A DNA stretch of 64,000 bases. Source: an uncultured Bacteroidia bacterium. Its GTDB lineage: Bacteria > Bacteroidota > Bacteroidia > Bacteroidales > F082. The DNA lies in contig CADCJI010000003.1 in the NCBI GenBank assembly GCA_902801625.1, positions 100,747 through 164,746 of the forward strand, in the 5' to 3' direction. This document shows, in pieces, positions 1 to 64,000 of this stretch. The position numbers and the translations under genes are program-made. The notes under the pieces are model-generated. The model was not told the origin of the DNA, searched no databases, and saw only the letters and a list, made by a program, of their open reading frames with translations. How positions within the stretch are numbered: position 1 is the stretch's first letter; each line of letters begins with the position of its first letter.

Positions 1-3000
1 CATATGTGCCGTTCAAGTTATTTTGCCCAGGAGGTCCGTATAGGCTACCGTTGCTATTGTCAGTATCCCATGGACGATAGTATGTGGCACCGCTGCCATC
101 CCATCCGCTCGTGCCCCAGCCGAAGAGGTCGCGCGTGGTGGTTTGGGATGTGTTGCCTTGGCTTATGCCAATCACCTCCCACTGGTGGTCGGCAAACTTC
201 CATGTTCCCGAACTGCCTATGTAATGCAGGTTACCTTGTGAGAAATACACCTTGTTGCCATTGCCATCTATGGTGAACTTGCCAGGTATGGCACCTGTGG
301 GAACTTGGGGTTGTGCTTCAAAATAGGCAGTATAAGTGGCATTCCCAGTCACTGTAATGGTGCGTGGGTTGTTGGTATTGCCATCCTGCCAATGGTCGAA
401 GGTGAAGCCGCTATTGGCATTGGCTGTGAGGTTTACAGTTGTTCCAGCATAATAGGTGCCACCACCAGTCACCGTGCCGCCGTTTGTTGGATTAGTCGTG
501 GCGGTAATGGTATATTGCGGGTCTTGGGTGAAATTAGCCGTATAGGAGGCACTTTCCGTCACATTGAAGGTGTAGATGGCATCGGTGCTAACCACGTTGT
601 TGCCCTTCTTCCAGTTGGTGAATGAGTAATGGCTGTTAGGCGTTGCCGTTAATGTACATTGTTGGTTGTAAGTGAAGGTACCATTCCCACTCACTGTGGC
701 CGTGCCGCCGTTTGTCGGATTCGCAGTTGCTGTAATCGTGTAGGTCTGCTGCTGGAACTGCGCTACCAGTGTTCGGGGTCCTGTCACCGTAAAGGTGTAG
801 CTCGCATTGGTTGAGACTTGTGTACCATTTTCTGTCCATCTCAAGAAAGTGTAGCCTGGGTTATCATCAGCCGTCACCGTGCAGCTTTGGCCATGGTTGT
901 ATGTACCACCACCGTTTACCGTACCGCCGTTTGTCGGGTTGGCCGAAACACTTATCGTATAGCTTTTCAGTTGGAATTGCGCCACCAAATTCCTGTTGCC
1001 TGTAACCGTAAAGGAATAGGTTAAGTCTGTTGAGACCTGGTTGCCGTTTTCAGTCCATTCAATGAAATTGTAGCCTGTCGCAGGAGCAGCGGTCACCTCG
1101 CAGTTTTGCCCGTGTGTATAAGTGCCGCCACCTGTCACCGAACCGCCATTGCTTGGGTTGGCCGAAACACCAATGGTGTAGCTCCGCACTTGGAAATGGG
1201 CGACAAGGGTGCGGTTGCCCGTCACCTCAAAAGTGTAGCTTAAATTGGGGGAAACTTGGTTGCCATTCTCCGTCCAACGCAGGAAGGTGTAGCCTACATT
1301 CTCTGTCGCAGTCACGGTACACTGCTGCCCTTGCTGGTAGGAGCCACCGCCTGTCACTGTGCCGCCAGCAGGCGGGTTAGCGGAAACATTGATGTTATAA
1401 GTGTTGGGGGCTTGCACTTCAAAGTGCGCCACCAAGGTACGGTCATCTGTTACCGTAAAGGTATAGTTGGCATTGGTGGAAACCACATTGCCGCCCTCAG
1501 TCCAATTGGTGAAGGTGTAGCCGTTGTTAGACGTAGCACTTACCGTGCAGTTTTCGCCGTGGTTATAGGTGCCACCACCACTAACCGTACCGCCGTTGGT
1601 TGGGTCAGCGGAGACACTAATCGTATGGCTCTGCACCTGGAAGTTCGCCACCAAATTACGGTCGCTGTTCACGATGAAGGTGTATCGGGCATTGGTCGAA
1701 GCCACTTCGCCATCCTCCGTCCAGTTGATGAAGGTGTAGCCCTCATTCGCGGTTGCCACGACGGAGCATTGTTCGCCTTGCTGGTAGGTGCCGCCACCCG
1801 TCACCGTGCCGCCATTGCTCGGATTGGCTGAAACACTAATGGTGTATTCGCTTGGTGCCTCTGCCTCAAAGTTCGCTACCAAAACACGATTGCCCTCAAC
1901 TGTAAACTCGTATTCCGCCAAATCCCAAACTTGGTTGCCGTTCTCTGTCCAATTCACGAAACGGTAGCCAGTGTTTTTCGTTGCCCTGACCGTACATGAT
2001 GTACCTTGTGTGTATGTGCCGCCACCAGTCACCGTGCCGCCCTCGGTTGGGTTGGCCGACACTTGTATGCTGTATTCATTGGCTTGCAATTCCTTGAAGT
2101 TGGCCACCAAATTGCGGCTACCCGTCACTGTGAAGGTGTAATCAGCATCCTCTGAAGCCACCTCGCCGTCATCGGTCCAGTTGGTGAAGGCATAGCCCTC
2201 GGCAGGTGTGGCTTTCACCGTGCAGCTTTGGCCGTGGTCGTAGGTACCGCCGCCTTCCACCGTGCCTCCGTTGGTCGGATTGGCCGAAACGCCAATGGTA
2301 TAGCTCTTTATCTTGAAATGCGCCTTGTAGGTCGCCGTCTCGGTCACAGGGAAGGTGAAACTGGCATTGGTGGAAACCGTAGTGCCGCCTTTCGTCCATT
2401 TCTGGAAATCGTAACCCGTGTTGGGTGTGGCAGTCAAGGTACATTCCTCGCCGTAGTCATAGCCAGTCGCGCCAGTCACGGTGCCGCTGTTTTCGGGTTC
2501 CACCTCAGCGTAGATAACATAAGCCTGCTTCGTGAAGTTGGCCACCAAACTGCGACCTACCGTCACGGTGAAAGTATAAGCCGCCTCCGAAGAGACTTGG
2601 TTGCCGTTCTCCGTCCAATTCACGAAGGTGTAGCCTGCGTTGGCCTCGGCGGTCGCGGTGCACTGGGTGCCTATCTCGTAGGAGCCGAAACCCGTTACTA
2701 TGCCGCCATCCTCGGGGTCGCTGCTTAGTTCAATCTCAACCGATGTTCCTGTTGGGGCTTCGGTCTCAAAGTCCAGCACTTCCTCGCTCAAGCCTGTCTT
2801 GCCTGCTGCGTTCTTCGCGTAGGCGCGTACATAGTATTTCTTACCCGAAGCCAAATGTTCCATGCGAATGAGGTATTCTTCCAATAGGCCCGCGGTGCCT
2901 TCATAGCGTCGGATGCTGTCGTCGGTAGGAACCGGGTCGCCGAAGGTATTCCAACAGATGCCGCGCTCAGTCACCTCAGTGCCTCCATCAGCCACCACCT

Positions 3001-3436
3001 GGCACTTGACGCGGTAAGTGGTGCTATCGATCCTCTGCACCTCCAAGGCTTTCACCGTCGGTTTTTCCGAACTAAGCGTGGTGAAGGTCTTCGTCTCCGT
3101 ATTGAAAGGTTTCGAGAAACCGTAGTCGACGGCGTAATGGTATTGGTATTCCGTGGCGGGTTTCAGTCCAGTCATTGTCACGGAGAAGTCATTCCCTTCC
3201 AATTCCACGTCAAACTCACCCTTGTCAGCACCATTCTCTGCCAGGCAGACCTTGATGCCGTCAATCACGCCTGCGTAGGAATAGGTGCCCTCAATCGTCG
3301 CCGAGGTGGTGCCTACAGTCAGGTCTTCCTTGCTCAGCTCAAACGATTGGATGTTCGGGTCAGGCTCTTTCTTGCAGGTGACGAAAGCCAGCACGAAAGC
3401 GCATACGAGCAACATGGGTAAGGATTTGGTTTTCAT
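1..3436 (-). CDS. Exported InlB-repeat protein with FISUMP-like C-terminus (3' end cut by window)
   Basis: The frame opens at an ATG at 3434-3436 and is still open at position 1, so about 1145 residues are visible and the C-terminus is missing. Residues 1-21 form a hydrophobic export signal ending in Cys21 (AFVTC), an imperfect lipobox. Two fibronectin-like stretches (about 30-225) follow, then eleven tandem InlB-type repeats of about 73 residues (about 230-1043), each with the GGTVTGGG and NWTENG cores and ending in LVANF or similar. The last visible part (FADHQWEVIG, DLFGWGTSG) matches the C-terminal domain of the protein at 23769-27029. It is probably a surface-exposed adhesin or scaffold; no enzyme motif is visible. 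It lies 240 nt downstream of a PEGA-barrel gene on the same strand, an arrangement repeated at 23.8-29.2 kb. Confidence 0.85.
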   Translation of the reverse strand, partial: MKTKSLPMLLVCAFVLAFVTCKKEPDPNIQSFELSKEDLTVGTTSATIEGTYSYAGVIDGIKVCLAENGADKGEFDVELEGNDFSVTMTGLKPATEYQYHYAVDYGFSKPFNTETKTFTTLSSEKPTVKALEVQRIDSTTYRVKCQVVADGGTEVTERGICWNTFGDPVPTDDSIRRYEGTAGLLEEYLIRMEHLASGKKYYVRAYAKNAAGKTGLSEEVLDFETEAPTGTSVEIELSSDPEDGGIVTGFGSYEIGTQCTATAEANAGYTFVNWTENGNQVSSEAAYTFTVTVGRSLVANFTKQAYVIYAEVEPENSGTVTGATGYDYGEECTLTATPNTGYDFQKWTKGGTTVSTNASFTFPVTETATYKAHFKIKSYTIGVSANPTNGGTVEGGGTYDHGQSCTVKATPAEGYAFTNWTDDGEVASEDADYTFTVTGSRNLVANFKELQANEYSIQVSANPTEGGTVTGGGTYTQGTSCTVRATKNTGYRFVNWTENGNQVWDLAEYEFTVEGNRVLVANFEAEAPSEYTISVSANPSNGGTVTGGGTYQQGEQCSVVATANEGYTFINWTEDGEVASTNARYTFIVNSDRNLVANFQVQSHTISVSADPTNGGTVSGGGTYNHGENCTVSATSNNGYTFTNWTEGGNVVSTNANYTFTVTDDRTLVAHFEVQAPNTYNINVSANPPAGGTVTGGGSYQQGQQCTVTATENVGYTFLRWTENGNQVSPNLSYTFEVTGNRTLVAHFQVRSYTIGVSANPSNGGSVTGGGTYTHGQNCEVTAAPATGYNFIEWTENGNQVSTDLTYSFTVTGNRNLVAQFQLKSYTISVSANPTNGGTVNGGGTYNHGQSCTVTADDNPGYTFLRWTENGTQVSTNASYTFTVTGPRTLVAQFQQQTYTITATANPTNGGTATVSGNGTFTYNQQCTLTATPNSHYSFTNWKKGNNVVSTDAIYTFNVTESASYTANFTQDPQYTITATTNPTNGGTVTGGGTYYAGTTVNLTANANSGFTFDHWQDGNTNNPRTITVTGNATYTAYFEAQPQVPTGAIPGKFTIDGNGNKVYFSQGNLHYIGSSGTWKFADHQWEVIGISQGNTSQTTTRDLFGWGTSGWDGSGATYYRPWDTDNSNGSLYGPPGQNNLNGTY
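305..2745 (-). repeat. Eleven tandem InlB-type repeats within the first gene
   Basis: The coding sequence repeats with a period of about 221 nt (73 codons). Each unit begins with a YTISVSANP-like strand and contains GGGTY, GY.F.NWTE and a closing F(E/Q) strand. Units differ by many substitutions, so the array is old and under protein-level selection. Some neighbours carry short linkers such as QAPN or EAPSE. Confidence 0.9.
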
Positions 3437-3676
3437 ATCAAGATAGATTTAAGATTCAAAGATTTAAGATTCAAGATTTTATTTAACTACGGATTTCACG
3501 GATTTTGCGGATATTATCAAGTCGAAATTTTGCAGCTTCGCTGCGGATTAATACAGATAAGCCACACACATTCCTCACTCCCATATTCCTCACCCCTCAC
3601 TCCTAATTCTACATTCAGCATTCAGCATTCAACATTCAGCATTCAGCATTCCACATTCAGCATTCCACATTCAGCA
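3437..3676. repeat. Intergenic repeat region: shared 80-nt element plus short tandem units
   Basis: Positions 3481-3560 (ATTTAAC..ACGGATTTCACG, then GCAGCTTCGCTGCG, then TTAATACAGAT) match 27071-27149, which lies at the equivalent place in the second cassette. From 3611 to 3678 a degenerate unit close to CATTCAGCATTC is repeated about eight times and runs up to the stop codon of the next gene. No ORF is supported here. Confidence 0.75.
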
Positions 3677-4804
3677 TTAAAACCCATACCCCACTCCAAC
3701 TTTCCCCTCCACGGTCTGGAAATTGGTGGTCACGGCCTCCAACGAAAGCACGAAACTGCCCAAATGCGCCTGCACTCCAGCCGACACATCCACACCTTGG
3801 AAACTGTATCCTTTTATCTTGTACCATTGCTGTTCCTTGTCTTGCCAGCAGAGGTTGTGTGCTCCATAGCCTACACCTACACGCACATAGAGCGGTTCAA
3901 CCACCCACATCATCCCGCCGACGATGACGGAAAAGCGGTCGGTGGCCCTCGTGCCATTGTACATGGGCAGATGTCCATCCTCAAGGAACCCTTGAGCATC
4001 CACTTGCGAGAGGTTGCTCATGCCCGTGAAGCTGCCGTTGGTCATGGCCGAGACGAACCAGCCGTATCGCTTCACCATTCCCACACTGAAGCCCATCGAA
4101 AACGGGGCGTAGGAACCATTAAGGGTGATGAAGGTTTCCCAGCGATTGGTCTTCTTGTTTACCAATGGAATTGTTTTCAGGCTCACCCTAACGACGACAG
4201 CAGTATCTTCCACGCTCACTTCCCCTTTTGCACTCTCATAGTTCGGAGCCTGCACCAGATAGGTATACGTTCCTTCCTTGACGCGCTTTCGAGCCGTTCC
4301 GTCCCAAGTGACCGGCCAAATCTCACCGTCCACCTCAAGCATGGCGTTGGTGGGCGTGATATGGAAGGTAAGGTATTGTTGCGCCACCTCTTCGTTATCA
4401 TTCGTCGTCCCTTGCAGGACAATCCGATAGGTGAACAGCGACTCCACCTTGTGCAGGTATTGTGTCAGATGCAGGTCCCACGGCCCCAACTTCTCATGCT
4501 TGATTTTCAAGGTCTTGATGCCTGGCGAGACCCAAACCCAGATTTCGCCTTCATTCAAAGTGTGTGCCACCACGAATGAATTCCAATCGCATTCGAAGTG
4601 GAAGCCTTCGCGCAGTTCGGGTGCAATGTTTTGTGTGACGATGCGGAACACCGCACACTGTCGTCCCCTCTCATCCTGTTTGATGTAGTCGCGAGCCGTC
4701 ATATCAAAAGGCAAAGGCTCAACACTGATAACCTTATAGTCTTGGGCTTTCAGGGATAGAAACGAAATGATGAAAGCCAATAAAAGTAAAATCCTTATCC
4801 TCAT
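3677..4804 (-). CDS. PEGA-domain protein with predicted outer-membrane barrel end
   Basis: This 375-residue protein starts with a signal peptide (MRIRILLLLAF.., cleavage probably after LKA at residue 20). Residues 21-145 are a conserved region containing IKQDERGRQCAVFRI, shared with the protein at 27314-29167. A single PEGA-like segment lies at about 150-205. Residues 215-375 are rich in alternating aromatic and small residues and end in VGVGYGF, a terminal Phe typical of outer-membrane beta barrels. It lacks most of the PEGA repeats of the 617-residue paralogue, so it is a short form of the same architecture. A good Bacteroides promoter precedes it, and the InlB-repeat gene follows on the same strand. 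The role is unknown; a cell-wall-binding or surface-anchoring barrel is an inference. Confidence 0.8.
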   Translation of the reverse strand: MRIRILLLLAFIISFLSLKAQDYKVISVEPLPFDMTARDYIKQDERGRQCAVFRIVTQNIAPELREGFHFECDWNSFVVAHTLNEGEIWVWVSPGIKTLKIKHEKLGPWDLHLTQYLHKVESLFTYRIVLQGTTNDNEEVAQQYLTFHITPTNAMLEVDGEIWPVTWDGTARKRVKEGTYTYLVQAPNYESAKGEVSVEDTAVVVRVSLKTIPLVNKKTNRWETFITLNGSYAPFSMGFSVGMVKRYGWFVSAMTNGSFTGMSNLSQVDAQGFLEDGHLPMYNGTRATDRFSVIVGGMMWVVEPLYVRVGVGYGAHNLCWQDKEQQWYKIKGYSFQGVDVSAGVQAHLGSFVLSLEAVTTNFQTVEGKVGVGYGF

Positions 4805-4828
4805 TTATGAATCATTTATTTCAGGCTG

Positions 4829-4869
4829 CAAATTTACAAATAGAGGTGGTATTGTCAAAAATTTAGTCT
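4829..4869 (-). promoter_or_regulatory. Bacteroides-type promoter with AGACTAA motif
   Basis: On the minus strand, TTTG (4859-4856) and TAAATTTG (4836-4829) are 19 nt apart, which fits the Bacteroides -33/-7 consensus. AGACTAA lies just upstream (4869-4863). Nearly the same block stands in front of 6830 and 29167. Confidence 0.75.
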
Positions 4870-4901
4870 GAAAAACTTAACAACTGCGGATTGCAAAGAC
4901 T

Positions 4902-6830
4902 TTACCCACCCCATAAATCGGACAAGTCAAACAAATCCTCCAAAGGCAGCTTGTCGTTTTGCCAGGCACGGACGTGGATGATAGGCTCATTGAAGCGCAA
5001 GTCGACCAGCAGGAAGAGATAGCCCACATCGCCATAGGTGTCGGAGAAATACTCCTGTCTCACGCGGATGCCGTAGAAATTCTTTCCGTTGGAAGCACGC
5101 TCAAAATCAGTATCAGTGAAGTTCAGATTGATGTATTTCTTCCTGCCAAAGTGTTCGCGCAAACGCCTCATATACTGCACTTTCGACAAGGTATCATATT
5201 TCACGCTCTCCGTAATGATGATACGGTCGTTGTCCATCTTGCGCTGCAAAAGTTTGTTGCCCACGATAATCAAGGCTTGCTCAGAAAAGATACGTTCCAG
5301 ATAGTCAATCCTACCGAGGGCGTATGCCGTCTGATAATCCTCTAGGAAAGTCATCAGTAGTAAGCGCGAGTCACGCTCCCATTCACCTTTGCCTAGGATG
5401 TCGCTCTCGGCCACGTCGGAGAGTGAAAACGCAAGCGATTCCACAAGATTGTCAGCTTTGAACCTAAAGGTGACATCTTCAATGAACTGTTTCCTGTTGT
5501 TCAGGAAACTGAACTGCATGGTAATGCTACGGCACAAGGTGATAGGGCCGAAATCCAGGAATCGATATTGCGGTTTACCCACAATGGAAGCCTTGCCATA
5601 CTTGACGAGCTTGTTGAAGCTGTCGTATCCCTCGTCCGTGAAATAGTCCTTCACGGAGGCATAATCCTTGTTCCTAATCGCCGCTTCGATGGCTTCGATG
5701 CGATTTAGCATCTCCTTATGGTCGTGAGCGACATCTTCAAACTTTTCGTTGCCGGGTTCAGCAGCTAGAGTATCAATCAATTGGGATTCCTCAGCCGACT
5801 CCACCACAGGCTCAACTGAGTTTTCGCGCAGCGAATCGGGGATGACCACACGCTTGGTGGCAGCAGCAAAGGTCTTGTTGCCTTTGGCCTTGACGATTTC
5901 ATAGATATCGTCAGGGGTTTCGTTCTCATCGTATCTGTAGGTAATATAGAAATCAACTTCGCTAGTGTCCTCATACTGCAAATCCAAGGTACCCACGCCG
6001 TCCCTGACGCGAGGACCGCCCTGGTCGGAGGTGATGCCGTCATTGTATTTGTAGTCGAGGTTGGTCACCTTCTTGGCCATGCCCCTATCTACAAATTCAA
6101 TATTCAGGATTACCTTGTATTTGTTCTGGAAATCGTTGATGGGCACTTGCTGGTAGGCAACCGGAGTCACGCGAATGGCGTTCATCAAATTCTCGATTTG
6201 AGTCTCAACGAGGCGTGCGGCAGGCTCTTTCCTACCCCCCTGCTCGATGGTGATATTTGTCCCAAGACTAAGCACATAGCTCCAATACCAATACTTCAAG
6301 GCATCGCCTATCCTGACATCCTTCACCGCCTTACAGCCTTCGGAATAATAATGCCGCACATCGGTGGCCAACTTCTCCTCTTTCTCCCTCCGTGCTTCCT
6401 TCTCGCGTTCCATAATCTCATCATAGATTTCCTTAACCTTGCCTTTGTCGATATAGACGAAGACCGTGTATTTCTTGTTTCTCCTCTCTGGCTTACCCAC
6501 GACGAGCGTTTGGTAATCCGTGAGGCGCACATTGGTAAAGGTCTCCGACACTTGCTCAAACAGGACCGTTTCGTCAATCTCGCCACTCTCCATACGATGG
6601 GTGAGGTCATATTTTGAATACGACTGCACATTGGTCATGATTTGTCCAGCCAGCTGATGCACAGCGCTGGTCTTGGCCTGATCCAACGAATCAGCCGAAG
6701 CTGAGGCAAAGAGATATCGGTCGGAAGCCGCCTGCACCTGTTGCATGATGGTGCGTGCCTGCTTCATATCCTGGGCAGAAGCCGAAACAAAAGTTAGAAA
6801 AAGGATTAAAGGGAGTAATAATTTCTTCAT
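4902..6830 (-). CDS. Exported LPP20-like protein, long paralogue 1
   Basis: Starting at the ATG at 6828-6830 gives 642 residues with a clean signal peptide (MKKLLLPLILF.., cleaved near SASA|Q); an earlier in-frame ATG at 6848 would put six residues in front of it. Residues 25-160 resemble the LPP20 type of envelope protein (alternating helices, 'A..QL...I' pattern, then a beta strand VFVYIDKGKV) and carry a charged coiled coil (EKEARREKEEK). The C-terminal half ends in a domain with EYFSDTYGDVGYLFL. The protein is collinear with the one at 8415-10220 over its full length, so the two are paralogues. No enzyme motif is visible; a periplasmic or envelope role is inferred from the signal peptide. 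The LPP20 assignment is tentative. Confidence 0.75.
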   Translation of the reverse strand: MKKLLLPLILFLTFVSASAQDMKQARTIMQQVQAASDRYLFASASADSLDQAKTSAVHQLAGQIMTNVQSYSKYDLTHRMESGEIDETVLFEQVSETFTNVRLTDYQTLVVGKPERRNKKYTVFVYIDKGKVKEIYDEIMEREKEARREKEEKLATDVRHYYSEGCKAVKDVRIGDALKYWYWSYVLSLGTNITIEQGGRKEPAARLVETQIENLMNAIRVTPVAYQQVPINDFQNKYKVILNIEFVDRGMAKKVTNLDYKYNDGITSDQGGPRVRDGVGTLDLQYEDTSEVDFYITYRYDENETPDDIYEIVKAKGNKTFAAATKRVVIPDSLRENSVEPVVESAEESQLIDTLAAEPGNEKFEDVAHDHKEMLNRIEAIEAAIRNKDYASVKDYFTDEGYDSFNKLVKYGKASIVGKPQYRFLDFGPITLCRSITMQFSFLNNRKQFIEDVTFRFKADNLVESLAFSLSDVAESDILGKGEWERDSRLLLMTFLEDYQTAYALGRIDYLERIFSEQALIIVGNKLLQRKMDNDRIIITESVKYDTLSKVQYMRRLREHFGRKKYINLNFTDTDFERASNGKNFYGIRVRQEYFSDTYGDVGYLFLLVDLRFNEPIIHVRAWQNDKLPLEDLFDLSDLWGG

Positions 6831-6863
6831 ATACTGCAAATTAGTCATAATACCAACATTACC

Positions 6864-6934
6864 CTCAATAGAATTTTACACTATTGAGCGTGCAAATTTA
6901 CAAAATAGAGATGGCATAGACAAAAAATTAGTCT
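6864..6934 (-). promoter_or_regulatory. Promoter, AGACTAA motif and leader hairpin of the 642-residue protein gene
   Basis: On the minus strand AGACTAA (6934-6928), TTTG (6924-6921) and TAAATTTG (6900-6893; 20-nt spacer) form a promoter. Transcription would start near 6887. The first transcribed bases can form a perfect 8-bp stem, CTCAATAG/CTATTGAG (6888-6864), with a 9-nt loop. Confidence 0.7.
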
Positions 6935-6982
6935 GTTGTTATGTTTATTTTGTATTCATTACTGCGTTCAGAGGGCTGCAAC

Positions 6983-7137
6983 CCAATGCCAAATATAACA
7001 AACACAAACTTACCATAAATCCCCCACAAATATGCCATTAATTATGCAGCTGCCACAATGCTTAGACATGCTCAGCAACCTTGTGACAGCCCTACACCAC
7101 CCCACCCAGGCTGTAGGGCTGTCGTACCACGGCAGTC
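6983..7137. repeat. Nested-hairpin intergenic repeat, copy a
   Basis: The core (7043-7137) has an outer stem GCTGCC/GGCAG and an inner stem GACAGCCCTAC/GTAGGGCTGTC. Its left flank (ACAAACACAAACTTACCATA, then CCATTAATTATG) is shared with other copies. This copy carries an extra segment (CAATGCTTAGACATGCTCAG) in the outer loop, as does copy d. It abuts a truncated gene on its right. Confidence 0.85.
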
Positions 7138-7138
7138 G

Positions 7139-7284
7139 TTCTCCACAGCAATAGCGATGGCATCGTCGGGAGAAACATTCAATGGCGCATAATAGGTGTA
7201 TTCCCCCGACACCTTGCACTCTCTCTGAGCGAAAAGCACCGTGGGGAATACAAATAGAATGAGCAACAATGACTTACGCCACAT
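7139..7284 (-). pseudogene. 5' remnant of an exported gene truncated by the hairpin repeat
   Basis: An ATG at 7284, 11 nt after the stop of the upstream gene, begins MWRKSLLLILFVFPTVLFAQ, a good signal peptide. A domain start follows (VSGEYTYYAPLNVSPDDAIA), then the frame runs into the hairpin repeat at 7138 and stops at 7072. The last 20 or so residues of the 70-residue ORF are therefore repeat-derived (TTALQPGWGGVG). The motif of repeated Ala-rich helix after a tyrosine strand suggests an LPP20-like relative, but too little is left to be sure. Insertion of the repeat, or a deletion ending in it, removed the rest. Confidence 0.7.
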
Positions 7285-7295
7285 TATTCAAAGAA

Positions 7296-7931
7296 TTAGT
7301 CGCCTAAAATCTTATCAAGTTCCTTGGCAAGGTCATTGGCTTCTTTTTCAAGTTCACCTCTCATGGCTTCCTTAGCTGCCCTCATGGCCAACGCCTGACT
7401 GTAATAGGCAATGACACGCACTTCGACATTGCCATTGGGAAGGTCGCGATACACCTTCACGGGCACAATCACCTGCCCTAACCTCTGGGCTACAAGGTTT
7501 TTACCAGCGCCCACACTTGTGGCCAACGAAGTGGCATCGTCCTTTGAGATTTCCCTGTTGGCTAATTTGTTGTCAATGATTTGGATGACACGGGTTTCCA
7601 TCTTACCAGCCAAATTCAGCTTTGCCAAATTCTCAGCCTGGAACAAGGCTGCGTCATAGATTTGACCCGGGGTCATTGCCTCACCTTGAATGAATTTGTC
7701 ATAGCCATAGTCGTCCTTCTGCATCTGCATCTTATACGACTCTATTAATTGCATCTCAATTGTCGGGTTGCCTGGAGCTGCTTTCCAGCCCTCTTTTTTC
7801 AGTACCTTAGCTTCTTTTTTGGCATTCTTTTCGATGGTTTTCATCTCCTTTTTGCTCAGTTGTGCGTAAGAAGTGGGCATTGCAACAGCCATGGCGACCA
7901 CGAGCATCAAAAACATACCTAGTTTTTTCAT
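7296..7931 (-). CDS. Exported helical protein, LPP20-like
   Basis: The 211-residue product starts with a signal peptide (MKKLGMFLMLVVAMAVAMPT, cleaved near YAQ). A lysine-rich amphipathic helix (residues 25-50) is followed by a region with AENLAKLNLAGKMETRV and a strand VIVPVKVYR; the end is again helical (EKEANDLAKELDKIL). This helix-strand pattern is like the N-terminal part of the long paralogues on either side, so I infer membership in the same envelope family. It probably formed an operon with the truncated gene 11 nt downstream. A GGACTAAT motif lies about 85 nt upstream of the start. No known catalytic residues are seen. Confidence 0.7.
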   Translation of the reverse strand: MKKLGMFLMLVVAMAVAMPTSYAQLSKKEMKTIEKNAKKEAKVLKKEGWKAAPGNPTIEMQLIESYKMQMQKDDYGYDKFIQGEAMTPGQIYDAALFQAENLAKLNLAGKMETRVIQIIDNKLANREISKDDATSLATSVGAGKNLVAQRLGQVIVPVKVYRDLPNGNVEVRVIAYYSQALAMRAAKEAMRGELEKEANDLAKELDKILGD

Positions 7932-8414
7932 TTTGTTTTCCTTTCTTTAGTTTTGTTGTTGATTTATTGATTTGTTTATTTGATTTGCCTAATAGAGTTT
8001 TCAACTAACAAAGATTAGTCCAATTTTTTGAAATATTTTTCTGATTTATATAATTTATTGGCTATCAATTTGTTATTATTAGTGTATGAACCATCTCCCA
8101 TTCCTTATTTTTCAAAGGCATGAATGCTAATAAGATATTTTCTAGCATAGCCACGACGTTTTATGGCGCAAATGTAGTAAAATTTTTAGAATGGACGGAA
8201 TAAACCTTCATTTTCTCGAAAAAGGCATTCTCTAGTCATACCATTTCTTCGCTGATGCCATACTCTTGCCATACTCAAGCATACTCTTTCAGTATGCAAA
8301 CAGTATAGGTAGAGCGAGAGAAGAAGCTTCAAAATCCCTTGTTACACTCGTACTAGCAGATTGTCAATCAATCCATCCAAACAGAGAGATCAAAGCAACA
8401 CAATTACTAACTCA
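7932..8414. other. AT-rich intergenic region without a gene
   Basis: It contains the GGACTAAT motif on the minus strand (8021-8014), a weak hairpin (ATGCTA/TAGCAT, 8124-8148) and three CATACTC units (8259-8286). I see no ORF with coding character and no clear -7 box. Confidence 0.6.
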
Positions 8415-10220
8415 TCAAAAGTCACCCAATCCATACAATCCGAAATCAGGGTCGCGGTCGGGCTGCCAGGTGCGCACCTTGATGATGGGGTTTTCGGGGT
8501 CATTCAAGTCGACACAGAGGAAGAGATAGCCCGTGTCGCCATAGTTGGTGGAATAATAGTCCTGCTTGATCTGGATGCCGTACACCTCGCCGTAATCACC
8601 ACCTGCCTTCACAACATCGTTATTGGCAAAGCGGATGTTGATGAACTCGTTGCTAGCAAAGGTTCGTCTCAAATGGTTGATGTAGGTATTCTTATCGTAG
8701 CGATTGTATTTGATAATTGGGTTGTCCAGATAACGGGTGCGTTCCTCTTGGTTCTTATAGTCAGTGCGTTTCACCACGGTACCGGTGATAATCAGTGCAT
8801 TGTCATCGAAGATGCTCTCAATATAGTCGAGGCGCTTCAAGGCAAAGGCGGTCTTGTAGTTTTCGAGGAACTGGGTGAGTACCATGCGGGCATTTTCGCT
8901 GTAGTCGGTGCGTTTCAGGATGTCGGCCACGGCCTCCTCGCCCAAACCAAAGGCCACACAGTTGATTTTGTTCTCTGCATTAAACGTAAAGCACACACTC
9001 TCAACGAACTTACGCGTGTTGTTCTTGAAACTGAAACTCATTGGAATGCTGCGACAGATGGTTTCGTCACCCTTACGGATATAGGTCAGTTGAGGCTCTT
9101 CGAGGATGCGGGCATTGCCATAGTTCAACAGCTTATGGAACATTTCCTTGCCTTCAGGTGTAAAATACTGTTCCACAGACTTATAATTTTTAGCTTTTAC
9201 GGCTTCCAAGACCTTTCCCATAATGTCTTCCATGGAAGTGGTCTCCTCCTTGGAAACAACAGAAAGCGGCATGACGGTCTCAGTCTCTTTTGCCGTCAAT
9301 GCAGCAAGAGCCACTGGCTGCATCTCAGCTATGGTTTGGTTATCGCCACCCACATTAATATAGGCATTGCGGAAGTTGCGGCCTTTCATCACCTCTACCA
9401 CTGCTGCAATCTCCTTGTCAATCTGTGCCTCTCCGAGGTACTCGTATTCGCATTTGATTTTCAGGTTGTCGGTGGACACGCCGGGTTGCATCTCCATGGA
9501 GCCTAGGCCATCAGTGGCACTATAGATGTTGGTATAGCCGCGTCCGTCGTAATAGGTGTAGTCGAGGCTCGCCACAGGCTTGTCTTTATAAGTGACATAC
9601 AGGGTGACAAACTCATCTTCTACCTTATATTTCCGGACTTTCACCCCTTTGAAGACCTCATTGATCCTATCGGGAATCCAGGTCCTAAGCAAAGCATGGT
9701 CGGGTGTTTGGGGCTGCATGGTGTCAGGCAGGCTGGTCACGAGGCAGTAGCTCCAATAGTAATAGCGCAACACGTCGTCTATTTTCAGTCGCTCTTCGGC
9801 TTTTTGGGCAAGGTTGATGAAGTCCTCCGCCTTTTGTTTTCTGGCCTCAAAGATTTTGGCCACATCCTCCACCGCCACGTAACGGAGCACATGGGCATCG
9901 GGTTCCTGTGAGATGGTGATGACTTTGGTATTTGTCAAGGTGGCCTGCGAATAGGTCTTCATCACCGCCTGCATGGCCATTTTAGAGTCCGTTTTACCTT
10001 CGGAATTGACATTGCCAATCACATTGGTGAACGAGCTTTCCACGTTGACGGAGATATTCTCCACCAAATGCCGCAAGGCCTGCCGGTCGGCATCCTGATA
10101 ACTCTCGGCCATGCCTTCTCCCCAAAGGTATTTTCCGCTGTTTTTGATTTCGGTCACACTTTGGGCTGTCATGAGGACAGGCATCAAAGCCATACAAAAC
10201 AAAAGTACATATTTTCTCAT
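8415..10220 (-). CDS. Exported LPP20-like protein, long paralogue 2
   Basis: The ATG at 10218-10220 gives 601 residues and a signal peptide (MRKYVLLFCMALMPVLMTAQ); the frame is open further upstream, but that part lies across the promoter. Residues 25-170 hold the LPP20-like part (LWGEGMAESYQDADRQALRHL, then a beta strand ending VEDVAKIFEARKQKAED). The C-terminal part (YGEVYGIQIKQDYYSTNYGD, FLCVDL) matches the paralogue at 4902-6830. Both have a conserved middle segment that begins after a Ser/Glu-rich linker. The function is unknown; both are probably secreted to the periplasm or the outer surface. Confidence 0.75.
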   Translation of the reverse strand: MRKYVLLFCMALMPVLMTAQSVTEIKNSGKYLWGEGMAESYQDADRQALRHLVENISVNVESSFTNVIGNVNSEGKTDSKMAMQAVMKTYSQATLTNTKVITISQEPDAHVLRYVAVEDVAKIFEARKQKAEDFINLAQKAEERLKIDDVLRYYYWSYCLVTSLPDTMQPQTPDHALLRTWIPDRINEVFKGVKVRKYKVEDEFVTLYVTYKDKPVASLDYTYYDGRGYTNIYSATDGLGSMEMQPGVSTDNLKIKCEYEYLGEAQIDKEIAAVVEVMKGRNFRNAYINVGGDNQTIAEMQPVALAALTAKETETVMPLSVVSKEETTSMEDIMGKVLEAVKAKNYKSVEQYFTPEGKEMFHKLLNYGNARILEEPQLTYIRKGDETICRSIPMSFSFKNNTRKFVESVCFTFNAENKINCVAFGLGEEAVADILKRTDYSENARMVLTQFLENYKTAFALKRLDYIESIFDDNALIITGTVVKRTDYKNQEERTRYLDNPIIKYNRYDKNTYINHLRRTFASNEFINIRFANNDVVKAGGDYGEVYGIQIKQDYYSTNYGDTGYLFLCVDLNDPENPIIKVRTWQPDRDPDFGLYGLGDF

Positions 10221-10318
10221 ATCGTTTGGTTTTTCTTCATTATTGTTGCGTCCAACAAGTAGCGACTGCACCACGAAGTCGATGCAAAGCTTGCATGGGC
10301 TATCGTGTTTTACGGCGA

Positions 10319-10360
10319 CAAATTTACGCAAAAATTCGCTTAACTTGCAAACGGACTAAT
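10319..10360 (-). promoter_or_regulatory. Promoter of the 601-residue protein gene
   Basis: On the minus strand TTTG (10351-10348) and TAAATTTG (10326-10319) are 21 nt apart. The GGACTAAT motif is at 10353-10360 but in the opposite orientation to the other cluster promoters. The leader would be about 90 nt. Confidence 0.7.
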
Positions 10361-10369
10361 AAAACCTAT

Positions 10370-10530
10370 TTTCGAGACGCGATGAATCGACGGTTATCGG
10401 TTTTGTTTGTTTTCCGAGACGCGATGAATCGGCGTCTCTACAGGCGCATACGTTTTCATAAACAACACCGTTTCCCCAAACCGTCCAACCTTGTAAAGAC
10501 GCGATTAATCGCGTCTCCTATGATTCAATG
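10370..10530. repeat. GACGCGAT palindromic intergenic repeats
   Basis: Two hairpins are clear: 10416-10438 (GAGACGC..GCGTCTC) and a perfect 20-nt palindrome, AGACGCGATTAATCGCGTCT, at 10497-10516. A third half-unit (GAGACGCGATGAATCGACG) lies at 10374. Such elements are common between genes in Bacteroidales; no coding role is seen. Together with copy b of the hairpin repeat they fill the 550-nt gap before the toxin gene. Confidence 0.75.
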
Positions 10531-10574
10531 CATCCCCCATGGTTCATCACGCCATCACAATAACAAACATCAAA

Positions 10575-10758
10575 CACGAATTGCCATAAATGAACCACGA
10601 ATTTGACATTAATTATGCGGCTGCCACACTGTGACAGCCCTACCACCCCACCGTTGGGCTGTAGGGCTGTCGTACCACGGCAGCCGCATATCGTTGTTTT
10701 TTCGCATTGCAGATGCTGATATTCTCGCCTCCAGAATTTGAAAATTCGGGAGAACAGG
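10575..10758. repeat. Nested-hairpin intergenic repeat, copy b
   Basis: The 75-nt core (10615-10689) has a perfect 11-bp outer stem (ATGCGGCTGCC/GGCAGCCGCAT) and an 11-bp inner stem (GACAGCCCTAC/GTAGGGCTGTC). Both flanks are conserved with copy c, giving about 183 nt of homology. The two copies lie in the same orientation on either side of the ParE-type toxin-antitoxin pair. Confidence 0.9.
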
Positions 10759-10767
10759 AACAGGTAT

Positions 10768-11088
10768 TTATTCAGATGACTTCTTTAACAGGTTTATCAG
10801 ATTCTTGACATCTCGTCGGTTTTGCCAAATCGTGACAATTGTAACTACGTCACCATCAATATAATAAACGATTTGATTTAATTTGGAAGGCAACGTACGG
10901 TAGACGACGCCTTCCTCTTCATCTTCCACAAAGCGTTTGCCAAGCATTGGAAAGTTCTCCAGCATTTCAGCAGTACGACGTATCTCGGCCAGAACTTCGG
11001 AGGCCTTTCGACCGCCAAACGAACTCCCGACATAATTCAAGATGTCGCGTAAGTCGTCACGCGATTGCTCGCTCCAATTAATCTTCAT
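10768..11088 (-). CDS. ParE/RelE-family toxin
   Basis: This 106-residue protein has the family layout: an N-terminal strand and helix (INWSEQSRDDLRDILNYV), two helices with FPMLGKRF, then the C-terminal strands YRTLPSKLNQIVYYIDGDVVTIVTIWQNRRD. The pattern of a central Arg followed by a Tyr-rich strand and a terminal W.NRRD matches ParE-type toxins, which usually act on gyrase; RelE-type members cleave mRNA. The sequence alone does not settle which. It overlaps the antitoxin gene by 11 nt, as expected for a translationally coupled module. Confidence 0.85.
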   Translation of the reverse strand: MKINWSEQSRDDLRDILNYVGSSFGGRKASEVLAEIRRTAEMLENFPMLGKRFVEDEEEGVVYRTLPSKLNQIVYYIDGDVVTIVTIWQNRRDVKNLINLLKKSSE

Positions 11089-11350
11089 AGGTGGAAATCA
11101 ATTGGTCCATCTCTTTCATCACCTCATCGTGGGAAATGAGCTTTACGCGCCCAGCCCTGATGTCGCGGCCTCGTTGCAATGTCAGCGTCTTGGCCTCTTC
11201 GAGTGAATAGGTGCAAGGAATCTGTGGCTCGGGCTCTTGATTATCCTTTTCAATCAAAGCCATAGCGATTCGGGTCAAAATCCGGGTAAGCTCGGCAGCA
11301 TCATATTGGCCATAATTTGGCAAATTAACTTGTATGCTAACACCATCCAT
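11078..11350 (-). CDS. Antitoxin partner of the ParE-type toxin
   Basis: The ATG at 11348-11350 gives 90 residues; the frame extends further only with a TTG that lies inside the -7 box (TATTTTTG, 11388-11381), so the downstream ATG is the start. AAGGA lies 10-14 nt before it. The protein has an N-terminal strand region (VSIQVNLPNYGQ), a proline-rich linker and a C-terminal helix (ISHDEVMKEMDQLISTYED) that would wrap the toxin. No recognisable DNA-binding fold is evident. Position directly upstream of and overlapping the toxin supports the assignment more than the sequence does. Confidence 0.7.
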   Translation of the reverse strand: MDGVSIQVNLPNYGQYDAAELTRILTRIAMALIEKDNQEPEPQIPCTYSLEEAKTLTLQRGRDIRAGRVKLISHDEVMKEMDQLISTYED

Positions 11351-11472
11351 GACATTGTTTCCTTTTGTTCTCGCTTGCAAAAATACACATTTTCCCTAAA
11401 AACGGCCCATTCTTTGCGATTATTTCTTTGTGTCTTTCGGTTTTCTTATATCAAATGCGGATGAACGGAAAA

Positions 11473-11655
11473 CACGAATGACCCTAAATGGACCACGAAT
11501 TTGCCATTAATTATGCGGCTGCCACGGTGTGACAGCCCTACAACCCCACCGTTGGGCTGTAGGGCTGTCGTATTACGGCAGCCGCATAGCGTTGTTTTTT
11601 CGCATTGCAAATGCGGATATTCACGCCTTCTGAATTGCAAATGCGGAAGAACGGG
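11473..11655. repeat. Nested-hairpin intergenic repeat, copy c
   Basis: The core (11513-11587) has the same two stems as copy b, with CGTATTACGG in place of CGTACCACGG. The left flank (CCACGAATTTGCCATTAATT) and right flank (GTTGTTTTTTCGCATTGCA) are shared with copy b. It fills most of the 340 nt between the antitoxin gene and the PEGA-SUMF1 gene. Confidence 0.9.
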
Positions 11656-11688
11656 CGCAAATCCAGACGAACAAAGAATTATTGGGAG

Positions 11689-13839
11689 CTATTCAGAAAG
11701 ACATAATCGAAACCCGTTAAAATAACTATTTTCGCTAGATTCTCCAACGTAGCTACTCCTATCAAGAGATACTCTGTCGGAATCGTCATTCCAGCAACCG
11801 CCACGCAATTGACGATACGATTTGAACTTATCCTGTATCCATTCATTTACATTGCCATTCATATCGTATAATCCTAACTCATTGGGCAATTTTGTTCCTA
11901 CAGGATGTGTTTGACCATCACTATTCCCTGCATACCAAGCGACATCGTCTATATAATTGCCACCAGAGTATTTATTACCATTATAACCATTGCTTTTGTG
12001 GCCACCAAGAGCTGCATACTTCCACTCCTTTTCGGTGGGAAGACGGAATTCTCTTCCAGTCAGATGTTTCAGCCTTTTGATAAATTTCTGACAATCATTC
12101 CAACTCACTCTATAGGCAGGATAATCGTCTCCTTTTCCATAACCATCTTCCCATCCGCCATTATAGGTAGGCTCAGAACCCATCACTGCCTTCCACAAGG
12201 CTTGTGTCACTTCCGTTTCACCAATGTAATAACTGCTCAAAGTCACGCTGTGGACAGGTTTCTCATCATCATCGGCATCGCTGTCACTGCTGCCCATCTG
12301 GAAAGTGCCGCCCTCAACAAGTTTCATGGTAAAGCTCACACCGTTCACAGTAAAAAACTCCTCATCTTTCATTATGCTCTGCAACGTTATGCTGTGGCTG
12401 CGGCTGCCGCTTTCGCTTACATTTAAGGTATAAGTGTAATCTTGGTAATCTGTAGCCGTGGCTTTCAGGCTGTGGCTGCCATAGGTGAGTTGGTAGGTGC
12501 CCGTGGCAGAGCCTACCCTTTGCCCGTCAATCTCCAATTGGGCATCGGGCACGTTGCAAGTGAACTGTATCTCCTGGCCATTGCTCAACGTAGCTTTCAC
12601 CTGTTTGCGTTCTCCTTTCGTTATGGTAACGGTTTCCGTATAGTCGGCATAGCCGTCTTTGGTGAACTTTATCTCGTGTTGGCCAATGAGGATTTCAGCA
12701 ATGGACTTGGGGGTGGTTCCCATGTCCTTGCCGTCGATATAAAGCTTGCAGAAATTCGGCGTGCTCTCCACGTTCAGTGCGCCGTAAATAGGGCGCGGCG
12801 CTGGCAGGGTAATGGTTTGTCCCTCCATGGCGGCGGCAATCTCCTTGGTTGTCGTGCTGGTTTCATGGTTGGCCTGCTTGCACTCTATCTTGTAGGTGCC
12901 GCTGCCCAAGGGGCCTGTCCACGAGCGAGTGCCTTTGCGTTCGTCATTCACGAAAATCTCGGCATCGGCATCCACCGTGAGGGTCACTTCGGCGAAGTCG
13001 GCGGTCAACGAGGGGGCAAGGCGGGTTGTCTCGCTGTCGGCAACCGTCACCGACTCTGTGTAGGTGGCGTACATCTTCTTGGTGATGCGCACGGTGTGTT
13101 TTCCGCTCTTCAGGGCTTCGCTTTTGCATGGAGCGTGGCCTATCAAGGCATTGTCGACATACACGCTGGCATCTTTCAAATTGCCCGTTCCAGCCACCTC
13201 AATCCAACCGAAGTTAGGTTGCAGCGTGACGGTAACGATTTTGGGGTTGTTAGGGTCATCGACGGTCACTCTACCGGCATCCGAATGATAATTTGGTGCC
13301 TCGACGCGCCAAGAGTAAGTGCCGAAATTGACATAATCCTGGGCGCTGCCGTCGGGTTCCACGTCCCAGTATTTTTCGTCCACCACAAGTGTGGCATTCG
13401 GAGGCAAGATTTGGAAGGCGAGATATTGCATCCGCACCTCTTCCTTCACAATGGTTTCAATCTTCGCCGTAGTCAGCACCATCTCGTAGGTACGCTCGGC
13501 TTCTATCTCCACGGGATAGTAATAATCCCTCAGCACACCAAGTTTCGGGTGCTTGATGGTGATTTTTCGTGCCGCCCGTGGCACCCATACCCACACCTCT
13601 CCAGGGGTTTGCTTCGTGTCGACGATGCCCAAGGTGCCGCCTTCAAAGACAAAGCCCGTCTCGGTGGTCACCACTTTAATCAATGCCGCCACATCCCCGT
13701 TCTGGTCAACGCGCTTCCCTTCGAGGCTCGAAGCCGTCAAGTCCATCGGCAGGGCCTTGAAGGACTTCACTGAAATGTTTTGGGCGAATGCACCACAAAT
13801 GCTAAAGATAAAGAATATAAGCAGAGTAAATCTTTTCAT
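11689..13839 (-). CDS. Exported PEGA-repeat protein with SUMF1 (FGE-like) C-terminal domain
   Basis: The 716-residue product has a signal peptide (MKRFTLLIFFIFSICGAFAQ). Residues 21-150 resemble the N-terminal domain of the two PEGA-barrel proteins (LPMDLTAS, GEVWVWVPRA). Five or so PEGA-like units follow (about 150-460; for example STPNFCKLYIDGKDMGTTP). A SUMF1 domain occupies about 490-716 (FQMGSSDSDAD, ETEVTQALW, FRLPTEKEWKYAA, LGLYDMNGNVNEW, LRGGCW, GFRLCLSE). SUMF1 folds include formylglycine-generating enzymes but most bacterial extracellular versions are binding modules; here the role is likely surface binding. The -7 box TATCTTTG lies at 13865-13858. Confidence 0.85.
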   Translation of the reverse strand: MKRFTLLIFFIFSICGAFAQNISVKSFKALPMDLTASSLEGKRVDQNGDVAALIKVVTTETGFVFEGGTLGIVDTKQTPGEVWVWVPRAARKITIKHPKLGVLRDYYYPVEIEAERTYEMVLTTAKIETIVKEEVRMQYLAFQILPPNATLVVDEKYWDVEPDGSAQDYVNFGTYSWRVEAPNYHSDAGRVTVDDPNNPKIVTVTLQPNFGWIEVAGTGNLKDASVYVDNALIGHAPCKSEALKSGKHTVRITKKMYATYTESVTVADSETTRLAPSLTADFAEVTLTVDADAEIFVNDERKGTRSWTGPLGSGTYKIECKQANHETSTTTKEIAAAMEGQTITLPAPRPIYGALNVESTPNFCKLYIDGKDMGTTPKSIAEILIGQHEIKFTKDGYADYTETVTITKGERKQVKATLSNGQEIQFTCNVPDAQLEIDGQRVGSATGTYQLTYGSHSLKATATDYQDYTYTLNVSESGSRSHSITLQSIMKDEEFFTVNGVSFTMKLVEGGTFQMGSSDSDADDDEKPVHSVTLSSYYIGETEVTQALWKAVMGSEPTYNGGWEDGYGKGDDYPAYRVSWNDCQKFIKRLKHLTGREFRLPTEKEWKYAALGGHKSNGYNGNKYSGGNYIDDVAWYAGNSDGQTHPVGTKLPNELGLYDMNGNVNEWIQDKFKSYRQLRGGCWNDDSDRVSLDRSSYVGESSENSYFNGFRLCLSE

Positions 13840-13946
13840 AACTTAAGAAATATGGTGCAAAGATAATGCTTTTGGTTTAACAATAAGCAACGGTTCGTAA
13901 TCACCTATATCATTTTTTGACTTCGTTTTTTTTTGACTATGACCAG

Positions 13947-14000
13947 TGACTATGACAATGACCGCTTTCACTTCTGTTGGAGCGGTCATAGTCATTGTCA
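13947..14000. repeat. Intergenic hairpin with swapped repeat words
   Basis: Two 20-nt arms (13947-13966 and 13981-14000) are inverted copies built from the words TGACTATGAC and CAATGACCGCT. The order of the ACTATG and ACAATG words is exchanged between the arms, so the stem is imperfect at the base and perfect near GACCGCT/AGCGGTC. It sits between convergent-order genes on the same strand and may act as a terminator or be a repeat family member; no T-run follows it. Confidence 0.6.
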
Positions 14001-14060
14001 CAAGTCATTGTCCCATAGTATTTTATAAAAACATAATTTTCTCATCTACTTATCAAGCTT

Positions 14061-15530
14061 TCATTTCCTTGACAATACCACATACCACGGGTCGGTGGCC
14101 GAAGGCCGGTACATGCCCTCCCACACTTGATAGCCCTCCTTCGTAACCCTCACCCGCTGGGTCTTGTCCTGCTTGGCAAAAGGAATCTCTATCTTGAACT
14201 GCCCGAAGGCATCGGTCTGCACGGTCATGTCCTGTAGCGAAATCGTGGCACCTTCAATGGGTTGCTCGGTCTCAAAGTCAACGACACGGCCAAACACCAC
14301 ACCTAAGTCATTGTTGCGCTTCAAACTCAGGCTCAACGACTTCTGCACCTTTACTACAGTATCGATAGTTTGGTAGCCATCGGCCTCAAAAACGACATGC
14401 ACATCTGAGTTCCTATATTTGTAAGGTATCTCGTTCAGGAACACTGTAGAGTTTTCGGGGCCCACCTTGAGTGTTTGCACCGCATTGTCGGCATACTCGC
14501 ATTGCAACGTGCCTTCTGTGAAAGGCAGCGAAGGGATGCTGTAGTCCTTGTCTTCGGTGACGTTGATTTTCATCTGCAACGGTGTCGAAACACGCCATAC
14601 GTAATATCCAATTCCTCCTAACAAAAGCAACGCCACAATACCAAGGATATAAAACCTAACCTTCTTTGCAGTCTCCGGTCCCTGAGCCTGTGGCCCCTGA
14701 GGTCCCTTGAAGGGTCGAAGGGCCGGATCTCCGATATACCCATCCTCAGCCAGTCGCTTGATGATTTCCTCGTAGGCCACATCGGCAAACTTGCGTACAT
14801 AGCCCAGCTGGTAGTCGAAGTTCTGCATCTCGGGATTGGCCGACAAAGGAGCGGCCTGTTTGGTCGAAACCATGAAGCATCCCGTGTGCTTCCAGCGTTC
14901 CATGAACTCGTTGGCCGAATAGGTATTGTCTTGCTCAGGGTGTGATGGGTCATGCACCACCACTTTCAAATTGTTGGGGTCGGTGGTATCGATGCCGGCC
15001 ACAAGCATCACGTGCTGGGCTTCCGCTGTTTCTGCCGCATCGGCATCAACGCCTACGATGATCTTATGGCCTTGGCTCAGTTCATGCATGATGTGATAGA
15101 CACCCGCATTGCGCATCTGCACGGATTCCACACCATAGTGATTGAGCAGCTCACCCACGAAGTCGAAAGCACTGCCCTTCCCTTCCTCAAACCAGCCTTG
15201 CTTCTTGGCCAAGGCAGTCAGTTCCTCCGTGCTCACTTCAATACCGTAGTTGCGAAGCACCATTTGTTGCGCCTTGATGGCACAGTCCATCTTTTCCGAC
15301 GCTGCCGCTAGCGCATATTCGTCATACTCGATCATGGAACGGGCAAACACCGACTGATGGGCGATGTCGTCCTGATAGGCCATCTCGGCGCGGGCAGCGA
15401 AAAGGATGTCCATCTCCTCCTCGTTTTCCGACAGGCAAGCTTCTACTGCCTTCCTTTCCTCGTCAGTCGCTTTGCCTTCGAGATAACGGGCAATCAGTTC
15501 ATCGGTGATTTGCATGGGTTCGTTTTTCAT
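14061..15530 (-). CDS. Membrane-anchored anti-sigma-like protein with C39/papain-like domain
   Basis: This 489-residue protein begins one base after the stop of the ECF sigma gene. Residues 8-50 (DELIARYLEGKATDEERKAV) resemble the N-terminal segment of FecR-type and other anti-sigma factors. Residues 82-222 look like a C39 or papain-like fold: Cys83 in MDCAIKAQQM, His173 in AQHVMLVAGID and Asp194 in VHDPSHPE are in the order and context of a Cys-His-Asp triad, with GKGSAFDFVGEL between. A transmembrane helix follows (about 292-313, YILGIVALLLLGGIGYYVW). The C-terminal part is predicted periplasmic and ends in a carboxypeptidase-regulatory-like domain (about 408-489, VVFGRVVDFETEQPIEGATI). I infer that it senses or transmits envelope signals to the sigma factor. 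Whether the protease-like domain cleaves anything is unknown. Confidence 0.75.
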   Translation of the reverse strand: MKNEPMQITDELIARYLEGKATDEERKAVEACLSENEEEMDILFAARAEMAYQDDIAHQSVFARSMIEYDEYALAAASEKMDCAIKAQQMVLRNYGIEVSTEELTALAKKQGWFEEGKGSAFDFVGELLNHYGVESVQMRNAGVYHIMHELSQGHKIIVGVDADAAETAEAQHVMLVAGIDTTDPNNLKVVVHDPSHPEQDNTYSANEFMERWKHTGCFMVSTKQAAPLSANPEMQNFDYQLGYVRKFADVAYEEIIKRLAEDGYIGDPALRPFKGPQGPQAQGPETAKKVRFYILGIVALLLLGGIGYYVWRVSTPLQMKINVTEDKDYSIPSLPFTEGTLQCEYADNAVQTLKVGPENSTVFLNEIPYKYRNSDVHVVFEADGYQTIDTVVKVQKSLSLSLKRNNDLGVVFGRVVDFETEQPIEGATISLQDMTVQTDAFGQFKIEIPFAKQDKTQRVRVTKEGYQVWEGMYRPSATDPWYVVLSRK

Positions 15531-15531
15531 G

Positions 15532-16119
15532 TTACGCTTCCTTCCTTTCTTGCATTATTGTCTTCAATTCCAATCTGGCTTTTTTTGTCAGGTTGTACAC
15601 TGCCGCTACCGTGCATCCCATCTCGGCGGCGATGTCTTCGGCACGTTTGCCCGTCAGGTCGGCCAGTAAGGCGTAACGTTCGCGAGGTTTCGACAGCCTG
15701 TTGATGGCTTGGTAAAGTTCGAGGCGGCTCATCTCATTGATGATGTCGTAATCGTCCGCCTCGTTCTTTTGGGTTTCGACAATCAATTGAGGGTCTATCA
15801 CGACTAATTTAGTCTGAGAAATGCGTATTTTTTTGAAAAATCTTACCGCAATCACCGTCAGCCATGTGTTCAGGCCTGCCTTGAACTCAAACTGACGCAA
15901 CCTACTCCAGTCGTTTTCGCTGAGAAACAAATAGAAATCGGTAATTAATTCCTCCTTGATGGTCTGCGATTGGAAAATGCTGCATGCGATGTGGGCAAAC
16001 ATCCCGTTGCAGCGAATAAAGAACAAATACTCTATTGCCTCTTCATCATTGGCAAGGAGCAAGTCGACCAGTTCCTTGTCGCTCAAACTGTCGAAATAGG
16101 CTTTGTTCCTCTCTCGCAT
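15532..16119 (-). CDS. ECF-type RNA polymerase sigma factor
   Basis: This 195-residue protein has the two ECF domains. Region 2 lies at about 30-100 (EEAIEYLFFIR, ELITDFYLFLSEND, FKAGLNTWLTVIAVRFFKK) and region 4 at about 130-188 (RLSKPRERYALLADLTGKRAEDIAAEMGCT followed by VAAVYNLTKKARLEL). Length and layout fit an ECF sigma factor that directs RNA polymerase to a small regulon. The gene starts 2 nt after the stop of the exported protein gene and ends 1 nt before the anti-sigma-like gene, so the three are surely co-transcribed. It is the natural candidate regulator for the exported paralogue genes around it, which is an inference from context only. Confidence 0.85.
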   Translation of the reverse strand: MRERNKAYFDSLSDKELVDLLLANDEEAIEYLFFIRCNGMFAHIACSIFQSQTIKEELITDFYLFLSENDWSRLRQFEFKAGLNTWLTVIAVRFFKKIRISQTKLVVIDPQLIVETQKNEADDYDIINEMSRLELYQAINRLSKPRERYALLADLTGKRAEDIAAEMGCTVAAVYNLTKKARLELKTIMQERKEA

Positions 16120-16121
16120 GA

Positions 16122-17144
16122 CTATTCGAGGCTTTTGATTAGGCGTTGCAACTCTTCGACCTGCTCTTGGTAATAGCCGTCATTCATTTCGTTCAGCAGC
16201 TCATACATTTTCAACGCCTTTCGGAAACAATCGGCTGCCAAAACAGTGTCATTCAGACTCAAGAAAATGATGCCGAGATGACGGCAGCTTTGGGCATAAT
16301 GCAGTCCGTTGGCCATGAAACCAGTCTCATACCTGTCGTTGTATCCAGCGAAAGCGACCACATCTGCATAAAGCGAATCGGGGATGTTGAGCAAATCGAA
16401 ATTGCTAGCGGCGACATGCACTTCAGGGTTCGTCATGGGATAAGTACCCGTGAAAACAAGATAATCGTCCATCACGTTGCTCTCCGGCAGGTCGCCGATG
16501 AGTGCCAAGCCCGACTCAGCATCACCTGATATTAGTCTGTCGTAAAATGGTAGAGAATTCTCATCCAAGTCGTCGGCATTGATGCGTGCCATGCGGTCGG
16601 CATACTCATCCAAGTTTTGATAGGCGACTTTCAGTTCGGCTTCGGCCAGCGACTGCCAATAGTCCAGTTCTGGCTTAGTGATGACTTGCTGGGCATATTG
16701 GCCATTCAGGTAGGCCACGGTAGAGTCATAGCGTTGGATGCTGGCGGTTTCAAGCAGGGCGTAATACTGTTCACGCGCTTCTTTTAGCTTTTCGACAGGC
16801 GCCATGACGATGCGAAGCGAGTCGCGGTCGGTCAAGGTATAGCCTTCAATAATGTGCTTGTTGACTAGCTCATAACCGTATTTGCGTGCGCTGAGTCCCA
16901 TGACCACATCACCCACCTTATGCTCGCCGAAACTGAGACGGAACAATCCGAAAGCATCACTTGCCGTGGGCTGACAGTCGTGCGCCATGGGAATGGAAAC
17001 GGCCACATTGGGGAGCGATCGCCCGCCCGAATTCATTTCAACCACATATCCATATTGCACCATCTGTGCCGATAGCATGCCACCGTAAACAACAAGGCAT
17101 GCCATGACAATCCATCTCATTTTTCCGACAAGTAAAGTTTTCAT
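16122..17144 (-). CDS. Exported protein with carboxypeptidase-regulatory-like domain and helical C-terminus
   Basis: The ATG at 17142-17144 has a good ribosome binding site (AGAAGGA, 3 nt before it); the frame extends upstream only to a TTG. The 340-residue product has a signal peptide (MKTLLVGKMRWIVMACLV.., cleaved near LSAQ). Residues 30-115 form a small beta domain of the carboxypeptidase-regulatory type (YGYVVEMNSGGRSLPNVAV, DAFGLFRLSFGEHKVGDVV). The rest is helical with TPR-like spacing (ALLETASIQRYDSTVAYLNGQYA; CFRKALKMYELLNEM). It is the first gene of the sigma operon and begins 51 nt after a transglutaminase-like gene. A role as the periplasmic partner of the anti-sigma-like protein is possible, since both carry the same type of beta domain. 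Confidence 0.7.
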   Translation of the reverse strand: MKTLLVGKMRWIVMACLVVYGGMLSAQMVQYGYVVEMNSGGRSLPNVAVSIPMAHDCQPTASDAFGLFRLSFGEHKVGDVVMGLSARKYGYELVNKHIIEGYTLTDRDSLRIVMAPVEKLKEAREQYYALLETASIQRYDSTVAYLNGQYAQQVITKPELDYWQSLAEAELKVAYQNLDEYADRMARINADDLDENSLPFYDRLISGDAESGLALIGDLPESNVMDDYLVFTGTYPMTNPEVHVAASNFDLLNIPDSLYADVVAFAGYNDRYETGFMANGLHYAQSCRHLGIIFLSLNDTVLAADCFRKALKMYELLNEMNDGYYQEQVEELQRLIKSLE

Positions 17145-17195
17145 ATTCCTTCTCAACTAAATTATACTTCTGCTCTTGATGAACAGCCTATTAGA

Positions 17196-18719
17196 TTACA
17201 TAGGCATGACAATGGGCTTCTTTTCCTTGAATTTGTCGGCACATAAGCCTACTGATGCCCCAGGCCACGTTGGTTCACAGATCACATATTTCTCGTCCCT
17301 AACCAGTAGGTAATCACCTTTCACAGGCTCATTGAAATGCACTGCCGTCGTCACATGACCAGGATAGCTCAACAGCACCACATCGAGACCTACCAACTCG
17401 CGCACCAAGCAGGAGAACAGGATGGAACGGTCCTCGCAGTCGCAATAAGGATAGTAGAAAGTCTCATCAGGGTAAAGGGGACGCTCGTAGCCAAACTGAT
17501 CTTGGTCGGAAGAATAGCCGAATCCCGTTTGGACAAAGTTCAGCAACATGTTGACTGCCTCCACTTCCTTCTTTCCCTCAATCGCCTTTTGCAACACCGG
17601 ATACAGGTCACGCTTCACGCATTCGCTCAATGAGGCATGTGAATAGTAATTCCATTGGCCGGAAACTGGATAGTCGTTATAGAAATCCAAGAGGTTCTTA
17701 TTCGTTTCAACTGTAACCGTAATCTCTGGATAGTCTTGGGCAGAAAAGGTCTGTTTTTCAGTTCTTTCAAGGCTAAACTTAGGCTGCACCAAAGCTAATG
17801 AAAGCGACTTCTCTTGTGGAAATGCCCTGTCAAATATCAGCATCGACTTGTCTTCAAGCGACCTGTCGATGATATAGTATTGTATCCCTTCCATCTCACA
17901 ATACTTGTATCCATAGATTTTCTCATTCGAGCCCATCAACAAGGTCAAGCGGTTTTCGGCCATGGCAATACGCATCTGATAGCCCGACTGAACCAAGATG
18001 TACATTTGCAGCACTATCGACTCGTTGGTGCCTTCACCAAAATACTTGTTGGCCATCTTTTCCGTCAGCTTCACATAGGCCCAGTCGCACAGGTTGCAGG
18101 CTTTCCTTTGCCTCAAGCATTCTGCGGCAATATTGTCATAATAGGGACATGACAGCTTCTTCCACATTCTAGCTATGCTCTTTTCCGTGAGATTCTTAAG
18201 CTTGATGGGCTTCTTGGGTTCCGGCTCAACGCGCACCTTGATTGAGGAGCCATAAAGCGATAGCGACTGCATGGTTGCGCTGGCATCAAAGGTAGCCATG
18301 ATGGGTTCCAACGGCTCAGGCTGGCCAACCAAAACAAGGTCTTCATTGGAAATCGAGGCCAAAGGCAACCGTTGGCTGGGCAGACGATCCGTAGGAACAT
18401 CCTCGATGACATCATACTCAATCATATCATTGGTCACACGCGCTTCATGCTCATAGGTGATGACCGGCTTAGGCTCCATCGGAATCTCTTCTGCATCCTT
18501 GACAGCGTAAGAGGTCCAAGCTTCTTCCATGAAATGGGCATACTCATCATTGGCCTTTTTACGGAAATCCTCAAATTCCTTGTTGGCCTGCTGCTTGAAT
18601 TGCTCAAACATATCTTGAGATTCCTTTTTCATTTTCTCAAAGTCACCCTCTTTTTCCACTTGGGCTTTCAAAGGGAACAACACGAGCAAGGTCAAGCCTA
18701 ATAATAAATATCTTCTCAT
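17196..18719 (-). CDS. Exported transglutaminase-like protein, paralogue 1
   Basis: Starting at the ATG at 18717-18719 gives 507 residues and a signal peptide (MRRYLLLGLTLLVLFPLKAQ); the earlier in-frame start is a TTG. Residues 25-70 are an amphipathic coiled coil (FEDFRKKANDEYAHFMEEAW). The C-terminal 100 residues contain the transglutaminase-type set Cys428 (CDCEDRS), His455 (YPGHVTTAV) and Glu482 (VICEPTW). In the two paralogues the last residue is Asp, so the triad is altered here and activity may be lost or changed. The family may cross-link or cleave peptides outside the cytoplasm. The gene lies 51 nt upstream of the sigma operon. A -7 box TATTTTTG lies about 30 nt before the start. 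Confidence 0.75.
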   Translation of the reverse strand: MRRYLLLGLTLLVLFPLKAQVEKEGDFEKMKKESQDMFEQFKQQANKEFEDFRKKANDEYAHFMEEAWTSYAVKDAEEIPMEPKPVITYEHEARVTNDMIEYDVIEDVPTDRLPSQRLPLASISNEDLVLVGQPEPLEPIMATFDASATMQSLSLYGSSIKVRVEPEPKKPIKLKNLTEKSIARMWKKLSCPYYDNIAAECLRQRKACNLCDWAYVKLTEKMANKYFGEGTNESIVLQMYILVQSGYQMRIAMAENRLTLLMGSNEKIYGYKYCEMEGIQYYIIDRSLEDKSMLIFDRAFPQEKSLSLALVQPKFSLERTEKQTFSAQDYPEITVTVETNKNLLDFYNDYPVSGQWNYYSHASLSECVKRDLYPVLQKAIEGKKEVEAVNMLLNFVQTGFGYSSDQDQFGYERPLYPDETFYYPYCDCEDRSILFSCLVRELVGLDVVLLSYPGHVTTAVHFNEPVKGDYLLVRDEKYVICEPTWPGASVGLCADKFKEKKPIVMPM

Positions 18720-18820
18720 AGCTAAAGTGTTATTATCGTTTTTCAATTTGCAAAAATACGTTTTCTTTTGACAGAGCAGGCAACATTGCAGCTTTTTCAG
18801 ATTTTTTCTTCTAAAGAATA

Positions 18821-20353
18821 TTAAAACTTTATCACTTTGGGACTAACTGTCTTGTATTTTGGAGCACATTGTCCCACCACGGCACCAATATAGGTCGGGT
18901 CGCTGATGATATAGTTCTTGCCGTCCACGACCAGATAGTCACCCTCCACAGGCTCATTGAAACAGACGGCCGTGGCGATATGAATGGGATAGTCAAGCAA
19001 CACCACATCAAGACCCAACAACTCACGCACCAAGCAGGAGAACAGAATGGATCGGTCCTCGCAGTCGCAATAAGGATAGAAGAAGGTCTCGTCGGGATAA
19101 AGCGGACGCTCGTAGCCAAACTGCTCCTGGTCGGTCTGATACTGGAAGCCCGTCTGCACAAAATTCAGCAGGATATTCGCGGCCTCCAGGTCAGTCTTTC
19201 CCTCAATGGCCTTGCGCAAGGCTGGATAGAGCGAATCTTTGATTGCCGGACTTAGCGAGGCCAAGGAATAATAGTGCCAATTGAAATTGATGGGATAATC
19301 GTTATAGAAGTCGATCAGATTGCGGTTGGTTTGCACCTTTACCGACAAGCTAGGATAGCGCTTCGATTTGATGGTTCTCTCTTCCGTCTTCTCCACTTGC
19401 AAATTGGGTTGGGTCACGGCAAGCGAAAGCGACTTTTCCCCAGGGAAGGCATGGTCAAAAACGTGCAGGCTCTTGCTGTTGTACTTTCTGTCGAGGATAT
19501 AAAACTTAATACCGCCATTCTGGAAATACTGATAACGGAAAATCTTTTCCTTCGAACCCATCAGCAGCATCAGGTGATTGGCATTATCGCGGCCAATGCG
19601 CATCTTGTATCCCGACTGCGTGAGCAGATACATCTGCATTACGATGGCCTCGTTGGTGTCCTTGCCAAACTGTTTCTCGGCCACCTGCTGTGTGAGCTTG
19701 ACGTAAGCCCAGTCGCACAGGTTGCGGCTCTCGCGCTGTTGCAGGCATTCGGCAATGAGGTAGTCATAGCTTGGATCCGACAACTGTTTCCACATCTTGG
19801 CCACACTCTTTTCCGAGGCATCCTTCAACGTCGGCATTTCATAGTTATCCAGATGGAAAGAGAAGGACGAACCATACAGGTACACGTTTTGTGCCGCCGT
19901 CATGGGAACTGCACTCGGAACAATAGGTTCCACAGGCTTGGGGCGCTCCACTTGACTCAATTCAGGTCTAGGAATCTCCGTTAGCACCAATGGATCAGGC
20001 ACCCTGACAGTCTCCCTGGCAGGTCGGGTATTAGGTTTGGAATCAAGGGTCGGCGCAGGCTTCGGATCTATGTTGTCAACCAACGGAACGGGTGGCTTGG
20101 GTTTCGCCGGCGGTTCCTCGGCAGGCTGGATATCAAAGATTTTCCAGGATTCTTCCATAAATCGGGCATACTCTTCATTAGCTTGCTTACGGAAATTCTC
20201 ATACTCCTGATAAGCCTGTTGTTTGAATTCCTCAAACTCCTTGAGAGCGTCTTTCTGCTCTTCTTTCATTTTTTTCAGCCAGTCGTCTTCGACTTGGGCG
20301 TTTAGGGTGGCCACCATGAAAAGTGCCAACCCTGTCAATGTCAATCGTTTCAT
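18821..20353 (-). CDS. Exported transglutaminase-like protein, paralogue 2
   Basis: The 510-residue product starts with MKRLTLTGLALFMVATLNAQ, a signal peptide. A coiled coil (about 25-70, EEFKQQAYQEYENFRKQA) and a proline-rich linker (about 80-150, AEEPPAKPKPPVPLVD) lead to the body. Cys431 (CDCEDRS), His458 (YPIHIATAV) and Asp485 (IISDPTY) form a complete transglutaminase-like triad. The protein is collinear with paralogue 1 (about half identical by eye in the C-terminal half). It is divergently transcribed from paralogue 3, with paired GGACTAAT motifs between them. Confidence 0.75.
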   Translation of the reverse strand: MKRLTLTGLALFMVATLNAQVEDDWLKKMKEEQKDALKEFEEFKQQAYQEYENFRKQANEEYARFMEESWKIFDIQPAEEPPAKPKPPVPLVDNIDPKPAPTLDSKPNTRPARETVRVPDPLVLTEIPRPELSQVERPKPVEPIVPSAVPMTAAQNVYLYGSSFSFHLDNYEMPTLKDASEKSVAKMWKQLSDPSYDYLIAECLQQRESRNLCDWAYVKLTQQVAEKQFGKDTNEAIVMQMYLLTQSGYKMRIGRDNANHLMLLMGSKEKIFRYQYFQNGGIKFYILDRKYNSKSLHVFDHAFPGEKSLSLAVTQPNLQVEKTEERTIKSKRYPSLSVKVQTNRNLIDFYNDYPINFNWHYYSLASLSPAIKDSLYPALRKAIEGKTDLEAANILLNFVQTGFQYQTDQEQFGYERPLYPDETFFYPYCDCEDRSILFSCLVRELLGLDVVLLDYPIHIATAVCFNEPVEGDYLVVDGKNYIISDPTYIGAVVGQCAPKYKTVSPKVIKF

Positions 20354-20397
20354 ACAGTTCGATTTTAGAATACGAAAACATAGAGACTATCAGAGCG

Positions 20398-20516
20398 CAA
20401 AATTAGTCCATTTTTCCGACAAAAAAAATATTCAGGCAAATCATTTGATTTTGGGAGGGTATATTAATAGACAAAGGTGTACTTTTTATTATTTTTGCAC
20501 AAATTTTCGGACTAAT
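20398..20516. promoter_or_regulatory. Divergent regulatory region with outward GGACTAAT motifs
   Basis: GGACTAAT points left at 20409-20402 and right at 20509-20516, each about 50 nt before the start codon of its gene. -7-like boxes are TAATTTTG (20405-20398, overlapping the left motif) and TATTTTTG (20490-20497). A matching -33 box at normal spacing is not clear on either side. Confidence 0.5.
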
Positions 20517-20568
20517 ATTTCCGCATGGCATCCTCTAATGGGGAGAACAAAACAAAGAACACGTCATC

Positions 20569-22044
20569 ATGAGAGCAAGAACACTCCTTATCATATTCAT
20601 CGGTTTGGCAATGATACCTTTAGGATTGAGTGCCCAAAACGACAGTTCCTCTTTCCAAAGCAACTATGATAAATTCAAGGAACAGGCGCAAAAAGAATAC
20701 GACGACTTCGTAGCACAAGCACAAAGTGAATTCGAAGCCTTTCTGGCCCAGGCTTGGAGCGAATACCAGAGCTTTACCGGACAGTCTGGGGCTTATTCGA
20801 AGCAAAAGCCCGAAGTCGTGCCTTCCGTAGCGGTTCAATCGGGCATCATCGACGTGGAGGCTCCTTCGATGGACAGTGAAAGCCCTATCTTTGAGAATGA
20901 ACCCGAAAACAAAAACTCGGTCTTCGATTATGACACAAGCCCTTCAAGTACAATCAAAATCAACTTCTACGGTCGCGACATGGTGTTTAATGTCCCAAAA
21001 GCACTTAGGGTCTCGTCAGAGGGCGTCAGGGAAAGACAGGTCTCAAAATTCTATGCCACCCTGCATCAAAACGATGCCGACCACATCCTGCAACGGCAGT
21101 TGGATGAAGCCGTCGGCCAGATGGGATTGAACGAATGGGGCTATTTCGTCTTGCTTCGTGCCATCACTGAAAAAATCTATGCCAAAGTGAACGACCGCGT
21201 ACTGTTCGCCTTCTATATGCTGCACAGCCACGGCTTCAAGGCCAGAGTAGGACGAGGCTCAAAAAGCGACCAGCTCCTGCTCCTGCTTGCCTTGGACAAC
21301 AGCAAAGAAGTGTACTCAGAAACCTTCTTCCGCATCAACGGCACCAAATACTATGCCTTGTATGGCAACGGGCAGAAAGGCGAAAGCGTTTATTCGTATG
21401 ATGAAAAAGCCGACCAAAGCGGCTTGAAGGAAATCGGGCTCGATTTCAAGAAGTCGCTCAACATAGCCGCTTGCGACAAGTCGCGCAAACTGCACCTCAA
21501 CAAGGTGAACATGGACATCACACTGCCCTACTCCACCTCTCATCTACGCTATTACGACGAAATCCCCACCACGGTGTTTCCCATCTATTTCAACACCCCC
21601 GTCTCGAAAGAGACTGAGGCAGTGCTGGCTGAAACCATTGGCACGTTGAGCAAACAATACAATAAGGTGCAACTGGTGGATATCATCCTCAACTTCGTGC
21701 AGACCGCTTTTGTCTACAAAATCGACGAGCAATACCATGGACGCGAGAAATACTATTTCCCTGAAGAGACCATCGGCCTGCCTTTCAGTGACTGTGAAGA
21801 CCGTTCCGCCCTCTTTGCCTGGCTGGTGAAAAGATTTGTGGGCTACGATGTCATTGGCGTGCTTTATGACGACCATTTGGCCACTGCGGTTTGCTTTGGC
21901 GACGATGCGCAACTGACCGGCAGAAGCGTCACTCACAAGGGCAAACGCTATATGGTTTGTGACCCGACCTACCAGAACGCTGCCATCGGCACCGTCATGC
22001 CGAAATATGCTAACGTCAACCACGAAATCGTTAAAATCGACTGA
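20569..22044 (+). CDS. Exported transglutaminase-like protein, paralogue 3
   Basis: The 491-residue product has a signal peptide (MRARTLLIIFIGLAMIPLGLS, cleaved near AQN) and an N-terminal coiled coil with repeating EFEAF and EYQSF units (about 25-75). The C-terminal domain contains Cys409 (SDCEDRS), His436 (YDDHLATAV) and Asp465 (VCDPTY), a complete transglutaminase-like triad. It is more diverged than the other two but keeps the whole layout. It is the first gene of a two-gene unit with a membrane protein 5 nt downstream. Confidence 0.75.
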   Translation: MRARTLLIIFIGLAMIPLGLSAQNDSSSFQSNYDKFKEQAQKEYDDFVAQAQSEFEAFLAQAWSEYQSFTGQSGAYSKQKPEVVPSVAVQSGIIDVEAPSMDSESPIFENEPENKNSVFDYDTSPSSTIKINFYGRDMVFNVPKALRVSSEGVRERQVSKFYATLHQNDADHILQRQLDEAVGQMGLNEWGYFVLLRAITEKIYAKVNDRVLFAFYMLHSHGFKARVGRGSKSDQLLLLLALDNSKEVYSETFFRINGTKYYALYGNGQKGESVYSYDEKADQSGLKEIGLDFKKSLNIAACDKSRKLHLNKVNMDITLPYSTSHLRYYDEIPTTVFPIYFNTPVSKETEAVLAETIGTLSKQYNKVQLVDIILNFVQTAFVYKIDEQYHGREKYYFPEETIGLPFSDCEDRSALFAWLVKRFVGYDVIGVLYDDHLATAVCFGDDAQLTGRSVTHKGKRYMVCDPTYQNAAIGTVMPKYANVNHEIVKID

Positions 22045-22049
22045 ACGCC

Positions 22050-22529
22050 ATGAACAAGAAACGCTGGATTATCATCCTCATCATAGCCGTCGTGGCATTG
22101 GCCATCGGCATAGCCCTCTATTTCCTGCTGCGTCCAACGGCTTATTATCCCGAATCCATCGACCCGCGCACGCTGCACGCCAGTCCTGCCAACAAAGAAA
22201 TGCTCATTGGGCTGTGGCAGAAAGACGGACATGTCTTTTACCGCTTCGATGCCAATGGCACCGGGCATACTTGGGACGTTGATGACGACCTCACGGAAGA
22301 AGAGGCCACACCTTTCAGCTGGGAAGCCTACGATAATGCCATCATGATGACCCACAAACTGAGGATCAGGGGCATCGTGCCGCGCTATTACGAACTCGAC
22401 CGCCTCAACGCCTTCGACCTGCGTTTCCATGACACCTATTCCAGCTACGCCCTTGAGCGGGTAGAGGAACAAATGGCGATGGAAGATGATGTATTGGATG
22501 ACTGGGAAACGAATTGGATCTACAAATAG
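22050..22529 (+). CDS. Membrane-anchored small protein
   Basis: This 159-residue protein has one N-terminal transmembrane helix (KRWIIILIIAVVALAIGIAL) and a predicted extracytoplasmic domain of about 125 residues with a repeated 'GLW..DGHVFYRFDANGTG' beta pattern, similar in feel to lipocalin-like stress proteins. I do not recognise a family. It starts 5 nt after the stop of the transglutaminase-like gene, so it is co-transcribed and may be its membrane partner. Confidence 0.65.
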   Translation: MNKKRWIIILIIAVVALAIGIALYFLLRPTAYYPESIDPRTLHASPANKEMLIGLWQKDGHVFYRFDANGTGHTWDVDDDLTEEEATPFSWEAYDNAIMMTHKLRIRGIVPRYYELDRLNAFDLRFHDTYSSYALERVEEQMAMEDDVLDDWETNWIYK

Positions 22530-22559
22530 GGACGCGATAAATCTACATCCCCCATAATT

Positions 22560-22775
22560 CATCCTGCCGCCCAACGCCAAACATAACAAACACAAACCAC
22601 CACAAATCCCTCGCGAAATCGAAGATTGATTTCATCGAAATCGAAGATTCAACGTAATTAATGCTGAGCATTTCGACGCAGTCAATTTGCCATTAATCCT
22701 GCGGCTGCCACAATGTTTCGACAAGCTCAACAACCTTGAGGCAGCCCTACACCAACCCACCCGCAGCAGATGACA
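22560..22775. repeat. Nested-hairpin intergenic repeat, copy d (half element)
   Basis: The left flank (CCAAACATAACAAACACAAAC) and left arm (GCGGCTGCC, then AACAACCTTGAGGCAGCCC) are present at 22699-22760, but the right arm is missing. An insert at 22613-22680 carries two direct copies of CGAAATCGAAGATT. The remaining bases before the next promoter hold nothing recognisable. Confidence 0.7.
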
Positions 22776-22834
22776 AGCCCATGGTGGCACGTTTGCCTTG
22801 TATGCAACCTTGATGAATTATTTTGTGCAAAATA

Positions 22835-22866
22835 GTTGCAGGTAATAAAAATATTACCTAATTTTG
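22835..22866 (+). promoter_or_regulatory. Promoter with internal operator palindrome
   Basis: GTTG (22835-22838) and TAATTTTG (22859-22866) have a 20-nt spacer. The spacer is filled by a perfect inverted repeat, AGGTAATA-AAAA-TATTACCT (22840-22859). Its position suggests repression of this promoter, probably by the HTH protein encoded second in the operon. Confidence 0.65.
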
Positions 22867-22883
22867 CAGAAAATTTGAAAGAC

Positions 22884-23123
22884 ATGCCAACCATTTTCAC
22901 ACTGTTCGGATACCGATTCCTGTTTTATTCCAATGACCACTCACCAATTCATGTGCATGTGGTGAAAGGAGGAGCAAAAGCGAAGTTTAATCTATTTCCA
23001 ATAGAACTTGTCGAAAACCTAGGTTTCAAACCAGCGGAATTGAAGATGATTGAGGCCATTGTTGAAGAGAACGCAGAGACCATAGCCCAACATTGGAACA
23101 TGTTTTTCAACAACAACAAATAA
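22884..23123 (+). CDS. DUF4160-family protein
   Basis: The ATG at 22884 gives 79 residues; upstream codons lie inside the promoter. The sequence MPTIFTLFGYRFLFYSNDH.. followed by PIHVHVVKGGAKAKFNL and a C-terminal helix is typical of DUF4160, with the paired histidines of H.H and a conserved FYSNDH. DUF4160 genes usually stand next to DUF2442 genes and are predicted toxin-antitoxin partners; the toxin role is not proven. The downstream gene starts 16 nt later and carries DUF2442 and an HTH domain. Confidence 0.8.
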   Translation: MPTIFTLFGYRFLFYSNDHSPIHVHVVKGGAKAKFNLFPIELVENLGFKPAELKMIEAIVEENAETIAQHWNMFFNNNK

Positions 23124-23139
23124 GAAGGAGGAAATAACC

Positions 23140-23538
23140 ATGAAAATAGAAAAGATTTGGCTGACCCAAACGGCTGTCTGGATTCGGACAGAAGACGGCA
23201 GAGAGGCTTGCGAATTGTTTGACGATTATCCGAGACTAAAAAATGCCTCGGTTGAGCAATTATGTGACTACGACTATGACGAATTCGGAATCCATTGGGA
23301 GACTTTGGACGAAGATTTGAGTTTTGAGGGGTTTTTCGACAAGCAAGAACCTTCTCCGCTCTATAAACTGTTCTTGTCGCACCCTGAACTAAATGTATCG
23401 GCTTTGGCCCGAAGGATGGGCATCTCCCAAAGCCTGATGGCACAGTATATCAGCGGAAAGAAGAAAGCCAGCAAAGCCCGAATGGATATGATTCTCGACA
23501 CCATTCATGCCGTGGGGCAAGAGTTGGTGGCGGTGTAA
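23140..23538 (+). CDS. DUF2442-HTH protein, probable antitoxin and repressor
   Basis: The 132-residue protein has an N-terminal DUF2442 part (about 1-65, IWLTQTAVWIRTEDGREACELF, ending GIHWETLDEDLSFEGFF) and a C-terminal HTH of the XRE type (about 78-130, VSALARRMGISQSLMAQYIS). The ribosome binding site is AAGGAGG, 8 nt before the ATG. DNA binding by the HTH would fit the palindrome in the operon promoter. The gene is followed directly by copy e of the hairpin repeat. Confidence 0.8.
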   Translation: MKIEKIWLTQTAVWIRTEDGREACELFDDYPRLKNASVEQLCDYDYDEFGIHWETLDEDLSFEGFFDKQEPSPLYKLFLSHPELNVSALARRMGISQSLMAQYISGKKKASKARMDMILDTIHAVGQELVAV

Positions 23539-23546
23539 AACGGCAC

Positions 23547-23690
23547 TGCGGCTGCCACGATGTGACAGCCCTACAACCCCACCGTTGGGCTGTAGGGCTG
23601 TCGTACCACGGCAGCCACATATCGTTGTTTTTCCGCATTACAAATGCTGATATTCTCGCCTGCCGAATTGCAAATGCAGGGGCTGGCCTT
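23547..23690. repeat. Nested-hairpin intergenic repeat, copy e
   Basis: The core (23547-23620) is nearly identical to copies b and c (inner stem identical), but the left flank is lost: it starts 9 nt after the stop of the HTH gene. The right flank (ATCGTTGTTTTTCCGCATTA) is conserved. From 23690 a GC-rich stretch (GAGCGCCCTGCGGGGCGCCC) forms another small hairpin. Confidence 0.85.
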
Positions 23691-23768
23691 GAGCGCCCTG
23701 CGGGGCGCCCCAGCCCCACCGCAGAAAACTGCCCGTATTGCCACTTCATGTTGGTACCAAAGGAAAAA

Positions 23769-26700
23769 CTACTGGGCCACACGCACCAACCGCACCGAGA
23801 ACCCGACGAAACGACCGTTGTTGCCCTGCGGATTCAGATACGAATCGTTGAAGTTCACGAGGTACGCGTCGTAGCTACCGTCGTACGAAGCCGACCAATA
23901 GCGGCCGTAGCCGCCCACATAGGAGACCGAAGTCCCATAGCGGTAGCCAGCGGCAGGCAGGAAGACAGCTCCGTTCTGCTCCATCAGTTCCCACTGTTCC
24001 GTAGTGTAGACGTTCGCCCAACTGCTGTTTCCTGCGGTGAAACTCAAGCCCGAGGGCAACGTCCACTCGTCAGGGAGCAGAATCATACCATTCTGCCCGT
24101 TCACCTTGCCGTGCCCGTATTTCGATGAGGCTCCGCTGCGACCTTGGAATACGTACACCCATTCGTCCTTAGTCAATGTGCGCCACTGGCCTGCCTGACC
24201 ACCGCCGTTACTTATCGGGTTGTAACCCCAATCGGCCTGACCGTTGCCATCGTAAAGGTTGTAGTTGGATTGGCCATAGACCCAGTAGTCATTGTTGTTT
24301 GTGCTGGTGCTCCAAGGCTGGTAGCAGACCGCACCGTGATTGTAGCCACTCGTGCCCCAACCGAAAAGGTCGCGCGTGGTGGTTTGGGATGTGTTGCCTT
24401 GGCTTGTGCCAATCACCTCCCACTGGTGGTCGGCAAACTTCCAAGGCGTACTGGAACTGCCAATGTATTGCAGGTTACCATTCGAGAAGTACACCTTGGC
24501 GCCGCTACTGTTTATGGTGAACTTGCCGTCTATCGCGCCTGTGGGAACTTGGGAAGGAATAACCGCCTGCGCAGTATTCGATTTTGGCGACTCCACTCCC
24601 AAATATACAGTGGAAACCTGATAATTATAGGTTGTTCCCCAATTAAGGTTATTATCATCATAGCTTGTAGCTGTGATATTCTGCACAATCACCGTGTTGT
24701 CTCTGTACACCTTGTAGCTTGTATGTGGGTTGGCATGATTCCATGTAAGATGCACATTATTGCCATTCACCGTGGCAGCAAGTCCCGTTGGTGCCTTCAC
24801 CACATTCACGGTAACGGCATCCGAAGCGGTTTGGCCGTTGCTCCCAACCGTGACAGTGTAGGTCGTTGTCGAGCTCGGGGTGGCCGTAGGCGACTGGATT
24901 TGGGTATTGTTCAACCCCGTCGAAGGTGTCCAACTGTACGTATAATTGCCATCTCCGCCCGAGGCAGTGGCCGTCAACGTGGAGCTACTTCCAAAAGGTA
25001 TGGTGACGGGATTGGCCGAAGCCGTAACGCTCAACGAAGCGTAGATGGTAGCCGAAGCCTCATTTGACTTGGGCGACTCAACACCTTGATACACAGCCGA
25101 CACTCGATAATGATAGGTTCCCGAACTGAGACCGTTGTCATTGTAGTTGGTGTTGGTTATCCCTTGCGCAATCATCGTATTGCCTCTGTACACATTGTAA
25201 CTGTCGGCAGGGGTGGTTGCATTCCAACTCAAATGCACGTTGTTTGTGTTTTGCACCGTTGCTGTGAGATTCGTAGGGGCTTTCACCACGTTCACAGTAA
25301 CATCGTCCGAAACGGTCTGCCCGTTACTCTCAACCGTGACAGTGTAGGTCGTTGTTGAGCTTGGTGTTGCTGTAGGCGATTGGATTTGGGTATTGTTCAA
25401 CCCCGTCGAAGGTGTCCAACTGTAGGTATAATTGCCATCTCCGCCCGTGGCAGAGGCCGTCAACGTGGAGCTACTGCCAAAAGGTATGGTGACAGGATTG
25501 GCCGAAGCCGTGACACTCAACGAAGCGTAGATGGTAGCCGAAGCCTCATTTGACTTGGGTGACTCAACACCTTGATACACAGCCGACACTCGATAATGAT
25601 AGGTTCCCGAACTGAGACCGTTGTCATCATAATTGATGTTGGTTACCCCCTGCCCAATCAGCGTGTCGTTTCTATACACGTTGTAACTGTTGGCAGGGTT
25701 GGCTGCGATCCAATTCAAATGTACGTTGTTCGAGTTTTGCACCGTTGCCGTAAGGTCAGTTGGAGGGCAAACCACTTTGACGGTACAACTGCCACTTCCC
25801 GTTTGTCCGCCACTTGTGACCGTGCAGGTGTAGGTAGTGGTTGTGGTAGGCGAAGCAATAGGATTATAGATTGAAGCATCATTCAATGAAGCATTGGGAG
25901 TCCAGCTATAACTGAAGCTGCCAGTGCCTCCCGAAGCTGCTGCGTTAAGCTGGGAACTGCCGCCTTGGGCTATTACCGTCGGTTGGGCAGAAACAACAAG
26001 GTCGAAGGCAATCTCTTCGAAATGCGCCACATATTCCCCCGATTCCCTCACTGGGAACGAATAGGTAGGCTCCCCATGAACAACGGCGTCATCATTTGTC
26101 CAATTCACGAATCTATAGCCAGAAGCAGCCGTAGCCGTCAACGAACATTCATCACCATAATGGAAGTCATCACCGCCACCAGTAACCGTGCCGCCATTTT
26201 CGGGGTAAGCAGAAGCAGAAATCGAATAAATGATGGCTTGGAAATGCGCCACAAACGCTGCGGTTTCGGTCACGGTAAAAGCATAAACAGGATCAGTGGA
26301 GACAATGGTTCCATCCTCCTTGGTCCAATTCAGGAATTCATAGCCTTCGTTTGCAGTGGCTGTTAAGGTACACTTGTCTCCGTTGTTGTATCCGCCGCTG
26401 CCGTTCACCGTGCCGCCATCTTCAGGCTCGGCAGTAGCTGTAATCGTATATTCCTGCGAGGTGAAGTTCGCCACAAGGCTTCTGTTGCCCGTCACTGCAA
26501 AGCTGTATTCCGCTTCGGCAGAGACTTGGTTCCCGTTCTCCGTCCAGTTCACAAAGATGTAGCCTGCATTGGCCGAGGCAATCACCGTGCAAGTGTCGCC
26601 CTCGGCAAAGGTTCCGCCTCCAGCAGCCGTACCTCCTTCGCTCGCCTCAACATGGATAGAAAAAGTCTTTGCAGTTGTAAAATCCTTCACCATTTCTTCA

Positions 26701-27029
26701 TAACTACCGAACTTGTTCCAAACCACAATGCGGTAATAATACTTCTTTCCCTCCGTCAGGCTGTCAACAACGGCCACAAACTTATCCTCCTCTTTTGAGG
26801 CTTCCACACGTCTCAAGTCGGCCATGTTTTCGTTTTGGCTCACTTCCACGCCCGTCTGAAATTGCCCGGCAAAATCAACCTGCCACGAAAAACGGGCTTG
26901 GGTACCGGAAACCGTCATCTCCTCGTTCGACACAACGGCCTCTTTCACGTCCATCTCCTTGTCCTTATGGCAAGCCGCCAAGCAAGCCAACACCATGAGG
27001 AGCAACAGGATTATGTTTGGTTTTTTCAT
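23769..27029 (-). CDS. InlB-repeat, Ig/Fn3-repeat lipoprotein with FISUMP-like C-terminus
   Basis: This 1086-residue protein has a lipoprotein signal with a good lipobox (LACLAAC, Cys20). A fibronectin-like domain (about 25-120) is followed by three InlB-type repeats (about 122-340). Three pairs of an Ig/PKD-like domain (..YSWTPSTGLNN, SSTTTYTVTV) and an Fn3 domain (NLTATVQN, SYNVYR, YHYRVSAVYQGVESPKS) cover about 340-820; pairs two and three are near duplicates at DNA level. The C-terminal 250 residues (GKFTINSSGAKVYFSNGNLQ; LFGWGTSGYNHG; GYGRYWSASYD; GFSVRLVR) are the same domain that begins at the end of the first gene. It is likely displayed on the outer surface as an adhesin or binding protein. 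It follows the PEGA-barrel gene at 27314-29167. Confidence 0.85.
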   Translation of the reverse strand: MKKPNIILLLLMVLACLAACHKDKEMDVKEAVVSNEEMTVSGTQARFSWQVDFAGQFQTGVEVSQNENMADLRRVEASKEEDKFVAVVDSLTEGKKYYYRIVVWNKFGSYEEMVKDFTTAKTFSIHVEASEGGTAAGGGTFAEGDTCTVIASANAGYIFVNWTENGNQVSAEAEYSFAVTGNRSLVANFTSQEYTITATAEPEDGGTVNGSGGYNNGDKCTLTATANEGYEFLNWTKEDGTIVSTDPVYAFTVTETAAFVAHFQAIIYSISASAYPENGGTVTGGGDDFHYGDECSLTATAASGYRFVNWTNDDAVVHGEPTYSFPVRESGEYVAHFEEIAFDLVVSAQPTVIAQGGSSQLNAAASGGTGSFSYSWTPNASLNDASIYNPIASPTTTTTYTCTVTSGGQTGSGSCTVKVVCPPTDLTATVQNSNNVHLNWIAANPANSYNVYRNDTLIGQGVTNINYDDNGLSSGTYHYRVSAVYQGVESPKSNEASATIYASLSVTASANPVTIPFGSSSTLTASATGGDGNYTYSWTPSTGLNNTQIQSPTATPSSTTTYTVTVESNGQTVSDDVTVNVVKAPTNLTATVQNTNNVHLSWNATTPADSYNVYRGNTMIAQGITNTNYNDNGLSSGTYHYRVSAVYQGVESPKSNEASATIYASLSVTASANPVTIPFGSSSTLTATASGGDGNYTYSWTPSTGLNNTQIQSPTATPSSTTTYTVTVGSNGQTASDAVTVNVVKAPTGLAATVNGNNVHLTWNHANPHTSYKVYRDNTVIVQNITATSYDDNNLNWGTTYNYQVSTVYLGVESPKSNTAQAVIPSQVPTGAIDGKFTINSSGAKVYFSNGNLQYIGSSSTPWKFADHQWEVIGTSQGNTSQTTTRDLFGWGTSGYNHGAVCYQPWSTSTNNNDYWVYGQSNYNLYDGNGQADWGYNPISNGGGQAGQWRTLTKDEWVYVFQGRSGASSKYGHGKVNGQNGMILLPDEWTLPSGLSFTAGNSSWANVYTTEQWELMEQNGAVFLPAAGYRYGTSVSYVGGYGRYWSASYDGSYDAYLVNFNDSYLNPQGNNGRFVGFSVRLVRVAQ
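24784..25755 (-). repeat. Duplicated Ig/Fn3 coding unit, period 486 nt
   Basis: Two adjacent 486-nt units (162 codons) are almost identical: for example the block around 25026-25130 recurs at 25512-25616 with very few changes. A third unit further right (about 25756-26000) is clearly related but diverged. This points to a recent in-frame duplication inside the gene. Confidence 0.85.
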
Positions 27030-27313
27030 ATATCTGGATTCAAGATTTATAATTCAAAATTCAAGTTCTTATTTAACAACGGATTTCACGGATTTTACAG
27101 ATGTTTTCGAGTTGTAATTTTGCAGCTTTGCTGCGAATTAATACAGATGAACCGCCCCTTTCCACATCCCTATACTCCTAATTCCTAACTCCTCACTCCT
27201 AACTCCTAATTCCACATTCCCAACTCCCAACTGAACAACTGAACAACTCCCAACTAAAAACTATAAACTCTAAACTTTCCACTAACTCTTTACACTAAAC
27301 GCTAAATTCTCAA
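27030..27313. repeat. Intergenic repeat region of the second cassette
   Basis: Positions 27071-27149 match 3481-3560 between the equivalent genes of the first cassette. The rest is low-complexity sequence built from CTAACTCCTAATTCC-like and AACTGAACAACT units. No ORF is seen. Confidence 0.75.
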
Positions 27314-29167
27314 CTAAAACGCATACCCCACTCCCACTTTCGCTTCCACATCCTTAAAGCTCGTCGTCACAGCCTCAAGGCTAATAACAAAGCCCTTCAG
27401 ATGCAACTGCGCTCCAAGCGAAACATCCACACCTATCCAGCTGTCATCTGGCATTTTCACCAAGTTGTCTTTTGTGTACCAACTTTTCACCCTCATGCCA
27501 TAACCCACGCCCGCACGAAGATACAAAGGCTCTGCCGCCTTCATCATGGCTCCGCCCATCACGGAAATACGCAAGCTGCATTTTTCGCCTGTGTAATAAG
27601 GATACTCTCCGTCTACATAACCGTTTGCATCAGCAGTGTAGTTGTATTGCATCGCCTTGAAGCCGAAATTGCTCATGGCGCTAAAAAACCATCCAAACCG
27701 TTTCACCTGTCCAACACTGAAGCCAAAAGAAGCCTGCGGTGCCAAGGAATAGGCGGCATTCGCCGTGGCAAACCAAACACTCTTTTCCCCTTGCATCTTG
27801 ATGGAATCAATCACAGGAACAGGTTTCGGTTTCTTTGGTTTATCTTCTTTCTTGGGCTTTTCGGGCTTCACAACCACTGGTGCCTCGGCCTCCATCTTTT
27901 CTTCCAATTCCAAAGTCTTGCCATCCTCTATGTTAAACGACTTGTTTAAAGGCTTGTAACCTTCCTTCACCAACCGCAGACTATGCTTGCCCACATTGAG
28001 TTTGTTGATGCGCATCGGGGTCTCGCCCTTACGTTCGCCATCAATGTAGATTTCGGCCATGGCTGGGGTGGAATTCAGTACCAGCATCCCAGTGAGGGGT
28101 TGCGGCACTTGCAAGGTCAAAGTCTGTCCGGTCATGTCGGCAGTGATGTTCTTCTCCTCCCGTGAAGGTTTACAATCTTTCATTCGGCACTCCACGATGT
28201 AGCTGCCCGCCTCAAGATTACCCGTCCAACTGCGGATTCCCTTTTTCTCGCCGTTTACCCAAATCTCGGCATTGGCATCCACTTTCAAGGTCACGTTGGC
28301 AAAGTTGGCGTTGAGATTTACCTTCAAGGTGTAGGTCTCGTTGTCCTTAATGGTCACCGTCTGTTGGTAAGCTTGATACATGGGATGCAGGACACGAACC
28401 TCGTGTTGCCCGCTGCCCAGCCTTTGCGGCGACTGCAAAGCATCGGAGCCGTTAGCATTGTCGATATATACCGAAGCCCTGGAGAGGATATCTCTATCTC
28501 CCTCAATCTTCAAGTATCCAAAGGCGGGGGCAAGGCTTTTATTTACGGTAACCTTATTGTCAGGATCATACACATCCACCTTCCCCGTAATCACATGATA
28601 GTCCTTGACCTCAATGCGGTATTCGTAAGTCCCAAAATCGACCATCTTTTGCGCAATACCGTCAATTACAGGCCAAGGGGTGCCATTCACCGTCAGCATA
28701 GCGTCTTTAGGGGATATGTCGAAGACCAAAAATTGCTTCGTGATTGCATTTGCATTGGATGCGGTTGCCGTTCCCTGGAGCACAATCTTATAGGTATGCA
28801 AGGCCTCCACCGTAATGGCGTAGTTGGAAGTATGCAAGTCCCATTGTCCCAATGTAGTATGCTTGATTTTCAACGTTTTCAGCCCTGGCGAGACCCAAAC
28901 CCAAATTTGTCCGTCAACAATCTGACGTTCCACCACAAACGAATTCCAATCGCACTCGAAATGGAAGCCTGCGCGCTGTTCGGGCGTGATGTTCTGCGTG
29001 GCGATGCGAAACACGGCACATTGCCGTCCTCGCTCATCTTGCTTGATATGCTCACGCGCTGTCATGTCCAAGGGCAGCGACTCCATGCTAAGCACCTTGT
29101 AATCTTGGGCTTTCATCGTCAACGCCAAAGCGGTGAATGCCAATAATAGTAAAAACCTTAATCTCAT
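27314..29167 (-). CDS. PEGA-repeat protein with predicted outer-membrane barrel end, long form
   Basis: The ATG at 29165-29167 gives 617 residues; the base before it belongs to a TTG codon. A signal peptide (MRLRFLLLLAFTALALTMKA) is followed by the shared N-terminal region (IKQDERGRQCAVFRI, FHFECDWNSFVVE, IWVWVSPG; about 20-130), PEGA-like repeats (about 150-430; ASVYIDNANG, AEIWVNGEKKG, AEIYIDGERKGETP), a Lys/Pro-rich linker (about 440-470) and a C-terminal barrel-like part ending VEAKVGVGYAF. It is the long paralogue of the protein at 3677-4804, which lacks most PEGA units and the linker. PEGA domains are found in surface proteins and may bind cell wall; here this is inferred. Confidence 0.8.
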   Translation of the reverse strand: MRLRFLLLLAFTALALTMKAQDYKVLSMESLPLDMTAREHIKQDERGRQCAVFRIATQNITPEQRAGFHFECDWNSFVVERQIVDGQIWVWVSPGLKTLKIKHTTLGQWDLHTSNYAITVEALHTYKIVLQGTATASNANAITKQFLVFDISPKDAMLTVNGTPWPVIDGIAQKMVDFGTYEYRIEVKDYHVITGKVDVYDPDNKVTVNKSLAPAFGYLKIEGDRDILSRASVYIDNANGSDALQSPQRLGSGQHEVRVLHPMYQAYQQTVTIKDNETYTLKVNLNANFANVTLKVDANAEIWVNGEKKGIRSWTGNLEAGSYIVECRMKDCKPSREEKNITADMTGQTLTLQVPQPLTGMLVLNSTPAMAEIYIDGERKGETPMRINKLNVGKHSLRLVKEGYKPLNKSFNIEDGKTLELEEKMEAEAPVVVKPEKPKKEDKPKKPKPVPVIDSIKMQGEKSVWFATANAAYSLAPQASFGFSVGQVKRFGWFFSAMSNFGFKAMQYNYTADANGYVDGEYPYYTGEKCSLRISVMGGAMMKAAEPLYLRAGVGYGMRVKSWYTKDNLVKMPDDSWIGVDVSLGAQLHLKGFVISLEAVTTSFKDVEAKVGVGYAF

Positions 29168-29190
29168 CAATGAATCTCTATTTCAGGCTG

Positions 29191-29231
29191 CAAATTTACG
29201 AATAGAGGAAACACCATCAAAATTTTAGTCT
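29191..29231 (-). promoter_or_regulatory. Promoter with AGACTAA motif of the second PEGA-barrel gene
   Basis: AGACTAA (29231-29225), TTTG (29221-29218) and TAAATTTG (29198-29191), with a 19-nt spacer, repeat the layout in front of 4804. CCTCTATT in the spacer is also shared with that promoter. Confidence 0.75.
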
Positions 29232-29293
29232 AAAAAAAGAAAACCGTCTTATTTTTCATTATCTTTGCCCCAAAATTCAAACCCATTTCACCA

Positions 29294-29944
29294 ATGGCAC
29301 TGAACAACCTTTTCACCCGAGGAAGCAGCCGCGAAAAGCACTTCTTCCCCACCTACGCCAAGCAGGCGGAGACGGCTCAGATTGCCGCCAAATACCTCAA
29401 GGAGCTGGTCAAGAGCGACGACCCCGAGGAACGCAAACTGCTCACCCGAATGATCAAGAAACAGGAGACCACCGGCGATGAGCTGCTTCGAGAGTTCTAC
29501 ATCGAGCTTAACGAAGCCTTCGTAACGCCCTTCGACCGCGAGGACATGAACGCCTTGGCCATGGACCTCGACAAGTTCCTCGACTTCATCAACCACTCGG
29601 CCAAAACCATCCTGATGTACAACCCCAAGAAGATCGACAAGCAAATCAAGGAAATCGTGGACAACATCCACGAAGATGCCACCATCATCATGGAGGTGTT
29701 CAACCTGCTCGATGACCTCGGAAAGAACCATCAGCAAATCAGCGACTTGTGCCAAAAGGTCACCCTTATTGAGCACGCCGTCGACGACATCTATGGCGAC
29801 TACATCTCCTACCTCTTCGAGAACGAGAAGGATGAGATTGAGTTGCTGAAATACAAGGAAATAGCACAAGTGGTGGAAGACACCACCGACCGCGCCAAGG
29901 AAGTGACCGGCACCGTTAAAAGTCTTTTAATAAAAGAATCGTGA
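29294..29944 (+). CDS. DUF47/PhoU-like phosphate transport accessory protein 1
   Basis: The 216-residue, fully helical protein matches the DUF47 (PhoU-divergent) family: FFPTYAKQAETAQIAAKYLKEL at the start, then TGDELLREFYIELNEAFVTP and FDREDMNALAMDLDKFLDFI, a pattern with the conserved FDRED metal-binding-type segment. Such proteins accompany Pit-type phosphate permeases. Its stop (TGA 29942-29944) overlaps the start of the permease gene, so the two are translationally coupled. A second copy follows the permease. Confidence 0.85.
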   Translation: MALNNLFTRGSSREKHFFPTYAKQAETAQIAAKYLKELVKSDDPEERKLLTRMIKKQETTGDELLREFYIELNEAFVTPFDREDMNALAMDLDKFLDFINHSAKTILMYNPKKIDKQIKEIVDNIHEDATIIMEVFNLLDDLGKNHQQISDLCQKVTLIEHAVDDIYGDYISYLFENEKDEIELLKYKEIAQVVEDTTDRAKEVTGTVKSLLIKES

Positions 29945-31011
29945 TGAACCTCCTGACCATAGCCATCATCCTCTCCATCGTCCTTGCCTTCGTCTTCACC
30001 TTCCTGAACGGCATGAACGACGCGGCCAACTCCATCTCAACCATCATCGCCACCAAGGTGATGACACCCGTGCAGGCCATCCTTTGGGCCTCGTTTTGGG
30101 AGTTCGCCGCCTTCCTCCTTATCCGATTGGTGCTCAACCAGCAGTTCGCCGTGGGTAACACCATGGCCAACTTCGCCGACCAATCGGTCATCGACCCCTA
30201 CCTTATCCTATCTGCCTTGATAGGTGCAGCCATCTGGGTGGCTGTATGCACCAAGAGCGGCATGCCCATCTCCACCTCGCACGCTCTCATCGGCGGTATC
30301 ATCGGTGCTGCCTGGTTTGTCAATGGTAGCAGTGTGCTACACATGACACCCATCATCATCACACTGGCATTCATCGTATTATCCCCATTGATTGGTCTGT
30401 TTCTGGGTTTCTTCCTTGAATGCATCTTCCTGAGGATCTTCAAAAACAGCCAGCGCAAACGGGTGGACAAGATTTTCAAAGTGTTGCAGCATTTCTCCAC
30501 AGCTGCCTTCTGTATCGGTCACGGCTCCAACGACGCACCCAAGACCATGGGTATCATTGCCGTGCTGATGGCCAGCGTGTTCACCACACAAGGTGTCAGC
30601 GACGGAATGAAGGAGTTCATCGGCAACTTCTACGACAGCAGCCAAGGCTTCCACATCCCTGATATTCTGGCTGTTGTGTGCTATATTATCATGTCACTCG
30701 GCATCTTAATCGGCGGCAAGAATGTTATCAAGACCATGGGCGGCGGTTTGGCGAAGATTACGCCCGTTAGAGGTTTCTCTGCCGAGTTTGCCGGCGCCAC
30801 CACCTTGATTGCCACTTCGTTCATGGGTATCCCTGTCAGTACGACACACACCATCACGGGCGGCGTCATCGGCGTTGGCCTCTCCGACGGCATGAAGTCG
30901 GTGAAATGGGTCACTGCAAAGCGTATCGTCCTGTCGTGGATCCTCACTATCCCTGTGCCGCTGGTCATCGGCGGTATCCTGAACCTGTTGTTTCACCTCT
31001 TAGTCAATTAA
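29944..31011 (+). CDS. pit: Pit-family inorganic phosphate permease
   Basis: The ATG at 29944 overlaps the upstream stop (TGATG). The 355-residue integral membrane protein shows both halves of the Pit signature: FLNGMNDAANSISTIIATKV near the N-terminus and GHGSNDAPKTMGI in the second half, plus matching SMSTTHAL-like segments (MPISTSHALIGGIIGAAW; IPVSTTHTITGGVIGVGL). About ten hydrophobic helices are evident. It would transport phosphate with protons or cations across the inner membrane. It lies between two DUF47 genes. Confidence 0.9.
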   Translation: MNLLTIAIILSIVLAFVFTFLNGMNDAANSISTIIATKVMTPVQAILWASFWEFAAFLLIRLVLNQQFAVGNTMANFADQSVIDPYLILSALIGAAIWVAVCTKSGMPISTSHALIGGIIGAAWFVNGSSVLHMTPIIITLAFIVLSPLIGLFLGFFLECIFLRIFKNSQRKRVDKIFKVLQHFSTAAFCIGHGSNDAPKTMGIIAVLMASVFTTQGVSDGMKEFIGNFYDSSQGFHIPDILAVVCYIIMSLGILIGGKNVIKTMGGGLAKITPVRGFSAEFAGATTLIATSFMGIPVSTTHTITGGVIGVGLSDGMKSVKWVTAKRIVLSWILTIPVPLVIGGILNLLFHLLVN

Positions 31012-31015
31012 TGCC

Positions 31016-31663
31016 ATGAGTCTCAACAGTTTCTTCCAGTTTTTCGTCCCCAAAGAAACCAAGTTCTACCCGCTCTACCAGCAGCAGGCAGCATACATCG
31101 ACAAGGCTGCCACACTATTGAGGCAGATGCTCGTGGAGACCGATCTCGACCAACTCGAAGCATTGAGAAAGCACATCAAGTCTTGTGAGACCGAAGGCGA
31201 CCAAGTGTTGCGCGACTTCTACAGCCAGCTCTTTGCTACCGTGCTCACCCCCTTCGACCGCGACGATGTGCACGAACTCGCCGAGATGATGGACACCTTC
31301 CTCGACCGCATCGACGACTCGGCCAACATCATCCTCACCCGCCGTTTCCTTGCCGTTGATGAAGACCTCACCACCATGGCGGACAATATCATGTTCGCCG
31401 CCGAAAACCTCAGCACCATCATCGCTGACATGCCCAATATGTTGGATAATCGCAAGGAAATCAACCGCCTCTGTCAGGAAATCAAAACTTTGGAAAACGA
31501 AAGCGATGTGCTATACGGCAGTTATATCAGCAAGCTGTTCAACAATGGCTACACCCTGACGGAAATCATCAAACGGAAAGACCTTGTGCAAGTCCTTGAA
31601 AACACCACCAATTCAGTGAAGTATATATCGGATAAGATTAGGAGTATAATTAGTAAAATGTAA
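31016..31663 (+). CDS. DUF47/PhoU-like phosphate transport accessory protein 2
   Basis: This 215-residue helical protein is a paralogue of the first DUF47 protein (FFVPKETKFYPLYQQQAAYIDK; SCETEGDQVLRDFYSQL; PFDRDDVHELAEMMDTFLDR). It starts 4 nt after the permease stop, completing a DUF47-Pit-DUF47 operon. One member may regulate and the other assist assembly; the sequence does not show which. Confidence 0.85.
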   Translation: MSLNSFFQFFVPKETKFYPLYQQQAAYIDKAATLLRQMLVETDLDQLEALRKHIKSCETEGDQVLRDFYSQLFATVLTPFDRDDVHELAEMMDTFLDRIDDSANIILTRRFLAVDEDLTTMADNIMFAAENLSTIIADMPNMLDNRKEINRLCQEIKTLENESDVLYGSYISKLFNNGYTLTEIIKRKDLVQVLENTTNSVKYISDKIRSIISKM

Positions 31664-31731
31664 TTGGCTATTAGCCATTAGCTGTTAGCTATTAGCACGG
31701 CTTAAGCCAAGTTTAAAGTAAAGTATTCAAC
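31664..31731. repeat. TAGCTATTAGC repeats left of the four-helix-bundle gene
   Basis: The 3' flank of the phosphate operon contains TTGGCTATTAGCCATTAGCT and GTTAGCTATTAGCACGGC. The same words return on the other side of the next gene at 32087-32167. Confidence 0.7.
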
Positions 31732-32082
31732 ATGAGAGATTTTCACAATTATAAAGTTTGGGAGAAAGGCCATCAATTTGCACTCAGTATTTATAGGAAA
31801 ACCAAGTCATTCCCCAAGGAAGAACTCTTTGGCATCACCTCTCAAATCAGGCGAGCCGCTACATCCATTCCTTTTAACATAGCTGAAGGTTGTGGAAGAA
31901 GAAGCGATTCAGAATTTGCCCATTATTTGAACATTGCGGCTGGTTCAGCTTCAGAAGTTGAAGAAGAACTATTACTTTCATACGATTTAGAATTTATGGA
32001 TAAAGATTCATATCAAAAACTCAACCAAGAAGTTAATGACATCAAAGCCATGCTTAACAAACTAATAGAAACCTTGCATTAA
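31732..32082 (+). CDS. Four-helix-bundle protein (S23/IVS type)
   Basis: The 116-residue protein matches the four-helix-bundle family first seen in 23S rRNA intervening sequences: FHNYKVWEKGHQFALSIYRK, FPKEELFGITSQIRRAATSI, FNIAEGCGRRSDSEFAHYLN and a last helix. Relatives include the accessory protein of diversity-generating retroelements, but no reverse transcriptase lies in this window. The function is unknown. The gene stands alone between the phosphate operon and pncB, bracketed by TAGCTATTAGC repeats, which suggests that it entered as a separate unit. Confidence 0.85.
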   Translation: MRDFHNYKVWEKGHQFALSIYRKTKSFPKEELFGITSQIRRAATSIPFNIAEGCGRRSDSEFAHYLNIAAGSASEVEEELLLSYDLEFMDKDSYQKLNQEVNDIKAMLNKLIETLH

Positions 32083-32086
32083 TAAT

Positions 32087-32167
32087 GTAGGCTATTAGCT
32101 ATAGCAGTTAGCTATTAGCTTGGCAGCCAATAAGCTAACAGCTAATTGCTAACAGCTAACAGCCTAC
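32087..32167. repeat. Long hairpin of TAGCTATTAGC repeats
   Basis: This 81-nt segment starts with GTAGGCTATTAGC and ends with GCTAACAGCCTAC, and folds on itself with TTGGCAGCCAA at its tip. It follows the four-helix-bundle gene by 5 nt and is followed by an A-run and the pncB start. It may serve as a terminator. Confidence 0.7.
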
Positions 32168-32185
32168 AAAAAAAAAGAATACACC

Positions 32186-33379
32186 ATGCGACAAATCATC
32201 ACCAGCCTCTTAGACAACGACCTCTACACCTTCAGCGTGTGCTATGCCTACCTGCAAAAGTTCCCCCGCGCTATGGGACAATACACCTTCGTCGACCGAA
32301 ACAACACGGTTTATCCCAAGGGATTCGCCGAAAAACTGAGGGAACAATTCGACCTTTACGGCAACATCAAAATCACCGATGAAGAGGTGCGTTTCATGAA
32401 ACGGAAATGCTACTATTTCCCGCTGTGGTTCTTCACCTTCCTGAAAGGCTTCCACATGCGTCCATCGGAAGTCGAGGTGAGCCAAGACGAAGAAGGGCAC
32501 CTGCACATCACCGTTACGGGACTGCTGTGGCGCACCGTGTTTTGGGAGATGCCCATCTTGGCCACGGTCTCCGAGATGATGCACGAACTGAAAGGCGAAT
32601 TTGAGCACTACGATGCCGAGAAGGAATACCAGAAGTCCTACGCCAAAGGCATCCGCCTCATCGGCAATGGCGTGAAATTTAGCGACTTCGGCACACGTCG
32701 TCGTTTCTCGTTCGAGCATCAAGACTTGGTCATCCGCAGCTTCATCGAGGCACAAAAGCAGTTCACCAAGACTTGTTTCGTTGGTACCTCTAATGTGTTG
32801 CTGGCCATGAAATACGACCTCACCCCTATCGGCACCATGAGCCACCAGTTCATTGAGACCTGCTCGCTCTACGGTTACAACGAGGCCAACTACCTCGCCA
32901 TGGATTACTGGCAAGAGGTGTATGCCGGCAGCTTGGGTGTGTTCCTCTACGACACCTACACGCGCAAGGCCTTCTTCCAAAACTTCACCACCCTGCACGC
33001 CAAACTGTTTGACGGTCTGCGCGTTGACAGCGGTGACAACTACGAGGCTTTGGAGGAAATCATCAACAAATACAAGGAACTCGGCATCGACCCGGCACAG
33101 AAATCCATCATCTTCAGCAATGGCTTGAATGTGGACGAGGCTATTGCCATCCATGAAGCCGTGGCAGGTCGTATGCAGGACTCGTTCGGCATCGGCACCC
33201 ACCTCACCTGCGATGTGGACAACGTGAAGGCCATGAACATCGTGGTGAAACTCACCGCAGCCAAGATTACTGAGAAACGTACATGGAAGAAGGTGGTCAA
33301 GCTCAGCGACGACCTCGGCAAATACACTGGCGACCCAGGCGAGATCGAGATTTGCAAGAAGACGCTGGAAATCGAATAA
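32186..33379 (+). CDS. pncB: Nicotinate phosphoribosyltransferase
   Basis: The 397-residue cytoplasmic enzyme converts nicotinate and PRPP to nicotinate mononucleotide in NAD salvage. Supporting features are the N-terminal SLLDNDLYTFSVCYAYL, the central GTSNVLLA and GTMSHQFIE (the histidine region that is phosphorylated in PncB enzymes) and the phosphate-binding RVDSGDNYEAL and IIFSNGLNVDEA. Length fits the family (about 390-400). A bidirectional terminator follows. Confidence 0.95.
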   Translation: MRQIITSLLDNDLYTFSVCYAYLQKFPRAMGQYTFVDRNNTVYPKGFAEKLREQFDLYGNIKITDEEVRFMKRKCYYFPLWFFTFLKGFHMRPSEVEVSQDEEGHLHITVTGLLWRTVFWEMPILATVSEMMHELKGEFEHYDAEKEYQKSYAKGIRLIGNGVKFSDFGTRRRFSFEHQDLVIRSFIEAQKQFTKTCFVGTSNVLLAMKYDLTPIGTMSHQFIETCSLYGYNEANYLAMDYWQEVYAGSLGVFLYDTYTRKAFFQNFTTLHAKLFDGLRVDSGDNYEALEEIINKYKELGIDPAQKSIIFSNGLNVDEAIAIHEAVAGRMQDSFGIGTHLTCDVDNVKAMNIVVKLTAAKITEKRTWKKVVKLSDDLGKYTGDPGEIEICKKTLEIE

Positions 33380-33397
33380 AGCGTCCCTTAGGATAGA

Positions 33398-33433
33398 TTA
33401 AGGGCGTACAGGTTCCGACCCGTACGCCCTTAA
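33398..33433. terminator. Bidirectional intrinsic terminator
   Basis: A perfect 12-bp stem (TTAAGGGCGTAC/GTACGCCCTTAA) with a 12-nt loop lies between the convergent ends of pncB and the TPR-like gene, with T-rich sequence on the right and A-rich on the left. Confidence 0.8.
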
Positions 33434-33442
33434 CATTTTACT

Positions 33443-35743
33443 TTATCTGGCATAGGTAGTGTAATAAGCCCTGTAATACAAGCAATTGGAAAGCACCGTC
33501 TTGAAGTAAGATGTCTGCTCATACTTTTCAAACTCACGATAATGAGGGTCTGAAACAGATTGGATTTCACTAAATCCTTGTCTTTCCAAATCCTGTTGGG
33601 CATTCTTCGCTTGTGCGAATGCGATGTGCGCCTTCAGTTCGGGGTCTGAGGCCTCTTTCATGGCTTTATCCAAATAAGAGTTCGACAACTGCACCGTGTT
33701 CTGATAAGATTCAGCATCAAAACCAAACTTCTCATAGTTGAAACCATTGTTATTGTCGAAACGGAGATAATGGCGGTAATAACCCGTCAGGCTGACATTA
33801 TAGAAAAAGTTGCCCATCAGATAGTATGCTTTTGCCGATTCGTCCCCATTATGCTTATCGCCGATTTTCTGCAACTGCATCAATGCCTCGGTCACTTCAG
33901 CCTCATTCATCTTGTCGTGAATGCAAGGGAACTCGTAGAGATAGTCATCACGCATGATGACATTCTCCTCACCACTGTACCACACCCTGATGTTATGGCC
34001 GAAAATGCGTTTCGATTCCGTCAGGCGGGTTTGTTTGTCAAACAACGGCTTGGCCGCCTTGAGGTCGCCTTCGGTCAGGCGCAGCACACCTTTTACGTAG
34101 GCAATGTAATTGTTGTAATTGTCCAAACCAGTTGTCCCCATCTCGGCAAGATACGCTTCCAGCGGGGTTTTCTTTTTCTTGTCCAAGAAAGACTGAAGCT
34201 GGTCGAGAAGCTTGTCACTAGGTGCACCTTCGATAGCAGTCAGATGATGCATCACCAAAAACGACTTGGCTTTTTCGCCCTGCAAAGCATAGCGGTTGGT
34301 CAGCACTTCATCGACAAAGGTCCTACCTCCAAGAAAATAGTCGTTAAAAACATACTGATTATTATACAACACGCCATTCGATGCAATAAACAAATCGTGG
34401 TATTCGGCAAAAAGTCGGCGCTCCTCGTCGGAAGTAATCTTAGGCTGACGGCAGATGTCGATATAGGCGGTCAGGTTGCGAACCATGGTCTTATAAAGTG
34501 CATCGTTCGACTTCACATTGCCCAACTGGCTGCTGGCGATGTCGAAATCCTTGTTTAGGAAATGCAGATACGAGGAAGCCAAATTCCAGAAGTTATGGTC
34601 GCTCGCCTGCTCACACTGCCTGTCGCACACTCTCATGGCTTGATTGAAGAACGGACGAAGGTTCTCTTCTTTGTCCTCATCCCAATAGGGGTAACGCGAT
34701 TGGGAGACCATATCATAATCGTAATACTCGCCCAACAGTTCGCGCTCAATCTTATTGATGGCGCGCACCATCAGCACCATGGCTTGGATGGCATTGGGAT
34801 CGTTGGCAATGATTTTCTCAATCTCGTTGACGGGATTGTTGAAATCGCCATAACCCATCATGAAATAGATGTCGTTGCGTTCGTTGTCGTCGACGGCACC
34901 AGCCACGAAATCCTCAAAGTTGATTTCAGTTTCCCAGCCAAAGGTCATGGAGCTGTAGGCCACGGTCTTCAAGTCGAGGGAATTGGTGAACACGTGGATG
35001 AACTCACGGTTGGCTTTCTCGGTCTCGCCCATGCCACGCAAAGCTCCAGCCTTTTGGCTCAATGCATAATAATACATCTCCGAGCGCATGTTCAGCGGCT
35101 TCACATATTGGTCGAACAGCTGCACAGCCTCTTTAAAATGTCTTGTGTAATGCGCCAACCTGACCAGTTGATAGCCATAGCGCAACTTGAGTTCGTTGTC
35201 GCTTTCGGCGTTCCAGCTCTTGGTGAGCACGGTTTTCACCTTTTCATAGTCCAAGTCACCGGCATTGTGCTCATATTGCTCATCCCAATACCACATGTAG
35301 ACCTCGCTCTCGGTATCGGGGATGATACGCATGTAAGGCTCGAGGTATTTGGTGTAGGCCAGATAAAGCAGCGCCTGTTTGTGTTGCTTCACGAACTCAG
35401 GCGTGGCAAAAGCCAGCTTTTTGTCGGAAGCGGTCTTGCCTTTGGTGAGCTTCTGAAGGTCGTCGCGACTGGATTTGAACACAAGGTAGTAGGTGTCGTC
35501 ATAACTCAGTCCCAAGTACTTTTGCCACTCCTCGATGTTGCCATTGCGAAGCGTTTCGCCAGGGTAATAGCGGCTGTCGTAGGTCAACAGGAATGGATGG
35601 TAACGCGGGTCTTTCATGATTTCCTGTGCGAAGAGGTTGTAATAGGTCTGGTCGAACTCATCCCAACCTCCACAAGCAAAGGTCTTGCCCCAAAATGCCA
35701 TAAGCACAAGGGCAACAAGCAGAAGTCTTTTACGCATATTCAT
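33443..35743 (-). CDS. Large exported helical-repeat protein
   Basis: The 766-residue product has a signal peptide (MNMRKRLLLVALVLMAFWG) and begins the mature part with CGGWDEFDQTYYNLFAQE. The rest is helical with TPR-like segments (LRYGYQLVRLAHYTRHFKEAVQLFDQ; KAGALRGMGETEKANREFIHVF; GDESAKAYYLMGNFFYNVSLTGY). Two ATGs (35743, 35737) are possible starts. I do not recognise a named family; large exported TPR-like proteins of this length are common in Bacteroidales. It starts 6 nt after the stop of the lipoprotein gene, so the two form an operon and probably work together at the outer membrane. Confidence 0.7.
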   Translation of the reverse strand: MNMRKRLLLVALVLMAFWGKTFACGGWDEFDQTYYNLFAQEIMKDPRYHPFLLTYDSRYYPGETLRNGNIEEWQKYLGLSYDDTYYLVFKSSRDDLQKLTKGKTASDKKLAFATPEFVKQHKQALLYLAYTKYLEPYMRIIPDTESEVYMWYWDEQYEHNAGDLDYEKVKTVLTKSWNAESDNELKLRYGYQLVRLAHYTRHFKEAVQLFDQYVKPLNMRSEMYYYALSQKAGALRGMGETEKANREFIHVFTNSLDLKTVAYSSMTFGWETEINFEDFVAGAVDDNERNDIYFMMGYGDFNNPVNEIEKIIANDPNAIQAMVLMVRAINKIERELLGEYYDYDMVSQSRYPYWDEDKEENLRPFFNQAMRVCDRQCEQASDHNFWNLASSYLHFLNKDFDIASSQLGNVKSNDALYKTMVRNLTAYIDICRQPKITSDEERRLFAEYHDLFIASNGVLYNNQYVFNDYFLGGRTFVDEVLTNRYALQGEKAKSFLVMHHLTAIEGAPSDKLLDQLQSFLDKKKKTPLEAYLAEMGTTGLDNYNNYIAYVKGVLRLTEGDLKAAKPLFDKQTRLTESKRIFGHNIRVWYSGEENVIMRDDYLYEFPCIHDKMNEAEVTEALMQLQKIGDKHNGDESAKAYYLMGNFFYNVSLTGYYRHYLRFDNNNGFNYEKFGFDAESYQNTVQLSNSYLDKAMKEASDPELKAHIAFAQAKNAQQDLERQGFSEIQSVSDPHYREFEKYEQTSYFKTVLSNCLYYRAYYTTYAR

Positions 35744-35749
35744 AACATT

Positions 35750-36748
35750 TTATTTTAGATTTTCAATGGTATATCGGGTCAGAAAGCCATGACTCAGATG
35801 GAAATACACCCATGGAAAGTCCCTGTCAATTTGGTGGTCAAGGTATTGTTTCGCCTCGGCAAGCAGCTCTGGCGTGATGTCTTCGATTTTCACAGTGAAG
35901 CCACGGTTGACATACATGCCTTGGAGGAAGCCGTCCTCTTTGATCAAATAGAGGTGGTCAGCCTTTTTCTCAAACATGGAGGTTGACAAGTCATCCTCAG
36001 TCAGTCCATTGATGAGCTTCACCTCGCCCACATGGTTGGTCACGACACCCCAGGAATAGATAGGCAAAACAACATCAAAGTCAAGCGGGTATTCATTGAT
36101 ATTGGCCGTGTAGGCTTTCAGTAGCTCCATGTCGAGGATGGAGTTGTGGGTGTCGCCTTCCATCGGGCTTGAAGTGGCATAGCACATCAGGCTGCCCCTA
36201 CTGACAGGCGGCACACCCGTCTTCTGACGGTCACGAATCTGGTGCAGGCGCAACGTGCAGCTGATGCTGCAACCCGATTGGTCGGCAAGTTGCTTCAAGA
36301 AACGAAAATAAGGTTCTTTTGTGCGTTGCGTCCAGTCACAGTCGATTTGGATCTCATTATAGGCAACACCAGCTGCCTCCATAATATGTTCTATCGTTGA
36401 GTTGACATTCGCCGCAAGTCTGTCGACCGCCGAGTCGCCCACATAATCCAAGAATGTCGGGTTGGTGACGAACACCACGGGAACCACTTTGGTGCTGTCG
36501 TTCGGCAGTTGTTTTTTCGAAAAAGCTTGTATCGGTCCCACGACCACCGCCTTACCGCTTTCGACATCCACATCGAAGAGGCGGACAAACAAACGCTTGC
36601 TCCCTAGCTGGCCAAAATACTCGCGTTCCGTCTCCCCTATTTCGCACTTCGACTTCCAGTAATAGAAATCCACATCATGGTGGCGCTTCTGCGTACAGGC
36701 GGAGAGAATGACTGCCAAAAGAACTACTATTAGCATTGGGCGTTTCAT
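35750..36748 (-). CDS. Lipoprotein with predicted TIM-barrel-like domain
   Basis: The ATG at 36746-36748 gives 332 residues with a lipoprotein signal (MKRPMLIVVLLAVILSAC, Cys18); the frame continues upstream without a good start. The mature part has alternating strands and helices: FYYWKSKCEIG, RLFVRLFDVD, VVFVTNPTFLD, IQIDCDWT, ISCTLRLHQIRD, SLMCYATSSPMEGD and VVLPIYSWGVV. These resemble TIM-barrel families such as DUF3142, where acidic residues in IQIDCDW lie at strand ends; a glycoside-hydrolase-like role is possible but not shown. It is the first gene of a two-gene operon. Confidence 0.65.
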   Translation of the reverse strand: MKRPMLIVVLLAVILSACTQKRHHDVDFYYWKSKCEIGETEREYFGQLGSKRLFVRLFDVDVESGKAVVVGPIQAFSKKQLPNDSTKVVPVVFVTNPTFLDYVGDSAVDRLAANVNSTIEHIMEAAGVAYNEIQIDCDWTQRTKEPYFRFLKQLADQSGCSISCTLRLHQIRDRQKTGVPPVSRGSLMCYATSSPMEGDTHNSILDMELLKAYTANINEYPLDFDVVLPIYSWGVVTNHVGEVKLINGLTEDDLSTSMFEKKADHLYLIKEDGFLQGMYVNRGFTVKIEDITPELLAEAKQYLDHQIDRDFPWVYFHLSHGFLTRYTIENLK

Positions 36749-36910
36749 AGCATTTAGCGATATATAGCGGCAAAGATAATACTTTTTCGTTTGGAACGCA
36801 CAGGACATAGACAATTGGACAAAAAATGAACCAAACCTTGTCTCACACATCGTCTTCCATTTCGCGTTCTATTAGTTTTCAATAAAATATATTTTGAAAA
36901 GAAAACCCCA

Positions 36911-36961
36911 TAGAAATTCAGCCAAAATCAAACTTTTTTATCGATTTTGGCTGAATTTCTA
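36911..36961. repeat. 51-nt hairpin, left of the ATPase gene
   Basis: TAGAAATTCAGCCAAAATC pairs perfectly over 19 bp with GATTTTGGCTGAATTTCTA around a T-rich loop. A copy with four changes lies at 38464-38514 on the other side of the gene. It lies 50 nt before the ATG. Confidence 0.9.
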
Positions 36962-37011
36962 TGATATATAAAAGATAATTATTTATCTTTGCAGCAACAA
37001 ATTAGACCAAT

Positions 37012-38466
37012 ATGAATCCGTCTTCAGTTATTGGAAGAGAAGAAGAACTCGCCACTATTTCAAGGCTCTATTCATCAGAGCGTTCTGAGTTTCTTGCCAT
37101 ATATGGACGTCGTCGTGTCGGAAAGTCATTTCTCATCGAAGAAGCCCTTGAAAACAAAATAACCTTTTTAGCTGTCGGACTATACCAAAAGATTGACAAG
37201 GACAATCCTGAGAAAGTCGAATCGTATAGACAAAAACAACTAGCCCACTTTTATAACAGCCTTCAGGAATTCGGCCTACAGAAAAGAAGCCCAAGTCCGA
37301 CAAGTTGGATGGAAGCCTTTGGACTTTTGAAGAAGCTATTGCAAAAAAAGCGTTCTCGTCGCAAAGTCGTTTTCATTGACGAACTGCCCTGGCTCGCTGG
37401 TCCTCAGTCATCGGAACTGCTAGAAGAACTCGGACATTTTTGGAATTCATGGGCAAGAAAACGCAAAGATATCTTCCTCATCGTATGCGGCTCAGCTACC
37501 AGTTGGATGGTTGACAACGTCATGCGCGATTATGGAGGACTCTATGGAAGAATCACCGAACGCATCTTCCTCAAGCCCTTCACCCTTATGGAATGTGAAA
37601 AGTACTGGATCAAACGTGGTTTTCATCTATCTAGATACGAAATCGCTCTGACCTATATGGTCATCGGTGGTGTGCCCTTCTACATGGACAACATTCACCC
37701 AGACAGAACTATGGCGGATAACATCAACGCCATCTATTTCGACAAGGACAAAGCTCGACAGGAATTCAAGGATGTGTACACAGGACTCTATTCGAGCTCC
37801 GAAATATACATTGAAGTCATCCGTCACTTGGGCAAGCACTTTTACGGGATGACCCGGGATGAGCTGCTCAAAGCCGTCGGCAAGAAAGGAGGCGGCACCT
37901 TCTCCGACATTCTCGAGAATCTTATAGACTCTGGCATCATCAGGAGCTATTCACTATTTGGTGGTCAAAGGAAGCAGACCGTTTATCAATTGGTCGATTT
38001 TTTCACCCTATTCTACCTGCGCTTTGTCGAAAACTCTGACTTTACCTCTTGGCGCTCTTTGCAAAGAAGCAAATCCTTCTATACCTGGGCAGGCAACACG
38101 TTCGAACTTTTAGTCATGGAGCACATGTGCAAACTCGCCGATGCGCTCCGCATCAAAGAATACGCAACACCCTACAGTTGGAGAGGCAAGACACCCGACG
38201 GCAAGGGAGTCCAAATAGACCTCATCATTCCTGCCACAGCCGAGCGTGCCGACTACATTTGCGAGATGAAATTCTCGGAAGGTAAATATACCCTGTCAAA
38301 CGATGATGTCGAAGAGTTTATTAGACAAATAACGGCTGTAAAGAATGCCAAAATCCACAAGCCTAGTTACTCCATATACTTTACCCTTATCACCTCTATT
38401 GGAACAACCGATTCTAAACATAAAATACATGTAAATGAAATAGTTACACTTGATTCGCTCTTCTAG
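37012..38466 (+). CDS. AAA ATPase with DUF234-type C-terminal domain
   Basis: The 484-residue protein has an N-terminal P-loop ATPase domain: Walker A GRRRVGKSFL (about 31-40), Walker B VVFIDELPWL (about 120-129), and a sensor-like FLIVCGSATSWM. A winged-helix-like middle part (DELLKAVGKKGGGTFSDILE) and a C-terminal restriction-endonuclease-like segment (GVQIDLIIPA..YICEMKFSEGKY, with D..E.K spacing) follow. This is the architecture of the archaeal-type ATPase/DUF234 family, abundant in Bacteroidales and thought to be mobile or defence-related. The stop codon is the first three bases of the right-hand hairpin. Confidence 0.85.
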   Translation: MNPSSVIGREEELATISRLYSSERSEFLAIYGRRRVGKSFLIEEALENKITFLAVGLYQKIDKDNPEKVESYRQKQLAHFYNSLQEFGLQKRSPSPTSWMEAFGLLKKLLQKKRSRRKVVFIDELPWLAGPQSSELLEELGHFWNSWARKRKDIFLIVCGSATSWMVDNVMRDYGGLYGRITERIFLKPFTLMECEKYWIKRGFHLSRYEIALTYMVIGGVPFYMDNIHPDRTMADNINAIYFDKDKARQEFKDVYTGLYSSSEIYIEVIRHLGKHFYGMTRDELLKAVGKKGGGTFSDILENLIDSGIIRSYSLFGGQRKQTVYQLVDFFTLFYLRFVENSDFTSWRSLQRSKSFYTWAGNTFELLVMEHMCKLADALRIKEYATPYSWRGKTPDGKGVQIDLIIPATAERADYICEMKFSEGKYTLSNDDVEEFIRQITAVKNAKIHKPSYSIYFTLITSIGTTDSKHKIHVNEIVTLDSLF

Positions 38467-38514
38467 AAATTCAGCCAAAACCATACATTTTTATCGATTT
38501 TGGCTGATTTTCTA
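38464..38514. repeat. 51-nt hairpin, right of the ATPase gene
   Basis: This copy begins at the stop codon of the ATPase gene. It differs from the left copy at four positions, three of them in the loop region and one in the right arm, so one base pair at the base is broken. Confidence 0.9.
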
Positions 38515-38552
38515 TGGATTGATGAGTGAAGAAAACACTCTAACGAGTGCAT

Positions 38553-40619
38553 CTAAAACACTTTCCTCCACCCACAGCCGTTCCTCCACTCGGAGCAGCC
38601 ATAAGCAGTTTTACCTTTTATTATATGTCCTTTGCCACAAAGCGGACAGGGCTGTCCGATGATAGCATCAGGATTGGCTTCAGTGGGTGTTGCTGGAGCC
38701 TCGGAAGGTATGTCATTCCTGCGTGAGACTGTGCGTTGGCGGGAATCTATGCCTTCCGCCGCTTTCTTTGGCTTGGGCGAAGTGGCTTTTTTCGGCGCCG
38801 CCTTCTTAGGCTTCGCCTCCTCCACCACGGTCGTAACCCGTCGATTGCTGTTGTCCAACATCACGGTGGTGACAATCTCCGTCACCATCTGCTTCAATTC
38901 ATCGAGGAACTGTCGCGCCTCGTATTTGTGATGTTCAATCTCACGGAGTTTCTTCTCCCAGATACCCGTCAGCTCGGCACTTTTCAAGAGGTCTTCGTGA
39001 ATAAGGCCAATAAGTTCTATGCCCGTGGGTGTCGGTTCCAAACTCTTGCGCACCTTCCTGATATAGTTGCGCTTGAACAGCGTCTCGATGATGGCCGCCC
39101 GAGTGGAAGGCCGCCCGATGCCATTCTCCTTCATCACCTCGCGCAACGACTCATCATCGACCAACTTACCTGCCGTTTCCATGGCACGCAGCAATGTGGC
39201 TTCGGTGTATGGCTTCGGCGGCGAGGTCCACTTCTCAGCCAGCTGCGGCCGATGCGGTCCGTGCTCGCCCTTCACAAAGATGGGCAAGGTTTTCTCCTCA
39301 TCCTCACCTTCCTTTTTTTCCTCTTCCTGCTTCACTGGCTTGATGACCTCGCGCCAACCTGGCACTAAAATCTGCTTGCCCGAGGTTTTGAACTCCACAT
39401 CCTCAACCTTACCCAACACTGTCGTCGTGGCAAACTGGCAGTCGGGATAAAACACGGCAATAAAATGGCGACAGACCTCATCATAGACCTGCTGCTCAGC
39501 AAAACTCAATCCCGTCGGCACCACACCCGTCGGGATGATGGCATGGTGGTCGGTGACCTTGCTATTGTCGAACACTTTCTTGCTCTTGGGCAGTTTCTTG
39601 CCCGCCAAAGGCGCAGTGTATTCAGCATAATTGGTCAGTTTCGCCAAAATATCAGGGCATTTCGGGTATATGTCATCACTCAGATAGGTGGTATCGACAC
39701 GCGGATAGGTGGTGTATTTCTTCTCGTAGAGGCTCTGGATAGTCTGCAAGGTTTGGTCTGCGGACAAATTGTATTTTTTGTTGCATTCTACCTGCAACGA
39801 GGTCAAGTCATACAGCCTCGGTGGAGCTTCTGTGCCTTTCTTTGTGGAGATGTCGGTGACAGTAAACTCTTTCCCTTCAATGCTTTGCAGATCTTTCTGT
39901 CCATCCTCAACGGAACCATATTTTCCTTTAGTGGCGGTAAAAGTGGTATCCCTATAAATGGTTGACAACACCCAATAAGCTTCAGGTTTGAAGTTGACGA
40001 TTTCGTTGTAACGGTTGACAATCAGCGCCAAAGTAGGCGTTTGTACCCTACCGATGGACAAAACCTGTCGATTCTGGCCATATTTCAAGGTGTAGAGACG
40101 AGTGGCATTCATGCCTAGGAGCCAGTCACCGATGGCACGCGAAAGTCCCGCTTCGTAAAGCGTCTGATAATCAGATTGATCCTTCAAAGTTTTGAAGCCT
40201 TCCTTGATGGATTCCTCGGTCAAGGATGAAATCCAAAGGCGTTTCACTGGACACTTTACAGCGGCTTTCTGCATCACCCAACGTTGGATAAGCTCACCCT
40301 CCTGTCCAGCATCACCACAGTTCACGATTTCATCTGCCTTCTGAAACAAGGATTCAATGACTTTGAATTGCTTCTCCACACCATTGTCCGCAATCAATTT
40401 AATACCAAAACGTTGTGGAATCATTGGCAAGCGGCTCAAGGCCCAAGCCTTCCATTGATCGGTGTAGTCATGCGGTTCCTTCAAAGTGCATAAATGGCCG
40501 AAAGTCCAAGTCACTTGGTAGCCGTTGCCCTCCATATAACCCTCATGGGCAGTGTTGGCTCCCAGCACCTTGGCAATGTCGCGGGCGACACTTGGCTTTT
40601 CGGCAATACAGACTATCAT
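38553..40619 (-). CDS. topB: DNA topoisomerase III
   Basis: The 688-residue enzyme is a type IA topoisomerase. It has an N-terminal Toprim domain (MIVCIAEKPSVARDIAKVLG; acidic set in CGDAGQEGEL), the ATRLYTLKYGQ and RVQTPTLALI motifs of the core, the active-site tyrosine region (TTYPRVDTTYLSDD) and a C-terminal Lys/Pro-rich tail with a zinc ribbon (CPLCGKGHIIK..CSEWRNGCGW). Length fits TopB. It relaxes negative supercoils and decatenates DNA, often with a RecQ helicase. It converges on the ATPase gene, with the right hairpin between them. Confidence 0.95.
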   Translation of the reverse strand: MIVCIAEKPSVARDIAKVLGANTAHEGYMEGNGYQVTWTFGHLCTLKEPHDYTDQWKAWALSRLPMIPQRFGIKLIADNGVEKQFKVIESLFQKADEIVNCGDAGQEGELIQRWVMQKAAVKCPVKRLWISSLTEESIKEGFKTLKDQSDYQTLYEAGLSRAIGDWLLGMNATRLYTLKYGQNRQVLSIGRVQTPTLALIVNRYNEIVNFKPEAYWVLSTIYRDTTFTATKGKYGSVEDGQKDLQSIEGKEFTVTDISTKKGTEAPPRLYDLTSLQVECNKKYNLSADQTLQTIQSLYEKKYTTYPRVDTTYLSDDIYPKCPDILAKLTNYAEYTAPLAGKKLPKSKKVFDNSKVTDHHAIIPTGVVPTGLSFAEQQVYDEVCRHFIAVFYPDCQFATTTVLGKVEDVEFKTSGKQILVPGWREVIKPVKQEEEKKEGEDEEKTLPIFVKGEHGPHRPQLAEKWTSPPKPYTEATLLRAMETAGKLVDDESLREVMKENGIGRPSTRAAIIETLFKRNYIRKVRKSLEPTPTGIELIGLIHEDLLKSAELTGIWEKKLREIEHHKYEARQFLDELKQMVTEIVTTVMLDNSNRRVTTVVEEAKPKKAAPKKATSPKPKKAAEGIDSRQRTVSRRNDIPSEAPATPTEANPDAIIGQPCPLCGKGHIIKGKTAYGCSEWRNGCGWRKVF

Positions 40620-40691
40620 TATTAGTTTAGAGTTGAGTGTTTAGAGTTTAGAGTAGTAACTGACCCGCGTGTCAGCCCTCTGACAATCGAT

Positions 40692-42977
40692 TTAAGTATT
40701 TTGAATTGTGTCCGGATTATAATTCATCAATATCTCCGCCTTGTCCTTTTGTGCCACAAACCACACCAAATCAGCGGGTTGGAAAGCAATCCGCGCCGAA
40801 GGATTCAAGATGAAATGTCCGTCACGTTCAATGGCGATAATCATGGCGTCGAAATTCTCGGCCAAGCCCGAATCCTTGAGCGCAACGCCCACATATGGAC
40901 TATTGGGACGCACCTGCACATTGTACAAATCCACCTCACTCTCTTCATGCTCCTGGATGAGCGCATCATCGAAGACTTCCACCTTGCCCACCATCAACCG
41001 GAGGTGATCTTCATGTCCCACAAAGGTAATCTTATCGAAAGGAAACAACTGGAAGTCAGACCTAGGCAACTCATACAGCTGTTTGCCGCGCTCCACGCTG
41101 ACCACGCTCACATTATAATTGTCACGGAAATCGGTTTCCTTAATCAGTTTTCCCGAATACTCACTGTCAGGACTCAAGGTCATCTTCTGCAAATGGCAGT
41201 TCTCTTGCAAGATTTCGGGGATGGCAAACACCTGCGTCGACTGGCGCTTGTTGAGGTTACCTTGGAAGTTGTCCTCGATGCGTTTGTAGAACTTCATCGC
41301 GGGACTCATGACACGAAGCATGATCGTATAGCCAAAGGCCATGGCGGTGTTGATAAAACGGAAATAAGGAGCACCAATGCCTAAATGCGACCAGAACTCC
41401 GCATTGAAGAAATGGTGCATAACGGCAGCTGCTACCACCCACACAATAATGAAACGCAAGATGAAGATACTCAAAATCAGTGTTTTGTTGAAACGGCTAT
41501 TTTCCATCAGCTTGTGCGTAGTCTTGACCAAAGTATGCCTGAAGCCGATAGCCCACAGGAAAGGCGAAACCAGCACCAAAGTAATGGCCGCACTGATGGC
41601 GATACCCCAAATGCCATGCACATATTTCATGACCTCGGAGCCAATCCAGAAGCAGATGAACAGTACCGCAATGACGATGGCGACATTGATGATGATATGC
41701 TTAAACTGTCGTCCCATGAAGCTGGCCATATTCACTTTCTTGCCGCTCTTCACCTTGATGCCTCGGTCGTTGCTCTCCAAATGATTCAACCAACCCTTGG
41801 GGAAATGCCCACTCAGCCAACGATAGGCCGGAACCGCTGCCTTGATGGCGTATGGCGTGATGAAAGTCGTGATGATGGACACCGAAACGATGATGGGATA
41901 CAAGAACTCGTCAATGACACCATAGCTCAAACCCAATGAGGCAATGATGAAAGAAAACTCACCGATCTGGCAGAAACAAAAACCGCCTTGAATGGATTGT
42001 TTAAGTCCCAAACCTGCCAACAACCGACCGATGACATTGCTCAAAGGCTTGAAGAGCAGCAAAACCACCGTCACCACAAGAATCTGCCACCAATAATCCA
42101 CCAAAATCTTCGGGTCGACCAACATACCGACCGAGACAAAGAAGATGGCACCAAACAGGTTCTTGATGGGAGTTGTCAGCTTATGAATCATCTCAGCCTC
42201 AAGGGTTTCTGCCAAGATGGAACCCATGATGAACGCTCCTAAGGCCGATGAAAAACCAGCCACATTGGCCAAGACGACCATCATGAAACACAATCCCACC
42301 GAAAAAACAGTCAAGGTCTCTTCCGACATGAACTTACGAGACCATCGCAACACGGTCGGCACAATGAAGATACCACCGATGAACCATATTAAAAGGAAGA
42401 ATCCAAGCTTCAACATACTGGTAACCAGCTGCATGCCATCGAAGGTCTTACTTACTGCCAAGGTGGACAAGATGACCATCAGCAAAACAGCCTCCAGGTC
42501 TTCCACCACCAACTCACCGATAACATTGCCGCTGAATTTTTCGCGATGCAACTTCATGTCATCGAATGCCTTAGCAATAATCGTCGTGGAGGAAATCGAC
42601 AACATGGCACCAAGGAAGATGCAGTCCATCTGCGACCAACCCAACACCTTACCTAATAGGAAACCCACTAGGCACATCGTCACCAACTCGGTCAAAGCAG
42701 TAATGCCGACCGTCCCTCCCACCTTCTTCAGTTTCTTGAAACTGAATTCCAAACCGATACCGAACAGCATGAACACCATACCGATTTCACTCCAAGTCTC
42801 CACACTCGTATGGTCGTTGATGACGGGAAACCACTCGAAGTTGGGGCCAATAAGGAAACCAGCAATGATATAGCCCAATACCACAGGCTGCTTCAACCAT
42901 TTGAAAATCACTGTTGTAATACCTGCCGTGACAAGTATTAAGGCAAGGTCGGAGAATAATGCGGGTAAGGATTCCAT
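40692..42977 (-). CDS. CPA2-family cation/proton antiporter with RCK C-terminal domain, copy 2
   Basis: The 761-residue membrane protein starts MESLPALFSDLALILVTAG and has about 12 helices of the Kef/CPA2 type (GLEFSFKKLKKVGGTVG, GAMLSISSTTIIAKAFDD, GFSSALGAFIMGSILAET, FCQIGEFSFI). A second set of hydrophobic helices follows (about 430-560), then a cytoplasmic TrkA-C/RCK-C domain (about 660-750). It likely exchanges K+ or Na+ for H+. The gene follows a paralogue by 5 nt. Confidence 0.9.
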   Translation of the reverse strand: MESLPALFSDLALILVTAGITTVIFKWLKQPVVLGYIIAGFLIGPNFEWFPVINDHTSVETWSEIGMVFMLFGIGLEFSFKKLKKVGGTVGITALTELVTMCLVGFLLGKVLGWSQMDCIFLGAMLSISSTTIIAKAFDDMKLHREKFSGNVIGELVVEDLEAVLLMVILSTLAVSKTFDGMQLVTSMLKLGFFLLIWFIGGIFIVPTVLRWSRKFMSEETLTVFSVGLCFMMVVLANVAGFSSALGAFIMGSILAETLEAEMIHKLTTPIKNLFGAIFFVSVGMLVDPKILVDYWWQILVVTVVLLLFKPLSNVIGRLLAGLGLKQSIQGGFCFCQIGEFSFIIASLGLSYGVIDEFLYPIIVSVSIITTFITPYAIKAAVPAYRWLSGHFPKGWLNHLESNDRGIKVKSGKKVNMASFMGRQFKHIIINVAIVIAVLFICFWIGSEVMKYVHGIWGIAISAAITLVLVSPFLWAIGFRHTLVKTTHKLMENSRFNKTLILSIFILRFIIVWVVAAAVMHHFFNAEFWSHLGIGAPYFRFINTAMAFGYTIMLRVMSPAMKFYKRIEDNFQGNLNKRQSTQVFAIPEILQENCHLQKMTLSPDSEYSGKLIKETDFRDNYNVSVVSVERGKQLYELPRSDFQLFPFDKITFVGHEDHLRLMVGKVEVFDDALIQEHEESEVDLYNVQVRPNSPYVGVALKDSGLAENFDAMIIAIERDGHFILNPSARIAFQPADLVWFVAQKDKAEILMNYNPDTIQNT

Positions 42978-42982
42978 GGCTA

Positions 42983-45292
42983 TCAGTTATCAGTTATCGG
43001 TTGTTCAGTTGACAGTTGTTCAGTTCCGTAGGCGTATTGCATCAAGGCTTTGGCGTTGGTTTCGGTAGAGACAAACCAAACTATATCGCCATGTTGGAAC
43101 ACGAATGAGGCTTGAGGATTAAGGAAGAATTCATCGTCGCGTTGAATGGCAATTACCATGACATTGAAACGATTGAGCAAGTCGGAATCATGGAGGGAGA
43201 CACCGGCATAACGACTGTTCGGGCCCACCACTGAGTTATGGATATCGACATCGCTCTCAGGACGTTCCTTGATCAGCACATCATCTTCCACCTCGACGAA
43301 CGGCCTAAGCTTGGCCAGCTGCTCTTCGGTACCGATGAAAGTCACCTCGTCGGCAGGATACAATATGAAGTCGCGACGAGGCAGGTCGAGGATCTCATCA
43401 GCTCGGTCAACACACACTACACTAGCCCCATAGGTTGGGCGAAAGTCGGTCTCGCGTATGCGTTTGCCAACATATTGGCTCTTTGGACTCAAAGCCATCT
43501 TCTCCATAGTGAAATTCTCCTGCAACACTTCAGGCAACACAAACGACTTTAAGGTTTCGCGTTTATTCATGTTTTCGAGGAAACGACGCTCAATGGTTTC
43601 ATACCAATGCATCACAGGCGTAATCACACGAAGAACGATGACATAAATGACTGACAGACCCAAGGCAATCAAATGATTATGTGCATTTTGCAGGCCAAGA
43701 CTATCCCAAAACTCGGTACCCAAATAATGGTTGTGAATATTGACCGCGACACCCCAAACAAGGATGATGCGCAAGATGAAAATCAACTTGATGGAGTTTT
43801 TGTTGAACCGACTCTCAGCCATCAGTTTTCCAGTAGTCTTTTTCATGCCATGCTTAAAGGCCACCGCCCACAGGAAGGGTGACATGACCACCAGAGTGAC
43901 GGCAAGTGAGACCAAGCCACTAACAGGGTGAGGCACATAATCTTCAATGAACATACAGAGCGAGAAGCAAATCAGCATCAAGGCGATGATGATGGAAGCA
44001 TACAGCACCAAGTTTTTCAGTTGGCTCAAAAGATAAGCCTTCATCGTCATTTCCTCACCATTCGTAGACTTGACGGCTTTTTCCTTACTTCCAAAGCCGT
44101 TTTTCCAGCTATCAGGCACTTTCTTCTCAATCCAGTGAAATAGCGGCTCGCCGCCCTTAATCATATAAGGAGTGAGGAAAGTGGTGATGATGGACACCGA
44201 AACAATGATGGGATACAGGAAATCATCGATGACGCCAAAACTCATACCCACCGTGGCGATAATGAACGAGAACTCACCGATTTGACCAAAGCACATGCCC
44301 GCACGAACGGCATTGTGGAGGTTATCGCCCGAAAACAGCATACCCAGGCCCGAACTCAATGACTTCAGCACGACCACGACAATAGTGATGACCAAAATCT
44401 GCCACCAATATTGCACCAAAATGGCCGGATTGACCATCATACCGACCGAAACAAAGAACACGGCACCAAACAAGTTCTTGATGGGTGTAGTGAGCTTGTG
44501 AATCATCTCAGCCTCAAGCGTTTCAGCCAAGATGGAACCCATGATGAAGGCACCCAGAGCCGATGAGAAGCCCGCCTTGTTGGCCAGCCAAACCATGAAG
44601 AAACACAGGCCGACGGCAAACACCGTCAAGGTCTCTTCCGACATGAACTTGCGCGCCCATTTGAGGATGGTCGGAATGAGGAACACGCCACCGACATACC
44701 ACACCAAGAGGAAGAAGACAAGGCGCACCACACTCATCATCAATTCCTTACCATCTAAGGTCGCGCTGACCGCCATGGTAGAAAGCACCACCATCATCAA
44801 GATGGCTGCTAAATCTTCAACCACCAGAACGCCAATAACACTCCCCGTAAAACGCTCCCCTTTCATCTTCAAGTCATCGAAAGCTTTGGCGATGATGGTT
44901 GTGGACGACATGGAAAGCATGGCACCCAGAAAGATGCTGTCCATCTGCGACCAGCCCATCACCTTACCGAGCAAGAAGCCGATGATGCACATGGAGATCA
45001 ACTCTGTGAGTGCAGTGATGCCTACTGTACCAGCCTGTTTCCTCAGTTTCTTGAAACTGAATTCCAGACCAATGGCAAACAGCAAGAAGACCATACCAAT
45101 TTCGCTCCAAATCTCAACGCTTTCATGGTCGTTGATGACTGGGAACCATGGAAAATAAGGTCCAATGAGCAGACCAGCAATGATATAGCCCAAAACCAAG
45201 GGCTGTTTCAACCATTTGAAAATCACCGTTGTAACACCTGCCGTGACGAGAATTAAAGCAAGGTCAGAGAATATTGCGGGTAAAGATTCCAT
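42983..45292 (-). CDS. CPA2-family cation/proton antiporter with RCK C-terminal domain, copy 1
   Basis: The ATG at 45290-45292 (MESLPAIFSDLALILVTAG) gives 769 residues and matches the start of the downstream paralogue; the frame extends 90 nt further upstream without support. Motifs are GLEFSFKKLRKQAG, MLSMSSTTIIAKAFDD, GFSSALGAFIMGSILAET, CFGQIGEFSFI and a C-terminal RCK-C domain. It is collinear with the next gene over the full length, so the pair is a tandem duplication. Both may form a two-subunit or two-condition antiporter system. Confidence 0.9.
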   Translation of the reverse strand: MESLPAIFSDLALILVTAGVTTVIFKWLKQPLVLGYIIAGLLIGPYFPWFPVINDHESVEIWSEIGMVFLLFAIGLEFSFKKLRKQAGTVGITALTELISMCIIGFLLGKVMGWSQMDSIFLGAMLSMSSTTIIAKAFDDLKMKGERFTGSVIGVLVVEDLAAILMMVVLSTMAVSATLDGKELMMSVVRLVFFLLVWYVGGVFLIPTILKWARKFMSEETLTVFAVGLCFFMVWLANKAGFSSALGAFIMGSILAETLEAEMIHKLTTPIKNLFGAVFFVSVGMMVNPAILVQYWWQILVITIVVVVLKSLSSGLGMLFSGDNLHNAVRAGMCFGQIGEFSFIIATVGMSFGVIDDFLYPIIVSVSIITTFLTPYMIKGGEPLFHWIEKKVPDSWKNGFGSKEKAVKSTNGEEMTMKAYLLSQLKNLVLYASIIIALMLICFSLCMFIEDYVPHPVSGLVSLAVTLVVMSPFLWAVAFKHGMKKTTGKLMAESRFNKNSIKLIFILRIILVWGVAVNIHNHYLGTEFWDSLGLQNAHNHLIALGLSVIYVIVLRVITPVMHWYETIERRFLENMNKRETLKSFVLPEVLQENFTMEKMALSPKSQYVGKRIRETDFRPTYGASVVCVDRADEILDLPRRDFILYPADEVTFIGTEEQLAKLRPFVEVEDDVLIKERPESDVDIHNSVVGPNSRYAGVSLHDSDLLNRFNVMVIAIQRDDEFFLNPQASFVFQHGDIVWFVSTETNAKALMQYAYGTEQLSTEQPITDN

Positions 45293-45441
45293 AAGGTAAC
45301 AAATTTGGTCTGCAAAGGTACAAACTTTACTTGAAAAGTCAAAAACATCCAACTTGGCAACTTTTGTAATGTATGTTTGCACGAAAACCTTTACCTTTGC
45401 AGTTCAACATTTGGCAACGCCATCCCCCAACATCAGACAAC

Positions 45442-49485
<4,044 letters not shown>

Positions 49486-49547
49486 TACTTATGCTATAAG
49501 ACCATTATCGGCATGTCCTTAGTGATATATTGTAGTCAACAAACAAC

Positions 49548-49943
49548 TCAGCCAAGCAAACCTTCAATTATCACCACCAACTCTTTTGCTTTGGGAATCA
49601 TTGGCAAAACTTCCTCTTCGGTCGTTTCAAACAGGCAGGTGTAATCACTTTTTTCACGCATGTTTTCCAATCGGGCAAAAAGCCTTCCGTATTCAGCATC
49701 AATTTTGCCTTCTTTGACAAAGTGTTTGCTGAAAAGCACAGAAACACCTTGATGAGATTCTGCATGAAGTCCGTTCTTTATCAGCAATGCAGTTACCGCA
49801 TGAAAAACCGCGTAATACACTCGGTTGGCTAAAGTATCCCACAATTTGGCATTTTCAAGGATTGGAAATTGGTCTATCAGCCGGTGGGCTTTTTCGATTT
49901 CGAACTCCACCATGATTTTTCTTTCTTCATCACCAAGGCTCAT
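49548..49943 (-). CDS. HEPN-domain toxin (HepT-like)
   Basis: The 131-residue helical protein has the HEPN signature RVYYAVFH (RX6H) in the middle, with helices before (EFEIEKAHRLIDQF) and after (ESHQGVSVLFSKHFV). HEPN toxins are RNases kept inactive by a nucleotidyltransferase that modifies a nearby tyrosine. Its start overlaps the stop of the MNT gene by 4 nt (ATGA), as in HepT/MntA modules. It lies 60 nt from the end of the SNF2 gene, converging on it. Confidence 0.85.
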   Translation of the reverse strand: MSLGDEERKIMVEFEIEKAHRLIDQFPILENAKLWDTLANRVYYAVFHAVTALLIKNGLHAESHQGVSVLFSKHFVKEGKIDAEYGRLFARLENMREKSDYTCLFETTEEEVLPMIPKAKELVVIIEGLLG

Positions 49944-50257
49944 ATCAGTACTATTTTATCGTGTTCAACATTGTGGTAAAACGGGGAAAAAGACATTTCC
50001 TCCCATTTACTCATCGTATAAAGATGGGCTGAAATCGGCACTCCAGCATCATATCCCAAGGAAATAAAAGGATAGGAATAATTGTCGAAATCGGAATATT
50101 CCTCCTTTTCTTTATTCAGAAGGATTAGCAAATCCCAGTCGGAATCAGGCCTAAAATCACCCCGTGCTCTCGAGCCATAGAGATACAAATGTCCATCAGC
50201 AGGGATGATATCCCTGCCAAGCTGTTCGATTTGATTCAGTAGGTCTTTATTAGACAT
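49940..50257 (-). CDS. Minimal nucleotidyltransferase antitoxin (MntA-like)
   Basis: The ATG at 50255-50257 gives 105 residues (MSNKDLLNQIEQLGRDIIP); the frame extends upstream across the promoter. The motif GSRARGDFRPDSDWDLL fits GSX10DXD of the MNT family. The enzyme would transfer AMP to the partner HEPN toxin and neutralise it. The -7 box TATTTTTG lies in the conserved repeat just upstream (50282-50275). Confidence 0.85.
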   Translation of the reverse strand: MSNKDLLNQIEQLGRDIIPADGHLYLYGSRARGDFRPDSDWDLLILLNKEKEEYSDFDNYSYPFISLGYDAGVPISAHLYTMSKWEEMSFSPFYHNVEHDKIVLI

Positions 50258-50270
50258 AGTATCCGCTTTG

Positions 50271-50400
50271 ATACTGCAAAAATACACAAATTCTAAAACA
50301 CAACCACTATTCCCAAAAAATACCACATCAGCCAAATTTGCCCTTGAAGGATTACAAACCCTGATACGCGCCTACGGTCGGAGTGCAAATCAGCCCGAAA
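50271..50400. repeat. 130-nt intergenic repeat, copy 1 (before the MNT gene)
   Basis: The block from CTGCAAAAATACACAAATTC to GTGCAAATCAGCCCG closely matches 51039-51170, which stands in front of the VapB-like gene. Palindromic words (GGATTACAAACC) and the -7 box TATTTTTG are included. Confidence 0.8.
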
Positions 50401-50407
50401 TGAGTAT

Positions 50408-50809
50408 TTATAGCATTAACTTAAATTCAGCCAGAGTTATCATTTTTGTTAATTTATGCTGCTTCAACTCAAGCAGATCGGCATCACCTGAAACAATGTA
50501 ATCTGCTTCTGTGCTTTCAGCGAATGACAACAGATACAAATCTTTCGGATCGCGAATGGTCGCTTCTGAATTCGTTGTAATATTGACCATTTTACCAAAA
50601 GCATAAATAATTCGAAAGAATTCCTCCAATTCTTCATCACTGACATGAGAGCGTATTTTAGGCCGTTCACTAACTTCTTGGATTTCGTTCAGCAGTTCCT
50701 CACATGTCAATACATCAATGCGGAAATCTGTCAGAATACGATGCATTAAACTGGCCCGATGACCTATCAGAAATGAAATCCAAATATTTCAATCTAAAAT
50801 GACTTTCAT
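50408..50809 (-). pseudogene. vapC: VapC-like PIN-domain toxin with in-frame TGA
   Basis: The intact reading would start at the ATG at 50807-50809, which overlaps the antitoxin stop (ATGA), and give MKVILD, then TGA at 50791-50789, then NIWISFLIG and on to 50408 in the same frame. This is a PIN-domain start in which the usual T after the catalytic Asp6 is a stop codon. The rest has the remaining PIN features (EADYIVSGDADLL, with the acidic pair). An ATG at 50746 leaves 112 residues without the first catalytic Asp. So the toxin is either broken by a single base change or needs read-through. A sequencing error cannot be excluded. Confidence 0.75.
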
Positions 50810-51015
50810 TGCTTATATCTTACAGCCTTCACTTCTTCCATGATTTCCTCTTCGCTGATAGATGGATTACTTGGACGACTTTTCACAAAGCGTTCAAGCA
50901 ACTGTTCCCGTGTCTCAGCTTTCCAACCGAATTTGCGGATAAGTTCCTTCAAAAGCGCCCAGTCTGAAAATGGTACATTCAAATATACCCCTTGAACCTC
51001 TGCTGTATTTATCAT
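50806..51015 (-). CDS. vapB: VapB-like antitoxin
   Basis: The 69-residue protein (MINTAEVQGVYLNVPFSDWA, then LLKELIRKFGWKAETREQLL) has a strand followed by helices and a charged C-terminus (EEEIMEEVKAVRYKQ), as in small antitoxins paired with PIN toxins. Family membership is from context and size. Its stop codon overlaps the toxin start. Confidence 0.7.
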   Translation of the reverse strand: MINTAEVQGVYLNVPFSDWALLKELIRKFGWKAETREQLLERFVKSRPSNPSISEEEIMEEVKAVRYKQ

Positions 51016-51038
51016 ATTCTTTTAGAATTTTTCAATTT

Positions 51039-51170
51039 CAACTGCAAAAATACACAAATTCTGAAACACAACCACTTTTTCCCGAAAATACCGCATCTTC
51101 CAGATTTGCCCTTGAAGGATTACAAATCCTAATACTCGGCTACGGACGGATTGCAAATCCGCCTGAACGG
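51039..51170. repeat. 130-nt intergenic repeat, copy 2 (before the VapB-like gene)
   Basis: It matches 50271-50400 over its length, including CTGCAAAAATACACAAATTC, CACAACCACT and TTTGCCCTTGAAGGATTAC. Right of it is a hairpin-like pair GGATTACAAATCC/GGATTGCAAATCCG. Confidence 0.8.
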
Positions 51171-51200
51171 GGCAAACTCTTAACTATCAGTAGGAAAGAA

Positions 51201-52421
51201 TTATTCCTGCGTCGAAGAACGTACAGGGCGAACAGCTAAACCAAAACAGCGGAAATCTATCTCATCTATGAAACAATTTTGTGAATAAAATGAAAAACTC
51301 ACCGCCTTATATGGTGAATCTAAACCGAGTGAACTAGACCAATAATCACCATTGGTGGAGTCACCAGAATGAGTGCTATCAAAGTAGGTACCTGTAACCG
51401 GCAAAAAGATGCTGTTACCATTCGATGCGTAGAAGAGATATCCTTTCACGCCGTTTGCTGTTGTCCATCTATGTGTAGTGTTATCAAGCAGTTCCTGCCA
51501 GTCTTCATGGGAAGGCGTACGCCAGTCCGTGCCCCAAATAGCCGTGGCAGCATCGTCGCAAGACTGCAAGATAGATAGGCTGTCGATAAATCCATTATAG
51601 CCATAACTTGCATCATTGCAATACTTGGTAAGTGTGTTCTCACTACCATTGCAATATTGATATGTACTCCAATCATAAATACCTTTTGATTCCGTCTCAC
51701 CCCAAGAAAAATAAGATCCGCTGACCCAAGGAGCAAATGCCCCAATGTTGCAAGTAGCCCACAAAGTGCCACTGGGCAAACCGAGGTCAACTCTATCATG
51801 ATCAAGTGTAGTAAAGCTGAATTCCTCACCATAATAAGTTTCAGTACCCGCTACCGCAAAAGCACGTACATAATAAGTGGTACTCTGAGGCAAGTCAGAC
51901 ATTGGAATTGTGAAATTCCCTAATCCATTACCTGCCTCTATATAGTTATCATTAAAAGTAGGATTTGGAGAGTAGCTCCAACAAATTCCCCTTAAAATCA
52001 CATTCACATAGTCACCACTGCTTGAAGCCACATTTCCACCACAAATAGCAGATGCCATTGTAATCTCAGTCACTTCCGCAGTAGTCACAGTGAGCTGAGG
52101 AGCAGCCGCGCCAAAAACGAAATTGACAACTTCCGTCCTGTTAGAATAATACATGTAGCCCCAGCCAGGCATAAAATGGGTGACACCGCCCCTCCAATAG
52201 CCATTGCGGTATGTGGAAGATGTAAACTGCGACTTGATGATGTCGCCTTCCGCAGGAACAAAATCACCTAAAGCGGTGTTAATGTCCAACATTTCTGACC
52301 CAGGATAACTAATCCATGTATTGCCAGGATACAAAGTAATTGTTACTTCCTGTGCCTTAGCACTCAAGCATGCCGCCAACATAGCAAGCATGCACACCGT
52401 AATCATTGATAGTCTTTTCAT
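51201..52421 (-). CDS. Exported FISUMP-domain protein
   Basis: The 406-residue product has a signal peptide (MKRLSMITVCMLAMLAACLS, cleaved near AKAQ). Residues 25-110 are a beta domain (VTITLYPGNTWISYPGSEML; GYMYYSNRTEV), 115-205 an Fn3-like domain (GICWSYSPNPTFND; TTYYVRAFAV), and 210-402 a FISUMP domain (VDLGLPSGTLWATCNIGA; YFSWGETESKG; WGTDWRTPSHEDWQELLD; YWSSS; RPVRSS). It is probably a surface protein of the large FISUMP family. It follows a 250-nt structured leader that ends in an intrinsic terminator about 48 nt before the start codon, and no other promoter is evident. Confidence 0.85.
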   Translation of the reverse strand: MKRLSMITVCMLAMLAACLSAKAQEVTITLYPGNTWISYPGSEMLDINTALGDFVPAEGDIIKSQFTSSTYRNGYWRGGVTHFMPGWGYMYYSNRTEVVNFVFGAAAPQLTVTTAEVTEITMASAICGGNVASSSGDYVNVILRGICWSYSPNPTFNDNYIEAGNGLGNFTIPMSDLPQSTTYYVRAFAVAGTETYYGEEFSFTTLDHDRVDLGLPSGTLWATCNIGAFAPWVSGSYFSWGETESKGIYDWSTYQYCNGSENTLTKYCNDASYGYNGFIDSLSILQSCDDAATAIWGTDWRTPSHEDWQELLDNTTHRWTTANGVKGYLFYASNGNSIFLPVTGTYFDSTHSGDSTNGDYWSSSLGLDSPYKAVSFSFYSQNCFIDEIDFRCFGLAVRPVRSSTQE

Positions 52422-52468
52422 CGTTTATCTGTTTTAATTGTTATTCTTGCATTCCTATTAAGTAACAT

Positions 52469-52505
52469 AAAAAAGCGCGGGAGTCTAAACTATTGCTTAT
52501 CCCGC
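52469..52505 (-). terminator. Intrinsic terminator of the structured RNA
   Basis: On the minus strand GCGGGA (52505-52500) pairs with TCCCGC (52482-52477), followed by GCTTTTTT. The loop includes ATAAGCAATA, the segment able to pair with the upstream rod. Confidence 0.75.
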
Positions 52506-52723
52506 TCTTAAGGCTCTCGCATCGCCCTCCCGTCGAGAATAAGCAATGCCGAAGCCCACGCTGTTAGAATATACGCTTTTGGTAAGGTATAATCTGACTT
52601 AATGGGCGTTGGCCATTGCTTCATCAAACGACGGGATGGAATTTGCGAGATTCTAAGAGCCGCAGATAAAGCGTTAGTACAACGCCGTTTCTACAATATG
52701 TTTGCCACCCAAATCCGTGGATG
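52469..52723 (-). ncRNA. Structured RNA of about 250 nt, 6S-like rod or regulatory leader
   Basis: The -7 box TAATTTTG (52737-52730) with ATTG 20 nt upstream predicts a start near 52723. The transcript can fold into a long rod: GCTCTTA/TAAGAGC, CTCGC/GCGAG, then an internal bubble, CCCGTCG/CGACGGG, AAGCAATG/CATTGCTT, GCCCA/TGGGC and an apical AGATTATAC/GTATATTCT stem. A T-run terminator follows. The rod with a central bubble resembles 6S RNA; the segment GGATAAGCAAT can pair instead with ATTGCTTATTC and would break the rod and the terminator, as in an attenuator. No protein-coding frame is seen in this 570-nt gap. I cannot decide between the two readings. Confidence 0.6.
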
Positions 52724-52919
52724 ACATGGCAAAATTAGGAATTATTTCAAATCGAAACAATGATAGGCAGATTTTTTTCAAACTTTCCCCACTATAACAG
52801 ATAACTGGTAAATGGAAAATACCCAAAAAAAATAATGATAGCAGCCGGAAACTCAGTACGACCGCTATCGTTTGGTTTTCAAAATAGCACTATCTTTGGT
52901 TTACAACCGCCGAAGCACC

Positions 52920-52991
52920 CTCCTTTCAGGCAGCAACGTCAGCCGAGCCATGACAATCGATGACTTGAAATTCTTGGTGGGGCAAAACTAA
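52920..52991 (+). pseudogene. Displaced 3' end of the SNF2 helicase gene
   Basis: These 69 nt match 49408-49476 at all but four positions, and all four are synonymous third-base changes (CTC CTT TCA, AAC and CGA). The encoded end LLSGSNVSRAMTIDDLKFL is conserved and closes with VGQN and a stop. It lies 1 nt from the stop of the acyl-CoA synthetase gene. Homology does not extend further upstream. Confidence 0.85.
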
Positions 52992-52992
52992 G

Positions 52993-54816
52993 TTATTCTG
53001 CAAACATTCCCTCAATCAAATCCTTGAAATGCTCGGCGATGATTTTGCGGCGGATTTTCAGGCTGGGAGTCACCTCACCTTCGTCGATGGTCCACTCGCG
53101 GTCGACGAGCTCGAAACGCTTCACTTTTTCGTAGTCGCCAAAAAACTTGTTGTAACTATCGACCTCCTTGCGGAAACGGTCGTTCACAGCCTTGTTCTTA
53201 ACCATTTCTGCATTGGTGGTATTTGGAATGTGGTTCTCTTCGCACCAGGTCTTCAGATGCTCAAAGTTGGGCACAATCAAGGCGGCGGCAAACTTCTGGT
53301 TCTCACCCACCACCATGATGCTGTTGACGAACGGTGATTCCATAAAGCGGTTTTCGATCAAGGCTGGCGAGATGTACTTGCCCATCGAGTCCTTGAAGAT
53401 TTCCTTCATGCGACCTGTGATTTTCAACAAGCCATCCTCGTCAAACTCGCCGATGTCACCCGTATGGAAATAACCTTCTTCGTCGATGGCAATCTTGGTC
53501 TGCTCCTCGTCCTTGTAGTATCCCTTCATTACCGGAGAGCCTTTCACAAGAATCTCACCCGACTCTGGGTCAATCTTGAACTGCACGCTTCCACAAGGCA
53601 CGCCCACGGTTCCTGCCTTGATAACACCCAAAGCCAAACTATTGGTGGCAATCACCGGAGAGGTTTCTGTCAAACCATAACCTTCCACAATCGGGATGTC
53701 CATAGCAGCGAAAAGACGCACCAAACGCGGCTGCAAGCTGGCACCACCCGAGATAATGAATTCCAAACGACCGCCAAAAGCCTTGCGGACATCTTTGAAG
53801 ACCAACCGATTCGCCCAATATAACTTAAACCTATAAGCTCTATTCTTCTTTACGCCAGTCTCATCATAACGCTCGGCCAACTTGAAAGCCCACAAAAAGA
53901 TGCGTTTCTTTGCGCCTTTCAGTTTGTCGCCCTTGCGAATGATACCGTTATATACCTTTTCGATGACGCGAGGCACCGTAGTGAAGTGCTCGGGCTTGAT
54001 GTCGGCGATGTCGCGCATGATGGTGCCGAAGTTCTCGACATAATAGGTCGAGTTGCCAAGGTACAAGTGTGTGTACAGCACCGAACGCTCGTAGATATGT
54101 GACAAAGGCAGGAAACTCACCACCTTGTGAGAACTCGGCACGGGATAATGAGGACCATAATGGGCCACGCAACTCATCAGGTTGTAATGCGTCAACATGA
54201 CACCTTTGGGAGTGCCCAAAGTACCTGAAGTATAGATAATTGTAGCCACATCTTCTGGGTTGACGGCATCCTTGTGCGCCTGCAGATTGGCAAGGCTCTT
54301 CTTGTCGATTTTGACCGAGACCATCAATCCGCGCAAGGTCATCATACCGACCACTGGATTGAAAGTAAACTCTTTGGGGCGCTCTGGCATGGTCTCAAGA
54401 ATTCCCTTGACCTTGTTATGCAACAGCGAGCCTTCCACAAAGACAATCTTAGGCTCGGCATGGTTGAGAATATGTTCGAAATCGCTTTGGCGCACGGTGG
54501 GATAGATAGGCACCAGGATGGCACCAATCTGCTGCACGGCAAAGTCCACCATGTTCCATTGCGGACAATTGTTCGAAATCACAGCCACGCGGTCGCCCTT
54601 ACCCACGCCCAAGCCAATCAAGCCTTGGCTGATGGTATCGGTCATCTTCACGAAATCGCGGCTGATATATTTCTTCCATTCCCCATCCACCTTGCAGGCA
54701 AACATGGTCTTTTTCTTACCATATTTCTCCACAAATCTCGGCAGAAGGTCGAAAGTGCGGGGCGGTATGTCAGGATAGGCCTGAACCGTTTTCCCATTGT
54801 ATGAAGTCTTTTCCAT
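52993..54816 (-). CDS. Long-chain acyl-CoA synthetase
   Basis: The ATG at 54814-54816 gives 607 residues (the codon before is preceded by a GTG two codons upstream). This ANL-superfamily enzyme activates fatty acids with ATP and CoA. Signature motifs are IIYTSGTLGTPKGVMLTHYN (ATP-binding), GYGLTETSPV, YFHTGDIGEFDEDGLL, and the C-terminal hinge with GRMKEIFKDSMGKYISP. It is read toward the displaced SNF2 end and is divergent from the phosphopantetheinyl transferase gene. Confidence 0.92.
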   Translation of the reverse strand: MEKTSYNGKTVQAYPDIPPRTFDLLPRFVEKYGKKKTMFACKVDGEWKKYISRDFVKMTDTISQGLIGLGVGKGDRVAVISNNCPQWNMVDFAVQQIGAILVPIYPTVRQSDFEHILNHAEPKIVFVEGSLLHNKVKGILETMPERPKEFTFNPVVGMMTLRGLMVSVKIDKKSLANLQAHKDAVNPEDVATIIYTSGTLGTPKGVMLTHYNLMSCVAHYGPHYPVPSSHKVVSFLPLSHIYERSVLYTHLYLGNSTYYVENFGTIMRDIADIKPEHFTTVPRVIEKVYNGIIRKGDKLKGAKKRIFLWAFKLAERYDETGVKKNRAYRFKLYWANRLVFKDVRKAFGGRLEFIISGGASLQPRLVRLFAAMDIPIVEGYGLTETSPVIATNSLALGVIKAGTVGVPCGSVQFKIDPESGEILVKGSPVMKGYYKDEEQTKIAIDEEGYFHTGDIGEFDEDGLLKITGRMKEIFKDSMGKYISPALIENRFMESPFVNSIMVVGENQKFAAALIVPNFEHLKTWCEENHIPNTTNAEMVKNKAVNDRFRKEVDSYNKFFGDYEKVKRFELVDREWTIDEGEVTPSLKIRRKIIAEHFKDLIEGMFAE

Positions 54817-54978
54817 ATCCACTGAAAAATCGATGCGAAAATAGAACTATTTTTTGTCAAAACGATATTTTATCCAAACGAGGGGTGATTTTTTGAACAA
54901 ACAAGGTGATTTTGTCAATGAAAATTTATTTGACATCGTTTGTGCAAGAATGATTATTTTTGCACCGATAAAAGTCCA

Positions 54979-55545
54979 ATGATTTACATTTTCGACGATA
55001 TGGCCAAAGTCACTGAGGCTGAGGTGCAACGGATGCTTCCTTTAGTGGACGAGCAACGGCGCAACGAAGGCTTAAAATACAAGCATTTGTTCGGACAATT
55101 CGCTTGCCTCAAGTCGTGGCTCATGCTGAAAGAACTTCTAAAACCTTTGGGGATCAACAACTTGGATATGGGCCAAAACGAGCATGGGAAACCTTTTTTG
55201 GTCCATTATCCCGATGTGCACTTCAACCTCAGCCATTGCAAAAACGGTATCGCTGTGGTGGTCGACTTCGCTCCTGTCGGCATCGATATTGAGTATTTCC
55301 GCAAGAGCAATTTGGCCTTGGTCAAAAAAACGATGAACCCTGCCGAAGCGGAATGGATCCGTTCATCTGCCAACCCCGTTGAGGCATTCACCCAATACTG
55401 GACCAAGAAAGAAGCCGTGGTGAAACTACGCGGCACGGGGCTCATCGACGACCTACACTGTATCCTTGATGGTAAAGGCTACCGGTTGGAAACCCATGTC
55501 AACCGCGAGAAAAACTACGCCTGGACCGTGGCCTACACGGCATAA
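54979..55545 (+). CDS. 4'-phosphopantetheinyl transferase
   Basis: The ATG at 54979 gives 188 residues; a -7 box TATTTTTG (54954-54961) rules out the earlier start. The Sfp/AcpS-type signature is present: VGIDIEYF (metal-binding acidic residues) and WTKKEAVVKLRGTG. The enzyme attaches phosphopantetheine to carrier proteins. It is divergent from the acyl-CoA synthetase gene. Confidence 0.85.
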   Translation: MIYIFDDMAKVTEAEVQRMLPLVDEQRRNEGLKYKHLFGQFACLKSWLMLKELLKPLGINNLDMGQNEHGKPFLVHYPDVHFNLSHCKNGIAVVVDFAPVGIDIEYFRKSNLALVKKTMNPAEAEWIRSSANPVEAFTQYWTKKEAVVKLRGTGLIDDLHCILDGKGYRLETHVNREKNYAWTVAYTA

Positions 55546-55551
55546 TAAAAA

Positions 55552-55577
55552 GACTGCGAAGTCTCAACTCCGCAGTC
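55552..55577. terminator. Intrinsic terminator between convergent genes
   Basis: GACTGCG pairs with CGCAGTC, extended by AGT/ACT after a mismatch; A-runs to the left and T-rich sequence to the right suit termination from both sides. Confidence 0.65.
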
Positions 55578-55604
55578 CAATATGATACACAAATAAGTTT
55601 TGCT

Positions 55605-56543
55605 TTATTTGACGATTCTCGTTCCGCAGGTTGGGTCGCCGAGTTTCGTAGCTTCGGTGATAATGGCCTCGTGACCAGTGGCTTCCACGAACAAAATAGC
55701 GGCTCTGATTTTGGGAGCCATGCTACCCTCGGTGAAATGACCAGCATCAAGATACTGTTTGGCCTCAGCCACAGTGATTGTGTCCAAAGCCTTCTCGTTT
55801 TCCTTGCGGAAGTTGATGTACACCTTAGGCACATCGGTGAGGATATAGAACTCGTCAGCGCCGATCTTGATAGCCGTCATGGCAGAAGCGAGGTCCTTGT
55901 CGATGACCGCCTCAACGCCTACATGCACACCATCTTTCAAGATGACAGGGATGCCACCTCCACCTACCGTGATGACAATATTGCCTTCCTCGGCCAAACG
56001 CTTGACCAGCTTAATATTCTGGATGTCAATGGGTTTTGGAGAAGCAACCACTTTACGCCAGCCTTTCCCTTTGGGGTCTGCCTTATAAACAGCGCCAGTC
56101 TCTTTGGCGTAAGCCTCGGCCTCTTCTTCGGTATAATAAGGTCCAACGGGCTTGGTGGGATTCTTGAACATCGGGTCGTCCTTGTCGACGAGCACCTGCG
56201 TCACGAAAGTGACCACATTACGGTCGATGTTTTCCTTCACCATCACCTTTTCAAGACCCATCTCAATCATGTAACCGATTTGGCCTTGGGTCTCGGCACC
56301 ACACACATCCATCGGCATGGCCGGCAGACCAAACATCTGCGAACCAGCCTCATTCTGAAGCAACACATTGCCCACTTGGGGACCGTTGCCGTGGCCGATG
56401 ACCAAATTATAACCTTGTTTCAGGAAAGGCAGCAATGACTGGCAAGTGTCGGCCACATTCTGCATTTGTTCCTGGCATGTTCCTTTTTGTCCGCTTCTCA
56501 ATAAGGCGTTACCGCCGAAAGCGACGACTGCTAATTTACTCAT
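55605..56543 (-). CDS. arcC: Carbamate kinase
   Basis: The 312-residue enzyme of the amino-acid-kinase fold makes ATP from carbamoyl phosphate and ADP. Motifs: VVAFGGNALLRSGQ, VIGHGNGPQVGNVLLQNEA, VVASPKPIDIQ, ITVGGGGIPVI and FYILTDVPKVYINF. Length is normal (about 310). No arginine deiminase or ornithine carbamoyltransferase gene lies nearby, so its pathway partner is elsewhere. Confidence 0.95.
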   Translation of the reverse strand: MSKLAVVAFGGNALLRSGQKGTCQEQMQNVADTCQSLLPFLKQGYNLVIGHGNGPQVGNVLLQNEAGSQMFGLPAMPMDVCGAETQGQIGYMIEMGLEKVMVKENIDRNVVTFVTQVLVDKDDPMFKNPTKPVGPYYTEEEAEAYAKETGAVYKADPKGKGWRKVVASPKPIDIQNIKLVKRLAEEGNIVITVGGGGIPVILKDGVHVGVEAVIDKDLASAMTAIKIGADEFYILTDVPKVYINFRKENEKALDTITVAEAKQYLDAGHFTEGSMAPKIRAAILFVEATGHEAIITEATKLGDPTCGTRIVK

Positions 56544-56604
56544 TATTCAATATTTATATGTATTATTTCTTTATTAATTGCCTCTGGCTTCTGGCCTTTG
56601 GCTT

Positions 56605-56655
56605 TTGGCAGCTTCACAAACAGAATAAACTTTTACCCTTCGTTGAAGCTGCCAA
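56605..56655. repeat. Intergenic hairpin with 12-bp stem
   Basis: TTGGCAGCTTCA pairs with TGAAGCTGCCAA around a 27-nt loop. It is flanked by TGGCTTCTGGCCTTTGGC-like words on the left and TAGCCAATAGCC on the right. It may terminate the lipoprotein gene, or be a repeat family member. Confidence 0.6.
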
Positions 56656-56679
56656 TAGAGTAGCCAATAGCCAAAGCTA

Positions 56680-57027
56680 TTATTTCCTATGATATGTCAC
56701 GGAATAACCGTCTTGTCCGATCACCAACAGGCTATCATTAAGGGAGATGATGTTGTTGGTATCGGCAAAGCTGGATTGGGTGGTTCCATTGGTCACACCG
56801 TTGAGAATCAGCTTGTCGCCGACCTTTTCCCAGCTCTTGTATTCCCTAAAGCCTGTATTGATAGACACCACTTCGCCATTTTCAAGCAAAGTGAAGCCCA
56901 CTTCACCCAAATAACTGCCTTCGGCAGCAGGTTCAACCCAGGTTCCAACAATGGAAGGACGGGAACATGAAGCGAAAACCAAGCCCATCAATCCGCATAA
57001 AGCAAAGATAATCAATCGTTTGTTCAT
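56680..57027 (-). CDS. Small lipocalin-like lipoprotein
   Basis: The ATG at 57025-57027 has AAGGAG 7 nt upstream and gives 115 residues with a lipoprotein signal (MNKRLIIFALCGLMGLVFASC, Cys21). The mature part (IVGTWVEP, GFTLLENGEVVSINTGFREY, WEKVGDKLILNG, SDSLLVIGQDGYSVTYHRK-like end) is typical of small lipocalin-like lipoproteins in Bacteroidota. The function is unknown. Confidence 0.75.
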   Translation of the reverse strand: MNKRLIIFALCGLMGLVFASCSRPSIVGTWVEPAAEGSYLGEVGFTLLENGEVVSINTGFREYKSWEKVGDKLILNGVTNGTTQSSFADTNNIISLNDSLLVIGQDGYSVTYHRK

Positions 57028-57091
57028 TTCTAACTCCTTTTTGATTTGGAGCGGCAAAGATACAACTTTTTAAAGCACAAAAACAAGATTT

Positions 57092-59866
57092 TCAATTCTT
57101 TTTGGCTGTTTTCACCCTATGCACCCATCGCTCCAGCTCACCAAGCCACAAAATCAGTGAGGTTCCAATGATAATGCGTACCCACTCATCGAAAGGCAAA
57201 GGAACCACATTAAACATTTCACCACCGAAAGAGATAATGAATACTTGGCCGAGAGCAATTATCAATACGGTGATACCAAAACCGCGTCTTATGTCTCTGT
57301 TGAGCAAGCCCTTAAACGCAGAGTCCATAGTATGATATGCCTTGGCGTTGAAGATGTTCCAAAACTGCATGAACACGAAGATGGTGAACAGTAATGACAG
57401 CTCCTTAGGCGTAAACCTACTGCCAACATGATTGAAATTGAAGTAGTTGACAAAATAATCATAGAAGGAAAACTCGGACAAAGAATCCACATGGCAGTGC
57501 ATGAAATATTGAATGAAGCCGAACAACACCGCCACGAACAGCAAACCCACGCCGAAGATACGCCTGCCCATGTCCTTGGTGATGATGAAGGCATCACGCG
57601 CACGGGGCTTCTCGTTCAACACACTCTTGTCTGGAGGCAAGGATGCCAAAGCCATGGCAGCAAAGGTGTCCATGATGAGGTTGATCCATAGCATTTGCGT
57701 CACGGTGAGCGGTGAATCCGTTCCCATCACCGCACCCAGCAGCACGATGAGGCATGCCGCCACATTGATGGTCATCTGGAACAAGATAAAACGCTGGATG
57801 TTATGGTAGAGCGAACGCCCCCACATCACGGCACGGGCGATGCTCTTGAACGAGTTGTCGAGGATGGTGATGTCGCTGGCTTCTTTGGCCACCGAGGTGC
57901 CGTCACCCATCGAAAGCCCGATTTGGGCTCGGTTCAAGGCGGGTGCATCGTTGGTGCCATCACCCGTCACGGCCACCACTTCTCCTCTTTCTTGCAACAG
58001 ACGCACCAAGCGTTCCTTGTCGGAAGGACGGGCACGCGACATGATTTTCAAATCATCGATGCGTTCCTTGATTTCATCGTCGGTCAACAGGTTAAACTGC
58101 TTGCCCGTAATCATCTGTCGCTCAATGTCGTCATTCTCGTTCCAAAGCCCCACTTGTCGGCCAATCTCCCTTGCCGTGCCAGGCGTGTCGCCCGTCACAA
58201 TCTTGATGCCGATACCTGCATCAAGACAGTTCTTTACAGAGTCGGCTACATCGTCGCGAATGGGATCTATGATACCCACAACACCAAGGAAGCACAAATC
58301 CTCGACTTGCAATTTGCCTTTGGGGGCGAACACCGTATCCAAATCTTCTTCAGTGATGTACTTATAGGCAAAGCCCAGCGTACGCATGGCCTTGTTCTGG
58401 TATTCCAGCAGCTTATCTTCGACCTCCTGCTTCACCCAAGCGATGCCAGCCTCGCCATCAGCCTTCCTGACTGTAGCACAACGCTTCAGCAGTATTTCTG
58501 GCGCACCTTTCACATATAGAATATACTCGCCAGAGAACGCGGTCTTGACCACCGTACACATGTACTTGTATTTCGTCGTGAACGGCAACTGCTTGACAAT
58601 CTTGACATTGTCACGAATCCTGACAAAGTCCACATTGTTGTCGAAAAGCCAAAGCAACAAAGCGCCTTCGGTAGGATTACCGATTACTTTCACCTTTTGC
58701 TTGTCGCTATAGTCAAGGAAAGCCGTCGAGTTGATGGCGATGCCCTCTGACATCAGGTGTCCAACCTCTGAATTGTCAATTTGGCCATTCTGCAAGCCGA
58801 ATATGAGGCTATCGCCCAAACTCATACGGTTTTTGGTGAGCGTACCCGTCTTGTCGGTACAAATCACCGTTGCCGCGCCCATGGTCTCGCAGGCATGCAT
58901 CTTGCGTACCAAGTTATTGGTTTCCAGCATCCTCTTCATGCTTAGAGCCAAACTCAAAGTGACACTCATGGGCAAGCCTTCTGGCACGGCCACCACTATC
59001 AAAGTGACCGCAATCATCAGAGTATTAAGCGTATAGCGAGCAAAATCCATCCAATTGAACGGTCCATCGTCGGCATAAACGAAATACATCACCATACGCA
59101 AGACCCCAATCAAACCAGCGATGATGTAACTGGCAATCGTAATGCCATTTCCCAAGCGGTCAAGTTGCTCATTAAGCGGCGTCTTCACCTTATTGTCGAT
59201 TTGCGCGCCGCGGTACACATTGCCCCACTCCGTGTCGTCGCCCACCTTCTCAACCACAAAAACGCCATGGCCTTCCATCACCGTACAGCCACGGCAGACA
59301 TAGTTGGAAGGATAAGTCGCTTCTTCTTTGAATTCTTCTGGATCGGTGGTTTTGCTGCACGAAGGCTCACCCGTCAGGTCGGACTCGTTTACACGCATAG
59401 CCACGGCTTCCATTAAGGTGCCATCGGCAGGAATCTCATCACCCGTATTCAGTATCACCGAATCACCCACCACGACATCTTTTCGTTCAATGCGCTGCAC
59501 CAGTCCATCGCGATACACCGTCACCATCGTCTCATCTTCGGTCTGATTCAGGATGTCAAACTTCTTATTGGCACTCACCTCAAAGACAAAACCCACCGTG
59601 GTAGCCAACATCACCGCCACGAATATGCCCAAAGGCTCCAAAAGCACCGATAGTCCCTCACTACCCGTGAACAACTGGTACAAAGAGACCGCTACCGATA
59701 GTAACAACGCTATCAACAAGATGCGTATGATGGGATCGGAAAACTTTTCAAGAAACTGTTTCCAAAGCGGGTCTTTTTTGGGCGGGGTCAACACATTGTC
59801 GCCATACTTTTTGCGACTTTCCTCAACTTCTTCCTGGGTTAAACCATTCTTATAATTACGTGCCAT
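57092..59866 (-). CDS. P-type calcium-transporting ATPase
   Basis: The 924-residue membrane protein has the P-type ATPase core: TGDEIPADG and NESDLTGEP in the actuator domain, the PEGLPMSVTL membrane segment, the phosphorylation motif DKTGTLTKN (about 340), KGAPE, and the hinge TGDGTNDAPALNRA. It resembles the plasma-membrane-type calcium ATPases (P2B/P2A) in length and in the N-terminal start (NGLTQEEVEESRKKYGDN). A role in Ca2+ export is inferred. It is divergent from the TerB-like gene. Confidence 0.9.
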   Translation of the reverse strand: MARNYKNGLTQEEVEESRKKYGDNVLTPPKKDPLWKQFLEKFSDPIIRILLIALLLSVAVSLYQLFTGSEGLSVLLEPLGIFVAVMLATTVGFVFEVSANKKFDILNQTEDETMVTVYRDGLVQRIERKDVVVGDSVILNTGDEIPADGTLMEAVAMRVNESDLTGEPSCSKTTDPEEFKEEATYPSNYVCRGCTVMEGHGVFVVEKVGDDTEWGNVYRGAQIDNKVKTPLNEQLDRLGNGITIASYIIAGLIGVLRMVMYFVYADDGPFNWMDFARYTLNTLMIAVTLIVVAVPEGLPMSVTLSLALSMKRMLETNNLVRKMHACETMGAATVICTDKTGTLTKNRMSLGDSLIFGLQNGQIDNSEVGHLMSEGIAINSTAFLDYSDKQKVKVIGNPTEGALLLWLFDNNVDFVRIRDNVKIVKQLPFTTKYKYMCTVVKTAFSGEYILYVKGAPEILLKRCATVRKADGEAGIAWVKQEVEDKLLEYQNKAMRTLGFAYKYITEEDLDTVFAPKGKLQVEDLCFLGVVGIIDPIRDDVADSVKNCLDAGIGIKIVTGDTPGTAREIGRQVGLWNENDDIERQMITGKQFNLLTDDEIKERIDDLKIMSRARPSDKERLVRLLQERGEVVAVTGDGTNDAPALNRAQIGLSMGDGTSVAKEASDITILDNSFKSIARAVMWGRSLYHNIQRFILFQMTINVAACLIVLLGAVMGTDSPLTVTQMLWINLIMDTFAAMALASLPPDKSVLNEKPRARDAFIITKDMGRRIFGVGLLFVAVLFGFIQYFMHCHVDSLSEFSFYDYFVNYFNFNHVGSRFTPKELSLLFTIFVFMQFWNIFNAKAYHTMDSAFKGLLNRDIRRGFGITVLIIALGQVFIISFGGEMFNVVPLPFDEWVRIIIGTSLILWLGELERWVHRVKTAKKN

Positions 59867-59986
59867 TCTGCTTGTTTATCAATTTTTGTTATTTTTGCAC
59901 TGAAAAAAACAGCGGCAAAAATACAACCTCCGCACAAACTGAAAAGAGGTTGCAAGGTTACAACCCAAAATTGAAAAGTCAAGACA

Positions 59987-61384
59987 ATGAAATTCAAGGA
60001 AATACATAAGACTGCTTTGGCCAAACTGCTTTCCGATTTGGTACAATGCGACGGCATCGTCAACCAAGGTGAAATTGATTTCCTGCAACAAGTCTATGCC
60101 CTTTTCAACATCACACTCACCAGTCGGAAAAAAGCGACCAACCTCAGCCTTTCCGAAGCCGTCAACGTGTTAAGGAGTCTTGGCAACCAAGAGAAAATCG
60201 CCATCCTTCGGGTGTTTCAGCAGCTTTCCCTTTCCGACGACTCCCTCGACCCTTCAGAGTCGCTGCTGATTACCGCACTACTCCTCTCCATCGGCATCGA
60301 ACTGCCTGAAACCCAAGGCCTCAATGCCAATTTCGTCTCCATCCCCAGCCTCAGTTTCGACACACGCAATGCCGTCCTTTATGTTGAGCCTAACTATAAT
60401 AGGAAAGTCAATGCCAGCATCAAGCGCGACTATGAAGCCATTTGCGGGCTGCTACGCCAATCACAACGGGAGTTTTTCTACCTCCCCAAAGCCATCGATG
60501 ACCTCAAAAGCAAGAAAAAAACCTTCCGCAATACACTCAGCTACATCGAGCCTACCCTTTCGGAAGCCCAGCTCGACCTCATCGACAAACACCTTCCCAA
60601 GCTCGACAGTGTGTTTCTCTCCAAAGAGATTTTCCTGAATTATCTCAATGCCAACGGATTGAAAATCAGCAAGCCTTCTTTTTTCCTTAAGATTGGCAAT
60701 ATGAAGTCGAGCATTGACCAAGATTTCCTCATCCTTGAAACTGGCGACGCACCTTTACAAACCTTGGAGCGGCTCATTCAACTCAACACCAACATCTTGA
60801 AAATCAACCCACCCATTGAAAACGAGAGAGAGAAGGCTTTTTTCAAAAAACTAATTTCGAAAAACGAGACGGAGTCCAAAGAAGAACTCAATTACACTGG
60901 ATTCCACAAAATCATCCTCGACATCCTGCTGAAATACGATGGGCTACATGAAGTCAGCCGCCTGTTCATCAACCGGAAAGGCGACATCTTCCTCACCGAC
61001 CGCAACAACACCGAGGTGAAAATGCCCGCCCTTTGCAAAGCGCTTTACATCTTCTTCCTCATCCACGAAGACGGCTTGTCGCTCAATTACTTGAACGACC
61101 ACAAATCAGAGTTGTACAAGATCTACAGCCATATCTCAACTTATGGTGATGAGGAACTTCTCAAACGAGCCATCGATAACCTCACCGACTTCATCGGCTC
61201 CACCATGAACGCCAACCTCTCGCGCATCCGCAAGGCTTTCCGAGACATTTTGGGCGACGAGGCCAACATCTACCTTATCAAAGGCGAAAAAGGTGGACAA
61301 AAAGTTGTCCACCTCGACCGTCGCCTCGTGGTCTTCGAAGATCGTGAGGCGTTTTCTGGTATAATAGACAAAAATGGTTGGTGA
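59987..61384 (+). CDS. TerB-like protein with 3' end inside an IS repeat
   Basis: The 465-residue protein begins with a TerB-like helical domain (about 5-115, KTALAKLLSDLVQCDGIVNQ and GEIDFLQQVYALFN). The middle is charged and not recognisable. The C-terminal part contains a response-regulator-like or winged-helix segment (about 300-460; FINRKGDIFLTDRNNTEVKM, LCKALYIFFLIHEDGLS). The last four codons (KNGW) and the stop are provided by the terminal inverted repeat of the IS at 61369. So the natural C-terminus may have been lost or extended. Confidence 0.75.
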   Translation: MKFKEIHKTALAKLLSDLVQCDGIVNQGEIDFLQQVYALFNITLTSRKKATNLSLSEAVNVLRSLGNQEKIAILRVFQQLSLSDDSLDPSESLLITALLLSIGIELPETQGLNANFVSIPSLSFDTRNAVLYVEPNYNRKVNASIKRDYEAICGLLRQSQREFFYLPKAIDDLKSKKKTFRNTLSYIEPTLSEAQLDLIDKHLPKLDSVFLSKEIFLNYLNANGLKISKPSFFLKIGNMKSSIDQDFLILETGDAPLQTLERLIQLNTNILKINPPIENEREKAFFKKLISKNETESKEELNYTGFHKIILDILLKYDGLHEVSRLFINRKGDIFLTDRNNTEVKMPALCKALYIFFLIHEDGLSLNYLNDHKSELYKIYSHISTYGDEELLKRAIDNLTDFIGSTMNANLSRIRKAFRDILGDEANIYLIKGEKGGQKVVHLDRRLVVFEDREAFSGIIDKNGW

Positions 61385-61426
61385 GATATAATGTAAATCA
61401 CTGACAATAAGACGCATAAAAGCGAT

Positions 61427-61470
61427 AAAAAGCAGTTAGATGAAAGCGTTTTCATCTAATTGCTTTTTTT
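61427..61470 (+). terminator. Terminator-like hairpin before the transposase start
   Basis: AAAAGCAGTTAGATGAAA pairs with TTTCATCTAATTGCTTTT (one G-T pair), followed by a T-run that ends at the ATG. It would stop transcription from outside and protect the host from read-through expression of the transposase. Confidence 0.8.
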
Positions 61471-62484
61471 ATGCCAAAAACTAGAAGAGAAAGATGCCCT
61501 CAATGCGGCTTTTTGGATGTCGTCAAATGGGGCAAACGTGACGGACACCAGAGGTACAAGTGCAAGAACTGCGGCAGCCTTTTCACCTTCAGGCGGAAGG
61601 ACATCGGCAAGAGTAACCGCTTCGTGTGGTTCGAGTGGTGGATACTTGGCAAGCAGACGCTTGAGCAGATATCCGCACTGTGCGGATACAGTACGAGGCA
61701 ATTGTCCCGATGGTTCGACGAGTACCTTTACAGTTGTCCTGTCTGGAGAATCAAATTCCACGAGAAGGTCAACCTGCTGATAGACGGCACATGGTTCCCC
61801 AACAAGCTTTGCCTCGTGCTGTACCGAAACGAGACTGTCAAGTCCACGCTGTTCTATAGGCTGACCGACGACGAGTGGGAGGATGAGATGGTGGAGGATC
61901 TAAGAAACATACAAAGTCTTGGCATCGAGATAGAGAGCGTCACCTCCGATGGTGGAGCCAACATCATCAAGTCGGTGCGCAAAGCGTGTCCAAACGCGAC
62001 AAGGCAGCGTTGCCTAGCCCATATCCAGCGCGAGTGTCTCACATGGCTTACAAAGCACCCGAAGAGCGAGGCCGGACGATCGCTCAGGAGGATAGTCACG
62101 CTCGTCTGCAAGATACAGACACGCAATGACATGCTCTATTGGAAGCAGATGCTCAGCGAATGGCACGACCAACACGTCGGATACCTCAACGACAAGACCG
62201 TCAACGAGTCATCACATACCGAATGGTTCACCCACAAGATGGTCAGGAAGGCCTACGTGCACATCCGAAGGGCTTTACCCGACATGTTCCGCTTCCTCGA
62301 CAACCCGAGAATACCTAAAACCACAAACGCTCTCGAATCCTACTTCGGCCACCTCAAGGAGAACATCTCGCTCCATAGAGGATTGTCGAAGAAGCATTAC
62401 CGCAACTATGTCAAATGGTACATCTACTTCAGAGAAAGGAACAACAAGACTAAGAGAGGCACAACAAGCAAACCGAACGGATAA
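61471..62484 (+). CDS. DDE transposase with N-terminal zinc ribbon
   Basis: The 337-residue protein has a zinc ribbon (CPQCGFLDV..YKCKNCGSLF, about 9-36) and an HTH region (TLEQISALCGYSTRQLSRW), then the DDE core: LLIDGTWF (Asp near 110), VTSDGGANI (second Asp) and TTNALESYFGHLKENI (Glu). This is the architecture of IS1249-like members of the IS256 group. The frame is complete, so the element may still be active. Confidence 0.88.
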   Translation: MPKTRRERCPQCGFLDVVKWGKRDGHQRYKCKNCGSLFTFRRKDIGKSNRFVWFEWWILGKQTLEQISALCGYSTRQLSRWFDEYLYSCPVWRIKFHEKVNLLIDGTWFPNKLCLVLYRNETVKSTLFYRLTDDEWEDEMVEDLRNIQSLGIEIESVTSDGGANIIKSVRKACPNATRQRCLAHIQRECLTWLTKHPKSEAGRSLRRIVTLVCKIQTRNDMLYWKQMLSEWHDQHVGYLNDKTVNESSHTEWFTHKMVRKAYVHIRRALPDMFRFLDNPRIPKTTNALESYFGHLKENISLHRGLSKKHYRNYVKWYIYFRERNNKTKRGTTSKPNG

Positions 62485-62518
62485 CGCTTGGGTTTTTTAA
62501 GGCATTGGTGAAAATCCG

Positions 62519-62648
62519 GCATATCAAAACAAGTGGGACGGCCTTCTCGACCGTCCCTTTGATATGCTGTGATATCACACGAACCTATCCCTTGGAAGGT
62601 TGCTCCCCAGCAGAGCCTTCCTCCGTTTCAGCTCGCACTGCAAAGATA
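62519..62648 (-). promoter_or_regulatory. Hairpins and leftward promoter at the right end of the IS
   Basis: A strong hairpin (62519-62567) has stems GCATATCAAA/TTTGATATGC and GGGACGG/CCGTCCC. A second hairpin (62594-62621, GGAAGG/CCTTCC with GCTC/GAGC) follows. On the minus strand TATCTTTG (62648-62641) matches the -7 consensus and would read toward the transposase gene from the right. An antisense RNA is possible but there is no clear -33 box. Confidence 0.4.
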
Positions 62649-62715
62649 CGCTTTTTGACTTATCTCTGCCTATCATATTTTGTCGTTTTTTGACCTCCGT
62701 CACCAACCATTTTTG

Positions 62716-62753
62716 GCAACATTACCCGTTTTCTTGAAGGCATTTCTTACTTG
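62716..62753. other. Sequence between IS end and short ORF
   Basis: Nothing recognisable; it marks the junction of the IS with the remains of the next gene. Confidence 0.4.
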
Positions 62754-62936
62754 TCAAAGGTTGTTGCAGGCATCAACAGGTATGTCATCCCAACGCTGGC
62801 AAGTGGGCAAAGGCATTGGATCTATAGCTGTTGATGCCGTCATTAAAGTCTTTGCATCTTGAGCCGCCTCCCATAGATTGACTACGTCGAATCTCCGATT
62901 TCCATGCTCACGCACATAGCCATGCGGGAATGACAT
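62754..62936 (-). pseudogene. Possible 5' remnant of a gene next to pepE
   Basis: This 60-residue frame (MSFPHGYVREHGNRRFDVVN, then LWEAAQDAKT) starts 33 nt after the stop of pepE on the same strand and stops 38 nt before the IS. The RFDVVNLWEAAQ stretch looks like real protein. It may be a fragment cut by the IS or by a frameshift, or a small gene. I do not recognise a family. Confidence 0.4.
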
Positions 62937-62969
62937 GGGAGGCTAACCGGCATGCTATACTATAACACT

Positions 62970-63743
62970 CTATGCGTTCTGTCCACCCAACAAGAATGTG
63001 ACATCGGAATTCGGGTCAATCTCGACCGATTCCTTGCCATAGCGCATAACAATCATCTTCTTGCCGCCCTTCAGCCACATCTTTTCATCGACCACCCACA
63101 GAGCCGTGGCCTCGCGCAGACCTACCACCGTCATATCTTGATTGACAGCAAGGTATTCGTTGATGCGATCCTGACGCGTCTCGCCGCCATGCTTGATCAT
63201 CTTGTCGATTTCAGGGTGCGGGTCGAGATAATGCGGATTGATTTGGAAAGGCACCAGGTTGAGGCACTTGAAAGATGCAGGTTGGACAATCGGCATGTCG
63301 TTAGTGGTGCAAAGTGTCGGGCAAGCCACATTGGAACCTGCGCTCCAGCCCATGTAAGGCACACCAGCGAGAGCGCGTTCGCGGATGGCATCCATCAAGC
63401 CATAGCGATGCATCTCGGCCACCAGATGGAAAGTGTTGCCACCGCCCACCACGATGCAGTCGGCCTCGCGGACGGCTTTCACCTTATCGTCGAAATGGTG
63501 TACCGAAGTGAAGTTCTCCAAGCCGAACTTGGTGCGAAACACATTCCTCACCTTCGACTCGTAGGCATCGTAGCTCTCGGGATAGACCATGCCACCAATG
63601 TTGACGCCAGCGAAAGGCACGAAGATGATGCGGCTATCCTTATTAATATGGTTCTGCAAGCAGAACAACTCGATTTGGGTCGAGGCCCAAGCCAGATAAT
63701 TCTCACCGAAATTGGTCGAATTGCTGATCAGTAATAATCTCAT
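62970..63743 (-). CDS. pepE: Peptidase E (alpha-aspartyl dipeptidase)
   Basis: The 257-residue cytoplasmic serine peptidase cleaves Asp-Xaa dipeptides. It carries the S51 signature: the nucleophile region YMGWSAGSNVA, VVGGGNTFHLV before it, and NPHYLDPHPEID after it, with the histidine and glutamate expected. Length fits (about 230-260). Confidence 0.92.
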   Translation of the reverse strand: MRLLLISNSTNFGENYLAWASTQIELFCLQNHINKDSRIIFVPFAGVNIGGMVYPESYDAYESKVRNVFRTKFGLENFTSVHHFDDKVKAVREADCIVVGGGNTFHLVAEMHRYGLMDAIRERALAGVPYMGWSAGSNVACPTLCTTNDMPIVQPASFKCLNLVPFQINPHYLDPHPEIDKMIKHGGETRQDRINEYLAVNQDMTVVGLREATALWVVDEKMWLKGGKKMIVMRYGKESVEIDPNSDVTFLLGGQNA

Positions 63744-63889
63744 AGTGTAAAATGTTGGTTAACGATGGCGCAAAGATAGCAAAAAAGCGATTGCATTCAC
63801 AAGAAAGCATCGAAATCGCATTCCTTGGAACAAAAATATCAATTTGATTATCAAATATTTGCAAAAAACAACAAAAATTTTCATGAAAA

Positions 63890-63923
63890 TTTGCTTGCAT
63901 GAATGAAAAAAGCTGTACTTTTG
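63890..63923 (+). promoter_or_regulatory. Promoter of tRNA-Arg
   Basis: TTTG (63890-63893) and TACTTTTG (63916-63923) fit the Bacteroides consensus with a slightly long spacer of 22 nt. The transcript would start about 10 nt before the tRNA. Confidence 0.55.
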
Positions 63924-63940
63924 CAGTGTCAAAAACGACT

Positions 63941-64000
63941 GGACTAGTAGCTCAATTGGATAGAGTCCCTGACTACGGATCAGGCGGTTGTGGGTTCGAC
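63941..64000 (+). tRNA. tRNA-Arg(ACG), 3' end outside window
   Basis: GGACTAGTAGCTCAATTGGA begins the acceptor and D arms. The anticodon arm CCTGA-CTACGGA-TCAGG has anticodon ACG at positions 34-36. The T arm starts GTGGGTTCGA and is cut by the window end. Confidence 0.95.

Follow-up and report, generated by a model that had tools for sequence, protein, structure and literature searches.

In class I anti-sigma domains, a flexible linker joins helix 3 to helix 4 and, according to the portions of the same study covered here, only 6% of the ECF sigma factors of Bacteroidetes are associated with such a domain (PMC7406223). A precedent for a cysteine protease that cleaves an anti-sigma-type inhibitor is provided by the Csx29/Csx30/CASP-sigma system, as described in the covered part of the respective report (PMC10028731). 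Here, we analyzed a window of 64,000 nucleotides from an uncultured member of the Bacteroidales, in which a sigma factor gene is followed by a gene for an anti-sigma-like membrane protein with an embedded papain-like domain. We propose, with a probability of roughly 0.4, that the two proteins form an autoregulated, envelope-sensing sigma/anti-sigma switch in which the built-in domain frees the sigma factor, most likely, by self-cleavage.

The genes concerned and their proposed promoter are as follows:

14061..15530, minus strand: 489-aa anti-sigma-like protein with an embedded C39/papain-like domain (ORF and Pfam)
15532..16119, minus strand: divergent ECF sigma factor, 195 aa (Sigma70_r4_2 match)
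16122..17144, minus strand: exported CarboxypepD-like/TPR-like protein, 340 aa from the ATG (signal-peptide-like start, by eye)
17196..18746, minus strand: TG2, exported operon protein (by eye), resembling TG1
18821..20353, minus strand: TG1, first operon gene, product exported (by eye), weak transglutaminase-like match
20380..20408, minus strand: proposed operon promoter, GACTAATTTTG-N14-CTAT, upstream of TG1

The array of three genes spaced by 1-2 nt that was described in the initial annotation is indeed present, with gaps of 2 nt between the 340-aa and 195-aa genes and 1 nt between the 195-aa and 489-aa genes. As a unit, however, this triad is too small: the operon apparently begins with TG1, two genes further up, at 20353, behind the promoter motif. 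The first gene product, TG1, matches Transglut_core below the Pfam cut-off (E = 0.03). The carboxypeptidase-regulatory-like domain attributed to the 340-aa exported protein found only indirect support: the protein itself yields no match to such a domain and only a sub-threshold TPR match in Pfam, but its homologue in L055 shows a weak CarboxypepD match (E = 0.0064). Apart from the C39/papain-like domain, no protease was recognized when the operon was scanned with Pfam. Exported and membrane assignments throughout were made by eye from the sequence.

The middle gene product passes the Sigma70_r4_2 threshold (29.2 against 25.7 bits), which corresponds to sigma region 4, whereas its match to the NCBI sigma70-ECF model (residues 36-187; 35.4 bits) remains below the cut-off of 42.9, so that its annotation as an ECF sigma factor holds, with the protein being a divergent member. 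No match to sigma region 2 was obtained with Pfam in the 195-aa protein. In PADLOC, the sigma factor gave one weak match, to mad1 (E = 0.0061), and neither the 489-aa protein nor the 340-aa exported protein gave any.

The 489-aa protein comprises the following parts:

15360..15509, minus strand: anti-sigma-like helices 1-3, residues 8-57, zinc ligands absent (weak zf-HC2 match; low-confidence model)
14853..15335, minus strand: C39/papain-like domain, residues 66-226 (Pfam above cut-off; AF2 domain model; fold matches)
15282..15284, minus strand: codon of Cys83 (Cys in 34/34)
15012..15014, minus strand: codon of His173 (His in 34/34)
14949..14951, minus strand: codon of Asp194 (Asp in 27, Asn in 6 and Phe in 1 of 34)
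14733..14834, minus strand: conserved tail and proposed anti-sigma helix 4, residues 233-266 (conservation; class C profile match)
14595..14663, minus strand: transmembrane helix, residues 290-312 (sequence, Lys-Lys on the N side; model helix 288-314)
14064..14594, minus strand: periplasmic beta region with a CarboxypepD_reg domain, residues 412-470 (Pfam)

The embedded domain exceeds the gathering scores of both Peptidase_C39_2 (PF13529; 31.0 against 24) and Peptidase_C39 (PF03412; 25.0 against 22). The AF2 model of the full-length protein, built from 7 sequences, was too poor (pLDDT 50.8), and a domain-only model (pLDDT 71, pTM 0.65) was used instead; the latter matches C39 and papain folds, in agreement with the fold assigned beforehand. 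The Cys-His-Asp triad lies exactly at the positions originally claimed. Cys and His are invariant, being kept even in family members with as little as 21-26% identity, and 33 of the 34 sequences have Asp or Asn as the third member of the triad. Of the three outcomes that the initial annotation named as refuting its reading, namely an unrelated fold, loss of Cys and His in close homologues and lack of an anti-sigma-like N-terminus, none was obtained. In C39 peptidases, the glutamine of the oxyanion hole precedes the catalytic cysteine by six residues. At this position, the subfamily of the window protein and L036-L041 has alanine, and glutamine is found in 9 of the 34 sequences, e.g., in members of the L063, L118 or L125 type. 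Because this glutamine is missing, we do not file the domain as a proven C39 peptidase, and catalysis is treated as a candidate function. No cleavage site could be recognized in the 489-aa protein. The best alternative to self-cleavage, albeit a somewhat less likely one, is that the papain-like domain does not cut but acts as a cytoplasmic sensor of a peptide or another ligand, with its occupancy spreading the halves of the sigma clamp, so that the sigma factor is freed by the conformational change itself or by ordinary RIP proteases. However, pure binding domains often lose the nucleophilic cysteine and the histidine, and hence the invariance of both residues argues against a sensor-only role.

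Strong matches to the domain family are spread over 12 families of the order, including that of the window, and the same arrangement recurs in other Bacteroidota, within the Bacteroidales and in another class. A sigma gene lies directly upstream of the domain in 29 of the 33 fetched strong matches and in the window (30 of 34 rows); in 22 of the 29 linked relatives, the sigma ORF, as called, overlaps the next ORF. The 33 matches represent the fetched loci, leaving out further matches over the same region (e.g., G060 and G114) and three weak generic C39 matches (L124, L127 and L128), none of which has a sigma neighbour. Of the 29 neighbours found with a sigma profile, for which 28 sigma proteins served as the seed, 19 were outside this seed, including those in L069, L071, L072 and L073, with E values of only 4.9e-6 to 6e-4. 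A pattern scan of named genomes with a seven-row C39 alignment returned six records, all from uncultured Bacteroidales MAGs; among the viral contigs scanned, no relatives were found.

In L062, L119 and L126, the ORF of the domain does not include the anti-sigma-like part (the ORF upstream of the L062 domain is anti-sigma-like by eye only, with a profile E value of 2.5), and in some relatives the domain adjoins dynamin-like and Hsp70-like proteins, with one neighbour matching the LeoA/LeoBC defence models. These contexts, along with sister operons in which the sigma/anti-sigma pair lacks the domain, favour an active protease directed at a different substrate, for example the sigma factor or an exported or foreign protein that comes in, such that the anti-sigma part would only position and control it. 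Nevertheless, given the adjacency of the sigma gene in the window and all but four, exceptional, relatives, we consider this improbable.

Of the 27 membrane relatives included in the sigma tree, 18 lack the domain, and sigma/anti-sigma pairs without it are found in 16 short relatives other than L044 and L051. Because the latter two, which belong to the same sigma clade as the window, lack the domain yet keep the operon and the promoter, the domain is, by this comparison, an add-on. A paralogous operon in the same genome carries a caspase gene; the caspase partner probably resides outside the cytoplasm, given its signal-peptide-like start (by eye). A swap between a C39 domain in the anti-sigma protein and a caspase in the partner was considered and rejected, with the short operons L044, L050, L051 and L052 having neither in these genes; in L038, L040 and L052, a separate caspase-like ORF is located further downstream.

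Conservation within the 489-aa protein is highest in the C39 domain and helix 4, with dN/dS values, between the window and L094, of 0.029 and 0.022, respectively, compared with 0.082 for the anti-sigma and 0.087 for the periplasmic part. Against L097, the values are 0.114 for the C39 domain and 0.252 for the periplasmic part, and against L095, no value could be computed for the C39 domain. On these estimates, both the C39 domain and helix 4 are under purifying selection. The relatives that dispense with the domain, L044 and L051 in particular, would be expected if the protein were an ordinary membrane anti-sigma factor, freed by site-1 and site-2 proteases, and the papain-like insert were a decoration without a signalling role, but conservation is higher in the insert than in the anti-sigma or the periplasmic part, and two other families (L114 and L117) have the insert at the same place, which makes this explanation improbable.

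The anti-sigma-like character of the N-terminus is upheld in part. The 75-aa N-terminal piece of the window protein matches zf-HC2 below the threshold (E = 0.0097; 16.4 against 22.2 bits), but 30 of 48 homologous N-termini match the same family, weakly (E up to 1, best 0.0012), compared with 5 of 48 for the next Pfam family. The low-confidence full-length model has helices at residues 10-17, 23-34 and 37-58. At the same N-terminal place, the homologues in L123 and L125 have an HxxxCxxC zinc motif; a comparison of the N-terminal profile with these two proteins was not significant (L123, E = 0.048; L125 not reported; best decoy, a sigma ORF, 0.0079). Residues 227-266 form the most conserved stretch (mean pairwise identity 0.95), and a helix 4 profile places five class C proteins without a C39 domain first among 575 ORFs, at E values of 0.15-0.17; in such proteins, the helix-4-like stretch lies directly beside helix 3. 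In the window protein, the papain-like domain apparently separates anti-sigma helix 3 from helix 4. The single transmembrane helix and the periplasmic beta domain are as initially described, with the CarboxypepD_reg match above the Pfam gathering score (34.2 against 32.3). An anti-sigma role of the 489-aa protein is likely, and it would presumably bind the sigma factor. That the N-terminus is something other than an anti-sigma domain, and the protein is a membrane receptor merely sharing an operon with the sigma factor, fits the sub-threshold zf-HC2 match and the fact that the transmembrane-periplasmic module is shared with TIR-TM proteins, where it is joined to a TIR domain, but is very improbable considering the adjacent sigma genes, in another class included, and the zinc motif of L123 and L125.

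The operon and four nearby genes encoding exported proteins are preceded by the bipartite motif GACTAA-N17-CTCTAT, with five of its six genome-wide matches falling inside the window. Apart from the operon promoter, the copies are as follows, the last being a weaker one:

6905..6933, minus strand: motif copy before the exported gene 4902-6848 (LPP20 below cut-off; motif scan)
4840..4868, minus strand: motif copy before the exported gene 3677-4804 (no Pfam family; motif scan)
7992..8020, minus strand: motif copy before the exported gene 7296-7931 (no Pfam family above cut-off; motif scan)
29202..29230, minus strand: motif copy before the exported PEGA-domain gene 27314-29170 (motif scan)
20510..20538, plus strand: weaker divergent motif copy (CTCTAA) before TG3, 20569-22044 (motif scan)

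In the operon form GACTAATTTTG-N14-CTAT, the promoter motif is found upstream of TG1 in all nine members of the sigma clade, exactly in seven and with one mismatch in two, and 20380..20408 is the only exact match in the genome of the window; at two mismatches, the promoter motif is unspecific genome-wide (12 matches against 8 in the reversed control). This co-occurrence suggests that the motif is recognized by the sigma factor of the operon.

Under the proposed switch, the 489-aa protein would tether the ECF sigma factor to the cytoplasmic side of the membrane through its anti-sigma domain, in a clamp made of helices 1-3 and helix 4, which flank the papain-like domain. We infer that signalling proceeds inward: the periplasmic domain would sense the outside, probably through the exported CarboxypepD/TPR partner, and, on a signal, the papain-like domain would free the sigma factor, most likely, by cutting its own helix 3-helix 4 region. 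Such a cut, in cis or between copies, would let the two halves of the clamp come apart, and the freed sigma factor would act at GACTAA-N17-CTCTAT promoters, driving transcription of its own operon and of at least four exported-protein genes nearby. Self-cutting release is favoured by the papain/C39 fold, the invariant Cys and His, the sigma linkage, the position between helices 3 and 4, the purifying selection and the promoter motif; against it stand the alanine in place of the oxyanion glutamine, the survival of operon and promoter without the domain, the lack of a recognizable cleavage site, the sub-threshold zf-HC2 match, the non-significant comparison with the zinc-motif homologues and the helix 4 E values. 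More tentatively, the family might represent widespread anti-sigma factors with their own papain-type protease in the sigma clamp, a self-cutting one-protein switch in place of the usual succession of site-1, site-2 and Clp proteases, with the soluble RyR-bearing and the dynamin-linked versions being the same switch operating on cytoplasmic signals. Self-cleavage, if true, would be a new way of freeing a sigma factor. With the motif, a reporter and a circumscribed set of candidate targets are at hand, so that a single point mutant would suffice for a test.

Like the class I anti-sigma factors (ASDI; RseA, RsiW, RskA and ChrR), the 489-aa protein is encoded directly after an ECF sigma gene and has one transmembrane helix, a periplasmic domain, a putative helix 1-3 region and a proposed helix 4, along with a promoter consistent with autoregulation; unlike in these proteins, the linker between helices 3 and 4 appears to be taken up by a papain-like domain, and there is no zinc motif. 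The embedded domain shares the fold and the order and positions of Cys, His and Asp with the C39 domains of PCAT/ComA exporters and the C39-like 3erv but comes with no ABC transporter in the protein, no recognized double-glycine substrate and no oxyanion glutamine. In the C39-like domain of HlyB, the catalytic cysteine is lost, whereas in the present family both Cys and His are invariant. Similarly to Craspase (Csx29/Csx30/CASP-sigma), as far as the covered part of its description goes, one system joins a cysteine protease and a sigma-factor inhibitor, although the Craspase protease is separate, caspase-type, RNA-activated and acts in trans, whereas the one described here is papain-type and resides inside the membrane-bound inhibitor (PMC10028731). 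The mix of ECF sigma, TPR and caspase genes, the last in the paralogous operon of the same genome, resembles the EACC/caspase/ECF-sigma/TPR neighbourhoods, but a papain-like anti-sigma fusion does not appear in the covered portions of that work (PMC8195603). Among the open-licence PMC matches listed, no paper is, by its title or abstract, about a C39 or papain domain in an anti-sigma factor. What is new here is the apparent position of the domain between helices 3 and 4, its recurrence beside sigma genes, the promoter motif and the domain being an add-on. This family of divergent anti-sigma-like proteins, with its papain-like domain, may account in part for the control of those ECF sigma factors of Bacteroidetes that are not associated with a class I anti-sigma domain.

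Three minus-strand ORFs, separated by gaps of 2 nt and then 1 nt and thus as tightly spaced as initially annotated, encode an exported protein, the sigma factor and the putative anti-sigma factor that carries a C39/papain-like domain (residues 66-226):

17144-16122, minus strand: predicted exported protein of 340 aa
16119-15532, minus strand: sigma factor of 195 aa
15530-14061, minus strand: membrane protein of 489 aa

In the 489-aa protein, residues 8-57 are anti-sigma-like, and the C39 domain (Peptidase_C39_2, 31.0 bits; C39, 25.0 bits; both above the Pfam cut-offs) is followed by one transmembrane (TM) helix and a CarboxypepD_reg domain. Because, judged by eye, the protein has no N-terminal signal and carries two lysines ahead of the TM helix, the C39 domain should lie on the cytoplasmic side. 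The weakly conserved linker at residues 259-293 (window 14652-14756) matches many short stretches elsewhere in the genus, several with stop codons, as if a dispersed repeat had been inserted into the reading frame.

The full-length model was of too low quality for use, and the evidence on the fold comes from a domain-only AF2 model (7 sequences, pLDDT 71, pTM 0.65). Foldseek matched this model to 3erv, a C39-like peptidase (E 6.6e-4), and to staphopain; structural re-alignment gave Z scores of 12.7 for HlyB, 12.1 for staphopain, 12.0 for PCAT1 and 11.6 for ComA, bearing out the papain/C39 fold proposed in the initial annotation. An 18-member family profile also retrieved 3erv from the PDB (E 8.1e-6), with the main piece of the alignment covering the His and Asp columns and the Cys column falling in a second piece that is non-significant by itself (i-Evalue 43). 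Cys83, His173 and Asp194 are present at precisely the positions claimed. Across 34 aligned rows, in which the window protein and the class with a RyR domain share 21-26% identity, Cys and His are invariant (34/34 each); the third position is less strict, with Asp in 27 rows, Asn in 6 and Phe in 1.

The anti-sigma character of the N-terminus, also part of the initial annotation, is likely. Weak zf-HC2 matches were obtained for 30 of 48 N-termini (best E 0.0012; the next family, 5), and two homologues (L123, L125) have a zinc motif, HxxxCxxC, in the corresponding position, but the direct profile comparison of zinc-less with zinc-bearing N-termini fell short: L123 scored a non-significant E of 0.048 and L125 had no reported match, the best decoy, itself a sigma ORF, reaching 0.0079. 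Among fetched loci, 29 of the 33 strong C39 hits (30/34 with the window) directly follow a sigma gene of the same strand. As called, 22 of those 29 pairs overlap, and 19 of the 29 neighbours lay outside the seed of the sigma profile. The exceptions are L062, at a contig edge with an upstream ORF that is anti-sigma-like by eye, one of two L071 copies, L119, with its sigma gene three genes upstream, and L126. None of three weak generic C39 hits has a sigma neighbour.

Class I anti-sigma domains, as described in PMC7406223, have a bundle of helices 1-3 and a flexible linker to helix 4, which bears most of the predicted sigma contacts. In the class C relatives, short forms that lack the C39 domain, the helix FSEMAYDIVVRRLVMDGII continues straight from the helix-3 region and resembles FADVAYEEIIKRLAEDGYI, which in the 489-aa protein follows the C39 domain. 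A profile of the FADVAYEEIIKRLAEDGYI stretch ranked the five class C proteins first among 575 ORFs, at the expected place, with E-values of only 0.15-0.17 for this very short query. The C39 domain is thus most likely inserted between helices 3 and 4. Conservation is highest in the C39 domain and in the tail that includes helix 4 (mean pairwise identity 0.86 and 0.95); the anti-sigma, periplasmic and CPD parts reach 0.71-0.79. Between the window and L094, dN/dS is 0.029 for C39 and 0.022 for the helix 4 tail, versus 0.082 for the anti-sigma part and 0.087 for the periplasmic part; against L097, the values are 0.114 for C39, 0.027 for helix 4 and 0.252 for the periplasmic part, and against L095 synonymous sites of C39 are saturated.

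Among the loci fetched, the family comes in several forms:

C39 with TM helix: window; L036-L041; L114 and L117, from two other families
Short, without C39: 18 counted in the sigma tree set
Soluble, with RyR domain after C39: e.g. L067-L073
C39 anti-sigma-like genes followed by dynamin-like GTPase and/or Hsp70-like genes: L063, L064, L066, L113

Dynamin was assigned by Pfam in L063 and L064, HSP70 by Pfam in L113, and L066 by eye; one L063 dynamin-like protein has a PADLOC LeoA/LeoBC match. The soluble relatives (L067, L068, L069:6366-7436 of the own genome, L070, L072, L073) combine an anti-sigma-like N-terminus, C39-like and RyR domains, some with a zinc ribbon, and L067-L070, L072 and L073 follow an ECF or longer sigma-like gene; Pfam identified RyR and zinc ribbon in L067 and in the copy from the own genome; the other soluble forms were assigned by BLAST. 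In L065:4254-5390 and L074:5228-6358, a TIR domain (by Pfam and by eye, respectively) is joined to a TM helix and a periplasmic domain of the 489-aa type, which pairs that outside module with a TIR output; exported TPR proteins adjoin both.

The search elsewhere in Bacteroidota for the C39 form next to a sigma gene was rewarded in the order and in another class. Of 173 genomes searched at the family level, 57 match, and the full C39 form is present in 7, counting the own genome; strong C39 hits (E < 1e-30) occur, besides the own genome, in 12 of 393 order-level genomes (11 further families) and in 2 of 395 phylum-level genomes, both of another class. A second operon in the own genome pairs a sigma gene with a gene for a 258-aa protein that shares the N-terminus, TM helix and periplasmic domain of the 489-aa protein and lacks C39; after these comes a CarboxypepD-like/caspase (C14) gene (L054:5081-6322) whose product has a signal-peptide-like start. 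The sigma tree groups the short forms L044 and L051 with this genus's seven C39-TM forms in one clade (95/89), and the C39-TM form is also found in the two other families. Repeated loss of the C39 domain is the simplest reading; alternatively, it may have been gained independently. Under loss or gain, the sigma/anti-sigma pair can exist without it.

The motif GACTAATTTTG-N14-CTAT upstream of the operon's first gene (18821-20353, minus strand; start 20353) is common to all nine members of this clade, seven exactly and L038 and L051 with one mismatch each, in mostly diverged surrounding DNA. One exact copy of the motif lies in the own genome (3.58 Mb). Across 99 genomes of the genus, exact copies were found at 12 places in 10 genomes (reversed control, 2/99), namely all nine of the sigma clade, of which G057 and G050 have the exact copy at a different gene, and G118, there upstream of the operon's first gene. 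The G118 locus keeps the motif, this gene, the divergent gene (window 20569-22044, plus strand) and a small exported-protein gene; neither a sigma nor an anti-sigma gene was found within the 14 kb fetched. Allowing two mismatches makes the motif non-specific in the own genome (12 matches versus 8 in the control). The core GACTAA-N17-CTCTAT has 6 exact matches in the own genome, 5 of them in the window, 26-60 nt upstream of start codons as called and before genes with exported-looking products (reversed pattern, 2 genome-wide; 0 in twenty first-order random windows). Besides the operon, the candidate targets are:

27314-29170: PEGA domains
4902-6848: LPP20 match, below cut-off
3677-4804: no family above cut-off
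7296-7931: no family above cut-off

The core is absent upstream of genes 8415-10331 and 11689-13839. Sister genomes have the motif upstream of additional genes for exported proteins, among them FGE-sulfatase-domain genes in L041. The co-occurrence suggests recognition by the 195-aa sigma factor. Since a GACTAA-N17 motif ending in CTAT also lies upstream of a small HTH-like gene in short-form (caspase-type) operon regions (L042:1282-1310, L043:9480-9508, L045:9650-9678, L048:1493-1521), the promoters used by the paralogous sigma factors may be similar. Two small overlapping genes occupy window 10768-11380; the first matches the ParE toxin (38.8 vs 23 bits) and the second, which has no Pfam family, would be the antitoxin by position.

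We propose that the periplasmic domain and the exported CarboxypepD/TPR partner would sense the state of the envelope, and that the anti-sigma halves flanking the papain-like domain would hold the sigma factor until this domain opens the clamp, possibly by cutting (probability about 0.4). The main fact counted against plain proteolysis is the missing oxyanion residue, in C39 peptidases a Gln six residues before Cys: it is retained in 9 of 34 rows, mainly in the dynamin/Hsp70-linked class, and replaced by Ala in the window and L036-L041. Opening of the clamp by binding is an alternative only somewhat less probable than cutting. Self-cutting by the 489-aa protein is putative and open to direct testing. 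Release of a sigma factor through protease cutting of its anti-sigma factor has precedents in RseA and RsiW. A further precedent for protease-linked release is Csx29/Csx30/CASP-sigma, according to PMC10028731. The modes of ECF control described in the available part of PMC8999054 include no protease built into the anti-sigma factor, and, going by titles and abstracts, none of the open-licence PMC matches listed deals with an anti-sigma factor that has a built-in C39/papain domain. The arrangement is real, recurrent and well conserved and, among those literature matches, is a previously undescribed form of the sigma/anti-sigma switch.
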